Below, piece after piece: positions 1-48,864 of a DNA stretch of 48,864 nucleotides. Source of the stretch: Bacteroidales bacterium (GTDB lineage Bacteria > Bacteroidota > Bacteroidia > Bacteroidales > Muribaculaceae); NCBI GenBank assembly GCA_020859845.1, contig JAJBVL010000045.1, positions 1-48,864 of the forward strand, given 5' to 3'. The position numbers were made by a program, and so were the translations under genes. The notes under the pieces are model-generated. The model saw nothing but the letters and a program-made list of their open reading frames with translations. It was not told where the DNA came from and did no database searches. The first letter of the stretch is position 1. Every line of letters starts with the position of its first letter.

Positions 1-136
1 TCGGGCGAGGCCGCCCAACCTACAATGTCGCCTGCTGGCCATCCGGATGGCCACTCTTGACTTTTGACTCTTGACTTTTGACTTAGCGCGCAGCGCCTGC
101 CTTTTGACTTAGCGAAGCGCCTGACTTTTGACTTAA
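1..136. repeat. Intergenic mosaic repeat, copy 1 (cut by window edge)
   Basis: Non-coding. It begins inside a module that recurs in the window (GGCCGCCCAACCTACAATG, then a GGCCATCCGGATGGCC palindrome) and ends in tandem copies of a CTTTTGACT heptamer-like unit interspersed with AGCGCGCAGCGC-like units. Bases 1-103 match 953-1055 with two mismatches (positions 42 and 97). No reading frame here looks real. Confidence 0.75.
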
Positions 137-202
137 TCTCCCCTCCCATTGAAGGGAAGATAATATTCCATTAGGGAACATTAGATATTGGGTATTTTGT
201 TG

Positions 203-210
203 TATATTTG
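203..210 (+). promoter_or_regulatory. Bacteroidetes-type -7 box upstream of the first gene
   Basis: TATATTTG fits the TAnnTTTG -7 consensus and lies 21 bases before the ATG at 232. No convincing TTTG box is found 19-21 bases upstream, so the call rests on the -7 element alone. It argues against the TTG at 208 as the start codon. Confidence 0.5.
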
Positions 211-231
211 CAGAAAGAAAAGAATTTTATT

Positions 232-639
232 ATGTGTGACATACAGCAAATGACTTCTAAGATTTCTACTCTAAGCCGTAGGGGATTTAACCGACGACTA
301 AACTTGACTGTGGCTGTGCCTAAACAGCCATGCAATCTTACTGCACTTACTCGCGAGGTTGACAAGCTGGTCGATGAGACTTATGAGGTATTTAACGAAA
401 TCGACGAGAAGACTTTTCATATAATAGAAGGTCCTCTTAATCTCCTCCTTTCTACGTTGAATGACCTTCTATCCGAATTTAGATTAGCATATCCAGAAGC
501 ATTGGATTCACAGGAAGTCTTAGGAGGAAGCATCTCTTCTTTGGAAGAACTCAAACAGGATATAATCAATTTCCGTATCCAAGTCCCCAATGATGAGAAT
601 CTAAAACAATTGTTATCTAAAGCCGTCCCTCCAAAATGA
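232..639 (+). CDS. Small hypothetical protein (135 aa)
   Basis: Function not recognised. The frame is open from a TTG at 208, but that codon falls inside a TAnnTTTG promoter box, so the ATG at 232 (MCDIQQMTSKIS) is preferred. The product is hydrophilic, with a basic N-terminal third (RRGFNRRLN) and an acidic, probably helical remainder. It has no signal peptide or membrane segment. It is AT-richer than gmd/fcl and stands alone between two copies of the same intergenic repeat, which suggests either an acquired cargo gene or an orphan lineage-specific gene. It could be a regulator or antitoxin-like protein, but nothing in the sequence shows that. Confidence 0.55.
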   Translation: MCDIQQMTSKISTLSRRGFNRRLNLTVAVPKQPCNLTALTREVDKLVDETYEVFNEIDEKTFHIIEGPLNLLLSTLNDLLSEFRLAYPEALDSQEVLGGSISSLEELKQDIINFRIQVPNDENLKQLLSKAVPPK

Positions 640-714
640 TAGAGTTTTTTTCAATCACTATCTTTCGAGAGTGCTTAGCGGCTCTTAAGAAGATAAAAGT
701 GACTTCAGTTAAGT

Positions 715-1074
715 CCTCACTTCGGCAGCTATGTAGTGCGGCTGCCTCAGTCGCCACTCATATTGTCCCTTGACGAAAAAGTCGTTAGCACCGTTGCCCT
801 CTGCTACTGAACAATCGTCTACGGTGGACCCGGCGGCATATTGAGGACCCAGCGGCTTCGCGGCCCCCTGGAGGCGAGAGATAACAAGAATTACCAAGAT
901 GCAACCGCAGCTATTTGGGACAACCCCTCGGGGGTTAGAATCGCCTGGGCGGTCGGGCGAGGCCGCCCAACCTACAATGTCGCCTGCTGGCCAGCCGGAT
1001 GGCCACTCTTGACTTTTGACTCTTGACTTTTGACTTAGCGCGCAGCGCTTGCCTTAGCGCGTAGCGCTTGACTA
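715..1074. repeat. Intergenic mosaic repeat, copy 2
   Basis: This fills most of the 554-base gap between the small gene and the glycosyltransferase. In order it holds a GTAGTGCGGCTGCCTCAG half-palindrome, a GTCTACGGTGGACCCGG unit, a GGCTTCGCGGCCCCCTGGAG unit, the GGTCGGGCGAGGCCGCCCAACC module (953 onward, near-identical to bases 1-103) and terminal CTTTTGACT tandem units. Short open frames here (for example 841-1026 and 709-897) are translations of the repeat and not genes. The remaining 1075-1193 holds an AT-rich leader with no clear promoter match. Confidence 0.75.
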
Positions 1075-1193
1075 ATTCCACTTCCTCTGCGCCTCGCGCA
1101 GAGAGCCATTTTTATGCAATTTTATTTCCGTTTCCTATATTGGGAAAGAGAAAAAGAATAATATACTGAGTATCTCCCTAATCTTTACTGGTA

Positions 1194-1963
1194 ATGAAAA
1201 TCTCAATCATCACTGCTACTTGGAATAGCGGCAAGACTGTCCGCGATACTATCGAAAGCGTCTTGCGACAATCCTACCAAGACATTGAGTATATCATTAT
1301 TGATGGTGCCTCCAAAGACAATACCGTGGATATAATACGGGAATACGAACCGCGCTTTAATGGCAAACTGAAATGGAAGAGTGAACCCGACAAGGGTATC
1401 TACGATGCTATGAACAAGGGTCTCGCTATGGCCACTGGCGATGTGGTGGGTCTTCTAAATTCAGATGACTTTTTCACATCAAATGATGTGATTGAAAAAG
1501 TGTCTGAGGCTTTTGATTCGCCAATGCTTGAAGCAGTCTACGGGGATATTCATTTTGTAGACCCTAACAATCTTCAGAAGTGTGTACGGTATTGCGGATC
1601 CAAGAGATTCCGACGTTGGAAGATGATTATGGGATTTATGCCCACTCATCCTTCTTTCTACTGCCGAAGGGAGATATTTGGTTATCTTGGCAACTTCGAC
1701 ACATCGTTTAAGGTGGCAGCTGATTTTGAGCAATTGCTACGCTTTATCTACATAGGTCGTATCCGAACAAAATATATTCCGAAAGATTTCGTGACTATGC
1801 GTACTGGGGGGCATCAACTTCGGGATGGGAGAGCCACAAGAAAATACTGCGTGACCATATGCGTGCCTATCAGAAAAACCATGTGCGCTCCAACTATCTC
1901 TTCGAGGGTATACGTTATCTCTGCAAACTCGTTGAGCTCGGAATGACTCGAAGCTATCGCTGA
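1194..1963 (+). pseudogene. Glycosyltransferase family 2, frameshifted in a G run (possibly phase-variable)
   Basis: GT-A fold transferase that would add a sugar to a polysaccharide intermediate at the cytoplasmic face, like the WcaA/WcaE-type enzymes of capsule or LPS clusters. Visible motifs are the N-terminal ISIITATWNSG strand, DGAS (37-40) and NSDD (89-92, the metal-binding DxD equivalent). The zero frame ends at 1946 with an unlikely tail after MRTGG. After six G at 1806-1811, the adjacent frame reads ASTSGWESHKKILRDHMRAY and continues to a stop at 1961-1963, as expected for the family's C-terminus. One extra G (seven) would restore a protein of about 256 aa. The frameshift could be a sequencing error, a decayed gene or a slippage switch. 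Confidence 0.8.
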
Positions 1964-1965
1964 TA

Positions 1966-2215
1966 CGCCATACAGCGAGGCGATGGGCTTCGCCGGCCCC
2001 TATAGGCATGGGGCGCCAACTACGAGAAACATGCTACGTATATGGGTAATTAATGGCAATTCGATTTAATATTAGTGGAATTCGCAAAATTTGTTGTAAA
2101 TTCGTAGTGTTGGAGGGAAGCGCTACGACAACGCTAATTGAAATACCCCTTGGGGTGGCCTCCCAGAATGAGGGCGGCCTGGCGAGCCGCCCCTCCCAGT
2201 GAAGGCTCCGCAACC
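1966..2215. repeat. Intergenic mosaic repeat, copy 3
   Basis: The gap before gmd carries a GGCTTCGCCGGCCCCTATAGG unit near its start. A palindromic module follows at 2172-2200: GGGCGGC (2172-2178) pairs with GCCGCCC (2186-2192) and runs into CCTCCCAGTGAAGGCTCCGC. The same module recurs at 8216-8245, and in inverted orientation at 3457-3485 and 4948-4970. Between the units lies AT-rich DNA (2040-2110). No gene is seen. Confidence 0.65.
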
Positions 2216-2301
2216 ACAACCCTACAATCCAAAAACTCATATAAACTATAAACTTAAAACTCGCCAACAACTCCTATTATAAAAAATTCAACAACCCATA
2301 A

Positions 2302-3390
2302 ATGAAAACCGCACTCATCACAGGCGTGACGGGCCAGGATGGCTCGTTTCTCGCCGAATTGCTTCTGGAAAAAGGCTACGACGTGCATGGCACCATACGC
2401 CGCTCATCAGTCGACTTCCGCGAACGTATAGCCCACCTCGAGGGCCACGAGCGTTTCCACCTCCACTACGCCGATCTCGGCGACTCGATGTCAGTGATGC
2501 AAGTAGTTGGCAAGGTGCGCCCCGACGAGATCTACAACCTCGCCGCGCAGAGTCATGTGCAGGTGAGTTTTGACGCACCGGAGTTCACGGCCGACGTCGA
2601 TGCCGTGGGCGTGTTGCGCATCCTCGAGGCTGTGCGCCTCGCCGGACTCGCCCAGACTTGCCGCATCTACCAGGCGTCGACCTCGGAGCTCTATGGCAAG
2701 GTGGAGGAGGTGCCGCAAAACGAGCTGACGCCCTTCCATCCCTACTCGCCCTACGCCGTGGCCAAGCAGTATGGCTACTGGATAGTGCGCGAGTATCGCG
2801 AGGCCTACGGGATGTATTGCTGCTCGGGGATTCTGTTCAACCACGAGAGCGAGCGCCGAGGAGAGACGTTTGTCACGCGCAAGATAACGCTCGCCGCCGC
2901 GCGCATTGCCCAGGGCAAGCAGGACAAGCTGCTGCTGGGCAACCTGTCGAGCCTGCGCGACTGGGGCTACGCCAAGGACTACGTGGAGTGCATGTGGCTG
3001 ATGCTGCAACAGGCGGAGGCCGACGACTACGTGGTGGCCACGGGGGTGCAGCACTCGGTGAGGGAGTTTTGCGAACTGGCCTTCCGACATGTGGGCATAG
3101 AGTTGCGCTGGGAGGGCGAGGGCGCCGACGAGAAGGGGGTGGACGTCAAGACCGGCAAGGTGCTGGTGGAGGTGTCGCCCGACTTCTACCGTCCGACGGA
3201 CGTGGTCAACCTCTGGGGCGACCCGTCGAAGGCGCGTCGTCAGCTGGGCTGGGATCCCGGCAAGACGTCGTTTGAGGAGCTGGTGAAGATAATGGTGGAC
3301 GCCGACATGGCCAAGGTGGCCGTGGAGCGCGCGGGAGAGGTGGTCCGCACCAACCTCGCCGAATACCTCGAGAAAGGAATCGTGAAGTAG
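2302..3390 (+). CDS. gmd: GDP-mannose 4,6-dehydratase
   Basis: Converts GDP-D-mannose to GDP-4-keto-6-deoxy-D-mannose, the first committed step to GDP-L-fucose; cytoplasmic, NADP-dependent. It is an extended short-chain dehydrogenase of 362 aa, the usual length. The N-terminal Rossmann motif is TGVTGQDGS (7-15). The catalytic set is visible as STSE (126-129) and Y151xxxK155, and the [18 protein letters not shown] stretch is typical of GMD. The ATG at 2302 follows an AT-rich leader and gives the canonical N-terminus. The next enzyme of the pathway, fcl, lies on the same strand but 626 bases away across a repeat mosaic, so the two may be transcribed separately. GC is clearly higher than in the flanking accessory genes. 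Confidence 0.97.
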
Positions 3391-3410
3391 GCCAAAGGCC
3401 TACTTCAAAG

Positions 3411-4005
3411 TAAAAAGGCAAAAGTCAAGAGGCAAAAGTGGCCATCCGGCTGGCATCACTGGGAGGGGCGGCTCGCCAGGCCGCTCTCGGCAGGCGAGGA
3501 AAATCGTCTACGGAGGACGCGGAGGAACACGGAGGGGCCGGCGGCCTCGCGGCCCGGAGCGGGCGAAGAACATCGTCTACGGAGGACGCGGAGGCCATGC
3601 GGGTGGGGTTGTCCCTCGCTGCGGTAGCTATTGTAGTGCGGCTGCCTCAGCCGCTGGTGGTGGGCCGGTCCTCCGGCACACACGCAAACGAAAAGTTACC
3701 TTCGCCTAGGCGGTCGGCCGAGCCGGCCAACCTACAATGTCGCCTGGCGGCAACCCATAGTGGGCGGCTGAGGCAGCCGCGAAACATGGGCGGTTGAGGC
3801 AACCGCACTACATAGGCTACCGCAGAAAAAGTTACCTTCGCCTGGGCGGTCGGGCAAGCTGCCCAACCTACGATGTCGCCTGACGCTTGCCTCCCATGCA
3901 GGGGGCCGCGAGGCCGCTGGCCCCTCCCAGTCAAGGCTGCGCAACAACCACGTCTCCTCCTCAGCACTTTTGACTTTTGACTTGAAACTTTTGACTTTGG
4001 AAAAT
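3411..4005. repeat. Intergenic mosaic repeat, copy 4 (largest)
   Basis: Nearly the whole 626-base gmd-fcl gap is repeat. It opens with purine-rich GGCAAAAGTCAAGAGGCAAAAG and ends with the inverse pyrimidine form, CTTTTGACTTTTGACTTG (from 3966), so the block is bracketed by inverted heptamer tandems. Inside are an inverted CACTGGGAGGGGCGGCTCGCC module (3459-3479), two GTCTACGGAGGACGCGGAGG units (about 3508 and 3577), GCGGTAGCTATTGTAGTGCGGCTG (from 3620), two copies of the CCAACCTAC module (about 3702-3745 and 3837-3885) and a paired palindrome at 3763-3812. Open frames here (3438-3797, 3456-3683, 3647-4060) are repeat translations. Confidence 0.8.
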
Positions 4006-4016
4006 TTTGGAATAAA

Positions 4017-4946
4017 ATGGAAAAATTAGACAAGATATATGTGGCTGGGCACCGCGGCATGGTGGGCTCGGCTATCGTAAGGGAACTGCGAAGAAAGGGC
4101 TACGAGAACATCGTCACCCGCACCCACGCGGAGCTTGACTTGACGCGGCAGGACGCCGTGGAGCGCTTCTTCGAGGAGGAGCGTCCCGACTACGTGTTTC
4201 TGGCCGCCGCCAAGGTGGGCGGCATCGGCGCCAACTCGCGCGGCCTCGCCGACTTCATGTACGAGAACATGATGCTCGAGATGAACGTCATCAACGCCGC
4301 GTGGCAAAGCGGGGTCAAGAAACTGGAGTTTCTTGGGTCGAGTTGCATCTATCCACGACTGGCGCCGCAGCCGATGCGCGAGGACTGCCTGCTGACGAGC
4401 GCTCTGGAACCCACCAACGAGGCTTACGCGCTGGCCAAAATCTCGGGGTTGAAGTACTGCGAGTATCTCAACCGCCAGTATGGCACCGACTACATCTCGG
4501 TGATGCCCACCAACCTCTACGGCCCGGGCGACAACTACCATCCGACGAACAGCCACGTCTTGCCGGCGCTGATACGGCGCTTCCACGAGGCGAAGGTCTC
4601 CGGAGCCGAGGAGGTGACGTGCTGGGGCGACGGTTCGCCGTTGAGGGAGTTTCTCTACGTCGACGACTTGGCGGAGCTGTGCGTGTACTTGATGGAGCGA
4701 TACAGCGGCAACGAGACTGTCAACGCCGGCACGGGAAAGGAGTTGACCATACGAGAGCTGACGGAGCTGGTGGCCCGCGTGGTGGGCTACGAGGGACGCA
4801 TCGCGTGGGACACGTCGATGCCCAACGGCACGCCGCGTAAGCTCCTCGACGTCGGCAAGGCGCAGCGCCTCGGCTGGACCTACCACACCGAGCTCGAGGA
4901 CGGCATCCGTCTCGCCTACGCCGACTTCCTCTCCCGATTCGCGTAG
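4017..4946 (+). CDS. fcl: GDP-L-fucose synthase
   Basis: Bifunctional 3,5-epimerase/4-reductase that turns the Gmd product into GDP-L-fucose, the donor for fucosylated surface glycans. It has 309 aa, the normal length. The NADPH-binding motif is GHRGMVGSA (11-19). The catalytic residues are in GSSCIYP (107-113, including Cys110) and Y137xxxK141, and the family signature [13 protein letters not shown] is present. The ATG at 4017 directly follows the CTTTTGACT tandem repeat. The gene is GC-rich like gmd. A strong inverted repeat downstream (5012-5043) probably ends its transcript. Confidence 0.97.
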
Positions 4947-4947
4947 C

Positions 4948-5000
4948 CCTCACTGGGAGGGGCGGCTCGCCCAACCTACGATGTCGGCTGACGATGACAT
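4948..5000. repeat. Intergenic mosaic repeat, copy 5 (short)
   Basis: An inverted CACTGGGAGGGGCGGCTCGCC module is fused directly to CCAACCTACGATGTCGGCTGACG, the second half of another module. This shows that the modules join in different combinations. It sits between the fcl stop and the hairpin at 5012-5043. Confidence 0.65.
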
Positions 5001-5011
5001 CCGATGCTGCT

Positions 5012-5043
5012 ACTGGCCAGGCTTGCACGTAAGCCTGGCCAGT
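5012..5043 (+). terminator. Strong hairpin, probable terminator after fcl
   Basis: Perfect 13-base arms ACTGGCCAGGCTT (5012-5024) and AAGCCTGGCCAGT (5031-5043) enclose the loop GCACGT. An AT-rich stretch follows, but no clean T run, so termination efficiency cannot be judged. It separates fcl from the AT-rich cassette downstream. Confidence 0.6.
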
Positions 5044-5062
5044 GCATTTATATAGAAATCGA

Positions 5063-5094
5063 TTTGCGTATAAAGCTTTCTTGCATTACTTTTG
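5063..5094 (+). promoter_or_regulatory. Bacteroidetes promoter for the defence-like cassette
   Basis: TTTG (5063-5066), a 20-base spacer, then TACTTTTG (5087-5094) match the -33/-7 consensus well. The box ends about 40 bases before the ATG at 5134. Confidence 0.7.
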
Positions 5095-5133
5095 TGGGAT
5101 AATTCTGCAATAATTTAATACCCTCTTCACGTC

Positions 5134-5844
5134 ATGGCTAAAATATTAGACGGCATAGTTGTGGAAAACGACCTCTTCCTGCAGTATCATGCTTTCCAAA
5201 ACAATGGAGAATATGACTGGACAATAGTGAACGCTCTGCTTCACTTCTTCAAGAAGAGTATCGTTGCACCGGTAGAACAATACGCCGTCTGTGGAGTGGC
5301 TCTCCCCAAAAATCAAGAAGTGATGTTGAGAAAATGTGGCCTAAAGGGCAAATCCCTTGAAGAACTGGCTCTCCTTCATACTCCTTATAAGGTGGTGTTG
5401 AGCACTTCGAAGAATCATTACCCTTATATCAATATCTTGAATCAGCCCTGGCTCGAAAACAATTATTCTCACCATCTCTATCCCAAAGATCCTCGCGACA
5501 AGGCGCAACGTCATCTGAAAGACCTCTGCGCTGCAGCATCTAAGATTTCAATCTACGACGCTTTCTTAGACGCTGAGGGTGTGAAGTTACTCGGCAAAAT
5601 TTTGCCTCGCAAAAGGCTGGAGATAGCTTGTTCTGGTGAGAGTCCTCAAGAGATGGCAGCACTTTCCTCCCTCTGCCCTCTTTGGTCGGTCAATCAAATT
5701 CCCCATCAAAACGCTATTCACGACCGTTATCTGGAAATAGATGGCCAAACAGAGGTAATCATCTCAAGTGGCTTTCGTTTCTTGCAGTCGTCTCAGAAAG
5801 ACTGTAGCTACATCGTTAGGCATAAGACAAGAGAGCGTTTCTGA
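5134..5844 (+). CDS. PLD-like/MIT_C-like protein of a putative defence cassette
   Basis: 236 aa, no signal peptide or membrane segment. The best motif is near the C-terminus: IHDRYLEIDG followed about 8 residues later by SSGFRFL. It resembles the HxR/K...D half-site of phospholipase-D-like folds and the HDRRILTDTGW...GRG motif at the end of BrxL in this same window. Only one such half-site is visible, so an active nuclease or lipase would need dimerisation; it may instead be a recognition domain. It is the first gene of a three-gene set with DUF262 (58 bases downstream) and AAA ATPase genes. It is AT-richer than its GC-rich neighbours, consistent with transfer. Confidence 0.5.
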   Translation: MAKILDGIVVENDLFLQYHAFQNNGEYDWTIVNALLHFFKKSIVAPVEQYAVCGVALPKNQEVMLRKCGLKGKSLEELALLHTPYKVVLSTSKNHYPYINILNQPWLENNYSHHLYPKDPRDKAQRHLKDLCAAASKISIYDAFLDAEGVKLLGKILPRKRLEIACSGESPQEMAALSSLCPLWSVNQIPHQNAIHDRYLEIDGQTEVIISSGFRFLQSSQKDCSYIVRHKTRERF

Positions 5845-5851
5845 AATGTTA

Positions 5852-5883
5852 TTTGGCTATCACGTCTATATTTCTTAACTTTG
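5852..5883 (+). promoter_or_regulatory. Bacteroidetes promoter upstream of the DUF262 gene
   Basis: TTTG (5852-5855), a 20-base spacer and TAACTTTG (5876-5883) form a very good match, 19 bases before the ATG at 5903. The DUF262 and AAA genes can therefore be made independently of the first gene of the cassette. Confidence 0.7.
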
Positions 5884-5902
5884 CAGCGTACGCATACCCA
5901 TT

Positions 5903-7033
5903 ATGGCACAGCAACTCAACGATAAGGAACTGGAATCAATGGTGGGCCTAAATGGCTCTTCCGAGAAGGTGTATCCCAACGCTAAAGTGAGAGTGGAGAA
6001 GGCTCAATTCTCTGCAGTTCATTTACGTCGCCTTATTGAGGTGAGGAAGGAGTTGATCCTCAATCCCGACTTCCAGCGCAACAATGTGTGGAAGCATCGT
6101 CAAGAATGCGAACTCATCGAGTCAATCCTTATGGGTATTCCTCTGCCTATCATTTATCTTTTTGAACTCCCCGATGGGAGAAAGCAGGTGGTGGACGGAC
6201 GTCAGAGGATTACGGCAATACTGAAGTTTCTCAACAACGACCTTGAACTTCGCGACTTAAAGATGCTCCCAGAGCTTAACTGGAAGCGTTTCGTAGAACT
6301 TGACTCTCAGATGCAAGGCGTGTTTGAAGATTATCAGCTGCAGTTTTATATCATTCAGCCCCCTACGCCTGAACGGGTAAAGTATGATATCTTTGACCGC
6401 GTCAACCGTGGAGGCACTAAGCTCAACAACCAAGAGATGCGCAACGCCCTGTATGGTGGAAAAGCCACTGCGCTAATTAATGGGATTGCAAAAGCTGATT
6501 ATTTCAAGAAGGCTGTTGACGGCGTGAGCGCCAAGCATATGAAGGATCGATATCTGGTGCTTCGCGCAATAGCTTTTTATCTATGGAGAAAATTCCCAGA
6601 TAAAATTGAGGCGCAAAACGGAAGGCCTATAGATTACAAAAGCGATATAGATGATTTCTTGGCTAAGATGATGATGTTTCTCAACTCGAATGCCGATGAC
6701 GAGATTTTCCACCTATGCCAAGAAGCCATGGAGCGCTCGATGAAAAGCTGTCGCAAGATCTTAGGTCAAGACGCTTTCCGATTTCCTCCAAAGGATGTGA
6801 GACGCCGCCCTATCAATATGCCTTTGTTTGAGATGTTGATGTACCTCTTCGCAAATCCAGAAGTAGCGCAACGTCCTAAACGTGCTAAGCAGCTTGTTAA
6901 GCAATATAAAGCTACGAATGATTATCTGACACGATTTGGTGGAGCTGTTGACGCCACGCCCAACGTCATAGCGCGTTATGAAGACGCTGAGGCATTGTTA
7001 AACGAAATTTGCCAAGAAGAAGACCCCTCATGA
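5903..7033 (+). CDS. DUF262 (ParB/GmrSD-N-like) protein
   Basis: 376 aa. The N-terminal half is a DUF262 domain. Diagnostic segments are NPDFQRNNVWKH (about residues 51-62), the LMGIPLPIIYLFE strand and VVDGRQRITAI, the DGQR-type motif that in ParB/Srx-fold proteins forms the nucleotide-binding or catalytic loop. DUF262 proteins often act in anti-phage systems, such as GmrSD-type restriction of modified DNA, or as NTP-dependent nucleases or regulators. The C-terminal DUF1524 HNH motif of GmrD is not seen. Any nuclease activity would therefore have to come from the DUF262 domain or a partner. The stop overlaps the ATG of the AAA gene (ATGA at 7030-7033), which implies translational coupling. 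Confidence 0.8.
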   Translation: MAQQLNDKELESMVGLNGSSEKVYPNAKVRVEKAQFSAVHLRRLIEVRKELILNPDFQRNNVWKHRQECELIESILMGIPLPIIYLFELPDGRKQVVDGRQRITAILKFLNNDLELRDLKMLPELNWKRFVELDSQMQGVFEDYQLQFYIIQPPTPERVKYDIFDRVNRGGTKLNNQEMRNALYGGKATALINGIAKADYFKKAVDGVSAKHMKDRYLVLRAIAFYLWRKFPDKIEAQNGRPIDYKSDIDDFLAKMMMFLNSNADDEIFHLCQEAMERSMKSCRKILGQDAFRFPPKDVRRRPINMPLFEMLMYLFANPEVAQRPKRAKQLVKQYKATNDYLTRFGGAVDATPNVIARYEDAEALLNEICQEEDPS

Positions 7034-8049
7034 TAGATAAAATAGAAATAAACAATTTTAAGTGCTTAGGCAAGGTAGACATGGAGCTACGTCCGTTAAC
7101 AGTGTTGACGGGATGCAATTCTACGGGTAAGTCAAGTTGTTTTCAGGCAATTTTGACTTGCTTAAACGCCTTGAGCGCTCCCTCGCGCCTACTTCTTGAG
7201 ATGTCGGGGCTAGGGATGGACTTCTCTTTCGAAGCCCTCCGAAATCGCCTCAACAACGCCAAAGAATACTCTATTCGTCTGGAGAACGGGGAGAAATGGT
7301 GGCAGTATACTGGTCGACCCGATGGAGCGGGCCAGCGAGAAGACTTCAATATGGGCCTCGAGTTGGAAAGAAACGTGTATTATCTCAACGCCAACCGCTT
7401 GGCTTTTAAGAATATCGAGCCAGTGTCACAGTCATTTAAATGCGGCGTGTTTGGCGACTTTCTAATGGGGACGTTTGAGAACGAGAAAAGCCGTTCGTTG
7501 ACGCCCGAAGTGGTGCGCTATCAAGAATGGACCACACTGGGTGCCCAGGTGGAGTTTTGGCTGTCCTATATCACCGGCCAAGAATTTGAGGTAACCACTG
7601 AAACTGTCACGGCCAATCAAGTGAAGACAGAATACAAGGCTGGCAAAATCGACCATCTCGCTCCTTCTCAGCTCGGGGTAGGTATTAGCAGCGTGGCAAG
7701 GCTTGTGATCCTTTGCCTGCGGGCTCAGCGCGATGATATGATAATGATTGAGAATCCGGAGCTTCATCTTCATCCAGCTGCGCAGGCTCGCCTTGGGGAG
7801 TTTTTTGCTTACGTTGCCAAAGCAGGGCGCCAAGTGCTGATTGAAACGCATTGCGAGCATCTCATCAATAGACTCCAGTATGAGGTGATGAAGAAAAGAA
7901 TCTCCAACGACGATGTGGCTATATATTACAAGGGAGCCATCAATCAGGACTTCCTGCGTGTAGAGCTAAAGAAAGATGGTCGCTTCGCTACCGACTTCCC
8001 AGAAGGTTTCTTCGACGCAACGCTCCAAGAGCTGATAGAGCTGGGATAA
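7030..8049 (+). CDS. AAA/ABC-type ATPase with OLD/DUF3696-like C-terminus
   Basis: 339 aa from the ATG at 7030, which overlaps the DUF262 stop; an in-frame upstream ATG at 7009 is less likely. SMC/RecF-like ATPase. The N-terminal KIEINNFKCLG strand leads to Walker A GCNSTGKSS, a C-terminal LGVGISSV signature-like segment, Walker B-like IMIENPELHLHP, and the H-loop IETHCEHLINRL. The tail (DFPEGFFDATLQELIEL) resembles the DUF3696 end found in AAA_15/AAA_21 ATPases. There is no TOPRIM nuclease domain after the ATPase, unlike OLD proteins. Such ATPases commonly act as sensors or motors paired with nucleases in defence cassettes; that role here is inferred from the neighbouring DUF262 and PLD-like genes. 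Confidence 0.8.
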   Translation: MIDKIEINNFKCLGKVDMELRPLTVLTGCNSTGKSSCFQAILTCLNALSAPSRLLLEMSGLGMDFSFEALRNRLNNAKEYSIRLENGEKWWQYTGRPDGAGQREDFNMGLELERNVYYLNANRLAFKNIEPVSQSFKCGVFGDFLMGTFENEKSRSLTPEVVRYQEWTTLGAQVEFWLSYITGQEFEVTTETVTANQVKTEYKAGKIDHLAPSQLGVGISSVARLVILCLRAQRDDMIMIENPELHLHPAAQARLGEFFAYVAKAGRQVLIETHCEHLINRLQYEVMKKRISNDDVAIYYKGAINQDFLRVELKKDGRFATDFPEGFFDATLQELIELG

Positions 8050-8052
8050 GCT

Positions 8053-8262
8053 GGCAAGAGGCAAAAGTCAAAAGTGCCCATGCGGCTATGTAGTGCGGCT
8101 GAGGCAGCCGCGAAACATGGGCGGTTGAGGCAACCGCACTACATAGGTTAGCATCGCCTGGGCGGTCGGGCAAGCTGCCCAACCTACGATGTCGGCTGAC
8201 GGCAACGCCTACAGAGGGCGGCATGGCGATCCGCCCCTCCCAGTGATGGCCGCAGGACCCTA
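8053..8262. repeat. Intergenic mosaic repeat, copy 6
   Basis: It starts with purine-rich GGCAAAAGTCAAAAGTG. A GTAGTGCGGCTGAGGCAGCC palindrome and its sister GCGGTTGAGGCAACCGCACT follow (8090-8142, nearly identical to 3763-3814). Next come the GGTCGGGCAAGCTGCCCAACC module (8164-8184) and a GGGCGG/CCGCCC hairpin running into CCTCCCAGTGA (8216-8245). The block occupies the whole gap between the convergent AAA ATPase and sulfatase genes. Confidence 0.8.
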
Positions 8263-8268
8263 TGGGGG

Positions 8269-9768
8269 TTAGCGGGGGAGCTGGGCTCCTTGCTCTGCGA
8301 GGCGCGAGCGGAGCTCGGGCAAGAGCTGTTCTACCATCTCGGGACGCTCTGCGGCAAGGTCGTGATGCTCATACGGGTCGGTGCGCAGGTCGTAGAGACT
8401 AACCTCTGGCAACCCCGACACCTCTGGATGATAGCGATAGATTATCTTCCAATCGCCTTGGCGATAAGCCGTGAAGTAGCTCCCACGATGCTCATGGGGA
8501 AAGTGGAGAAGCACCTCGCGTCGCCTCTCTGCATCGGAAGGCTGAGCCAGCAACGTGGCCAGGCTTTCTCCATCGATCACCTTCCCTGCTGGCATCTCAA
8601 CCCCCGCCACCTCAAGCAGCGTAGGATAAAAGTCCATTATCGTGGCAAGCTGGGTCTGCACTGCCCCCTGCCGTATGGGCAACCGCTGCTGCACGGCCGC
8701 CTCGGTTGATGGCCGCGCCCATGCCATTATCATAGGCACACGGCTGCCTCCCTCAAACTCCGCTCCTTTCTTACCGCGATACGGCGCCGACGAAGCCCAG
8801 TCGGCACCGCCTCCCAGCGGCGCATCGCCGCCATTGTCGCCAACGAAGCAGATGAGTGTCTGCTCAGCGATGCCCAGCGCCTCAAGAGCATCCATTATCT
8901 GACCCAACGACGAGTCCATCCCCTCGATGAGCGTAGCATAGCCGACCGCCTGTGGCGATAGCCCCAGCGAGTCGGCTATCGCTGTATAATTGGTCTCATA
9001 GCGAGGGTCGCGCTCAAAAGGATTGTGGACGGCGTAGTGGCTCATATTCAAATAGAACGGTCTTCCCAGCTTCACAGCTTCCTCTATCTGCTCGATAGCC
9101 TCGAGTGTGAGAGCCTCGGTGAGATGGGTCGATGTGTGATGATACTTCTCCAGGTCGGGCACGGCTCTCGAACGTGTGCCACCATACAGTCCGTAGCCGT
9201 TCTCCCCGCTATAGCTCCCCGGCTCGCCTATGCTTGAGCCTGCTATGTTGACATCAAACCCCAGCGCCTGGGGCCACTCCCCTTCATATCCGATGGGAGC
9301 CAGATGGGCCTTTCCGATGTGGATGGTGTGGTAGCCAGCCTCGCGCAGCAAGTCGGGGTAGAGCGAGTCGGCTCGGCTTAGCCCCTCCCAGCGCCACGCC
9401 TCAGGGCCATACTCGTCGGTGTTCTTCTCCTCCGAACGTATCCAGTTGGTGACGTGATGGCGCGCGGAGTTTTGCCCTGTAAGCAACGAGCATCGCGAGG
9501 GGCTGCTGACGGTCATGGCGTAAAACGTCGTGAAACGTGTGCCCTGCTCGGCCAGTCGCTCCATTGAGGGGGTGCGATATAGGTCGTTGAGCGGCTGGCG
9601 GATAGGCTCGCCAAGAGAGTCAACGTCGAATGGCACCGAGGTGTCCATCAGTCCCATATCGTCGACGATAAACATTATGATGTTGGGCCTATCCTGCGCC
9701 AGTGTTGTCATGGCCGATGTGCCTAAGAGCGCCATCAGCGCCCGATTGAAGTAGCTGTAATGCTTCAT
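8269..9768 (-). CDS. Secreted serine-type sulfatase (arylsulfatase-like)
   Basis: 499 aa. Hydrolyses sulfate esters, probably on host or dietary glycans in the periplasm. Signal peptide about 1-24 (LMALLGTSAMTTLAQ). The metal site begins at VDDMG (35-39). The active-site motif is SSPSRCSLLTG (88-98), so Ser88 is the residue to become formylglycine. This serine type needs the radical-SAM maturase anSME, which is not in this window. Further family motifs include GKAHLAP and FVGDNGGD. The frame is open up to 9840, but that extension contains a promoter box (9791-9798), so the start at 9768 (MKHYSYFNRAL) is chosen. No SusC/SusD genes adjoin it, so the substrate cannot be assigned. Confidence 0.92.
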   Translation of the reverse strand: MKHYSYFNRALMALLGTSAMTTLAQDRPNIIMFIVDDMGLMDTSVPFDVDSLGEPIRQPLNDLYRTPSMERLAEQGTRFTTFYAMTVSSPSRCSLLTGQNSARHHVTNWIRSEEKNTDEYGPEAWRWEGLSRADSLYPDLLREAGYHTIHIGKAHLAPIGYEGEWPQALGFDVNIAGSSIGEPGSYSGENGYGLYGGTRSRAVPDLEKYHHTSTHLTEALTLEAIEQIEEAVKLGRPFYLNMSHYAVHNPFERDPRYETNYTAIADSLGLSPQAVGYATLIEGMDSSLGQIMDALEALGIAEQTLICFVGDNGGDAPLGGGADWASSAPYRGKKGAEFEGGSRVPMIMAWARPSTEAAVQQRLPIRQGAVQTQLATIMDFYPTLLEVAGVEMPAGKVIDGESLATLLAQPSDAERRREVLLHFPHEHRGSYFTAYRQGDWKIIYRYHPEVSGLPEVSLYDLRTDPYEHHDLAAERPEMVEQLLPELRSRLAEQGAQLPR

Positions 9769-9790
9769 GGAGATATAGAGATTAATGGTG

Positions 9791-9823
9791 CAAATATAAG
9801 AAAATCCCTGCAAATGGCCGAAA
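9791..9823 (-). promoter_or_regulatory. Promoter for the sulfatase gene
   Basis: Read on the minus strand: TATATTTG (9798 to 9791) preceded by TTTC (9823-9820) at 21 bases. The -7 box is consensus and the -33 box is weak. It lies 22 bases upstream of the ATG at 9768. Confidence 0.55.
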
Positions 9824-9889
9824 GAGATTGGCAGTATCAAAGAAAAGTAGTAAATTAGCCTCCCAAAAATCTACCATTGCTCAACATCC

Positions 9890-11344
9890 ATGAACCATCC
9901 ATCACACCTCCTATTAGCCCTCGCTATCCTCAGCGCCATCCCCGCACAGGCCCAGACCACCACGGTGACGGCCAGCGACGGCGTAGGCAAGATAAGCTAT
10001 TTCAATTGCCCCTGTATCGGCACAAAACATTTCCCTGTAATCTTCGTAACCTTTCAAGACGTGGCCTTCTCCGACGATATCGAGAAAGTGAAGGAGCACT
10101 TCGACGCTAAATTCAACCAAGAAGGCTACTCGGAAAATGGCGCCACTGGCAGCGTGCGCGATTATTTTGTAGCAGCCTCCAATGGGCGCTTCACACCCAT
10201 CTTCGACCTCTACGGAGTGGTGGAGCTGGAAAACGACCGCGCCTACTATGGTGGCAACAACTCGCTGGGCGTAGACCAAGCTTGTGGCGATATGGTGATT
10301 GAGGCTGTCAAGGCGATGCAAGACGAGATTACCTTCAAGAACTACGACTCAAACAAGTCGGGGCTCGTGGACGACGTGGTAATAATCTTCGCAGGCGAAT
10401 CGGAATACTCAGGCCACGGCTCCTCCGACGCTATCCTTCCCAAGAGCTACCTCATCACGTTTGATAAATACAGCAACAACAACTACAACCGCACGGGCGT
10501 GCGCCTGGGCAACGTCTCCGTAAACTCCTACACCGTCATCAACGAGCTCGACGGCGGCGAGTATGACGGCATAGGCACCTTCGTCCACGAATTTATGCAC
10601 GGCCTTGGCCTCGCCGATGTCTACTCCACCTACGACACCAACGGCTCATACACTCCGCGCTACTACGACGTGATGGACATAGGCATCTACAACAACGACA
10701 GCAAGACGCCCCCTATCCCATCGGCCTTCGAGCGTTTTGCCCTCGGCTGGATGGACCTCCAGCTCATCACTGGCCCATGCGACATCGAGATGGCGCCGCT
10801 CACCGACGGCGGCGAGGCGTATATGCTGAGGGTGAGCGACACAGAATTTTTCGTCCTCGAAAATCGCCAGCAAAAGGGCTGGGACGAATATATCCCTGGC
10901 CACGGTATGCTCGTGTGGCACATCGACTATGATGCCACGACGTGGTATAACAACGTGGCCAACAAAGATAAGACCCATCAGGGCATAGACCTTGTGGAGG
11001 CTTGCGGCTCCTACAGCAGCAACCTGACAGTGGCCGCTGGCTACCCATTTCCCGGCACGCAGGGCGTCACTGAGCTGACGGCTACCACCACTCCTGCCCT
11101 CCTCTCCTGGGCAGGCGACGACCTCGGCCTTCCCATCACCGACATCCAAGAAAGCCCCGACGGAGTGATTACAGCCAAGGTGGCTGGCGGCTCGGCCATC
11201 ACCACTATCCTCCAAGACAGCGATGAAGACCCAGCGTTCTACTTCGACCTCAACGGATGCCTACTCTCCTCCACCGTCTCACCCTCTCCTGGCCTCTACA
11301 TCAAGCGCCAAGGCTCCCACGCCCAAAAAGTCCTCCTCCATTAA
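9890..11344 (+). CDS. Secreted M6-family metalloprotease (immune inhibitor A-like)
   Basis: 484 aa extracellular zinc protease. Signal peptide about 1-21 (LLLALAILSAIPAQA). An N-terminal M6 segment (HFPVIFVTFQDVAF, about 47-60) precedes the catalytic motif HEFMHGLGLAD (233-243): His233, Glu234, His237 and the metzincin-type third ligand Asp243. ENRQQKGWDEYIPGHGMLVW (about 325-344) is the conserved second half of the M6 domain. The end (YFDLNGCLLSSTVSPSPGLYIKRQG...KVLLH) looks like the short C-terminal tail found on many secreted Bacteroidales proteins, possibly a sorting or anchoring signal. It is divergent from the sulfatase. The substrate is unknown; secreted M6 proteases may be nutritional or act on host proteins. 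Confidence 0.88.
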   Translation: MNHPSHLLLALAILSAIPAQAQTTTVTASDGVGKISYFNCPCIGTKHFPVIFVTFQDVAFSDDIEKVKEHFDAKFNQEGYSENGATGSVRDYFVAASNGRFTPIFDLYGVVELENDRAYYGGNNSLGVDQACGDMVIEAVKAMQDEITFKNYDSNKSGLVDDVVIIFAGESEYSGHGSSDAILPKSYLITFDKYSNNNYNRTGVRLGNVSVNSYTVINELDGGEYDGIGTFVHEFMHGLGLADVYSTYDTNGSYTPRYYDVMDIGIYNNDSKTPPIPSAFERFALGWMDLQLITGPCDIEMAPLTDGGEAYMLRVSDTEFFVLENRQQKGWDEYIPGHGMLVWHIDYDATTWYNNVANKDKTHQGIDLVEACGSYSSNLTVAAGYPFPGTQGVTELTATTTPALLSWAGDDLGLPITDIQESPDGVITAKVAGGSAITTILQDSDEDPAFYFDLNGCLLSSTVSPSPGLYIKRQGSHAQKVLLH

Positions 11345-11345
11345 C

Positions 11346-11410
11346 TTCTTACCCTTTTTAGCTTTTACCCTCTCTTACCTTTTTAGCTTTTACCCTTTTA
11401 ATCCCCTCCC
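11346..11410 (+). repeat. Pyrimidine-rich leader repeat upstream of the mutarotase gene
   Basis: Two tandem copies of CTTACC(C)TTTTTAGCTTTTAC are followed by CCTTTTAATCCCCTCCC directly before the ATG at 11417. Almost the same sequence precedes the helicase start (12897-12932). The repeat resembles the CTTTTGACT tandems that end the intergenic mosaics. Confidence 0.55.
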
Positions 11411-11416
11411 AAAAAA

Positions 11417-11746
11417 ATGCAACGCTTCATTCAATACCTCCAGCTCCCCAACGACGAGAAGCTAATCCGCGCTTACTGCGAAGAACACTCTCGCGTGTGG
11501 CCCATCATCAAAGAAGGCATCCGCGAAGTGGGCATCACCGACATGCAAATCTTCCATCTCGGCACCCACGTAGTGATGATAATGGAGACCACCGACGACT
11601 TTGACTGGGAACGTGATAACGCACGCCTGGCGCGGCTGCCCCAGCAAGCCGAATGGGAAGCCCACGTGGCGCGTCTCCAAGGGGCTGACCCCAACGCCAC
11701 ATCCACCGAGAAATGGACCAGAATGGAACGCATCTTCAAGCTCTAA
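11417..11746 (+). CDS. L-rhamnose/L-fucose mutarotase family protein (RhaM-like, DUF718)
   Basis: 109 aa, the usual family length. It interconverts the alpha and beta anomers of a 6-deoxyhexose before isomerisation. Family features are the N-terminal QRFIQYLQLPNDEKLIRAYCEEHSRVW segment with its conserved His (EEHSRVWP), the IFHLGTHVVMIMET strand, and the WTRMERIFKL C-terminus. Sequence alone does not separate rhamnose from fucose specificity. No isomerase or kinase gene is adjacent, so the symbol is left blank. Its stop (11744-11746) abuts the ATG of the FGE-like gene, giving a tightly coupled pair. Confidence 0.85.
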   Translation: MQRFIQYLQLPNDEKLIRAYCEEHSRVWPIIKEGIREVGITDMQIFHLGTHVVMIMETTDDFDWERDNARLARLPQQAEWEAHVARLQGADPNATSTEKWTRMERIFKL

Positions 11747-12892
11747 ATGACCCTCGAAAACGGCATACGCGCGTCTATCAGCAAGCTTGGCCTTGAAGGA
11801 ATCAAGACCCAACGGCTCGTCAACATGCTTTCCGACCTCCGCGCCTTTGGGAAACCGGCATACCGCCGTATCCTCCGCGAGATGATCAAGGCCGGTAAGA
11901 CGGAGGAGATGTATGACGCCACACTCAACTTCGCCCCCGACCGTCACCTTATCGTCAAGGCTATGGTCCACGAGGTCAACACAGTGATGGGCTTCGAAGA
12001 GACCTTGGCCCAATACGTGGTTGGCTCGCTGGCTCTCGGCCTTGGCTGGACCTCTGAGGAGATTGGCAGCGAGATTGAAGGGGTAGTGGAGCGAATCAAC
12101 GACGAAACCCTCAAGCAAGAAGAAGATGCGAAGCCATCAATACGCTTCGACCTTGAGATAGCACCACCACCCCCTTCTGACGAGCGTACTTACGAAGCCG
12201 CTGGCGTAAGCTTCACCCTGCGCCGCGTACGTGGCGGCGCATTTGCCATGGGGGCCACTCCCGAGCAGGGCCTCGCAGCGGCCTTCGACGAGAAGCCTTC
12301 GGTGGAGGTGACGCTCTACCCCTTCTTTATAGCCACTACCCCCGTCACTCAGCAGCTATGGGAGGCCGTGATGGGCGCAAATCCCAGCCACTTCCCCGAC
12401 CCTCAGCGGCCGGTGGAGCGAGTGTCGTGGGAGGAATGTCAAGTATTTCTGGAGCGTCTTAATGGCATGACTGGCCTCTCGCTGCGCCTCCCCACCGAGG
12501 CTGAGTGGGAACTGGCTGCCCGTGGCGGCGTGGACAACCCCTTCCCCACGCGCTACTCTGGCGCCGACGACGACCAGCTCTACCTCTACGCCTGGTATAA
12601 AGACAACGCCCATGGATCCACGCAGCCTGTAGGGCAACTGGCGCCCAATCTGCTTGGTCTTTACGACATGAGCGGCAACGTGGCCGAATGGTGTAGCGAC
12701 TGGTATTTCAACTCCTATGCAATAGGCCTAAGCCACACCAATCCCCAAGGGCCAACAACAGGGACGGCCAGGGTGGTACGCGGCGGCAGCTACAATGACA
12801 AAGCAATAGCCTGCCGCACCACGAAGCGCAATTCCCTCAACCCATCCTACCGCAGCAAGCAGATAGGCCTCCGCCTCGCCCTCGACGACTAA
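11747..12892 (+). CDS. FGE/SUMF1-like domain protein, probably not a sulfatase-activating enzyme
   Basis: 381 aa with no signal peptide. Residues 1-125 form an unrecognised, largely helical domain (LGLEGIKTQRLVNMLSDLRA). Residues 145-381 are a formylglycine-generating-enzyme-like C-type-lectin fold: GGAFAMGAT, PFFIATTPVTQQLWEAVMG, PVERVSWEECQVFLERLN, LRLPTEAEWELAARGG, GLYDMSGNVAEW and VVRGGSY. Active FGE needs two closely spaced cysteines near the end. Here only one is present (IACRTTKRNS) and the second position is not Cys, so formylglycine formation is doubtful. FGE also modifies cysteine-type sulfatases, whereas the nearby sulfatase is serine-type. A binding or regulatory role is more likely. 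It starts immediately after the mutarotase stop. Confidence 0.8.
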   Translation: MTLENGIRASISKLGLEGIKTQRLVNMLSDLRAFGKPAYRRILREMIKAGKTEEMYDATLNFAPDRHLIVKAMVHEVNTVMGFEETLAQYVVGSLALGLGWTSEEIGSEIEGVVERINDETLKQEEDAKPSIRFDLEIAPPPPSDERTYEAAGVSFTLRRVRGGAFAMGATPEQGLAAAFDEKPSVEVTLYPFFIATTPVTQQLWEAVMGANPSHFPDPQRPVERVSWEECQVFLERLNGMTGLSLRLPTEAEWELAARGGVDNPFPTRYSGADDDQLYLYAWYKDNAHGSTQPVGQLAPNLLGLYDMSGNVAEWCSDWYFNSYAIGLSHTNPQGPTTGTARVVRGGSYNDKAIACRTTKRNSLNPSYRSKQIGLRLALDD

Positions 12893-12896
12893 ATCC

Positions 12897-12932
12897 TTAC
12901 CCTTTTTTAGCTTTTACCCTTTTAATCCCCTC
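12897..12932 (+). repeat. Pyrimidine-rich leader repeat upstream of the helicase gene
   Basis: TTACCCTTTTTTAGCTTTTA followed by CCCTTTTAATCCCCTCC. It matches 11376-11409 almost base for base and sits just before the TTG start at 12941. Confidence 0.55.
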
Positions 12933-12940
12933 CAAAAGAA

Positions 12941-15556
12941 TTGAAAGTCTACGACGCTCAACAGCAAGCAGCAATTGACGCCCATGGCGGCTACTACCTT
13001 GTGCTCGCCCCTCCCGGCTGTGGAAAGACAGATATCCTGGCTCAGCGCATTGTGGAGGCCCACACCCTCCACAACGTCACCTTCGACCAGATGTTATGCC
13101 TGACGTTTACCAACCGCGCTTCGCGTGGCATGCGCCATCGCGTGGAGGAGAAGGTGGGCGAAGAGGCTCGCGAGGTGTTTGTGGGCAACATCCACCGCTA
13201 TTGCTCCCGCTATATATTTAGTAATGCCATCGTGGCCGAAAATACCAGCATCATCGACGATGACGAGCAGATGGACATAATGACGACCATCGACTCAAAA
13301 TACTTTCGCGGCGCCGCTACCACGGTGCGCTACTTGGTTCAAGCTGTTGACGAAGTGGCCACATATATCAAACAGACGCGCTTGGGCCATCCCCAATCAG
13401 TAAAAATGAGCTCGCGTATGGCCATTGAGGCCTACAAAAGGGCTGCGCAAGCCGAGTTTGACCCTCAGCGCCTCCATCCCCTCCGCCGCTCTCAAGCAGA
13501 TCCTGAGACACAGGCTCTCTTTGCTCTCCTCTACGAGGACTACAAGGCTCGACGCAACATCATCGACTTCTCCGACATGCTCGTGCTGGCCTACGACCAC
13601 ATGCTCCGCACCCCCGACCATCGCCGCTTCCCCTGGATACAGGTCGATGAGGTGCAAGACCTCAACAGCCTCCAGATGGCCATCATTGACCTGCTGACGG
13701 CCACCGACGTAGAGGGACACACGGTAATGTATCTCGGCGATGAGCAGCAGGCCATCTTCTCGTTTATGGGCGCCAAGCTGAGCATCCTCCAGATGCTCAA
13801 AGGGCGTTGTGAGGGCCACATAATGAGTCTGGGCAATAACTATCGCTCCCCGCAATACCTGCTCAACGTCTGCAACGACTACGCCGCTTCGGAGCTTGGC
13901 GTAGACCGCGAGCTTCTACCCCAGTCGCTCGACAAGAGGCCCAAGGAGCGCTTCGACCTTATCTTGACATCCAGCCCAACGGTGGATATGCAGTATGACC
14001 GCATCGCGGGCATGATAAGCCACTATCTCAGCCTCGACGACGAGGGGCGTCTGGCCATCCTGGTCACTCGCAATATGGACGCCGACAACATAAGCCAGCT
14101 CCTCACAGCCAAAGGCATCACCCACTTCAAGATATCGGGCACCGACATGTTTAAGAGCGCAAGCTATAAGACCTTGACAGCCTTCTATACTGTGCTGGTC
14201 AACGACTTTAACTACATGGGCTGGGTGCGCCTCCTCTACGGCATGAAGGCTGTACCCTCGCTTGGACTGGGCCGCTCGCTCGTGGGCAAACTCAAGGCCA
14301 TGATGATGACGCCCAGCGACCTCCTCTCAGGGCCATCAGGCGAGAGCTATCTCCAGCGCTTCTACACGGCGCTGACCCAAGGGGAGATGGTGGTGCTCGA
14401 CACAGAGACCACCGGTCTCAACGTCCTGGAGGACGATGTGGTGCAGGTGGCGGCCTACAAGCTCCGATGTGGCCGGCGCGTTCCCGGCAGCGAGATTGAC
14501 CTCCTACTCCACACCGACCGAGAAATCCCAGAGATGCTCGGCGACATCCCCAACCCCCTCCTCGTGCGCTACGCCACGGAGCACCACCTTGACCGCGCCG
14601 AAGGCCTTGAGCGCCTCATCGACTATCTCGGCGACCTCCCCATTGTGGGCCACAACATCACGTTTGACTACCTTATCCTGCGCCACAACATAGAGCGCGA
14701 CCTCGGAGAGCAAGTGGACTACGACATCTACGACTCTCTCCATATTATAAAGTGTGTCCACCCAGGACTCAAGAGCTACAAGCTGGCCTCGCTTCTCACC
14801 GAGCTGGGGCTCGAAGGTCAAAACTCCCACCTGGCCAACGAAGACATCGAAGCAACAGAGGCCCTTATCCACTACTGCATCGGCGCCATGGAGCCCAAGC
14901 TCGCCCAGCAAGCAGCCTTTCGCCAAGAGGCCAAGACGATCAACGTAATGGCTCGCCTCGACGTGCTTCGACCGCTTATCGACAATGTGCGCAGCTATCT
15001 CTTCACCCCCACTTCCCAACTCCATCGCACCATAGCCGATGAGCTAGCCGATATGTATCAAACGCTCCTCAAACAGCAGCTCATAAAGGACCTCGGACCA
15101 AAATTTGACATCTTCCTGCGCTATATCCAAAGCGAATGGATCGACCCCGAGCGCTGCGAATCGCTCTACGACCAGATCTCAGCCCACATCTACGACATCA
15201 CGGCCTCGCTCAACGAGGGCGACCTTGTCAACTCAGAATCGCTCCTCCAAGACCGCGTCTATATCATGACCGTCTACAAGGGCAAGGGCCTGGAGTTTGA
15301 CAACGTGGTGGTGCTCGACGCCTCTAAGGGTCATTACCCTTTCTGGAACGTGTGGTACGACCACTGCCACGCCGACCAGTTCAAGGGCCCTCGCCGCGAG
15401 GAGCATGACCAGAAGTATCTCGAAGAGGCCCGCAAATTCTACGTGGCCATCTCGCGTGCCAAGCGACGCCTATGTGTCAGCTATGCCAGCTCTAACGGCG
15501 ATGCTGCTCTTACTCCATTCATGGACTCCATCCGCCACCACTTCTTCGAAGGATAA
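12941..15556 (+). CDS. UvrD/Rep-type helicase with internal DnaQ-like (DEDDh) exonuclease domain
   Basis: 871 aa. A superfamily 1A helicase into which a 3'-5' exonuclease domain has been inserted. Helicase motifs: Walker A APPGCGKT (23-30), CLTFTNRAS (motif Ia), VDEVQD (235-240, Walker B), YLGDEQQAIFSFMGA (motif III), NNYRSP (motif IV), and near the C-terminus MTVYKGKGLEFDNVVVLDA (motif V) and YVAISRAKRRL (motif VI). The exonuclease occupies about 483-655: LDTETTG (Exo I, Asp487/Glu489), VGHNITFD (Exo II, Asp576) and H630...D635 (Exo III), all acidic residues present. The TTG start is supported by the standard N-terminus (KVYDAQQQAAI) right after it and the lack of an upstream ATG. Likely role: DNA repair or processing of branched DNA. 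It could also be a defence nuclease. Confidence 0.88.
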   Translation: MKVYDAQQQAAIDAHGGYYLVLAPPGCGKTDILAQRIVEAHTLHNVTFDQMLCLTFTNRASRGMRHRVEEKVGEEAREVFVGNIHRYCSRYIFSNAIVAENTSIIDDDEQMDIMTTIDSKYFRGAATTVRYLVQAVDEVATYIKQTRLGHPQSVKMSSRMAIEAYKRAAQAEFDPQRLHPLRRSQADPETQALFALLYEDYKARRNIIDFSDMLVLAYDHMLRTPDHRRFPWIQVDEVQDLNSLQMAIIDLLTATDVEGHTVMYLGDEQQAIFSFMGAKLSILQMLKGRCEGHIMSLGNNYRSPQYLLNVCNDYAASELGVDRELLPQSLDKRPKERFDLILTSSPTVDMQYDRIAGMISHYLSLDDEGRLAILVTRNMDADNISQLLTAKGITHFKISGTDMFKSASYKTLTAFYTVLVNDFNYMGWVRLLYGMKAVPSLGLGRSLVGKLKAMMMTPSDLLSGPSGESYLQRFYTALTQGEMVVLDTETTGLNVLEDDVVQVAAYKLRCGRRVPGSEIDLLLHTDREIPEMLGDIPNPLLVRYATEHHLDRAEGLERLIDYLGDLPIVGHNITFDYLILRHNIERDLGEQVDYDIYDSLHIIKCVHPGLKSYKLASLLTELGLEGQNSHLANEDIEATEALIHYCIGAMEPKLAQQAAFRQEAKTINVMARLDVLRPLIDNVRSYLFTPTSQLHRTIADELADMYQTLLKQQLIKDLGPKFDIFLRYIQSEWIDPERCESLYDQISAHIYDITASLNEGDLVNSESLLQDRVYIMTVYKGKGLEFDNVVVLDASKGHYPFWNVWYDHCHADQFKGPRREEHDQKYLEEARKFYVAISRAKRRLCVSYASSNGDAALTPFMDSIRHHFFEG

Positions 15557-15603
15557 CAACAACCCGCCCGCCTCATGCGTTATATCCTAAAGTAAAGAAA
15601 TGC

Positions 15604-16998
15604 ATGGCCACTGCTCCCGGTAACAACGCTCAATCACCGATGACCCTCGGCACCAACGCCATCAGCAAACTGCTGGTGCAATACTCCGTGCCTGCCATCA
15701 TCGCCAGCGTGGCCACCTCGCTCTACAACATCATCGACTCCATCTTCATAGGGCGCGGTGTGGGAGCTATGGCCATCGCAGGCCTCGCCATCACCTTCCC
15801 ACTGATGAACCTCATAGCGGCCTTCTGTATGCTGATAGCCGTGGGTGGCGCCACCATCTCATCCATCTTTCTGGGCCAGAAAAACATCTCGCGTGCCACT
15901 GATGTGGTCAACAACGTCATGATCCTCTGCCTCATCCACGCCATGGTCTTTGGATCGCTGACCCTCATCTTTCTCGACCCCATCCTCTACTTCTTCGGCG
16001 CCACCGAAGAGACTATTCCATATGCCCACGAGTTTATGGAGGTAATACTCTATGGCACACCGATAGCCTACGTCTTCATTGGGCTCAACAACCTGATGCG
16101 CGCCACTGGCTACCCCAAGAAAGCCATGATCTCGGCCCTTATCTCTGTGGTGGTCAACCTCATCCTCGCCCCTATCTTCATCTTCTCGCTCGACTGGGGT
16201 ATCCGAGGAGCCGCTTGGGCTACGGTGTGCGGTCAGACGGTGGCCTTCGTCTGGGTGCTCTGCCACTTCCTCTCCCCACGCAGCTTTATCCACTTTAAGC
16301 GCCACAACCGCTGGCTGACGCTCGGCATCATCAAGCGTATCTACGCCATCGGTCTCTCCCCCTTTCTGATGAACGTCTGTGCCTGCGTGGTGGTGATATT
16401 CATCAACAAGGCCCTGCTCGATTATGGAGCTGCCGCCGGCAATCTCAGCGTGGGCGCCTACGGTATCATCAATCGCACCACCATGTTTTTCGTGATGATA
16501 GTGTTTGGCATCACCCAAGGCATGCAGCCTATCCTGGGCTTCAACTACGGCGCTGGCCAATGGGACCGTGTGAAGCGCACCCTCCGCATCGGCATCTGGC
16601 TCGGCGTGGCCATCACTCTCGTGGGATGGGTTGTCACCGAACTCTTCCCCGACTCCATCAGCCGCCTATTCACTACCGACCCAACGCTTATCGATATCGC
16701 TCGACGAGGCTTCCGCATCTACTTTATCTGCTACCCCGTGGTGGGCTGCCAAATCGTAATCCAAAACTACTTCCAAAGCGTCGGGAAGCCTCAGCTCTCC
16801 ATCTTCCTCTCCCTGACGCGCCAGCTCATATTCCTCATCCCCTTCTTGATAATCATTCCCCGCTACTATGGTGTGGATGGCGTGTGGGCCTCCATGACTG
16901 GTAGCGACTTCATAGCCTTTGTGGTGGCCGTTGTCACTCTCCGTATCGAAATGCGTCGCCACGAACGCACACTCACCCCCAATCCCCAAAAGCCATGA
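15604..16998 (+). CDS. MATE-family efflux transporter
   Basis: 464 aa, about twelve hydrophobic segments, typical of Na+- or H+-driven multidrug and toxin extrusion antiporters in the inner membrane. Family hallmarks are the N-terminal LVQYSVPAIIASVATSLYNI helix, IDSIFIGRGVGAMAIAGLAI, the duplicated second-half sequence GITQGMQPILGFNYGAGQWD and the C-terminal FFQSVGKPQLSIFLSL helix. The substrate cannot be predicted. Its last four bases overlap the start of the FAD oxidoreductase gene (ATGA at 16995-16998), so the two are co-translated. Confidence 0.93.
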   Translation: MATAPGNNAQSPMTLGTNAISKLLVQYSVPAIIASVATSLYNIIDSIFIGRGVGAMAIAGLAITFPLMNLIAAFCMLIAVGGATISSIFLGQKNISRATDVVNNVMILCLIHAMVFGSLTLIFLDPILYFFGATEETIPYAHEFMEVILYGTPIAYVFIGLNNLMRATGYPKKAMISALISVVVNLILAPIFIFSLDWGIRGAAWATVCGQTVAFVWVLCHFLSPRSFIHFKRHNRWLTLGIIKRIYAIGLSPFLMNVCACVVVIFINKALLDYGAAAGNLSVGAYGIINRTTMFFVMIVFGITQGMQPILGFNYGAGQWDRVKRTLRIGIWLGVAITLVGWVVTELFPDSISRLFTTDPTLIDIARRGFRIYFICYPVVGCQIVIQNYFQSVGKPQLSIFLSLTRQLIFLIPFLIIIPRYYGVDGVWASMTGSDFIAFVVAVVTLRIEMRRHERTLTPNPQKP

Positions 16999-18593
16999 CC
17001 GAAATCCAGCTCCGCACCACGCCCAAAGTGGCGGCCACTCCAGTTCTCCTGCGCCAAGAAGCCGCCAAGGTGCTCAAGATACACCCCGAGCGCATCTCCT
17101 CGCTCAAGATAGCCAAGCGAAGCATCGATGCTCGCCAGCGCCAAGTGATGGTGGGACTGACCCTACGCCTTTGGCTCGACGGAGAGCCTGTGGCTTCCGA
17201 CCCTCTGGCGTGCCCCGAGGCCTTCAACCCTCTGCCCAAGGATGCTCCTCAGGCAATCGTAGTGGGCGCAGGTCCGGCTGGTCTCTTCGCTGCCCTCAGG
17301 CTCATACAGCGCGGCGTAAAGCCCATTCTACTCGAGAGAGGTAAGGACGTCGACAGCCGACGACGCGACTTGGCACGCATAGCTCGCGAGGGAACCGTAG
17401 ACCCCGACTCCAACTATTGCTTTGGCGAGGGAGGGGCTGGCGCTTACTCTGATGGAAAGCTCTACACCCGCTCCAAGAAGCGTGGGTCGGTCGACAAGGT
17501 GCTTCAGATCCTCCACCAGCATGGCGCCTCTGAGGATATACTCGTCGATGCCCATCCACATATCGGCACCGACCGTCTCCCCGAGGTGATAAAGGCCATC
17601 CGTCTGACCATAGAGCGTTGTGGGGGCGAGGTGCGCTTCGGTGAGCGTGTGGCCGACCTTCTGCTTGAGGATGGCCGCGCAGTAGGCGTAGTGACAGCCA
17701 GAAGCCAAGAGCTACGGGGACCAGTGGTGATGGCCACGGGCCACTCTGCCCGCGATGTCTACCACATGCTCCTCCGCCGAGGCGTCAAACTCGAGCCCAA
17801 AGGGATAGCGGTGGGCGTGCGCCTTGAGCATCCCCAGGAGGTGATTGACCGCGTGCGCTACCATAGCCCCGAGGGGCGTGGTCGCTACCTGCCTCCAGCC
17901 GAATACACCCTCTTGACGCGCATCGATGGGCGCGCTGTCTATTCCTTCTGCATGTGCCCTGGTGGCTTCATCGTCCCTGCGGCCAGCGCTCCCGGCGAGA
18001 TGGTGGTCAACGGCATGTCGCCCTCCAATCGTGGTACCCGCTGGGCCAACTCGGGGATGGTTGTGGAGGTGCTTCCTGAAGATGTGCCCAACGATGGCCG
18101 TGGCCCTGAGGAACTCAAGATGATGCGCTATCAAGAGGCCATCGAGCAGCGCTTCTTTGCCGACAGTGGCGATGGCAGCCAGAACGCCCCGGCTCAGCGC
18201 ATGACCGACTTTGTGGCTCGCCGCCCTTCCACTACTCTCCCCTCCACCTCCTACGCTCCTGGCATCCACCCAGCACGCATCGACCACCTGCTGCCACCCG
18301 AGATAGCCTCGCGTCTGCGCGACGCCCTCGAGGAGTTTGGCCGCAAGAATCGCGGGTTTCTTACCCCCGAGGCCACCCTCATCGGCGACGAGACCCGCAC
18401 CTCGTCGCCCGTGCGCATCCCTCGCGACCCGTTGACCCTCTCCCACATAGAGATAGCCGGCCTCTATCCCGCAGGGGAAGGTGCCGGCTATGCTGGTGGT
18501 ATCGTGTCAGCGGCCATCGATGGGGAGCGAGCCGCTAATGCGTTGGCCGATGAGTTATGGGGTGGTGAGAGGATCGATGGCGTCGAGCATTAA
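16995..18593 (+). CDS. NAD(P)/FAD-dependent oxidoreductase (COG2509-type)
   Basis: 532 aa, cytoplasmic. A small N-terminal domain (about 1-85) with the conserved RISSLKIAKRSIDARQRQ segment precedes an FAD-binding Rossmann fold with GAGPAG (91-96) and an LLERGKDVDSRRRD ribose-binding strand. CFGEGGAGAYSDGKL (about 142-156) and the C-terminal LYPAGEGAGYAGGIVSAAIDG (about 495-515) are the signatures of this dehydrogenase family. The true substrate is unknown. Its 3' end overlaps the convergent TPR-like gene by 39 bases. It is translationally coupled to the MATE transporter upstream. Confidence 0.9.
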   Translation: MTEIQLRTTPKVAATPVLLRQEAAKVLKIHPERISSLKIAKRSIDARQRQVMVGLTLRLWLDGEPVASDPLACPEAFNPLPKDAPQAIVVGAGPAGLFAALRLIQRGVKPILLERGKDVDSRRRDLARIAREGTVDPDSNYCFGEGGAGAYSDGKLYTRSKKRGSVDKVLQILHQHGASEDILVDAHPHIGTDRLPEVIKAIRLTIERCGGEVRFGERVADLLLEDGRAVGVVTARSQELRGPVVMATGHSARDVYHMLLRRGVKLEPKGIAVGVRLEHPQEVIDRVRYHSPEGRGRYLPPAEYTLLTRIDGRAVYSFCMCPGGFIVPAASAPGEMVVNGMSPSNRGTRWANSGMVVEVLPEDVPNDGRGPEELKMMRYQEAIEQRFFADSGDGSQNAPAQRMTDFVARRPSTTLPSTSYAPGIHPARIDHLLPPEIASRLRDALEEFGRKNRGFLTPEATLIGDETRTSSPVRIPRDPLTLSHIEIAGLYPAGEGAGYAGGIVSAAIDGERAANALADELWGGERIDGVEH

Positions 18594-20009
18594 GCCATTG
18601 AGACGATTGAGGCCATTTTTGTCCATAGCGTTCTTCACCATCTGGGCCACGGCGCCCATCGTTGAGCCCTGAAGCAGGGTGGCAAAGTCGGCCGTCACCT
18701 CGCCACTCTTTTCAATGAGATAGCCCACGAGCAAGTCGATGTTCTTATAGAGCTTGAGACGCAGCAACGCAAGCATATAGACAAAGGTATGGGTCATGGG
18801 AGCACCATCGTGCTTCGACCCATAGGATTTCTCATATCCTTCTACCACCTCCGTGTAGTGGCCTGTGCGATACAAAGTCTCGTAGTAGAGGTCGTTGCGC
18901 GGCATGACGAAGTTGCGTTCAAAGGCCAGCAGCATATCGGCCGTCACTCGATAGGTAGGGTCGAGCATCACCGATTGCTGTGCCCACATACACCACACAT
19001 CGAGCATAGGGCCAATCTGCACATCTGGATTTGCGTCGGCAAAACGGCTCATCACCTCATCCACCTCGTCCTGGCGACCGTGGACTATCAGAAGGCGCGA
19101 CAGCCTGAGCATCACCTGTTGGTTTTGGGGATGAGAGCGCATAGCGTCGCGCATCGGGGTGAGTATCGGCGTCAGCTCCACCTCCGAGATGGCGCTGGGT
19201 GGCAGCTCAGCGTTGTCGTTACACCACTTCACATGGCGTATATCCGATAGCAGCATCAGCGCATCAGCCATCTTAGGATCGATGGCCAAGGCATAGTCGA
19301 TGGCCTGCAATGCCTTCTCAAGGTCCTCATGCTGAGGATACTGCGAGAAGCCAGTGGCGAGCATTACCCAAAATTCAGTATTGAAAGGCTCCAGCATCGT
19401 CAGTTCCTCAATGAGCTGGAGAGCAAAGTCATAATCACCTTCTCCTTCGGCCACCGACACCAGCTCGTAGATAAACGCCTGAGGGAAGTCGGTGTGGGCC
19501 TTTATCTTCTCAAAGTTATCCTTGAGCCATGAGTAGCAATTGAGTTCGCGAGCCATATCTACGAGCCGTATCAGCTCCTCGTCCTCAAAGCTGACGGTCT
19601 GTGCCAAGAGGCTCGAAAGAGTCTCCTCTGTGTCAACCTCGAGGTCGTCGTCAAGGCGGAGCTCAAGCAGGCGGCGTAGCACCGACGCCTCTGGCGCCTG
19701 CTTGATGGCCGCCAGCGCTGCCTCGTCGTTGCCCAACTCATAATAGTAGTAGGCCTTGCGCTCGGCAAGCGCTGCGCTATGGGGATGGATACGCGCCGCG
19801 CAGAGCAGCACTTCCATCCTTACGTAGTCGTCGTTGATATCAGCGGCGTAGTCAAAGATGTCGATCAGATCGCCCTCCTCGTAGAAGCCTGGAGCGCCAT
19901 GGCTCATCAACTCCTCGCGAAAGGCTTGATAGAGGCGGCGACGCTCGCCGCCGCCATCCGTGCCGTCGTCAGGACTATTATCGTTGCGTGTAGGGTCGTC
20001 GGCTTTCAT
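18555..20009 (-). CDS. TPR-like helical repeat protein of unknown function
   Basis: 484 aa, acidic, no signal peptide or membrane segment. It is built almost entirely of paired helices resembling tetratricopeptide repeats. Examples are [20 protein letters not shown] (about 75-95), [40 protein letters not shown] and [20 protein letters not shown]. It is probably a scaffold. The start overlaps the glnS stop by four bases (ATGA at 20006-20009), so it is co-translated with GlnRS. Its 3' end overlaps the convergent oxidoreductase by 39 bases. The N-terminal 25 residues are low-complexity (DGTDGGGE). Confidence 0.8.
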
Positions 20010-21712
20010 TTCTTCTGTTCCTTCTCCCAGCTGTCCTTGAGAGCTATCGTGCGATTGAAGATGAGATGTTGGGGCGTAGAGTCGAGGTCGGGAGTAAAGT
20101 AACCAATGCGCTGGAACTGGAATGGGCGTCCAGCCTCCACGCCATGCTCGGCCAGGAAAGGCTCAACCTTGATGCCCTCCACCACCTTGAGCGAATCGGT
20201 GTTGAGGAGCTCGCGGAAGTCGCGCTCGGTCTCTGCGGCGGGGTTCTCTACGCTAAATAGACGGTCGTAGAGGCGCGCTGTGGCGTCGACGGCATGAGGA
20301 GCCGACACCCAGTGGAGCGTGCCTTTCACCTTGCGCATGCTGCCGGGGAGGCCGCTGCGGGTTTCGGGGTCGTAGGTGCAATAGATTTCCTCGATGTTGC
20401 CATCAGCATCCTTCTTAACCCCCGTACACTTCACGATATAGGCGCCCTTAAGACGCACCTCGCCGTCGGGAGCCAGACGGAAGAATTTCTTGGGAGGATT
20501 CTCCATGAAGTCCTCGCGCTCTATGTAGAGTTCGCGGCTGAAAGGCATTTGGTGGGTGCCGGTCGTTGGGTCTTCGGGATTGTTTTCCAGCTCTACCATC
20601 TCCACCTGCCCTTCGGGATAGTTGGTGATTACCACCTTCACGGGATTCATCACTGCCATCACTCGGGTAGCCACAGCGTTGAGGTCTTCGCGCACGGCAT
20701 GCTCCAGCAGCGCAATGCTGTTGAGAGCCTCATATTTAGTATAGCCGATTTTGTCTACAAAGTTGCGCACAGAGCGAGGTGTGAAGCCGCGACGACGCAG
20801 ACCCGAGATGGTGGGCATGCGGGGGTCGTCCCAACCTGCCACCAAGCCTTCCTTTACAAGCTGGAGCAGTTTGCGCTTGCTCATCACAGTGTAGGTAAGG
20901 TTGAGGCGGTTAAACTCTATCTGGCGTGGGCAGTAGCTCTCGTCAGCCAGTTCCTTGACGAAGTATTCATAGAGTGGGCGGTGCACCTCGAATTCCAGTG
21001 TGCATATCGAGTGGGTCACGCCCTCAAAGTAGTCGCTTTGGCCGTGGGCGAAGTCATACATCGGGTAGACTCGCCATGTAGTGCCCGTGCGGTGGTGGGG
21101 CGTAGATATGATACGATACATGATGGGGTCGCGGAAGTGCATATTGGGCGAGGCCATATCAATCTTGGCGCGAAGCACACGCGAGCCGTCGGGAAATTCG
21201 CCGGCGTTCATCCTCTGGAAGAGGTCGAGGTTTTCCTCTGGAGTGCGGTTGCGATAAGGGCTCTCCTTGCCAGGCTCTGTGGGCGTCCCTTTCTGCTCGG
21301 CTATCTGCTCCGAGGTCTGGTCATCAACGTAGGCTTTGCCTTCGCGTATCAGACGGCATGCGAGGTCGTAGAGCTTTGGAAAGTAGTCGCTGGCATAGTA
21401 TTCGCGATCGCCCCAGTCAAAGCCGAGCCAGTGGATATCGTCGCGAATGGCGTCGACATACTCCACATCTTCCTTCACGGGGTTGGTGTCGTCGAAACGG
21501 AGGTTGCACGTGCCACCAAACTTCTCAGCCACCCCAAAGTCCATGCAAATAGCCTTGGCATGGCCTATGTGGAGATAGCCGTTGGGCTCGGGCGGGAAGC
21601 GTGTGTTGAGTCTGCCTCCATTCTTGCCTGCCTGCAGGTCGTCCCATACTATCTGCTCAACGAAGTTGAGGGGTCGATTGTCTTGAGTAGATTTTTCTTC
21701 TTCTGTGGCCAT
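20006..21712 (-). CDS. glnS: Glutaminyl-tRNA synthetase
   Basis: 568 aa class I aminoacyl-tRNA synthetase that charges tRNA-Gln directly. The N-terminal signature is [17 protein letters not shown], with the HIGH motif at 48-51. The KMSKS equivalent is VMSKRK (around residue 277). The [15 protein letters not shown] and [11 protein letters not shown] segments are standard for GlnRS, followed by the beta-barrel anticodon-binding domains. It is the first gene of a two-gene minus-strand unit with the TPR-like gene. A long open frame on the opposite strand (20294-21739) is a composition shadow. Confidence 0.98.
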
Positions 21713-21935
21713 GTCTCTAATAAGCTAATGATTATATAATGTATATTTTTTATATGGCTACCCCCTATGGGGGCGGTTTCAAATAGAATTGCAAAATTAA
21801 GCATTTTTGATGATTGCACGCCCCTAATATCCATTTTTCTATCGAAAAGTGTGGAAAAATAGCACAATATTGTTCTCATTTGTGCAAAAATCACTACCTT
21901 TGCAGCCTGTAACCAATAAATAGTATCTTATATCA
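21713..21935. promoter_or_regulatory. Divergent promoter region glnS / ompP1
   Basis: On the plus strand TACCTTTG (21895-21902) is a consensus -7 box for the OmpP1 gene; an ATTG at 21869-21872 is a plausible but off-spaced -33 box. On the minus strand TAATTTTG (21799 to 21792) is a -7 candidate for glnS without a good -33 partner. The glnS leader contains CCCCCTATGGGGG (21761-21773), a small perfect hairpin that could act in attenuation; no larger riboswitch-like fold was recognised. Confidence 0.5.
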
Positions 21936-23315
21936 ATGTTAAAAAGAAGACTGACCGCAGCCGTGGTGGCTGCCACAACCCTCCTCTCGGCCCACGCCGA
22001 AGGCTATCAGATCAACACTCTTAGCGCCAAGCAAAATGGCATGGGCCACGTAGGCGTGGCTATGAAGCTCGGAGCAGAGAGCATGATTTTCAACCCAGCC
22101 GCGATGGCGTTTTCCGACAAGACTCTCGACCTCACCGCCACCGTCACTGGCATCAAGGCTACGGCTACCGCCACCTACGAAGGCTCCAAATACACCACCG
22201 AAAACGGTGTCAGCACCCCGCTGGCCATCAACGCCGGTTTCCGTATCTACGACAATCTATACGCTGGAGTGTCTATTTATACCCCTTATGGTAGCAGCAT
22301 CAACTGGACCGACAACTGGCCAGGAGCTGTGCTCAACCAGAGCGTTGACCTCAAGGTCTACACTATCCAGCCCACCTTCTCATGGCAGATAATGCCTAAA
22401 CTCTCGGTGGGCGCTGGCCTGATGATCACCTGGGGCGATGTGAACCTCAATAAGGGCCTCGTGTCAGCCTCCACCATGGACCGCATGCTGGCTGTGCTCG
22501 CCGCCACTGGCGCCTCGTCGCAGATGGGCCTTGACCCTGAATACCGTTTTGGCAACACCACCCCCGCCTCGGCCAACCTTAACGGCACGGCCGATATCGC
22601 CCTGGGCTACAACATCGGAGCCATGTATGAGGTCAACTCCAAGCTCACCTTTGGCGTAGACTTCCGCTCAAAGATGATGATGAAGGTGAAGGCAGGCGAG
22701 GCCACAATCACCTATGCCAACGCCATCGCCAAGTCGATTCTCGAAAGCGACCTCGACCTGCTCAACCAGAGCAATTTCAAGGCTGAGATGCCATGTCCCT
22801 ACGTTTTGACAATGGGTGTATCCTACAAGCCTATCGAGAAGCTCACCCTGGCCTTCGACGCCCAGCTCACCGGCTGGAAAGCCTATAAGGTGCTCGATAT
22901 CGAATTCCTTAGCGACCAGCTCAGTGCCTTCGACCAGCATCTCACTAAGGACTACAAGAACGCCTGGTGTTGGCACCTCGGTGCTCAGTATGCCCTGACG
23001 GAGCGCTTCGACGTGCGTTGTGGTCTGATGATCGACACCACCCCCTGCAACGACGAATACTACAACCCTGAGACACCCGGTATGACCAAGATTGAGCCCA
23101 GCTGCGGTTTCTCGTTCCGTCCTATTCCTCGCCTGTCGATCGACCTCGCCTTTATGTATGTCCACGGCTGTGGCATCGACAACGCTACTGGCCGCTATGC
23201 CGACTTCCTGGCAGCAAAAGTGCCAGCTCTCGGACTGCCTGCTGAAGGCACCTTTACTGCCGACTACAAGCTCCACGCTCTGGTACCCTCCATCGGCATC
23301 TCCTACTCATTTTAG
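21936..23315 (+). CDS. OmpP1/FadL/TodX-family outer-membrane transport protein
   Basis: 459 aa beta-barrel porin for hydrophobic compounds such as long-chain fatty acids. Signal peptide about 1-21 (AAVVAATTLLSAHAEG). The mature N-terminus has the FadL hallmarks: an N-terminal plug segment (GYQINTLSAKQNGMGHVGVA, 23-42) with the family's alternating Gly pattern and IFNPAAMAFSD (about 52-62). The rest is alternating amphipathic strands ending ...PSIGISYSF, with the terminal aromatic expected for BAM-dependent assembly. Single-gene unit with its own promoter and a downstream terminator hairpin. The substrate is unconfirmed. Confidence 0.92.
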   Translation: MLKRRLTAAVVAATTLLSAHAEGYQINTLSAKQNGMGHVGVAMKLGAESMIFNPAAMAFSDKTLDLTATVTGIKATATATYEGSKYTTENGVSTPLAINAGFRIYDNLYAGVSIYTPYGSSINWTDNWPGAVLNQSVDLKVYTIQPTFSWQIMPKLSVGAGLMITWGDVNLNKGLVSASTMDRMLAVLAATGASSQMGLDPEYRFGNTTPASANLNGTADIALGYNIGAMYEVNSKLTFGVDFRSKMMMKVKAGEATITYANAIAKSILESDLDLLNQSNFKAEMPCPYVLTMGVSYKPIEKLTLAFDAQLTGWKAYKVLDIEFLSDQLSAFDQHLTKDYKNAWCWHLGAQYALTERFDVRCGLMIDTTPCNDEYYNPETPGMTKIEPSCGFSFRPIPRLSIDLAFMYVHGCGIDNATGRYADFLAAKVPALGLPAEGTFTADYKLHALVPSIGISYSF

Positions 23316-23359
23316 AGCTTCGCGAGAGCCTTAAAAGCTGAAGAGCTAAAAAGCTACTG

Positions 23360-23405
23360 AGCCGCCCCTCACCAGCCTCCAGTGTGACGGGCGGCTCTCC
23401 TTTTA
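23360..23405 (+). terminator. Rho-independent-like terminator after ompP1
   Basis: GAGCCGCCC (23360-23368) pairs with GGGCGGCTC (23390-23398), nine perfect base pairs with a 21-base loop, followed by TCCTTTTATC. Confidence 0.65.
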
Positions 23406-23426
23406 TCTAAATTTTATCCCTCCTCG

Positions 23427-23458
23427 CTTGTAAATATAAAGCGGGAGTTGTAATTTTG
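23427..23458 (+). promoter_or_regulatory. Bacteroidetes promoter for the pullulanase gene
   Basis: CTTG (23427-23430), a 20-base spacer and TAATTTTG (23451-23458). It lies about 60 bases before the ATG at 23520, leaving an AT-rich leader. Confidence 0.7.
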
Positions 23459-23519
23459 CACACATATATTAATATATCCAATATATCATACTTACTTCTT
23501 ACCAAATTTATTCACATTA

Positions 23520-25544
23520 ATGTACCACCTTATCAAGACAATGTGCACAAGCACTACCCTGCTCTCCGCCGCCCTCTTCACCCTTGCGCCTGGCGCTAAG
23601 GCCCAAGAGCTTTACCCCGACGGCGACTACTCATCCTATCCCACCTACGATGGCGCTGACCTCGAGCTAACGGTCGACAACGCCGGCACCCACTTCCGTC
23701 TCTGGTCGCCCAAGGCCCAAGAAGCCCGAGTGCTGCTCTATCCCACCGACCGCAACTCCGCTGCCACCGACACCCTCACGATGAAGGCTGCCGAGGGTGG
23801 CACCTGGACTGCGTCAGTCCCTGACCAGCTCTACGGCTCATTCTACACCTTCCAGATAAAATACGATGGGCGCTGGCTGCAGGAGACCCCTGGAGTGTGG
23901 GCCAAGGCCGTTGGCACCAACGGTGAACGCGCCGCCATCATCGACTTCTCCACCACCAATCCTGAAGGGTGGGCCGACGACCGCGGTCCAGAGGTGGCCT
24001 CCATCACCGATGCCGTCATCTACGAGATGCACCATCGCGACTTCTCAGTCCACCCCTCGTCGGGGATTGTCCACAAGGGCAAGTTTCTCGCTTTGACCGA
24101 GGAAGGCACCACATCTCCCGAGGGCCTTAAGACAGGTATCGACCACCTCAAGGAGCTGGGTGTAACCCACGTGCACATCCTCCCCTCCTACGACTATAAT
24201 AGCGTTGACGAGGCCAACCTCCCTGCCAACCAGTACAATTGGGGCTACGACCCGTACAACTACAACGCCCCTGAAGGCTCCTACTCCACCGACCCCGCCA
24301 ATCCTGCTACTCGCATCCGTGAGATGAAGGAGATGATCCAAGCGCTCCATGAGGCCGGTATCGGAGTGGTGATGGACGTGGTCTACAACCATACAGCCAA
24401 CAACGACGACTCCAACTTCTCGCTCACTGCTCCAGGCTACTACTATCGTCATCGTCCCGACGGGTCGTATAGCGATGCCTCGGGCTGTGGCAACGAGACA
24501 GCGAGCGACCGCCGCCAGATGCACGACTATATCGTCAACTCCGTCAAGTATTGGGCGGAGGAATATCATATCGATGGCTTCCGCTTTGACCTCATGGCCA
24601 TCCACGACATCGCCACGATGGACTCTGTGGCAGCCACTCTCGCGCGTGTCAATCCCTCAATCTTTGTCTACGGCGAAGGCTGGACGGCTGGCGACTCTCC
24701 CCTCCCCGTCGACCAGCGTGCTCTGAAGGAGAACGTTGCCAAGATGGAAGGCATCGCCGTGTTTAGCGACGATATCCGCGACGCAGTGAAGGGCCACTAC
24801 TCCGACGCCAAGGACCGCGGCTTTGCCACCGGCAAGCCGGGCCTCGAAGAGACTGTCAAAATAGGTATAGTAGGCGCAACGGCCCACCCACAGGTGGATT
24901 ATACGAAGGGCAACAACTCCAAGTTTGCCTACGCATCCGCTCCCACCCAGATTATCAACTATGTATCCTGTCACGACGACTTGATGCTGACCGACAAGCT
25001 GGCCATCTCGATGCCCGACGCCACCGAGGCCGAGCGTCAGCGTGCAGCCCGACTGGCCCAGACCATTGTCTTCACCTCCCAAGGCACTCCCTTCATGTTT
25101 GCCGGCGAGGAAGTGTTCCGCGATAAGAAGGGCGTCCACAATAGCTACAAGAGCCCCGACTCTATCAATGCTATCGATTGGAGCCTAAAGGCGAAGAATG
25201 CCGATCAATTCCACTATTACCAAGAGCTTATCAAGCTGCGCAAGGCACATCCAGCCTTCCGCATGACCTCGGCCGAAGATATTGCCAAGAATATAAAATT
25301 TGACAAGGTAGAAGAGCCCAATCTTATCAGCTACTCCATCCTCAACAATGCCAACGGCGACTCGTGGCGCGAGATAAAGCTCATCTTCAACGGCTCCGAC
25401 GAGGCCCGCACGGTCAAGGTGGCCAAGGGACCCTGGCTCGTCATCGCTGATGACGGCCAACTGTGTGCCGAAGGCCTCTCCACATCCGCTGGTGGCACCC
25501 TCACCGTCGCCCCACGCTCCTCCCTCATCCTCGCCAAGGAATAA
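23520..25544 (+). CDS. pulA: Secreted type I pullulanase (GH13)
   Basis: 674 aa. Cleaves alpha-1,6 branches of pullulan, glycogen or amylopectin. Signal peptide about 1-29 (STTLLSAALFTLAPGAKAQE), with no lipobox cysteine. A CBM48-like N-terminal beta domain (THFRLWSPKAQEARVLLY, about 57-74) precedes the GH13 barrel. Diagnostic motifs: YNWGYDP (239-245, type I pullulanase), MDVVYNH (295-301), GFRFDL with nucleophile Asp357, VYGEGW with acid/base Glu386, and NYVSCHDD with the third catalytic Asp. A short C-terminal beta domain ends the protein. It has its own promoter and a downstream hairpin, with no SusC/D partners alongside. Confidence 0.95.
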   Translation: MYHLIKTMCTSTTLLSAALFTLAPGAKAQELYPDGDYSSYPTYDGADLELTVDNAGTHFRLWSPKAQEARVLLYPTDRNSAATDTLTMKAAEGGTWTASVPDQLYGSFYTFQIKYDGRWLQETPGVWAKAVGTNGERAAIIDFSTTNPEGWADDRGPEVASITDAVIYEMHHRDFSVHPSSGIVHKGKFLALTEEGTTSPEGLKTGIDHLKELGVTHVHILPSYDYNSVDEANLPANQYNWGYDPYNYNAPEGSYSTDPANPATRIREMKEMIQALHEAGIGVVMDVVYNHTANNDDSNFSLTAPGYYYRHRPDGSYSDASGCGNETASDRRQMHDYIVNSVKYWAEEYHIDGFRFDLMAIHDIATMDSVAATLARVNPSIFVYGEGWTAGDSPLPVDQRALKENVAKMEGIAVFSDDIRDAVKGHYSDAKDRGFATGKPGLEETVKIGIVGATAHPQVDYTKGNNSKFAYASAPTQIINYVSCHDDLMLTDKLAISMPDATEAERQRAARLAQTIVFTSQGTPFMFAGEEVFRDKKGVHNSYKSPDSINAIDWSLKAKNADQFHYYQELIKLRKAHPAFRMTSAEDIAKNIKFDKVEEPNLISYSILNNANGDSWREIKLIFNGSDEARTVKVAKGPWLVIADDGQLCAEGLSTSAGGTLTVAPRSSLILAKE

Positions 25545-25608
25545 ACCCCCTGCGGCGAGGCAGTCGGCCACGCTGACTCCTACAGACATTTTCCCTAATT
25601 TCTCCAAA

Positions 25609-25656
25609 TCGAGGATTCTCGAAAGCTCTCGACCTCTTTCGAGAATTCTCGACTTT
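25609..25656 (+). terminator. Hairpin between pulA and the zinc-ribbon gene
   Basis: TCGAGGATTCTCGAAAG (25609-25625) and CTTTCGAGAATTCTCGA (25636-25652) pair at 16 of 17 positions across a 10-base loop and are followed by CTTTTAAT. It is best read as the pulA terminator. It lies only 13 bases before the next ATG, so an operator role for that gene is also possible. Confidence 0.55.
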
Positions 25657-25669
25657 TAATCAATCCCAC

Positions 25670-26632
25670 ATGCCAAATTGTCGCTACTGCGGCCAGTCGG
25701 CCGGACTCTTCTCGCGAGCGCATCGCGAGTGTGAAGCGAGCCACTCCAACGGGCTCGCTACCCTCCCCACGCTCATCGCCGACTACTTCTCTGGCCTCAT
25801 CCCCGCCAAAGACCTCGCCCCTAAGCTCGCTACGCTAAAGACCGACGCCTACCTTTCGAGAGATGAAATTGCGCAAATTGCGCAACAAGAAATCCGCAAT
25901 TTCACCCAGAGCCTCCAGGCGCCCTACCACCCCTCATCAATGCGTCTGGTCAGCGACCTTCTCTCCATGCTCGCTGCCCAAGGGGTTGCCCACGAAACTG
26001 TCAACTCCGATGGGGTGGTCAATGAGTTTGCCAGCCTGCTCATCCGTTCTTTTATCATAGACTATTGTGAGGACCGGCTGGAGTTGCCACGAGTGGAGGC
26101 CCGCTGCCAAAAGGTACTACGCTACCTTCCGGTGGCTCAGGAGCGCCTCGCCGACATCTACCTCTCGCCTCTTGACCAAGCCACCATTCTCAAGAGCTTA
26201 CAGCGCGGCGCCCTTCCTCCGTCGACTATCATGGCGCCGATCATTCTCGCCAAAGGAGAGCAAGTGGTGTGGGCCTACGAGGGCGTTGCTCTCTATCAAG
26301 AGAAGATAGTGCGCGAGTGGGTGGGCCGCAGCCAGGGTATCAGTGTGCGTGTGATGCGTGGTGTCTACTACCGCACCGGGGGGATGCGTGGACGCCCCGT
26401 CGAGAGAAGCACCATGGAGTGTCGCGGTGTGGGGACGCTCTACGTCACCAATCGCAACCTTATTTTCTACTCACCCGGCGGTGCCGTCAAGGTCCCCTTC
26501 AAAAAGATAATCGCCCTTACCCCCTACACCGACGGTGTAGAGGTGCATCGCGACGGCGCCAACCAGCGCCGCCTCACTATGCAAGGCTTCGACCCCTGGT
26601 TTCTCCTCAATCTTCTCAGCTCTCTGAGCTAA
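25670..26632 (+). CDS. Zinc-ribbon protein with C-terminal GRAM/PH-like domain
   Basis: 320 aa, no signal peptide. A four-ligand zinc-binding motif is at the extreme N-terminus (C4-x2-C7 ... H18-x3-C22), followed by a helical middle (about 25-180). The C-terminal part (about 245-320) resembles a GRAM/PH-like fold: GVGTLYVTNRNLIFYSPGGA, then VKVPFKKIIALTPYTDGVEV and a terminal helix FDPWFLLNLLSSLS. Such domains bind lipids or proteins at membranes. The specific role is unknown. The gene is monocistronic between pulA and a convergent SIS-domain gene. Confidence 0.65.
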   Translation: MPNCRYCGQSAGLFSRAHRECEASHSNGLATLPTLIADYFSGLIPAKDLAPKLATLKTDAYLSRDEIAQIAQQEIRNFTQSLQAPYHPSSMRLVSDLLSMLAAQGVAHETVNSDGVVNEFASLLIRSFIIDYCEDRLELPRVEARCQKVLRYLPVAQERLADIYLSPLDQATILKSLQRGALPPSTIMAPIILAKGEQVVWAYEGVALYQEKIVREWVGRSQGISVRVMRGVYYRTGGMRGRPVERSTMECRGVGTLYVTNRNLIFYSPGGAVKVPFKKIIALTPYTDGVEVHRDGANQRRLTMQGFDPWFLLNLLSSLS

Positions 26633-26713
26633 GCCAAAAGCAGGTTTTTTACACTTGCTTAATCTGTGGGGCGAGAGTGTGCAAATAGAAAGCCTATTAT
26701 TGGCACTCCCTTT

Positions 26714-27739
26714 TTATAGATTGTGTATGTATCGACCATAGTCGGGTACTACTGGACGACTCAAGTCGAGCCCCCAGCGCTCACCAAGAGCGCTACATAA
26801 ATAATGTTCCTTCACCAGCAAATCAATGGCAGCCAAAGGTGTGGTATGCTTCGTGCGCAAGCGCAGAATCGGCACATGGTTGGGCAATCGCGTGAGAATG
26901 TCTTCTGACATCTCCACGTCATCGGGGGTCTGTAGACAGATTAAACCCGTTTGTCCGGGACGCTGAGTAAACCAGTTGAAGCGGCCATGAGCAAAGTTGC
27001 GGTAGTCGGCAAGTTGTGTGTTGCCGAGAGCGCCTTCCGAGAATTTCGATTCAATGTCCAAGGCTGGGGGAGCACTTTTTGCAGAGAAAAGGATAAAGAA
27101 GCTATCTACGCCCTCCAATTTATGGAGATATGCTTCATGTTGAGTCAATTCTTCAAGCGAAATCCTTTTCAAATGTTCTACAAAGTCATGAATATCATTG
27201 CTTTCTGTCTCTGAAAGATTCAAGTCCAATGCCTCAAGATCTTCGTAGCCATAGGCGCGATAAAGCAATACATAGAAAGCCAGCACAGTGGTGGTAGACA
27301 AGAATCCATCTTTTGCTGTAGGTAGCACATAGTCAAAAAGATTGAGCTCGCCATTCTCTCGCATCTCGTCTTGTAGGGCGCCTTTCGGACGCAGAGTTAT
27401 TGCTCCTACTTCCTGACGAGGGCAATCATGAGCCGTGTGATATCCTCTTGATATATCCTTGTTGTTGCCTCCCGCGCTCACGAGAAGCGTCCGAGCTGGG
27501 ATGGAGGAGAAGCCACTACCGCAGTAGAAAAATGGAGTGATGGCGCGCGCCATGATGCCTTTTTCTGCCGAAAGCAATTCGGCAAATGCAGCCGCGCTAT
27601 ACGACCCACCCGATGCAAGAAACAACCGGTTGGTCGTTGGATTTGAGAGCAGGTATTGGCTCAGCCTACCTACATCCTGCTTCTTTGCCCATTTCAGGGT
27701 CTCAGGGAACTGGCGTATTTTATATTCAAATAATCCCAT
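26714..27739 (-). CDS. SIS-domain (sugar isomerase-like) protein
   Basis: 341 aa, cytoplasmic. The N-terminal half has the SIS phosphosugar-binding pattern: a beta strand ending in LFLASGGSYSAAAFAELL (about 39-56) and a second at TLLVSAGGNNKDI. A second SIS-like half follows (FFILFSAKSAPPALDIESKF, then RNFAHGRFNWF), as in the two-lobed arrangement of glucosamine-phosphate synthase-type SIS proteins. The glutaminase domain and most sugar-metabolism neighbours are absent. Its gene follows a CX5R-phosphatase gene by 22 bases on the same strand. It is AT-richer than pulA and is the last gene of the 26.7-39.8 kb minus-strand island. A regulatory or nucleotide-sugar-sensing role is possible but unproven. 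Confidence 0.65.
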   Translation of the reverse strand: MGLFEYKIRQFPETLKWAKKQDVGRLSQYLLSNPTTNRLFLASGGSYSAAAFAELLSAEKGIMARAITPFFYCGSGFSSIPARTLLVSAGGNNKDISRGYHTAHDCPRQEVGAITLRPKGALQDEMRENGELNLFDYVLPTAKDGFLSTTTVLAFYVLLYRAYGYEDLEALDLNLSETESNDIHDFVEHLKRISLEELTQHEAYLHKLEGVDSFFILFSAKSAPPALDIESKFSEGALGNTQLADYRNFAHGRFNWFTQRPGQTGLICLQTPDDVEMSEDILTRLPNHVPILRLRTKHTTPLAAIDLLVKEHYLCSALGERWGLDLSRPVVPDYGRYIHNL

Positions 27740-27761
27740 ACCTATTATATTTTAGTTTCTA

Positions 27762-28358
27762 TTAATCAAACCCCGCCTGATGGCGAATGATTTTCTTTCG
27801 CTGGGTGAATATCTCTTTCGGCATAGGTTCCTGACCGTTGTGAGTGGTGATGAAGTCGTAAATGCCATTGAGGACACGCATTATTTTCTCGGTGGTGTGG
27901 CCTTGTGCTTTAGTGTATCCGCATATTAGTGGAGGATCTATTCCTTTGTCGGCTGCATGAAACATCCAGTAAGCACAAAGGGCTATGTCGGTGCGGTGAA
28001 GTCCCATAGCACAGGCTATGTAAAAACTGCCCTGGTCAATTATCCTACACAACTCTGGCAACAATCTCACCATGCTTTCCACATGGCCGCCCCTGTTGTC
28101 CACCGGATAATAAAAATATTCTATGCCATATAGCTTGCACAGCCCACTCAGACGGGAGTTAATTCCATCTTCACGCAAATCTATTATTATCTTGACTCCC
28201 GACTGAATAATGACCGGCCATGCCTTTGACTGGTGGCGCGATGACATGGTGCGCCCACGCACTCCACCATATACTGTTGCGATGTCCGGTATACCAGTAG
28301 ACATTATGCTGTCTATGTCGAGCGTCGAATTGAAGTTAGTCTTAAAGTCGTTTGACAT
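27762..28358 (-). CDS. Dual-specificity/tyrosine phosphatase-like protein (CX5R)
   Basis: 198 aa. The P-loop signature CAMGLHR gives Cys116 and Arg122 (CX5R) with a following Thr/Asp (RTD), the hallmark of PTP/DSP enzymes. Asp87 in YYPVDNRGG is in the right place for the general acid. A preceding strand, GVKIIIDLREDG, also matches the DSP fold. The N-terminal YGGVRGRTMSSRHQS is a plausible substrate-loop region. It has no signal peptide and may act on phosphoprotein, phospho-RNA or phosphoinositide-like substrates. It lies between a secreted-protein gene (20-base gap) and the SIS-protein gene in the distal unit of the island. Confidence 0.75.
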   Translation of the reverse strand: MSNDFKTNFNSTLDIDSIMSTGIPDIATVYGGVRGRTMSSRHQSKAWPVIIQSGVKIIIDLREDGINSRLSGLCKLYGIEYFYYPVDNRGGHVESMVRLLPELCRIIDQGSFYIACAMGLHRTDIALCAYWMFHAADKGIDPPLICGYTKAQGHTTEKIMRVLNGIYDFITTHNGQEPMPKEIFTQRKKIIRHQAGFD

Positions 28359-28378
28359 AGTTATCGTTAACCGTATTA

Positions 28379-29206
28379 TTAGCCTCCAATGCCTACTTCT
28401 TCTGGCTCATTCTCCCAATTGGAGTAGTCGGCAAAAGGATATTCATAGGTAAAAGGTCTTTCGCCGCTGATGCCCCTAATGTTTACCGAGAAATTATAAT
28501 TATTCTCAGCATATTCTTGTAGCACGTTTAGAGATAGAAGAGCTTTCTGTAAAGCATTCTTTATCCTGTCGTAGCTTAATTCCCGGTCAGCTATACCATC
28601 ATTGAAGACTACCTGAAATTGAAGCTCTCCTCCATCATCCACCATTCTTAGCTCTATATTCTCTACAGCCAACTTTGCATTATAGAAATCTTGCATCTTT
28701 TGAAGGCGGTCGTCAAGAGAAAGCTCCGACTTCTCAGGTATTTTCCACTCTATATGATTGGCCCACCACGGAGAAGCAGCTGGATCTTTGAGATATTCAG
28801 CAAGCACTACGGTCACTTCTCCATTAGAGAGAGTATAGAGGCGCCCATGAGAGTAGTCGCCAAAGAAATATGGTATGGGGGTGACCTCTACTGAGGAGAG
28901 ATTATAATCCCCAATCTTTACAGTGCTGAAGGGAGAACACCCTGAATAATAAGCACTAACCTCCGAAGTAAAGGGGTAAACATATTCAGGATTCATTGCC
29001 AAAGGAAAGACTACCGCCTTCAAGATTCTTTCACCGTCGGAATAATCAATATAGTCAACATCGTCGCGCGTATCCTGCAAGAAATTATCTTTCCCGGGAA
29101 AAGTCGCTGAGAAATAAGAATGCTGATAAGTCCACTGCGCAGAAGCAGGGGCTATCGAAAAAATAGCAGCGGTTAATATTATGGTTGTAAATAAAATCTG
29201 TCTCAT
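28379..29206 (-). CDS. Secreted hypothetical protein
   Basis: 275 aa. Clear signal peptide (FTTIILTAAIFSIAPASAQ, cut about residue 23), so periplasmic or exported. The mature part opens with WTYQHSYFSATFPGKDNFLQ, a pattern seen in small secreted alpha/beta proteins that start with a YFSATFPG-like strand; no named family is assigned. It has no cysteine pair or catalytic motif that I can recognise. It shares the strand, AT-rich composition and operon with the DUF1232 and phosphatase genes. Confidence 0.6.
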   Translation of the reverse strand: MRQILFTTIILTAAIFSIAPASAQWTYQHSYFSATFPGKDNFLQDTRDDVDYIDYSDGERILKAVVFPLAMNPEYVYPFTSEVSAYYSGCSPFSTVKIGDYNLSSVEVTPIPYFFGDYSHGRLYTLSNGEVTVVLAEYLKDPAASPWWANHIEWKIPEKSELSLDDRLQKMQDFYNAKLAVENIELRMVDDGGELQFQVVFNDGIADRELSYDRIKNALQKALLSLNVLQEYAENNYNFSVNIRGISGERPFTYEYPFADYSNWENEPEEVGIGG

Positions 29207-29311
29207 CTGTTCTTTTTTAATTAATCTCGTCTTTGCCTTGGATTCTTACTCGCTTAATTCGATAGAGAAAGTGTCTTCTAGCTCGTCACAAGGATACTGG
29301 TCTTAGTGTAT

Positions 29312-29680
29312 CTATTCTTCAATCAGCTCATATGGTGTATACTCAGGGAACCATCTATCCAGCAAATGGTCGGCGCGGTTCTGCATTTCGGGCGTGATGT
29401 GCCGGCACACCTTTTGGTAAGCTACAGTGATGGAGATTATCTCGTCAACCCATCCTATAATCGGCAAACGCTTGGCAGAAAGGATATCGATTGGGAAGAC
29501 AAGATATGATATTGCAGAGAGAATAAGCATCTTATCGCTCTTAGGAGTATCCTTGCTTGTCATCACATACCATAGCAGCAACACTGGTCGCGTGGCTCCT
29601 CTTCCGGCCTTGCGGCTCCACTCAGTCACCTTCGCCCACAGCGCCTCTGAATCCAATTTAATAATGCTATTCATCGTCAT
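29312..29680 (-). CDS. YkvA/DUF1232 family small membrane protein
   Basis: 122 aa. The DUF1232 core is visible in the middle: DTPKSDKMLILSAISYLVFP, then IDILSAKRLPIIGWVDEIIS. The P-IDxxP-x-x-GxxDE pattern is diagnostic. Membrane-associated helix pair of unknown biochemical function. Sixteen bases separate its start from the stop of the acidic coiled-coil gene, and a 105-base gap follows before the secreted-protein gene. Confidence 0.8.
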   Translation of the reverse strand: MTMNSIIKLDSEALWAKVTEWSRKAGRGATRPVLLLWYVMTSKDTPKSDKMLILSAISYLVFPIDILSAKRLPIIGWVDEIISITVAYQKVCRHITPEMQNRADHLLDRWFPEYTPYELIEE

Positions 29681-29696
29681 TTCCTTTCTATATTAG

Positions 29697-30170
29697 TTAT
29701 CTTGCATTGTTGAGTTTTGAGAGAGCATGGTTATAGCGGTCAGCTGCATAATTATACCGCGATTTGGCGTCATTAAGATGGCTCACAGCATTGGCATAAT
29801 CGCCATTTGCCCGATGCTCTTTGGTATCGTTGAGCGATACCTTCTGTTCCCAGTTTCTCACGTCCGACTTTCTACAGTCCATCTCGTTCTTAGCCATCTC
29901 AACATCGTGCTCAAAGCGGGCTATCTCATCTTTGGAGTATTTACCTCCAAATGACACCTGATCAGCATAGTTGTGATCTTCCGCAGAAGATGCGTCAAGG
30001 TCATCTCTCCCTCCGCCAATTATATTATCCAAAAGATTATGCATATCATCGGGTATCGACCAAAGAGTGTCGTCCATGTCATTGCCAGAAAAGGCAAAAG
30101 AATCATCTCCTCCGAGATGGCTATTGTCGAGGTCAAGATCGTGATTGCTAAGAAAATCGTCTAATATCAT
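29697..30170 (-). CDS. Acidic coiled-coil hypothetical protein
   Basis: 157 aa. Residues 1-70 are very acidic and Gly/Asp-rich (GNDMDDTLWSIPDDMHN), probably disordered. Residues 78-157 form a charged coiled coil (SKDEIARFEHDVEMAKNEMD, then DAKSRYNYAADRYNHALSKL). No family was recognised. It is the first gene of the distal unit and follows a good promoter (30214-30246). It may be an adaptor or tether; that is inference only. Confidence 0.55.
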   Translation of the reverse strand: MILDDFLSNHDLDLDNSHLGGDDSFAFSGNDMDDTLWSIPDDMHNLLDNIIGGGRDDLDASSAEDHNYADQVSFGGKYSKDEIARFEHDVEMAKNEMDCRKSDVRNWEQKVSLNDTKEHRANGDYANAVSHLNDAKSRYNYAADRYNHALSKLNNAR

Positions 30171-30213
30171 AAGTCTATTTTTAGGGTTGACTACTCGTTT
30201 TACTATAAAGAGC

Positions 30214-30246
30214 CAAATTTACTCAAAATCTATCACCTGCAGCAAG
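30214..30246 (-). promoter_or_regulatory. Promoter for the distal part of the island
   Basis: On the minus strand TAAATTTG (30221 to 30214) is preceded by a CTTGC sequence (30246-30242), with a 20-base spacer to TTGC or 21 to CTTG. It indicates that the coiled-coil, DUF1232, secreted, phosphatase and SIS genes form a second transcription unit. Confidence 0.65.
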
Positions 30247-30290
30247 AAAAATGTTCACATTTTCTATTTTTGGAAAATTCTTAAGCCAGT

Positions 30291-30450
30291 TCCCTATCTG
30301 CGGTAGCTTTCGCAGTGCAGCGGTCCTCCGCTGCTCATTAAGCGGCTGCCTCAGCCGCGATTTAATGGCATCGGATTGTGAGAGCCAGAGGGCTGGCTCA
30401 AAAAGAGCAGCGGAGGGCCGCTGCACTGCGAAAGCTACCGCAGAGAGGGA
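30291..30450. repeat. 46-bp inverted repeat with nested palindromes, between the two halves of the island
   Basis: Arms 30291-30336 and 30405-30450 pair at 44 of 46 positions and enclose 68 bases. The inner segment contains two further hairpins: GCGGCTG/CAGCCGC (30342-30358) and GAGCCA/TGGCTC (about 30382-30399). The outer arms start with CTGCGGTAGCTTTCGCAGTG, which resembles GCGGTAGCTATTGTAGTGCGG in the mosaic at 3620. It is therefore a member of the same repeat family. It could fold into a long hairpin that ends the upstream transcript. No gene lies in the 306-base gap. Confidence 0.8.
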
Positions 30451-30476
30451 TTGATTAGAGATAAACTTAGAAAAAT

Positions 30477-31142
30477 TTATTTTACTTTTATGCAATACAT
30501 GAGGGCGAGGTTCTGAGGACGTGTCTCGGTGGCTACCCTTACTGGTTGATAGGTAGAGTCAGATGGATTCAAGACATTAAGTTTGGGGAGCTTATGGCTA
30601 TGCCCTCCAGAATTTATCGTAGGTTTTGTCTTAAATAGATCTTTAGTAATCTTTTCTTTACGTCTTGAGCTTAACGCCCAGCTTAAAGGAGATGTTGGAA
30701 GTACAGCTTTAAAGACTCCCTCTCTTAAAGTGCGCTCAGTAGGAGATATGATTTTCTCCAATTCGAAGGATTCGCTTGTGGATATAGAATCTGCTCCACG
30801 ACCAGTCCTCTCTAAAATTATATCATGGGCATGTTCTCCATTTTTCTCAGTTTCGCCTTCTACTTGCAGATTATGACTATGCCCTTGTAGGGCATCCATT
30901 TGTAGAGAACCCAACTCTCGATCAGGGTCTCGGTCGCCCTCATCATCCCAGCCGCGAACAAATCGGCCTCTCAAGTCAGGCAGACAGAAAGTTTTGGGTG
31001 TCTCTCCATAGACACCTCCTATCACCCCATACAGCTCGCTGTATGACGATTTCAGCAATTCTCTCCCATCGCAAGGCATGAAACCTTCTGGCGTAGCTTT
31101 GTATGGGAAAATTAATATACATCCAATAGGTAAACAGTCCAT
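30477..31142 (-). CDS. Phage-tail-collar domain protein 1
   Basis: 221 aa. The N-terminal 85 residues are a tail-collar/microcystin-dependent-protein-type domain: PIGCILIFPYKATPEGFMPC, DGRELLKSSYSELYGVIGGV, then KTFCLPDLRGRFVRGWD. A GHSHNL and HAHD pair in the middle and a C-terminal SGGHSHKL resemble the metal-binding HxH repeats of fibre and collar proteins. The end is YQPVRVATETRPQNLALMYC, the usual C-terminus of the family. No signal peptide. It is paralogous to the proteins at 31145-31765 and 37852-38508. In phages the domain sits at tail-fibre tips. It is unclear whether these bacterial versions are exported. Confidence 0.85.
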   Translation of the reverse strand: MDCLPIGCILIFPYKATPEGFMPCDGRELLKSSYSELYGVIGGVYGETPKTFCLPDLRGRFVRGWDDEGDRDPDRELGSLQMDALQGHSHNLQVEGETEKNGEHAHDIILERTGRGADSISTSESFELEKIISPTERTLREGVFKAVLPTSPLSWALSSRRKEKITKDLFKTKPTINSGGHSHKLPKLNVLNPSDSTYQPVRVATETRPQNLALMYCIKVK

Positions 31143-31144
31143 AT

Positions 31145-31765
31145 CTATTTCACTTTTATACAGTAAAGCATCGCGATATTTTTCGGGCGAGTCTCATTGG
31201 ACACTCTTATTTCATCAAAGGTGGAACTCTTTGGATTCCGCACTTCTATATCTGGCAAAAATATATCATGCTTATGGGCTCCATCTTCACTTGTATACTT
31301 TAAAGCTTCTTTAGGTTCACATTTATCCCAGTTGTAAATAAAGGTCTTGTAGGTATGCCCATATCCATCTACAGTACTATTTACTGTCCATATACGATGA
31401 TTATGTCCAGGGATTGCTTCTGTATGGAGAAACTTCTCATAATTGATTAAATGACCGTGTCCCTGAATGGTATCTTCTTGCAGTGCTCCTAATTCTCTTT
31501 CAGGATCTACATTCCCTTCCTTATCCCATCCACGGACAAACCGTCCTTGCAAATCTGGCAGGCAGAAAGTAGTCTCCGAGCCTCCGTAGGTATCCTTTAT
31601 AACTGAATAGAGCGCCGGAAAAGAGGCTTTAAGCAGTTCTCGCCCGTCACAGGGAAGAAAATCCTCTGGATATTCTTCCGCTGGGTATATTACAATTGTG
31701 CCCACGGGCAACAGTTCTCGCTTGAGTCTGTCAAGAAGCTCTTGGTAATCTTTTTTGTCAATCAT
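31145..31765 (-). CDS. Phage-tail-collar domain protein 2
   Basis: 206 aa. An N-terminal helix (DKKDYQELLDRLKRELLPVG) leads into the collar domain: IVIYPAEEYPEDFLPCDGRE, LLKASFPALYSVIKDTYGGS and TTFCLPDLQGRFVRGWD. HxH-type pairs (QGHGHLI, PGHNHRI, AHKHDIF) and the C-terminal FDEIRVSNETRPKNIAMLYC complete the family pattern. The start overlaps the Hsp70 gene stop by 8 bases and the stop is 2 bases before collar protein 1, so all three genes are translationally linked. The short N-terminal helix is shared with collar protein 3 (YQSLLAQLRADLVPVG). Confidence 0.85.
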   Translation of the reverse strand: MIDKKDYQELLDRLKRELLPVGTIVIYPAEEYPEDFLPCDGRELLKASFPALYSVIKDTYGGSETTFCLPDLQGRFVRGWDKEGNVDPERELGALQEDTIQGHGHLINYEKFLHTEAIPGHNHRIWTVNSTVDGYGHTYKTFIYNWDKCEPKEALKYTSEDGAHKHDIFLPDIEVRNPKSSTFDEIRVSNETRPKNIAMLYCIKVK

Positions 31766-33377
31766 CTTCGTTGGGTATAGTTATGTTTTTGAATATACTG
31801 AGAGGGTCATATGAGTAAATCTTATCGAGGTGGTTCCAATCACCGCAGAGCACGCTCTTTAGCCTGGTACACATATCAGATGGTTTGTCAACCTCCTTTG
31901 CCAATTGCAAGGCCACCTTGTCATCTTTCACCATCCCATGCCCGAGAAAAGCCATCAATGCTTTTAGCTCCTTAGCTCCCTGACATTGGCTTTTCTCCAA
32001 TAAAGCAAGGGCTTGGCGCTTTGCCTTTTTACCTTTAGTTATCGCTCCCGAGTAATAAAGCGTTGCCAAATAGAAGAGCGCGTCGTCGGTCTGCGAATTT
32101 GTAAAATATAGAGCAGCTGTCTTGTAATCCCCGCTTTTAGCATACTTCACTCCAAGTCTCTCAAGCCTTTTAGGCGCAATACTGTAATGATGATAATAAG
32201 CCGCTCCCTGAGCCACCACTTCTATGTCAGTCATTTCTATAGAGCCTTGCATTCCGATTTGCTTTTTCTCTTCCCACTTAGCCCTTACAAGAGGGATACG
32301 CGACGAGCCACCCACAAGAAATACCTTGGAGATAGTTTTGAGGGAAATGTTGGGGTCCACTTCTGAAGCCTCTTCCAGCAAGTCGCAGGAGCAACTGATA
32401 GTCTCATCAATTGTAGACTCTATCATCTTGTCAAACTCTTCTCGGCTAATGATATAATCGCCAACACCATTGGTATATTTTTTCTCTTTAGATAAAGCCA
32501 CTTTAGCTTTTACTGGTTCTACCCTCAGATGATTCTCGATAGAGAGGCGCTCTTTTAGCGACAGTCCTCCACCCGCTATACGCTTTGCATATCCACCTGC
32601 TACTGCGCTCCGCTTCACATAGTCTCTTCTCACCATCGCGTCAAGATAGATACCACCCCACTTCTGCATGTGGTTGGAGCCTACCGATTGGTTGACAATG
32701 AATATCTGCTCATCTTTCACTTTTGCTACCGTAGTGTCAAAGGTGCCTCCCCCGAAATCATAAATCAAGAATGAGGATTCATTATTTTTGCTCATATTGC
32801 GCAGCGATTTGCCCACCAGAAAGAAGGCTGCGGCTTCGGGTTCAGGGAGGATAGTGACATCCATAAGGCCTACCTCTTTCGCCGCCTCGAGCATCCTTGT
32901 GTATCTCTTCCCACCTTTTACGGTAGAAGCAGGGACTGTCAAAACCACTTTAAACGTCCTAAACATTTTGTCCCAAAACGATTTGATGTCGCTTTGTTGA
33001 AAGGCACAATGATACACGTGGTCAAGGATTGCCGAAACTAAATATTTATAAGTGATACCTCTTTTTTCATCGGCATACTCTTGTTCACCATCCAATGCTG
33101 GCTTGAAGTTTTCATATACAGTCCCTTCTGGAGAAAGTCTATGGTTAATAGCCTTCTCCCCTACTTGAGGTTTAGGTCCGTCTATCTTCGTTACTAACAA
33201 TCCATTATCGTTAGGCACATAAACTGCCGTAGGCATAGCATACTGATTTGAGCCCAGGCCAAAGTCTGCCAATGTTTCATTAAGTTTTACCATCCACGAC
33301 TCTCCACTCGAGGGGTCAAATACAGCGGCCTTTGTAAAGGTGGTTCCGAAATCTATTCCTAGATAGAGCATCTTCAT
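31758..33377 (-). CDS. Hsp70-like ATPase with C-terminal TPR/Sel1-like repeats replacing the substrate-binding domain
   Basis: 539 aa. Complete actin-like nucleotide-binding domain (about 1-398): phosphate-1 loop LGIDFGTTFTKAA (6-18), VVLTVPAS, LPEPEAAAF (177-185), phosphate-2 loop YDFGGGTFDTT (206-216) and adenosine loop VFLVGGSSRIP (362-372). After about residue 405 there is no canonical beta-sandwich or helical lid. The tail instead carries TPR/Sel1-like helices (LERLGVKYAKSGDYKTAALY, then TDDALFYLATLYYSGAITKG, QALALLEKSQCQGAKELKAL). This suggests a chaperone-like ATPase specialised for fixed partners rather than general folding. A GrpE-like protein lies in the same operon, while no DnaJ is seen. 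It sits between a dynamin-like GTPase gene and collar protein 2. Confidence 0.88.
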   Translation of the reverse strand: MKMLYLGIDFGTTFTKAAVFDPSSGESWMVKLNETLADFGLGSNQYAMPTAVYVPNDNGLLVTKIDGPKPQVGEKAINHRLSPEGTVYENFKPALDGEQEYADEKRGITYKYLVSAILDHVYHCAFQQSDIKSFWDKMFRTFKVVLTVPASTVKGGKRYTRMLEAAKEVGLMDVTILPEPEAAAFFLVGKSLRNMSKNNESSFLIYDFGGGTFDTTVAKVKDEQIFIVNQSVGSNHMQKWGGIYLDAMVRRDYVKRSAVAGGYAKRIAGGGLSLKERLSIENHLRVEPVKAKVALSKEKKYTNGVGDYIISREEFDKMIESTIDETISCSCDLLEEASEVDPNISLKTISKVFLVGGSSRIPLVRAKWEEKKQIGMQGSIEMTDIEVVAQGAAYYHHYSIAPKRLERLGVKYAKSGDYKTAALYFTNSQTDDALFYLATLYYSGAITKGKKAKRQALALLEKSQCQGAKELKALMAFLGHGMVKDDKVALQLAKEVDKPSDMCTRLKSVLCGDWNHLDKIYSYDPLSIFKNITIPNEDD

Positions 33378-33384
33378 TCTTTAA

Positions 33385-34956
33385 TCAATTGTGAATATCC
33401 GTTATCTCTGGCTGAGGGTGACATTTGAGCGCGTCTAATATTATCTTTCCAGCCTCTAAGGCAGGTATATCATAAATCATAGTGAAGAATTCGCACTGAC
33501 GAGTCCAATACTCTACCAATTGCTTGCGTAGCGGTTCATCATAGGTATTGCTCATGATGAGGTCAAGCGCCTTATTGGCCATTGTCCATTCCTCCTCTGA
33601 GAAGTAATCGCGCTGATCATAGAAATCTCTTAATAAGGTGAGATATGCAAATGTGTCATAGAGGTTTTTCTCCATATCGCTGCAGAGCCACAAGACTTGT
33701 TGCAACTTGTCCACCACTTTTTTATCTAAGGCGTTCCCGGCCTCCCTCTCTATGCAGTTATGAAGGCTGGGCAACAACCTAATGGCTTTATAAAATAAGC
33801 CCAATTTCCCAAAATGACCACTGAAGATATAGGATTCCAAGGGCGATATTCCAGAATACTCTACCAGTCGGCATTGTAATTTAGCAAAGGTGAACTCGGG
33901 ATTACGTTGCAGTAGCCACACAGCATACTGCATCACCTCCAGCTCCATCTTTGCCAATAAGGCATTCTTCTCAACCATCGTGGTAAATATCTTACTCCAC
34001 ACCTCTTTGTCCGTCTCCTCGTTCATATACCTTTTCTTAGTATACCGTTGAGCAAACTTCTCAGCTATGGGACTAAGAGCAATCTTTTTCAAGTTGGCGA
34101 AATCATCTTCTGTCATACGATAGGCCGACTGTGCATACAAGGCAGCAATCGGAAAAGCTTTGAAGAAACATGCCCTAAACTTAGGGTAAGCTGTGCGATT
34201 ATGGTCAATGATATCGTAGGCTTTCACTCTATAGTCCACGCTCCACTCGCCATGGGCATAGTTATCACAATGAGTGAACGCCGTAAGTGTGTTTAGTCCG
34301 CTGAATTTGCTTCCTTTAAGCGATGAGCGATTACCTCCGCGTTGGGATGAGTTTGCGGATTGGAAACGCGCCACAGCCTCAAGGTCTTCAGCTTGATATT
34401 CTTTTTGCGCTACAAAAAGGATAATATCCGGCTTACGATTTTGGTCAGCAAAAAGATTGTAAGTGTTCTGCGAGTCGTGCTTTTTTGTAGAGTATAATCC
34501 GGGGGTATCTATTATGTCAATCTGCTTTAGATAATCGTATGGCTTAAATACTTCTACCCAGTCTACCTCATCGCGAAAACCTGTATTATCCTCCAATGTA
34601 CCGTCAACGAAACTCGACAGCAGCCCAGCTTCCATCATCTTTTCCTCACCATCCTTAAAATGAATCACTATACACTCTTCTCCTGTCGGAGAAAAGGAGA
34701 TGTGGCGCAATACGTTGACATTATAAGTGAGCGTCTGAGGGCCAGTAGGAACAATGTATTGCTTCACCAGAGCATTCAGAAGTGTGGATTTGCCAGCGCT
34801 GGTCTCCCCCACTATAGCAAGTCGCAATGGCTCATTGAGCTGCCGAAGGACGCTGTTGACCTCATCCTCTATCGTTGGGTTAAAGCCATAGGAGACTATG
34901 CCTAATATTTCATTAAGCATAGTCTCCATACGGCTTTTAATATCACTTTTATACAT
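33385..34956 (-). CDS. Dynamin-like GTPase A
   Basis: 523 aa. G1 motif AIVGETSAGKSTLLNAL (about 47-63, P-loop GETSAGKS), switch I threonine in GPQTLTYNV, G3 IDIIDTPGLYS and a G4-like LTAFTHCDN (divergent from N/TKxD). The rest is long helical segments, as in bacterial dynamins, without a clear hydrophobic paddle or membrane anchor. Dynamin-family proteins remodel membranes and often work as unequal pairs; here the partner is the larger GTPase encoded just upstream, overlapping by 8 bases (34949-34956). The Hsp70 gene follows 7 bases downstream. Cytoplasmic, probably membrane-associated through GTPase B. Confidence 0.85.
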   Translation of the reverse strand: MYKSDIKSRMETMLNEILGIVSYGFNPTIEDEVNSVLRQLNEPLRLAIVGETSAGKSTLLNALVKQYIVPTGPQTLTYNVNVLRHISFSPTGEECIVIHFKDGEEKMMEAGLLSSFVDGTLEDNTGFRDEVDWVEVFKPYDYLKQIDIIDTPGLYSTKKHDSQNTYNLFADQNRKPDIILFVAQKEYQAEDLEAVARFQSANSSQRGGNRSSLKGSKFSGLNTLTAFTHCDNYAHGEWSVDYRVKAYDIIDHNRTAYPKFRACFFKAFPIAALYAQSAYRMTEDDFANLKKIALSPIAEKFAQRYTKKRYMNEETDKEVWSKIFTTMVEKNALLAKMELEVMQYAVWLLQRNPEFTFAKLQCRLVEYSGISPLESYIFSGHFGKLGLFYKAIRLLPSLHNCIEREAGNALDKKVVDKLQQVLWLCSDMEKNLYDTFAYLTLLRDFYDQRDYFSEEEWTMANKALDLIMSNTYDEPLRKQLVEYWTRQCEFFTMIYDIPALEAGKIILDALKCHPQPEITDIHN

Positions 34957-37147
34957 TAGTGGTAGGCATTAGGACAGCCCATATTTGATCGATGCTCTTA
35001 GAGAGCGTGGATATCTTATCCCAATTGCTGCGCAAGTTGGTGGCCATCTCGTTAATCTTCTCATACTGCGACAAGCAGAACTTCTTGTCATTACGTAGCT
35101 CGTTGAGGAATTGACGCTCTATCTCGCTGGAATTGGAGATATTCGATTCCTTGATTGACGACTTCGTGGCTCGTATAAAGGAAGAAATATTCTCTCTACA
35201 CTTCGCGGCGATTTGTTGCTGCTTTTGTTTCTTGGTTTGGAAGCGGGTAGCCAAAAATCCTGTGACAGCCCCTATGGCAGCCCCAATAGCCGTCCCTACT
35301 CCAGGAGCTATTGTTGTGCCCAGAAGAGCCCCGGCTTTCGCCAACACCGCTGCTCCAGCCGTAGTGCCTAAAGCCACTGATACGAGGCTTCCCCCCAAGA
35401 TTCCCATACCCGCGCTGATAAACACATTTCTGGCCTGTACCGATGCGGGGATGTCTCCGCAGCTGTCCGGAATCACCACATTCTCTACATCTATATTGGG
35501 AGAATAGATTTTGTCCTTCACCTTATCCAGTTGGGTCTCTATCCTTAGCCAGTCGTAAATCTCTACAAAGCCTTGACTCACCTTATTGCAAAGGCTTTCT
35601 TTCATGGCCACCATATCGGCTTGAATCGTGTTGGCCAACAAGTCTTTATCGTTGAGATATAGATCTTGTTCTACAAGGCTTTCCATATGGCTTACCAGTT
35701 TCTGATGCTCCCTATCTATAAAGTCATACACTTTGTTCTCCAGAAGTGCTTGACGTTCGTGGAGTCGGGTTGTCCAATCGATGCGATTATCTTCTATCGT
35801 TTGTAGACGGTTGAGCAAACGATTCAATTCGGCCCTTCTGTTCTCTGCCGCAACAGGATCTTTAGCGGCCTGCATAAGCAAGTCAATATCCTTCTTCAAG
35901 AGCAATACTATACCACTCAAAAGGGTGGTATAACGTTTCACCATAAACTCGCTGACCGTGGCATTTATCCCTTCTATATAAGCTGCCACGTCAAGAAATC
36001 CACTATCTTCAAGGTCGTCCTTGTCGCCATTTTTAAGATAGTCTTGATACATAGTGGAGGATATTTGGAAAAACCGCAGCTCTTTGTCCTTCAGCTGCTT
36101 ACGAATTTCCTGCTTATTCTCGTTCATTATCACATCAGGATGGCCTTTGTCACACCACGTAAGAATGTGTGCTATATTTTCACATTTCGAACACTTGATA
36201 AGATTGACCAAGTTGGCTATCTCAGATGCCGTCAGTTGCTTACCAGTCCATCCTAAGAAAAGTATGATATCGGCCTCTGTAGCTATGTTGAAGGTGGCAA
36301 GCGCATGGCGTGGGTCAATAGCTCCCATTCCTGGAGTGTCGATAAACACCAAGCCCTTTTGCAGAATTGGATCGTCAATCCTTATCTCGATAAAATCAAC
36401 TTGCGCTGCATTCTTAGGATTACTTCTTTCAGAGGAAAAATCCTTGATTTGGTCAACGTTAATCTCCTGCGACTCTCTTTGTTGGTCGTTAGCAGGGTCC
36501 TTCCTAAAGTGTACCACGCATGTCCTCTCCCTGCCATAAGCGATTTTGGTGGGCACGTTGGTACACGCTTCATCTGCCGTGGTCAGGAGGTCAATTCCAA
36601 GGATAGCGTTTATAAATGAGGACTTCCCCGTGGAAACTTCTCCAGCCACAAGAACATTCAATTCCTGTCGGTCAAATCGCTTTTTCAGTTCCAACAGTTG
36701 GTGGGCATATCCCATATAGGGAGAATCCTGGCGGCTCTTGTCAAGATTCTTACAGGCCAAGTGTGCTATCTCTATCACGTCAGTGTATAGCGTGCTTAAC
36801 TCTTCTTTTGTCATAAGGGTAGTTTTATGGTTGTTATCATTTTTCAGTTCAGGGTTGGATTTATCCCAAACCTCTGGATGAGAAGCCAGAAGGCCATCAA
36901 GTTCTTGCAGGATTTGGTCAGCAGTTCCTATTGGCAAACGATCTCGGGAGAAATCCCCCATTACGGTTTTTTGAAGATAAGGAAGGTTCATCAGATAGAG
37001 AGCATCTTCCCAATCATCGCCTTCAGTCACTCCCAAAAGATGATTTCCCTCTTTTGGGCCATCAAGAAATGCCCCAATCATCTCTTCCGATACAGGGAGA
37101 TCATTAAGGTCTTTGAAGCGTGAAAGCAGTTCGTCAAGATTTCTCAT
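34949..37147 (-). CDS. Dynamin-like GTPase B with glycine-zipper membrane segment
   Basis: 732 aa. N-terminal helical region (1-160), then G1 VLVAGEVSTGKSSFINAIL (P-loop 169-177), switch I EACTNVPTKI, G3 VFIDTPGMGAID and G4-like HILTWCDKGHPD. Long helical stalk about 400-570. Near 575-640 there is a hydrophobic glycine-zipper stretch (AGMGILGGSLVSVALGTTAG, then APGVGTAIGAAIGAVTGF), the kind of insert that bacterial dynamins use to enter membranes. A basic FQTKKQKQQQ follows and a C-terminal helical bundle returns to the stalk. It overlaps the sigma-like gene by 4 bases (ATGA) and GTPase A by 8 bases. A heteromeric A/B membrane-remodelling complex is inferred. Confidence 0.87.
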   Translation of the reverse strand: MRNLDELLSRFKDLNDLPVSEEMIGAFLDGPKEGNHLLGVTEGDDWEDALYLMNLPYLQKTVMGDFSRDRLPIGTADQILQELDGLLASHPEVWDKSNPELKNDNNHKTTLMTKEELSTLYTDVIEIAHLACKNLDKSRQDSPYMGYAHQLLELKKRFDRQELNVLVAGEVSTGKSSFINAILGIDLLTTADEACTNVPTKIAYGRERTCVVHFRKDPANDQQRESQEINVDQIKDFSSERSNPKNAAQVDFIEIRIDDPILQKGLVFIDTPGMGAIDPRHALATFNIATEADIILFLGWTGKQLTASEIANLVNLIKCSKCENIAHILTWCDKGHPDVIMNENKQEIRKQLKDKELRFFQISSTMYQDYLKNGDKDDLEDSGFLDVAAYIEGINATVSEFMVKRYTTLLSGIVLLLKKDIDLLMQAAKDPVAAENRRAELNRLLNRLQTIEDNRIDWTTRLHERQALLENKVYDFIDREHQKLVSHMESLVEQDLYLNDKDLLANTIQADMVAMKESLCNKVSQGFVEIYDWLRIETQLDKVKDKIYSPNIDVENVVIPDSCGDIPASVQARNVFISAGMGILGGSLVSVALGTTAGAAVLAKAGALLGTTIAPGVGTAIGAAIGAVTGFLATRFQTKKQKQQQIAAKCRENISSFIRATKSSIKESNISNSSEIERQFLNELRNDKKFCLSQYEKINEMATNLRSNWDKISTLSKSIDQIWAVLMPTTNV

Positions 37148-37827
37148 AATAGTCCCTCCTTTCTCATCGCCACATAAAGTTGGGCTTTAGCAAGTCGATG
37201 TTTGTTGTAATAATTCTTCATTGTCATGGAGAGCGCTTCCGCCGTCTCTTCATTGGTCTTGTCGAGAAGGTAGCGGAGCTCTATTATACGACGATAGCGC
37301 TGATTGGGCATTTGGCTCACCACTTTACGAGCTTCCTCCATGCTGAGACGCATAATCTCCTTCTCTGCGGTGCCACCAATGCGTTCAAGGCTTTCAGTGT
37401 CTTTATAGCCTTCGTCAAAGTCTATACGCCGTGCGAAAAGTTTATGGCAATAGTGCTCAGCAACGACCTTTAGCCACATTGTCAGGGAGCAACGATGACC
37501 AAACTCAGCGAGTTTTGACTTTCCTGTGGTGCTATTTGGAAGAATGATATAAAGGTAAATCTCTTGCATAAACTCCAAGACGCTTTCGCAGTCAGTATAA
37601 TACTGGTTGTAGATATTGTCAAAGAGGGGGAAGCACTGGCAGAAGAAAAATTCTTTCGTTACAGCAGGATCTCTCTCCAACAGTGATGCCACAATCTGTC
37701 GCTCAGTCATCTCTACACCATTTACCCTCCTTATCTCGTTCCCCTTGTCGCATACCTCCACGAGAGCCTCCCGCCGAGAGGACCCTGATTGCGTTATGCC
37801 TATATTTTTTAGTTCTTTGGGAGCCAT
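37144..37827 (-). CDS. Sigma-70/ECF-like factor or sigma-derived regulator
   Basis: 227 aa from the ATG at 37827; a TTG at 37851 would add eight residues and directly abut the previous stop. A region-2-like segment (EFFFCQCFPLFDNIYNQYYT, then LEFMQEIYLYIILP) resembles the FxxLYxxYxxxVxxFxQExFLxI pattern of ECF sigma factors. Region 4 is clearer: MPNQRYRRIIELRYLLDKTN followed by EETAEALSMTMKNYYNKHRLA, a helix-turn-helix with the EEIAxxLxxxxxxVxxxxxRA pattern. Its position in mid-operon, between a collar gene and the GTPase pair, is unusual. It may direct transcription of this island, whose own upstream region lacks a TAnnTTTG box. Confidence 0.72.
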   Translation of the reverse strand: MAPKELKNIGITQSGSSRREALVEVCDKGNEIRRVNGVEMTERQIVASLLERDPAVTKEFFFCQCFPLFDNIYNQYYTDCESVLEFMQEIYLYIILPNSTTGKSKLAEFGHRCSLTMWLKVVAEHYCHKLFARRIDFDEGYKDTESLERIGGTAEKEIMRLSMEEARKVVSQMPNQRYRRIIELRYLLDKTNEETAEALSMTMKNYYNKHRLAKAQLYVAMRKEGLL

Positions 37828-37851
37828 AGAGCGTTGGTGTTTTAGAGCCAA

Positions 37852-38508
37852 TCACTTCACCTTCATGCAGAACTGCAACGCCACATTCTTAGGCCTCGTC
37901 TCGCATGCCACTTTTACTCTCCCGTGCAGGGAATCGTCAGGCTGGCCCACGGGCTTAATAGTACCTAAACTTAGGATATGGGTATGGGTGCCAGAACTGA
38001 GAGTTCCATTTTCGAATATAAATTCTCCAAGGCGAGAATCTCCGAAAGAATTATAATAAGTCTCAGAGGCAGGAAGCTTTTGATTAACGGAATAAGTGCC
38101 TCTGGAGGAGCCATATCGAGAACTCATATCTCTCCAGCGCAACGCATGATTATGTCCGCCATCGTTTTTAAGCGACAGTCCTTCTGGATTAAACTGATGG
38201 GAATGTCCTTGAAAGGCATCTTCTTGCTGAGAAGCAAATTCACGCTCTGGATCCACATCGCCCGATGCATCATATCCTCGAATAAACTGGCCTTGCAGAT
38301 CGGGCAGACAAAACGTCTTGTCGGTACCACCAAAAACTGTGCCAATCGTAGCGTAGAGTTCTGGATAGGATGCTTTGCTCAATTCCCTGCCATCACACGG
38401 CAAATACCCCTCAGGCACCTTAAGCGAGGGGAAAGCAAAGATTGCTCCTACAGGCACTAAATCGGCTCTTAGCTGCGCCAATAGAGATTGATATTCTTGT
38501 GAAGTCAT
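37852..38508 (-). CDS. Phage-tail-collar domain protein 3
   Basis: 218 aa. Short N-terminal helix (YQSLLAQLRADLVPVG), then the collar domain: AIFAFPSLKVPEGYLPCDGR, ELSKASYPELYATIGTVFGG and KTFCLPDLQGQFIRGYD. HxH pairs occur at QGHSHQF, GGHNHAL and GTHTHIL, and the family C-terminus is LHGRVKVACETRPKNVALQFC. It is the closest relative in layout to collar protein 2, although separated from it by the sigma, two dynamin and Hsp70 genes. This implies duplication within the island and possibly different roles or alternative subunits. Confidence 0.85.
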   Translation of the reverse strand: MTSQEYQSLLAQLRADLVPVGAIFAFPSLKVPEGYLPCDGRELSKASYPELYATIGTVFGGTDKTFCLPDLQGQFIRGYDASGDVDPEREFASQQEDAFQGHSHQFNPEGLSLKNDGGHNHALRWRDMSSRYGSSRGTYSVNQKLPASETYYNSFGDSRLGEFIFENGTLSSGTHTHILSLGTIKPVGQPDDSLHGRVKVACETRPKNVALQFCMKVK

Positions 38509-38523
38509 AAGTTGCGATAGATT

Positions 38524-39171
38524 TTAGTCTGTCTGTAAGGTATAAACCACTACTTCTGCCGGGCGTAAGCATTGGTCCCCCAGCCTATACCCCGGAATCA
38601 CTACTTCAGCCACTTTGCCCACGAGCGATTCATCTGATGTAGGTCGTGTGTCAATTATCTTGTGTATAGAGCCATCGCACTCCACTCCTGCATCCTCTAT
38701 TGGAGATATTTGTTGTGCCGAAAGAAATTCCATAACGCTCCTTCTAAGCATCCCCACAAATGCTACCCGTGAAAGCTCAGGGGTTGCCTCGGCGAGGTCC
38801 AAAGCGCTTGGCAACTCGAGAGCACCCACCAGCCAGTTTTCCAATTTCTTGTTTGCGCCTTGCAACTCGTGCCGAAGGTAACAACATTCTTTTTCCAGCG
38901 ACTTCAAATGCTCGCTTTGCTCAGCAATCTTGCCTAAACTTTCTCCAAGTTGATTTGATATACGGCGTATCTCCTTGTGCAATCTAGAGTTTTCTTCTTC
39001 TACATCTTGGAGTCGTAATTGAGCGGATTTAAATTGGCGCAAGTAGTCGTCGCGCTCGTTCTCAACGTCCCTTAAGCGTCCTACGATCTGCTTAAGTTCC
39101 CTTTCAAGAGCCTTCATCTTCTCCGGTGGGATGAGGTCTAATATATCGGCTATAATATTTTTAAAGCTCAT
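38524..39171 (-). CDS. GrpE-like coiled-coil protein (candidate nucleotide exchange factor)
   Basis: 215 aa from ATG 39171 (MSFKNIIADILDLIPPEKMK). An in-frame ATG at 39201 is also possible, and longer extensions to 39303 would run into the preceding gene. Residues about 15-115 form one continuous coiled coil (ERELKQIVGRLRDVENERDD onward), longer than usual for GrpE. The C-terminal 50 residues match the GrpE head: GKVAEVVIPGYRLGDQCLRP followed by AEVVVYTL, comparable to the conserved VxxVxxxGYxLxxRvlRPAxVxV end. With the Hsp70-like ATPase in the same operon, a dedicated exchange-factor role is likely. The housekeeping GrpE would be elsewhere. Confidence 0.75.
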   Translation of the reverse strand: MSFKNIIADILDLIPPEKMKALERELKQIVGRLRDVENERDDYLRQFKSAQLRLQDVEEENSRLHKEIRRISNQLGESLGKIAEQSEHLKSLEKECCYLRHELQGANKKLENWLVGALELPSALDLAEATPELSRVAFVGMLRRSVMEFLSAQQISPIEDAGVECDGSIHKIIDTRPTSDESLVGKVAEVVIPGYRLGDQCLRPAEVVVYTLQTD

Positions 39172-39205
39172 AAATACTGCTTTAGTGTTAATTCGATTCA
39201 TTGTT

Positions 39206-39763
39206 TCAAGAGAATGTAAGCATAAAGTTGTCCGAGTCATTCCAGGCATCCAGAAACTGATCCATGTCGTACGGCTTGCACAAATCGCCAGTCCCTGGAT
39301 CAATAAGATTCACGATGCCCGAAGAGAAATCGTCGTCAAACTCTATGCCCGCTACCAGTAGGGCATGGTCAGACCGAGGTCCCCAAAACATATCTTCTAC
39401 AGTCTCTTCAAAACCAGAATTCCACAATTCTCCTGAATCAACACCGACCAAAACAGGATGGCCTTTGGCCAGTTCAAGCATCAAATGATAAATATTCGCG
39501 CCATGGGTCTGTGTCACGTCTATACCATAAAGCTCCATCAACTTTCCTACATTAGCCTCCAAGGTGCCTTGCGAAGGCGTATACCAGCCATGCTCTATAG
39601 CATCGGCCACAAGTTGGCTTTCGTTCACGTCGATGCCTAAGCCCCTAAGCAGAAGCTCCTGAGTCTTTATGGCGCAATCATCGGGTAATCCTTGATGCAC
39701 TGCTTCAGAATATTCGTCATAGCCCGGTAGGCCAAACTGTTTTTGTGGTAGAGATTCTTTCAT
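39206..39763 (-). CDS. C39/papain-like cysteine peptidase domain protein
   Basis: 185 aa, no signal peptide. The pattern fits the C39-like peptidase fold: catalytic Cys30 in LPDDCAIKTQELLLR, His133 in RSDHALLVAGIEF, and Asp155 (or Asn152) in VNLIDPGTGD. Between them lies the GHPVLVGVDSGELWN strand typical of bacteriocin-processing-like C39 folds. It is the first gene of the island's main operon, preceded by two dyad-symmetric sites. The substrate is unknown: it could process a leader on a partner such as the collar proteins or act as a toxin domain. No double-glycine leader was seen on neighbouring proteins. A 34-base gap leads to the GrpE-like gene. Confidence 0.7.
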   Translation of the reverse strand: MKESLPQKQFGLPGYDEYSEAVHQGLPDDCAIKTQELLLRGLGIDVNESQLVADAIEHGWYTPSQGTLEANVGKLMELYGIDVTQTHGANIYHLMLELAKGHPVLVGVDSGELWNSGFEETVEDMFWGPRSDHALLVAGIEFDDDFSSGIVNLIDPGTGDLCKPYDMDQFLDAWNDSDNFMLTFS

Positions 39764-39782
39764 ATAGAGCTATTGCGGTTGA

Positions 39783-39842
39783 TTAATACAACGGACGTAC
39801 GTTGTATTAATATAGAGCCGTGATAAAGGCTAAAACTATCAC
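39783..39842. promoter_or_regulatory. Two dyad-symmetric sites upstream of the island operon
   Basis: The first is TTAATACAACG (39783-39793) and CGTTGTATTAA (39800-39810), perfect 11-base arms around GACGTA. The second is GTGATA (39820-39825) and TATCAC (39837-39842), 11 bases apart. Both lie in the 127-base gap just upstream of the peptidase ATG (39763), where an operator would be expected. No TAnnTTTG box is evident, so expression may need a repressor-controlled or alternative-sigma promoter. The first palindrome has no T run and seems a better operator than terminator. Confidence 0.55.
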
Positions 39843-39890
39843 CAAGGATCAAAAAATTTTAGGTATGGTTATCACAGGGTACAAAAAATC

Positions 39891-40349
39891 TTATCGCTCG
39901 TCAAGCCTGAAGACGAGGCGCTGCACGCCATCCTGCCAGCGACTGCTGCTGATGCGGAAGTGGCCTATCTCGCTGGTGCGGGCCACATGGGTGCCTACGC
40001 AGAGACATTCGTCATACGAGCCCACATGCACTATCCTTACCGTGGAGGAGGCGTCGTCGGGCAGTCGGTCGAGGTCGAAGCGCGTAGCCACGTCGGCCTT
40101 CTGAGCCATCTCGGTCCACACCTCTACGTCTTCTGCTATAATCGCGTTGATGTCTTCCTCCAGTCGTCGCAGGTCAAGGTCGGTCAACGGTTGCGCCAGA
40201 TGATAGTCGAGCTTCGACTTCTTGCGCTCCACGTGCGACGAAAACGCGCGGCCACAGCCATAGCGCTGCGCCATCAGCCCATTCAGCAGATGCTCTGCCG
40301 TATGCATCGGAGGATACTCCTCCTTATTGTGTCGATTCATTTCTTCCAT
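39891..40349 (-). CDS. AlaX-like tRNA-editing domain protein
   Basis: 152 aa free-standing editing domain related to the C-terminal domain of AlaRS/ThrRS. It hydrolyses mischarged aminoacyl-tRNA, probably Ser- or Gly-tRNA-Ala. The zinc site is visible as HTAEHLLNGLM (His16, His20) and the later CVGTHVARTSEIG (Cys and His). SKLDYHL, where AlaX proteins have a KxxLDxT/H motif, is the usual second strand. The ATG at 40349 is only 4 bases from the -7 box, so ATG 40340 (MNRHNKEEYPPM) may be the real start. It is divergent from lutA. Confidence 0.85.
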   Translation of the reverse strand: MEEMNRHNKEEYPPMHTAEHLLNGLMAQRYGCGRAFSSHVERKKSKLDYHLAQPLTDLDLRRLEEDINAIIAEDVEVWTEMAQKADVATRFDLDRLPDDASSTVRIVHVGSYDECLCVGTHVARTSEIGHFRISSSRWQDGVQRLVFRLDER

Positions 40350-40353
40350 TTTG

Positions 40354-40361
40354 CAAATTTA
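40354..40361 (-). promoter_or_regulatory. -7 box for the AlaX-like gene
   Basis: TAAATTTG on the minus strand, immediately upstream of the gene; no clear -33 partner. A short or absent leader is implied. Confidence 0.45.
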
Positions 40362-40555
40362 GCATTTTTCCCAAAACCATCCTCATCTCTCAGGCTTTAT
40401 TCCTAATGAGAATCTTCTATGAGCTAAATAAAAAGCATATAAAGATTGGATAACGTTTCAGAAAGATTTAGTAACTTCGTAGAGCAATAACCATCTTTCA
40501 GTATATGGAGAGCTTCAGGGCCTCCTTACCAGAAACAGATATATCGTACAGCATT

Positions 40556-41296
40556 ATGAAAATAGGCCTTTTTGTACCATGCTATGTCAACGCCTGCTTC
40601 CCTCAAGTAGGCGTGGCCTCCTATCGCCTACTCAAAGAGCTGGGGCTCGACGTTGACTATCCCCTGGGCCAGACGTGCTGCGGTCAGCCGATGGCCAACG
40701 GCGGCTTTGAAAAAGACGCTCTCCATCTGGCCGAACATATGGAGAAGATTTTCGAGGGCTACGACTATGTGGTAGGGCCCTCGGCCTCATGTGTGGTCTT
40801 TGTCAAAGAGAAGTATCCCCGCCTCCTCCATAAGGAAGCCCACGCCTGCCTCTCGGGTAGGATTTATGAGATATGTGAGTTTCTCCACGATGTTGTGAAG
40901 GTCAAAGAGCTACCAAAAGCCCACTTCCCCCACAAGGTAAGCATCCACAACAGCTGCCATGGTGAGCGCCTATTGGGCCTTTCGAGCCCGAGCGAACTGG
41001 TGGTGCCACGCCAGTCAAAGCTACGCGACTTGCTAAGCCTCGTCGACGCCGTAGAGATTGCCGAGCCAAAGAGGGTCGACGAATGTTGCGGTTTCGGTGG
41101 CCTTTTCTCCGTAGAGGAAACAGCCACCTCGGCCTGCATGGGGCGCGACAAGATAGCCGACCACATTAGCACCGGCACCGAATATATCACCGGTGCCGAC
41201 TCATCATGCCTCATGCACATGCAAGGCCTCATCGACCGCGAGAAGCTACCTATCAAGACTCGCCACATAGTGGAGATATTAGCCACCGGACTTTAA
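40556..41296 (+). CDS. lutA: L-lactate dehydrogenase complex Fe-S subunit LutA
   Basis: 246 aa. Part of the LutABC complex that oxidises L-lactate to pyruvate. Two CCG-type cysteine-rich domains are seen: CYVNACFP and CCGQPMANGG in the first half, NSCHGERLLG and ECCGFGGLFSVE in the second, as in heterodisulfide-reductase-type subunits. The start at 40556 (MKIGLFVPCYVNACFP) is the family N-terminus; an in-frame ATG at 40505 would add an unsupported 17 residues. Possible -7 box TAACTTCG at 40472-40479. First gene of a three-gene operon, with lutB 25 bases downstream. Confidence 0.95.
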   Translation: MKIGLFVPCYVNACFPQVGVASYRLLKELGLDVDYPLGQTCCGQPMANGGFEKDALHLAEHMEKIFEGYDYVVGPSASCVVFVKEKYPRLLHKEAHACLSGRIYEICEFLHDVVKVKELPKAHFPHKVSIHNSCHGERLLGLSSPSELVVPRQSKLRDLLSLVDAVEIAEPKRVDECCGFGGLFSVEETATSACMGRDKIADHISTGTEYITGADSSCLMHMQGLIDREKLPIKTRHIVEILATGL

Positions 41297-41321
41297 CCCT
41301 CAAAAACCGTAAGACACTATC

Positions 41322-42686
41322 ATGAGTAGTCATAGCAAAGGAGCCGAGAAGTTTTTGGCCGATAAGGAGCGTACGAAGTGGCACGACCAGGCTCTATTCT
41401 TCGTGCGTGAGAAACGCGACCGTATGGCCCACGGTGTCCCCGAATGGGAAGCGCTGCGCCAGCTGGCAAGCGACACCAAGCTTCACACAATGACCCATCT
41501 GGCCGACTATCTGGAGGAGTTTGAGCGCAACGCCACAGCCAATGGCCTCCACGTCCACTGGGCAAAAGACGCCGACGAGATGAACTCCCTGGTGCTTTCC
41601 CTCCTTCAGGAGCGAGGAGCCAAGACGCTTGTCAAGAGCAAGTCGATGCTCGCAGAGGAGTGTGGCATGAACCCCTATCTGATGGAGCGAGGCATCGACG
41701 TGATTGAGACCGACCTTGGCGAACGCATAATGCAATTCCTGCAGAAACCTCCGAGCCACATTGTCCTTCCCGCCATCCATGTCAAGCGCGAGGAAGTGGG
41801 GAAAGTATTCGAAGAGAAGCTGGGCTCTGAGCACGGCAACAGCGACCCTACCTACCTTACCCATGAGGCTCGAAAGGCTCTACGCCAGAATTTCCTCCAC
41901 GCCGATGCCTCGATGACGGGAGTCAACTTCGCCGTGGCCAAGTCGGGAGCGTTCGTAGTGTGCACCAACGAGGGCAATGCGGATATGGGGACGTCGTTTG
42001 CCCCACTCCATATAGCCATCATGGGCCTCGAAAAGGTAATCCCCGACTATGAGGCACTGGCCATATATCTGCGTCTATTGGCCCGCTCGGCCACCGGACA
42101 ACCCTCCACAACCTACACCTCCCATTATCGCCGTCCTATCAATGGACAGGAAATCCACGTGATTATCGTTGACAACGGTCGCAGCGAGATACTGCGCAAC
42201 GAGGCTCACCGCAACATGCTCAAGTGTCTGCGCTGCGGAGCCTGCATTAACACTTGCCCCGTGTACCGACGCACTGGAGGCTACTCATATTCTTACTTCA
42301 TCCCCGGACCCATAGGCGTCAATCTGGGTATGCTTCGCGACGTTAAGCGTTATAGTGGCAACGTCTCCGCTTGCTCTCTATGCTACTCTTGCCAAAACGT
42401 CTGTCCTGCCAAGATCGACCTTGCCGACCAAATCTACGACTGGCGCCAGCGTCTCGACGAGCATCAGGTGGCCGACCGCAAGAAGAAGGTGATGGTGAAG
42501 GCTATGAAGTTGGCCATGAAGTCGCCGTGGATATTTCGCCGTGCCTTAAGCGCTGCCCAGCTCATCAGGGTGATGCCGCGCTGGATGATCTACAACCGCC
42601 TAAACGCTTGGGGTATCGACCGCGAGCTGCCTACTTTTGCCCCCAAGAGCTTCGAGCAGATGTGGCGTAGCGGCGAGGTGAAGTAA
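41322..42686 (+). CDS. lutB: L-lactate dehydrogenase complex iron-sulfur protein LutB
   Basis: 454 aa. The N-terminal LUD domain (about 60-290) is followed by two [4Fe-4S] clusters of ferredoxin type: CLRCGACINTCP (about 305-316) and CSLCYSCQNVCP (about 355-366). Further signatures are NADMGTSFAPLHIAIMGLEK and a basic C-terminal region. It transfers electrons within the Lut complex. It sits between lutA and lutC with short gaps (25 and 22 bases). Length and domain order are those of the YkgF/LutB family. Confidence 0.95.
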   Translation: MSSHSKGAEKFLADKERTKWHDQALFFVREKRDRMAHGVPEWEALRQLASDTKLHTMTHLADYLEEFERNATANGLHVHWAKDADEMNSLVLSLLQERGAKTLVKSKSMLAEECGMNPYLMERGIDVIETDLGERIMQFLQKPPSHIVLPAIHVKREEVGKVFEEKLGSEHGNSDPTYLTHEARKALRQNFLHADASMTGVNFAVAKSGAFVVCTNEGNADMGTSFAPLHIAIMGLEKVIPDYEALAIYLRLLARSATGQPSTTYTSHYRRPINGQEIHVIIVDNGRSEILRNEAHRNMLKCLRCGACINTCPVYRRTGGYSYSYFIPGPIGVNLGMLRDVKRYSGNVSACSLCYSCQNVCPAKIDLADQIYDWRQRLDEHQVADRKKKVMVKAMKLAMKSPWIFRRALSAAQLIRVMPRWMIYNRLNAWGIDRELPTFAPKSFEQMWRSGEVK

Positions 42687-42708
42687 TTGAAAGTGCACAG
42701 ACTTAATA

Positions 42709-43305
42709 ATGAAGAAAGAAATGAGTTCAAAAGACACGATATTAACTGCCCTGAGGGCCTCTGGAGTGAAGCCCGAGCCACGTCCTGAGATGACTTTCAC
42801 TCCTATGATGACGGATGGCGACAAGACCGAAGCCATGAAGAAAGCCATCGAAGGCGCGGGTGGCCACTGGGTAGAGCTGAAAGAGGGCGAAAGCGTCGAC
42901 GATGTTATAGCACGCCTGTTCCCCGACGCAAAACGCATAGCATCCAACCTCAAGCAAGTGGGCTGTGCCACCTACAATCCCGACACGGTAGACGACCCAC
43001 GCACCCTTAATGAGACGGATGTTGCCGTGGTCGATGGCCGATTTGGGGTAATTGAAAACGGCAGCATCTGGCTCCCAAGAGCCACACGCCACAAAGCCCT
43101 CTACTTTATCTCCGAGGCTCTCGTGGTTATCCTCCCCAAGGACCGTATGGTCGACACAATGCACGAAGCCTACAAGCAACCCGAACTTGCCGACGACTTC
43201 GACTTCGGCTGCTTCATCGCTGGCCCCTCAAAGACCGCCGACATCGAGCAAGCCCTCGTCATCGGCGCCCACGGCGCCCGGGAGCTCACCGTCCTCCTCG
43301 TATAG
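42709..43305 (+). CDS. lutC: L-lactate utilisation protein LutC
   Basis: 198 aa LUD-domain protein, third subunit of the lactate oxidation complex. Features: an N-terminal helix with ILTALRASG, the middle DVAVVDGRFGVIENGSIWLP strand pair, the ALYFISEALVVILPKDRMV core, and the C-terminal FIAGPSKTADIEQALVIGAHGARELTVLL typical of YkgG/LutC. It ends 2 bases before the end of the convergent brxL gene, with no terminator between them. The proximity suggests a recent junction between core and BREX DNA. Confidence 0.93.
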   Translation: MKKEMSSKDTILTALRASGVKPEPRPEMTFTPMMTDGDKTEAMKKAIEGAGGHWVELKEGESVDDVIARLFPDAKRIASNLKQVGCATYNPDTVDDPRTLNETDVAVVDGRFGVIENGSIWLPRATRHKALYFISEALVVILPKDRMVDTMHEAYKQPELADDFDFGCFIAGPSKTADIEQALVIGAHGARELTVLLV

Positions 43306-43307
43306 GC

Positions 43308-45380
43308 TCATATAAGGTTGGGACCCTTGGTGTAGACGATGTTAAACTCCTTACACTTGCGCTTGTCCTGACGCGAGTTGGCCACGCTCCACGGTGAGTA
43401 TTTCTCGAAGATGTCAAGGCCGCGCCCCAAGGTGATGATCCATCCAGTGTCCGTCAGGATGCGGCGGTCGTGGAAGTCGCGAAACTTGTATTCAAACTTG
43501 ATGCCATACCCCTCCAAATCGTCCTTTAGGTCGTCCAGCTTGTCAATCAGGTCGGGTATCTTGTCATCCTCCTCATTGGTGACAAGCGTCAGGCGTAGGT
43601 CCTCCACGGGGCGCGTCTCTATTAGCATGGTGACGAGCTCTATGAAGTTTTTCACCTGCCACGCTCCACGGATATAAGGATCCTCCACCGTTATCACACG
43701 CGCATCGCGAAGGTAGGCCGCGAACAGCTTCTCGTATGACACGCCCGTCTGGCCCATCCGGAAGTTGAGGTGCTTTTCCTGTAGTTGAGGTATGCGAGGG
43801 CGCTTCTTGGCCGCTACCATTACCATAGGAGCAGCAGCGGCAGGCTCCGTGGCCGCGTCGGATGTCAGAGGCTCTTCTGGTTGGCTCTCCTCGGGGATTT
43901 CAGGCTGCGCAGGATAGCTTAGCCGCTCTATGGTCTCCACCTCTATCCATTCCTCCCCTCCTGGCTTACGGTAGCGAAACTTCGCTGGCTCGGCCTTGAA
44001 GGTCTCATCGATGAGATAAAGCTGGTCCTTCACGCGCTTGCGCCCCTCGGCCGCCAGCTCTACCAGCTCATAAGCCTCCTCGGTGGTCATTCGCCCATCG
44101 GGATAGAACAGCTTCATCATGCCGCTAAAGGTCTTGCGGATTGCCAGATGGTCGCGCTCCGACAGCGAGCCGTCAAATGTGGCATAGTCCTTCAAGCGGT
44201 GGGTCAAGTCGCGATTGCGCAGCTCGTGGAGCACGGCTGCTATATAATCGGTAATCAACCCATAGCCCTTGGAGAAACTGTCCTTCTTGAGCATCCTTAT
44301 CTCCCAGCCGGGGTTGTAAAGGTGGATACGGTCGAGAAAGGCGCCCTTCAGAAACGCCGTAGGTATGCTCTCAAAGAGGTTGCTGTTGCTCAGCATGTAA
44401 GGCACCGTATGCTTGGTGTTGCCAACGAAACACATGGAGGCGCTCGCCTCGTGGGTTCCTTTGCCGCGGTTAAACGACTTGTTGGCCAGATAGTTCTGCA
44501 TGGTGTCTATTAGCACCGCATCCACTGCCCTACCCTTTTGCTGCTCAAACTCGTCCCAAGCCACCACGTCCCAGTAGCCCACCAGCCCGAGCTCCTCGTG
44601 GCGCCCGCTCATGCGTACAAAAAGACGCGCCGACGTGACGTCGCCGCCGCTCACCAGCACCCCGTAGGGCGACAGCTCCTGAAACACATGGCTCTTGCCC
44701 GTGCCCTTGGGCCCAAGCTCCACGAAGTTGTAGTTGTTCTCCACGTGGGGCAGCAAACGCGCCAGCGTTATGAGCTTCTCGCGGCGATTCATGGTGTCGG
44801 GGTTGAGGCCCACGGTGTGGATCAGGAAATCTATCCATTCCTCGGTGGTGAACAGTCGGCGCTGTTCGATAAACTCCTCCACGTCGACATAACTTATCTG
44901 CACCGGCTTCAGGCTCTGTATCTCCCAGCGCATCTTCACGTCGTCGCCAGTGATGTAGCCGATTGTCAAGATACACCACACGCAGTTGCCCGACAGCAGC
45001 TTGGGATTTTTGCGCACGTATTCCGTGGCCACCGGGACACGAGCCAACCCGAGGTTGGCCAGCTCCAGCTCATACTGGTCGGCCTTCTCGTTGAGCGTCG
45101 CCGTCACCTTGTCGTTGATGCGATGGCGCCCCTGCTCGCGTATGAGGCCCTTCACGGCCTCCGCCTCGGCGCGATGCACATAGTTGCGCTGTATCACCTG
45201 CTTCACCTTCTCGAGCCCCTCGGCTATGACCACCTCGTCGTCGCTGGCGCAGTATTGCCCCAGCAGATACTCCAGTACGTAGGTGGGCACCGGCAGCCCT
45301 CCCTTCACCAAAAAAGCCAGGTCCTTGCGGACCACCTTGCCCACGAAGGCATTCAATATCTTGTCATCTAAATTGCTCAT
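43308..45380 (-). CDS. brxL: BREX system Lon-like AAA+ protein BrxL
   Basis: 690 aa, the length of BREX type 1 BrxL. BREX blocks phage DNA replication and discriminates self by methylation. The AAA+ module carries Walker A LGPKGTGKSHVFQEL (P-loop 223-230) and Walker B VVAWDEF, plus the conserved FVGNTKHTVPYML segment. The N-terminal region (1-200) is the BrxL-specific domain; a proline/alanine-rich linker (about 475-505) leads to a C-terminal MIT_C/PLD-like region ending in FHDRRILTDTGW and ITLGRGLDIFEK. The HDR...G motif also occurs in the PLD-like gene at 5134-5844. It follows pglZ by 22 bases on the same strand, as usual at the end of type 1 BREX loci. Confidence 0.95.
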   Translation of the reverse strand: MSNLDDKILNAFVGKVVRKDLAFLVKGGLPVPTYVLEYLLGQYCASDDEVVIAEGLEKVKQVIQRNYVHRAEAEAVKGLIREQGRHRINDKVTATLNEKADQYELELANLGLARVPVATEYVRKNPKLLSGNCVWCILTIGYITGDDVKMRWEIQSLKPVQISYVDVEEFIEQRRLFTTEEWIDFLIHTVGLNPDTMNRREKLITLARLLPHVENNYNFVELGPKGTGKSHVFQELSPYGVLVSGGDVTSARLFVRMSGRHEELGLVGYWDVVAWDEFEQQKGRAVDAVLIDTMQNYLANKSFNRGKGTHEASASMCFVGNTKHTVPYMLSNSNLFESIPTAFLKGAFLDRIHLYNPGWEIRMLKKDSFSKGYGLITDYIAAVLHELRNRDLTHRLKDYATFDGSLSERDHLAIRKTFSGMMKLFYPDGRMTTEEAYELVELAAEGRKRVKDQLYLIDETFKAEPAKFRYRKPGGEEWIEVETIERLSYPAQPEIPEESQPEEPLTSDAATEPAAAAPMVMVAAKKRPRIPQLQEKHLNFRMGQTGVSYEKLFAAYLRDARVITVEDPYIRGAWQVKNFIELVTMLIETRPVEDLRLTLVTNEEDDKIPDLIDKLDDLKDDLEGYGIKFEYKFRDFHDRRILTDTGWIITLGRGLDIFEKYSPWSVANSRQDKRKCKEFNIVYTKGPNLI

Positions 45381-45402
45381 TGCTCACTAATCACCTAATT
45401 AC

Positions 45403-47958
45403 CTAAAAGAAGTCTTGTTCTATTATCGTATGGTTCTTCACAGCCTCCTTGATGAGGGGATTCAATTTCTGAGTATCTTCTACATCAAATATACGCAGTT
45501 GTAGCAGACTTGCCTGCACACTGGTGTTCAGCGTAAGGCTGGATTCGTAAATACGACTATTCATGTTCACGGCATCGGTGCTGTCGAGCGTGATAGTCTG
45601 CGGTACACACACTTCCATGTCTCCATGATACAGGCAACACTTGATGGCGCGAGGCATCATTGTCATGCTTGCAGCTTCCGACTGAATCACTTGGAACTTT
45701 AGTCGGCTGCTCACCATCTGCAAGTTGTGGCTTACGAGAGCCACGCCCACTTTCTGCTTCCGGTTCTCGTCCTGGTTCTTGCTGTGTATAACGGGGATGA
45801 TCAATTCCTGCAATGCAGCCCCACCATGAGCAAAATTATATCCGCCAGAGGCTTTCAGTCGATTGGTGCCCAATGGCGTCCCAACATACACCGATTCATC
45901 GGCTTTTATACCTGAAACCTTGTCAAGAGGCATTGTATAAGCCCCCTCTATCTGACAGTTTTCGCGTAGCAGTGCATACCGTGTTTTCTTCTCGATGCAG
46001 TTGTCTGTTATGCTACGCTTGTCCTTTTCATCGAACTGCATATCATTGTATATGAAACCGTGGTCGGAGGTCACGATTACATTCGTCACGTTGCATGAAG
46101 CGTGCAGATGATTGATGAAGAACGCCAGTTGATCCACAGCCTTGCGACAGGCAGCAATTGTGTCAAACGGACTCTGGTCATGCCCTGTGCCGTCAATGGC
46201 ATCGTGGAGCACATATACGAGTGGGCGTTTGAACAGTTCACGCCTCCATTTCTGGTCATGGTTCATCACAGTTTCGTATTTCACGCATACCGCTTCTTCT
46301 TTGTATCGGCGCACGTGATCACTTTTCTGCTCCGTCGTAACCAGTTTCTGGCCGTCCACAAGCATATCGCCACCAACCAACTGCAAGGCATGATGCGGGA
46401 ACAGCGCGGGTTGGCAGAACTTGGTTTCGGTAGGCAGCATGGCACGATAGGCCGACAGTCGGGCTATGTGCTTCTTCTTGCCCAACTCCTGCATTAGTTC
46501 TGCTGCCACTTCATAGCGCAGCGCATCACTTACAATGACAACCTGTTTGCAACTGGCATCATACTCATTTTGGAAGAACTCATCCTGTCGTTTCAGGGAA
46601 ACGCCATCAAAGTATTCGCCTTTCTCTGCCACGCATTGCAGCCACTCCAAGTTAAGGACGTTTGACCACTTGGCATAGTCGGCATCCAGCTGGCTCTTGG
46701 CCGCATAAAGGGTGGCATGGATTGGTATGTCTCGCGTAGCCAGTTCGTGATAGCGTTCCAAAGAGAGACGATAGTGCTGGTCAAGCAGATACCACTCGCG
46801 TATGTAGCTTTGTACATAGTCTTCTGGCGTGTTCAGCTTCATCGTACCAATCGCCTTAGCGCTACTGTAATACAGAGCCACTTGTTCTATATATCCCACG
46901 ACTCTCTGTGTATCGGCTTCCACAGGCAGTTTTATGCTCAGAGCACGTAGCCGCTCCAACACCGCTTCCGGCTCTCCAGTAAGTTTCTGTTCTACCAATG
47001 CTGAGAGAATAGGCCAGCAGAGTGCGTCGGTCATATAGAAATACTGCGCATCGATGCCATACGTGCGGATGATTTCCTCTTCACGTATGTTGCTGGCCAG
47101 TGTGCGCATGGCTTCACAGAACTTTGCTGAAAGGCTGCGCTCACGGGTGCCAGTCTCATAAATGCGGTTAAGGCTTTCAAGCACCAGGTTGTTCTTCACC
47201 TTATACTGCTTGTAGTCATCGCTTGGCGTGGCATCAAGAAGTTGGGTGATACAGTTGTATTTCAAACTTTCTGCAATCTGCTGCACCTTTTCATTGGCAT
47301 TCGGATTATAGCTAAAACCGAACAGGCTGGTCAACTTCTGATCAAGATACTTTTTCACGTCACGATTACGCTCCATTCGGAAATAGAAATCAGTGCTTTT
47401 CTTAGCATCGCTCTCAGCCCCCAGGATAATCAGACGGCAGATGATGGTTTCCCAGTCCAGCACCTTTTGCTGGCCCAGATATACCGAAAGCAGACCTCTT
47501 ACAGCCACTTCCTCATGGAAGGCTTCCTTGGAATAATAGTCGCCCAATACCCCTGCGACACGGGCGGATTGCAGTTCTTGGACATTGTGCATTACAAAAG
47601 TCCTGAACTTTTCCGGAAGTCCATGTTGCTGCATAAAGGCGGCATAGTCATCCTCCTTGTACTCCATGTTGGCTCGCAGCACGTCCAACAGGGGGAACTT
47701 CAATTGGTCTTCTTCGCGAACTGGGCAAATTCCGCCAGGGAAAAGCAATACCACGTGTTTGTCTTTCCATGTATGTTCGATATTATACTTGGTATTGAAC
47801 CAGGCACCATCGAAAACATGGAATACGTAATCTTCGCCCCACGTTACGCCCTCCAGCTCCGACATGACAATATTCATCGTGTCGAAGATGAACAGCACGT
47901 GGAGCTGCGGGTTGCGCTCGAAATAGTTAAATATTCTGTTTTGAGCCATATTACTCAT
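45403..47958 (-). CDS. pglZ: BREX alkaline-phosphatase-like protein PglZ (type A)
   Basis: 851 aa from ATG 47958 (MSNMAQNRIFNYFERNPQLH). The frame is open to 48018, but that would overlap the upstream gene by 50 bases; the chosen start leaves 10. An N-terminal receiver-like region (VLFIFDTMN, about 19-27) leads to a large helical middle and then the phosphatase-type core: QVVIVSDALRYEVAAELMQE, VLHDAIDGTGHD and VIVTSDHGFIYND with the metal-binding Asp/His residues present. The C-terminus carries the PglZ barrel (HGGAALQELIIPVI). It is an essential BREX component paired with PglX, which must lie beyond the window. Confidence 0.93.
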   Translation of the reverse strand: MSNMAQNRIFNYFERNPQLHVLFIFDTMNIVMSELEGVTWGEDYVFHVFDGAWFNTKYNIEHTWKDKHVVLLFPGGICPVREEDQLKFPLLDVLRANMEYKEDDYAAFMQQHGLPEKFRTFVMHNVQELQSARVAGVLGDYYSKEAFHEEVAVRGLLSVYLGQQKVLDWETIICRLIILGAESDAKKSTDFYFRMERNRDVKKYLDQKLTSLFGFSYNPNANEKVQQIAESLKYNCITQLLDATPSDDYKQYKVKNNLVLESLNRIYETGTRERSLSAKFCEAMRTLASNIREEEIIRTYGIDAQYFYMTDALCWPILSALVEQKLTGEPEAVLERLRALSIKLPVEADTQRVVGYIEQVALYYSSAKAIGTMKLNTPEDYVQSYIREWYLLDQHYRLSLERYHELATRDIPIHATLYAAKSQLDADYAKWSNVLNLEWLQCVAEKGEYFDGVSLKRQDEFFQNEYDASCKQVVIVSDALRYEVAAELMQELGKKKHIARLSAYRAMLPTETKFCQPALFPHHALQLVGGDMLVDGQKLVTTEQKSDHVRRYKEEAVCVKYETVMNHDQKWRRELFKRPLVYVLHDAIDGTGHDQSPFDTIAACRKAVDQLAFFINHLHASCNVTNVIVTSDHGFIYNDMQFDEKDKRSITDNCIEKKTRYALLRENCQIEGAYTMPLDKVSGIKADESVYVGTPLGTNRLKASGGYNFAHGGAALQELIIPVIHSKNQDENRKQKVGVALVSHNLQMVSSRLKFQVIQSEAASMTMMPRAIKCCLYHGDMEVCVPQTITLDSTDAVNMNSRIYESSLTLNTSVQASLLQLRIFDVEDTQKLNPLIKEAVKNHTIIEQDFF

Positions 47959-47968
47959 GTTCGTAAAA

Positions 47969-48864
47969 TCATAAATATTGGATAAGGAAATCATGGGCAA
48001 ATTTTGACATACGCTCATGTACCAGATATTCTTTCAATTTCTCATGTAAGCCTGAATTGCGGAACAGTTTCATACGAAGGTCTTTATCTTTAATTTCCAG
48101 AACCTGCTCAACGGTAATATCTTTTAGCTCGGCATATTTGTCGGGAGCAAGATAAAATTGCAGTATGTTTCTTTGCTTTGCATACTTCTCTATAGCGGAA
48201 TGCAATATCGCTTGCTTCTCATTCTTATAGATTTCTGATAAGAGGAAACAGCATTCATCGTCTATTTCGCAATCATTTGCGAGCAGATTGCTTAAACGGC
48301 CATCATCAACTGGAGTAGCCTCATATCTGCTAATGCAATTGATGTATGCTTTTGTGTACTGAATATTTTCCAGACAGTAAGAAATCAATTTCTCTCTGTT
48401 TGAATCATTAACAGCCATAATGAGTGGATATATATAATCGGCTATTTGTCTGTTACATATATCTTCCCATTTTAGGTTATCGAAAACCAATCCTGCGTCC
48501 GAGATTACCTTTGATAAGGTGCCAATGCACATCCCATGTTCACGACCGATACGATATGGTGAGTATAGGATTTTGCCCATCAAGGTTTGGGCCATCTCTG
48601 CTTTTATCTTATGCTTATTCAAGCATTTTTCTAGCACCTTACATGCGTCATATGCGAAAATATCCCAGTAGTCACAAATGTTTCTAAATATCAAATCTGC
48701 GTCTATGCTTCCCTGGATTACTGAAATTACTAATAGAAGATTTCTAAAAGCATTTTGGTGTACACTACTGTTGGCATAACGTTTTGCATGATCTGTCAGC
48801 AAGTTCGTTAGGCAGTTATTAATGTACAGCACGGCACTATCGTCCAATTTTAAATTCTCTATGT
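47969..48864 (-). CDS. 3' part of an unrecognised BREX-locus gene (5' end beyond window)
   Basis: At least 298 residues; the frame remains open through the window edge (IENLKLDDSAV read from the last bases), so an apparent TTG start at 48847 is not the real one. The visible part is helical and AT-rich, with repeats of about 30 residues (AFRNLLLVISVIQGSIDADL; IADYIYPLIMAVNDSNREKL; CCFLLSEIYKNEKQAILHSA). This looks like an alpha-solenoid, as found at the C-termini of STAND/NACHT NTPases. No BREX core family fits (it is not PglX, BrxC or BrxB). Position immediately upstream of pglZ suggests an accessory BREX gene. Confidence 0.6.
   Translation of the reverse strand, partial: IENLKLDDSAVLYINNCLTNLLTDHAKRYANSSVHQNAFRNLLLVISVIQGSIDADLIFRNICDYWDIFAYDACKVLEKCLNKHKIKAEMAQTLMGKILYSPYRIGREHGMCIGTLSKVISDAGLVFDNLKWEDICNRQIADYIYPLIMAVNDSNREKLISYCLENIQYTKAYINCISRYEATPVDDGRLSNLLANDCEIDDECCFLLSEIYKNEKQAILHSAIEKYAKQRNILQFYLAPDKYAELKDITVEQVLEIKDKDLRMKLFRNSGLHEKLKEYLVHERMSKFAHDFLIQYL

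Follow-up and report, generated by a model that had tools for sequence, protein, structure and literature searches.

A putative sigma-controlled, chaperone-driven dynamin machine with a possible role in membrane surveillance or immunity

Dynamins are common in bacteria, but for most of them it is not known what they work with or what sets them off. A genome of the Muribaculaceae (Bacteroidales; assembly GCA_020859845.1) carries two dynamin genes in one island with genes for an Hsp70, a GrpE-like factor, a C39 peptidase, a sigma factor and three proteins resembling phage tail tips. Do these genes form one machine and, if so, what might it do? We analyzed the island within a window that comprises the whole 48,864-nucleotide stretch of contig JAJBVL010000045.1. 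Its features, in order of transcription, are:

39891..40349, minus strand: tRNA_SAD-domain gene directly upstream of the island, with flank-like G+C (0.58)
39782..39811, no strand: near-perfect palindrome with 15-nt arms of 93% complementarity, a short way upstream of c39
39206..39763, minus strand: C39-type cysteine peptidase (C39), 185 aa; Pfam Peptidase_C39_2 25.9 bits, cut-off 24
38524..39168, minus strand: GrpE-like exchange factor, 214 aa; Pfam GrpE (PF01025) 51.5 bits, cut-off 25.8
37852..38508, minus strand: collar protein A, T4 gp12 tip-like; Pfam Collar 70.4 bits
37144..37851, minus strand: ECF-like sigma factor; Sigma70_r4_2 28.2 bits, cut-off 25.7
34949..37147, minus strand: dynamin A (DynA), 732 aa, hydrophobic segment at 575-601; Dynamin_N 86.8 bits
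36788..37147, minus strand: anti-sigma-like N-terminal module of DynA, extent approximate; 4-nt overlap with the sigma gene
33385..34956, minus strand: dynamin B (DynB), 523 aa; Dynamin_N 64.9 bits
31758..33377, minus strand: Hsp70 ATPase domain with Sel1-like helical tail; HSP70 66 bits
31145..31765, minus strand: collar protein B; Collar 65 bits; overlaps hsp70 by 8 nt
30477..31142, minus strand: collar protein C; Collar 61.5 bits
29697..30170, minus strand: 157-aa acidic/coiled-coil protein, possible accessory; E 0.0011 to the protein that ends related locus L028
29312..29680, minus strand: DUF1232 protein with hydrophobic segment, accessory; Pfam DUF1232 32.8 bits
28379..29206, minus strand: 275-aa protein, possible accessory, with N-terminal hydrophobic segment by hydrophobicity

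Open reading frames were checked across the island (26714-39763), and the original prediction of 14 consecutive minus-strand genes held, as did its family names, with Pfam matches to Collar (three), HSP70, Dynamin_N (two), Sigma70_r4_2, GrpE and Peptidase_C39_2. The first nine genes (39763-30477), most of which were described earlier as overlapping or abutting, are indeed spaced by -8 to +37 nt (37, 15, 0, -4, -8, 7, -8 and 2 nt) and look like one operon; 306 nt separate the ninth gene from the tenth. For grpE, a start at 39168 (214 aa) is better than the TTG at 39303. No Rfam family reached gathering score in 26000-41000. The palindrome, whose 20-nt core is unique within the 2.9-Mb genome, may serve as an operator or promoter element. 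The island has a G+C of 0.450 against 0.570 in the left flank and 0.556 in the right, and the gene cluster was probably gained from another source. In a comparison with five congeners, of the kind that had been proposed for locating its boundaries, a pullulanase gene is shared, but no clean empty site and no island boundary could be demonstrated.

Using the C39 peptidase as bait, we collected related loci, took the best 80 of 113 relatives and counted neighbors in the fetched flanks with family profiles seeded in loci that had first been found through DynA; three of the loci (L071-L073) are near copies. The original prediction had staked its system reading on recurrence in other genomes, and the genes do recur: among these best 80 of 113, dynamins are present in 64 loci (two or more in 56), Hsp70 in 46 and GrpE in 10, and 8 of the 16 dynamin-free loci carry Hsp70. 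Where at least 5 kb was available on each side, dynamin was found in 44 of 50 loci (again from the best 80 of 113). Gene order and orientation in the best 80 of 113 are consistent too, with 128/131 dynamins and 50/54 Hsp70s on the same strand as C39 and a dynamin starting at most 1.2 kb downstream of C39 in 49/80 loci. Evolutionary distances of C39, dynamin and Hsp70 co-vary (n = 34; C39-DynA r 0.685, DynA-DynB r 0.908; reached by 0/2000 permutations, with species descent uncorrected). Hsp70 was not found in 34, GrpE in 70 and sigma in 58 of the best 80 of 113 loci, some of which are short contigs; the full set is therefore not required.

The loci are distributed, by the taxa in database records, over Bacteroidota, Planctomycetota, Akkermansia, Cyanobacteria, Clostridia, Actinobacteria and Proteobacteria, and two lie on annotated plasmids, Anabaena pANA01 and a Rhodococcus plasmid. 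Among 148 relatives, dynamins occur in 6/10 C39-positive genomes, there at the C39 locus, versus 5/138 others (both families at E 1e-10; Fisher p 6.5e-6), an association that leans toward dynamin loci in that the rows of the C39 alignment came from loci first found through DynA and were supplied by the six strong genomes of this very comparison; the 80-locus scan leans likewise, less so. Because of the 80-locus counts, strand bias and co-variation, together with gene order and the plasmid loci, the earlier claim that the core genes belong to one system is well supported at the level of sequence.

Cysteine peptidases of the C39 family use Gln, Cys, His and Asp in the active site. Cys30, His133 and Asp155 do not vary in 62 aligned sequences and Gln24 is kept in at least 90%, while among 85 aligned hits the four positions carry Q in 79, C in 82, H in 82 and D in 85; the predicted catalytic residues are intact. 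In the window the enzyme is a lone 185-aa domain. Sequence searches gave no convincing solved homologue of C39 (best E 0.21).

The two dynamin genes overlap by 8 nt, and both proteins score above the Dynamin_N cut-off. The solved sequences nearest to DynA are IniA (6j72) and BDLP (2j68). A hydrophobic stretch is present in 72/92 DynA and 11/38 DynB proteins, and none was found in DynB of the window; DynA is probably embedded in the membrane and DynB is predicted to be its soluble partner. The original suggestion of two GTPases at a membrane is backed in so far as one of them, DynA, has a predicted membrane segment. With patterns for the GTPase motifs, G1 is found in 91/92 and G3 in 87/92 DynA sequences, and in 26/38 and 38/38 DynB sequences. 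Adjacent unequal GTPases are also a feature of paired bacterial dynamins such as Campylobacter jejuni DLP1/2, Streptomyces DynA/B, mycobacterial IniA and Bacillus subtilis DynA. Most bacterial dynamin genes come in pairs, as stated in the accessible part of PMC6104087, and B. subtilis DynA postpones phage lysis, according to that of PMC8844932; unlike the island, those pairs come with no mention of a dedicated Hsp70/GrpE, a C39 or a sigma/anti-sigma unit in these parts of the two papers. DynA also gives partial matches to LeoA (64.6 bits) and LeoBC (55.9 bits) profiles, a likeness to LeoABC/Eleos. However, the NCBIfam LeoA model scores 28.8 bits on DynB against a cut-off of 325 and is absent from the DynA matches, and no LeoA-family dynamin above the curated cut-off was found in the island.

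The Hsp70 and GrpE genes stand with the two dynamins in one operon-like run, as expected of the chaperone/exchange-factor pair that had been proposed beside the GTPases. GrpE proteins consist of a coiled coil and a C-terminal beta domain, and the GrpE-like factor agrees with this, aligning through the C-terminal part of the solved GrpE 3a6m. In the Hsp70, the nucleotide-binding domain is present by profile match: residues 131-394 are matched, the first 130 are not, and the best stretch covers positions 135-370 of the 599 in the HSP70 profile and ends there, with no recognizable substrate-binding domain in the window protein. Ten relatives behave similarly, their best stretch stopping at profile positions 349-377; one of them, L054, has a second stretch, position not given. 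Their tails were recognized in 5/10 (Sel1 twice, FHA, TPR and beta-helix) and not in 5/10. The label 'Hsp70-TPR' is refined to an Hsp70 ATPase domain and a tail resembling Sel1 repeats; the tail has no Pfam match in the window, whereas that of L043, the closest full relative of the island, matches Sel1 at 32.3 bits. A structure model of the window Hsp70 is of low confidence (pLDDT 47.5), with a helical C-terminus. This type of Hsp70 is confined to the window genome among 393 genomes of the order (E 1e-60).

The sigma factor, assigned to the system by the original prediction, has relatives in 22 of the best 80 of 113 C39 loci. Its region 4 is above the Pfam cut-off, region 2 has no Pfam match, and residues 69-228 score 34 bits against TIGR02937, under that model's cut-off. 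What had been missed is an attached anti-sigma-like module, with which the gene after sigma opens in 20 of the 22 sigma-bearing loci (best 80 of 113) and in the window. The window module scores 38.4 bits against a module profile that was itself trained with it, and has no Pfam match, hence none to zf-HC2. Among seven other module proteins scanned, zf-HC2 is above cut-off in L033 alone, where the module is fused to a kinase and C39, and the module cysteines are missing from most relatives seen in the alignment. Overlapping sigma and anti-sigma-like genes recall ECF sigma factors with zf-HC2 anti-sigma factors; in contrast to these, the window lacks a zf-HC2 match, and the module of the island type is fused to a protease or dynamin, its partner being DynA here and C39 elsewhere, though it can also be free-standing. 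Another kind of regulator, a LytTR-type protein, is encoded in 11 loci (best 80 of 113), and sigma control is therefore at most one mode of several.

The collar proteins appear to be a local addition. Residues 17-218 of collar A, nearly its full length, match the T4 gp12 tip (1ocy), and three HxH motifs are invariant in four collars; in contrast to the T4 short tail fiber, neither a shaft nor any further tail family was found in the island. The only three Collar domains of the whole genome lie inside the island. Of the best 80 of 113 C39 loci a single one has a collar, and the idea that collars are effectors in general was rejected; in L043 a collar also follows hsp70, with overlap, in the same place. 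Among the genes downstream, DUF1232 recurs in 3 of the best 80 of 113 C39 loci, the 275-aa protein is probably secreted, and the 157-aa protein has no relative besides the weak one in L028 at E 1e-3. L043 encodes, before DUF1232, a small protein whose N-terminus may resemble that of the 275-aa protein. The last two genes (26714-28358), SIS-like and phosphatase, were once counted as members. They were found in none of the related loci by phmmer, were rejected as core members and are probably outside the system; 'SIS' is our own reading, unconfirmed by any tool, and two plasmid relatives of the SIS-like protein that were examined lie in other contexts.

How might these parts work together? The genes would form a sigma-controlled, chaperone-driven dynamin machine, for which we infer a role in membrane surveillance or immunity. 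The core would be a C39 protease, membrane-bound DynA, soluble DynB and an Hsp70 ATPase that lacks the substrate-binding domain or carries an exchangeable tail in its place, with a dedicated GrpE in some loci. In the resting cell, the anti-sigma-like module, here fused to DynA, would restrain sigma; membrane or envelope injury would alter the state of dynamin or protease, release sigma and induce the operon. DynA and DynB may then assemble with GTP on the damaged membrane, which they would tether, seal or separate from the rest, while Hsp70-GrpE would load or recycle the dynamins or the protease, the tail serving as target reader. Cleavage of a partner by C39, perhaps of the module that holds sigma, would be the irreversible step, and the collars, as a local accessory, may bind glycan. 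Signal, sequence of steps and C39 target in this scheme are inferred, and phage may be the natural trigger. We hold tentatively, at slightly below an even chance, that the island is a mobile, self-regulated membrane machine working in this way. It is possible, though we lean against it, that the loci represent an undescribed and widespread class of innate membrane immunity in prokaryotes. In it, the membrane subunit of a chaperone-driven dynamin pair, or the protease, would hold sigma and so pass the GTPase or protease state straight on to transcription, with an exchangeable Hsp70 tail as sensor, a committing C39 and, here, repurposed phage tail tips as part of the output. Among the open-access papers listed, going by title and opening of the abstract, none was found to describe a dynamin pair combined with Hsp70, C39 and sigma.

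An NTP-switch immune (biological conflict) system, in which the threshold would be set by Hsp70, GrpE and the GTPases, with C39 or a linked variable gene as effector, is a somewhat doubtful alternative. The available part of Kaur et al. 2020 (PMC7159879) reports GTPase-centered conflict systems with HSP70 and GrpE as a 14% theme, membrane-associated and in mobile neighborhoods, some with kinases and PP2C and some with an HSP70 that lacks the peptide-binding domain. The island likewise has HSP70 with GrpE beside GTPases; a DO-GTPase pair and GAP-like genes as in L028 are found in 9, a Ser/Thr kinase in 10 and PP2C in 7 of the best 80 of 113 C39 loci; and on pANA01 a CHAT protein and a DO-GTPase above cut-off (56.8 bits; another is below, at 21.1) adjoin Hsp70, C39 and two dynamins. 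However, none of 20 window proteins is a DO-GTPase (PF19993/PF19975), the L028 DO-GTPases match no island protein by phmmer even at E 10, and neither does the L028 GAP-like protein, perhaps an unfair probe as it has no Pfam match itself. C39-dynamin loci do occur in cyanobacteria, from which the DO-GTPase/GAP1 systems are nearly absent according to the same part of that paper, whose main text contains 'dynamin' and 'C39' 0 times. In favor of the conflict reading, BREX genes are situated some 3.5 kb away; brxL and pglZ are outside the island beyond CCG/LUD genes, no island protein belongs to a BREX family and the island is not part of the BREX locus. Known-defence matches are scattered among 92 of 349 eligible neighbors, at most 3/92 per family as raw counts with no background, C39 matches no phage record, and no relative was confirmed in viral contigs scanned with Hsp70 and C39 patterns; the phage sensing proposed earlier is unproven. 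Effectors would be expected to vary, yet the protease is constant across loci. Candidates for a variable effector that kills or contains would be collars, CHAT and Hsp70 tails.

We consider it improbable that the island is an export or vesicle machine, with dynamins pinching membrane, C39 maturing cargo and collars as glycan-binding cargo. C39 domains do mature exported peptides in known transporters and LeoA is linked to vesicle secretion (available parts of PMC6363468 and PMC4159319, respectively), and the collars resemble receptor-binding tips; but exporter families are absent from the island proteins, no hydrophobic segment was found in the collars, the window C39 is a domain on its own and collars are as rare across loci as noted above. 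It is very improbable that the island is a variable region in which genes without any relation came together by chance. The AT-rich composition, an Hsp70 that at E 1e-30 was found in 1/148 relatives, namely the window, and the lack of a conserved neighborhood in five congeners would fit, but recurrence, order, strand and co-variation hold across phyla, and chance clustering of the core was rejected on the 80-locus co-occurrence, co-variation and strand bias. Chance may account for the two distal genes.

Returning to the membrane machine, the conserved set ties dynamins to Hsp70, C39, a sigma/anti-sigma-like switch and sometimes GrpE as named, testable partners. Loss or exchange of the Hsp70 substrate-binding domain would put the ATPase of this chaperone to another use. 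In animals, the dynamin-like GTPases Mx and GBP act in membrane immunity. Recurrence of the core in several phyla points to a so far undescribed machine for membrane protection or immunity, and chaperone-controlled membrane immunity by bacterial dynamins would become directly testable.

The island is a run of 14 consecutive genes on the minus strand (39763 to 26714), as originally predicted, and the gene calls hold up. The first nine, said to mostly overlap or abut, are spaced by -8 to +37 nt from c39 (starting at 39763) through grpE, collar A, sigma, dynA, dynB, hsp70 and collar B to the third collar gene, collar C (30477). The window is the whole contig, from a genome of 2.9 Mb, and G+C content is 0.450 in the island and 0.570 and 0.556 in its two flanks. 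One candidate control site was found:

39782-39811, near-perfect palindrome, directly upstream of c39

The core of this palindrome has no second copy in the host genome. A 60-bp inverted repeat (30291-30450) sits between collar C and p157, the gene of a 157-aa protein; because 191 bp at 30210-30400 have 68 matches across the host genome, it is a member of a dispersed palindromic repeat family. The two distal genes (26714-28358) encode a protein that we read as SIS-like and a DSP-type phosphatase, the latter a weak match under the Pfam cut-offs; 17 plasmid records contain relatives of the SIS-like protein, and some of these relatives lie in proteins with a HAD or sucrose-phosphate hydrolase annotation. 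BrxL (842.8 bits, PADLOC model; MIT_C-type C-terminus) and PglZ are encoded at 43308-48018, about 3.5 kb away from the island, in a BREX-like locus that continues towards the end of the contig. In a second AT-rich pocket (5134-8049, ~0.44-0.49 G+C), a GmrSD_N protein adjoins an AAA_15/AAA_21 protein, possibly another defence pair.

The original prediction had asked whether these families co-occur elsewhere. We scanned genome contigs with a C39 profile aligned from the window protein and five relatives, confirming 113 relatives; partner profiles were built from window-seeded matches, and the following counts rest on the best 80 of the 113 loci (L-numbers). At least one dynamin is present in 64/80, at least two in 56/80 and at least three in 14/80, alongside Hsp70 (46/80), sigma (22/80), GrpE (10/80), DUF1232 (3/80) and collar proteins (1/80). 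Hsp70 is present in 8 of the 16 dynamin-less loci. Some contigs are short; with at least 5 kb either side of C39, a dynamin is found in 44 of 50 loci. The strand is that of C39 for 128 of 131 dynamin and 50 of 54 Hsp70 genes, and five of the ten GrpE-bearing loci (L042, L074, L075, L092, L106) have it between dynA and dynB. Across 34 loci with C39, dynA and dynB, window included and near copies removed, sequence distances uncorrected for species descent were correlated for C39-dynA (r = 0.685), C39-dynB (0.666) and dynA-dynB (0.908), and, with n = 30 and likewise uncorrected, for C39-Hsp70 (0.505) and dynB-Hsp70 (0.736); none of 2000 permutations attained any of these five values.

Among 148 relatives of the host (G-numbers), C39 occurs in 10 genomes and dynamins in 11 at E 1e-10. 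Both occur together in six genomes, always at one locus, and dynamin alone in 5 of the 138 others (Fisher p 6.5e-6, or 3.5e-8 when C39 is counted only for six matches below 1e-80), in a biased table that is not independent because the six double-positive genomes supplied alignment rows and were first found via dynA. Four weaker C39 matches (E 1e-35 to 1e-14; G038, G073, G025, G115) have no dynamin nearby at E 1e-6; the dynamin of G073 is on a different contig. Either these matches form another C39 branch, or C39 can stand without dynamins. MAG record titles are not fully reliable taxon labels: the contig of L100 (G002:C11) is titled Clostridium sp., yet its genome is placed in the genus of the window's host, and the title is probably wrong.

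In the window and in 20 of the 22 loci with sigma among the best 80 of 113, the gene right after sigma starts with one common module. The two genes overlap by 4 to 14 nt, except in L033, where they are 25 nt apart; our script found no ORF downstream of sigma in L044 and L055, and L058 has a further, weak sigma-like gene that the module does not follow. Fifteen loci have the module fused to C39 and five have it free; in the window it is joined to dynA. Its profile, trained on the genes following sigma, matched among 1321 ORFs at E 0.1 the training genes and the C39 proteins of L081 and L083 alone. We call it anti-sigma-like because the L033 module is a zf-HC2 domain above the Pfam cut-off (26.2 vs 22.2), with weaker scores below it in L040 (15.6) and L058 (12.6) and no Pfam zf-HC2 match in L043, L036, L042, L109 or the window. 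A single L033 protein (3060-5546), encoded directly upstream of dynA and dynB, combines zf-HC2 with a Ser/Thr kinase and a weak C39 match.

Two publicly annotated plasmids agree, in their gene content, with a C39-dynamin-Hsp70 system. Anabaena sp. 90 pANA01 carries Hsp70, C39, an unknown protein and two successive dynamins; a Rhodococcus qingshengii plasmid carries C39, sigma, a dynamin, a 160-aa protein, a GTPase that is dynB by profile, and two Hsp70 genes. The 160-aa protein, between the dynamins, scores 35 bits with our GrpE profile and 21.9 with Pfam GrpE, below the cut-off of 25.8. A C39 relative occurs in 27 plasmid records, all but one from Rhodococcus or Prescottella, the gene layout being taken from one Rhodococcus plasmid. 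The closest relative of the window among the best 80 of 113 is L043 (a MAG titled Bacteroidales bacterium RGIG3192), with sigma, C39, dynA, dynB, GrpE, Hsp70 with a Sel1 tail, one collar, a WG-repeat protein and a DUF1232-like protein in a different order; a collar gene overlaps hsp70 downstream in both. Collar and DUF1232 can therefore belong to the set. In a C39 tree (FastTree, topology only), the window groups with L036, L041, L043 and L046, all sigma-bearing. Among 393 genomes of the order, the window's is the only one with the window-type Hsp70 at E 1e-60, so the full version of the system is rare.

C39 residues Cys30, His133 and Asp155 are invariant and Gln24 nearly so in 62 aligned sequences. 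Asp/Gly-rich calcium-binding-like repeats, recognised by eye, are fused to C39 or encoded just upstream in Bacteroidales and Rhodococcus (L119:8856-9491, L110:2-553, L027:11166-12353, L026:4636-5874). Hydrophobic stretches occur in 72 of 92 dynA and 11 of 38 dynB members, and the solved sequences nearest to dynA are IniA and BDLP. In the window, the best stretch of the 599-position Hsp70 profile stops at position 370; in ten relatives it stops at 349-377, and their tails are Sel1 (two), FHA, TPR, beta-helix (one each) or unrecognised (five); the predicted structure model of the window Hsp70 is poor. L071 (5326-8532) has the unusual architecture of an Hsp70 ATPase domain joined to a beta-helix (Beta_helix/NosD). 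Aligned to solved GrpE, the window GrpE matches through its C-terminal part. Collar A shares 45% identity with collar B and 47% with collar C, and it matches nearly the whole tip of T4 gp12; three HxH motifs, a motif with a metal-binding role, are invariant in four aligned collars.

Single-sequence searches of the best 80 of the 113 C39 loci revealed variant genes: relatives of the L028 DO-GTPases and the L028 GAP-like protein (9/80), a Ser/Thr kinase (10/80), PP2C (7/80), a LytTR-type protein (11/80) and a 177-aa unknown protein (29/80), directly downstream of C39 in all nine gene maps examined that hold it. Pfam identifies the L028 GTPase as a DO-GTPase (33.2 bits). In pANA01 (L118:1-9619), two DO-GTPase-like genes, one above and one under the Pfam cut-off, and a protein with a CHAT domain lie beside Hsp70, C39 and the dynamin pair. 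DO-GTPase-type genes in L028, pANA01 and the loci with relatives of the L028 genes link the system to conflict systems centred on GTPases, described by Kaur et al. 2020 (PMC7159879), which include HSP70 and GrpE; 'dynamin' and 'C39' occur 0 times in the main text of that paper.

We prefer to read the island as a sigma-controlled, chaperone-driven dynamin machine that would protect membranes. That it is instead an immune system comes close behind: related loci overlap with DO-GTPase systems, BREX genes lie near the island, C39 loci are carried on plasmids, and B. subtilis DynA is reported, in the text available, to confer phage resistance (PMC8844932). Two results lend immunity no support: no C39 was confirmed in viral contigs and no phage record matched; and a PADLOC scan of 92 of 349 eligible neighbours matched 40 families, none in more than 3/92 and many of them kinase models, and, being without background, speaks for enrichment neither way.

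The original prediction knew of no described system with this combination, and in the open-access literature, consulted mostly through listings, none of the known kinds tested fits: the systems of Kaur et al. have a DO-GTPase, which the window lacks; the LeoA model scores far below its cut-off on the window; and papers on paired bacterial dynamins, in the parts available, mention none of its partner genes. If every dynamin operon or NTP-switch system counts as one kind, the system would be a variant of that kind; set against the known kinds tested in that literature, we rate this C39-dynamin-Hsp70 system as a new kind.
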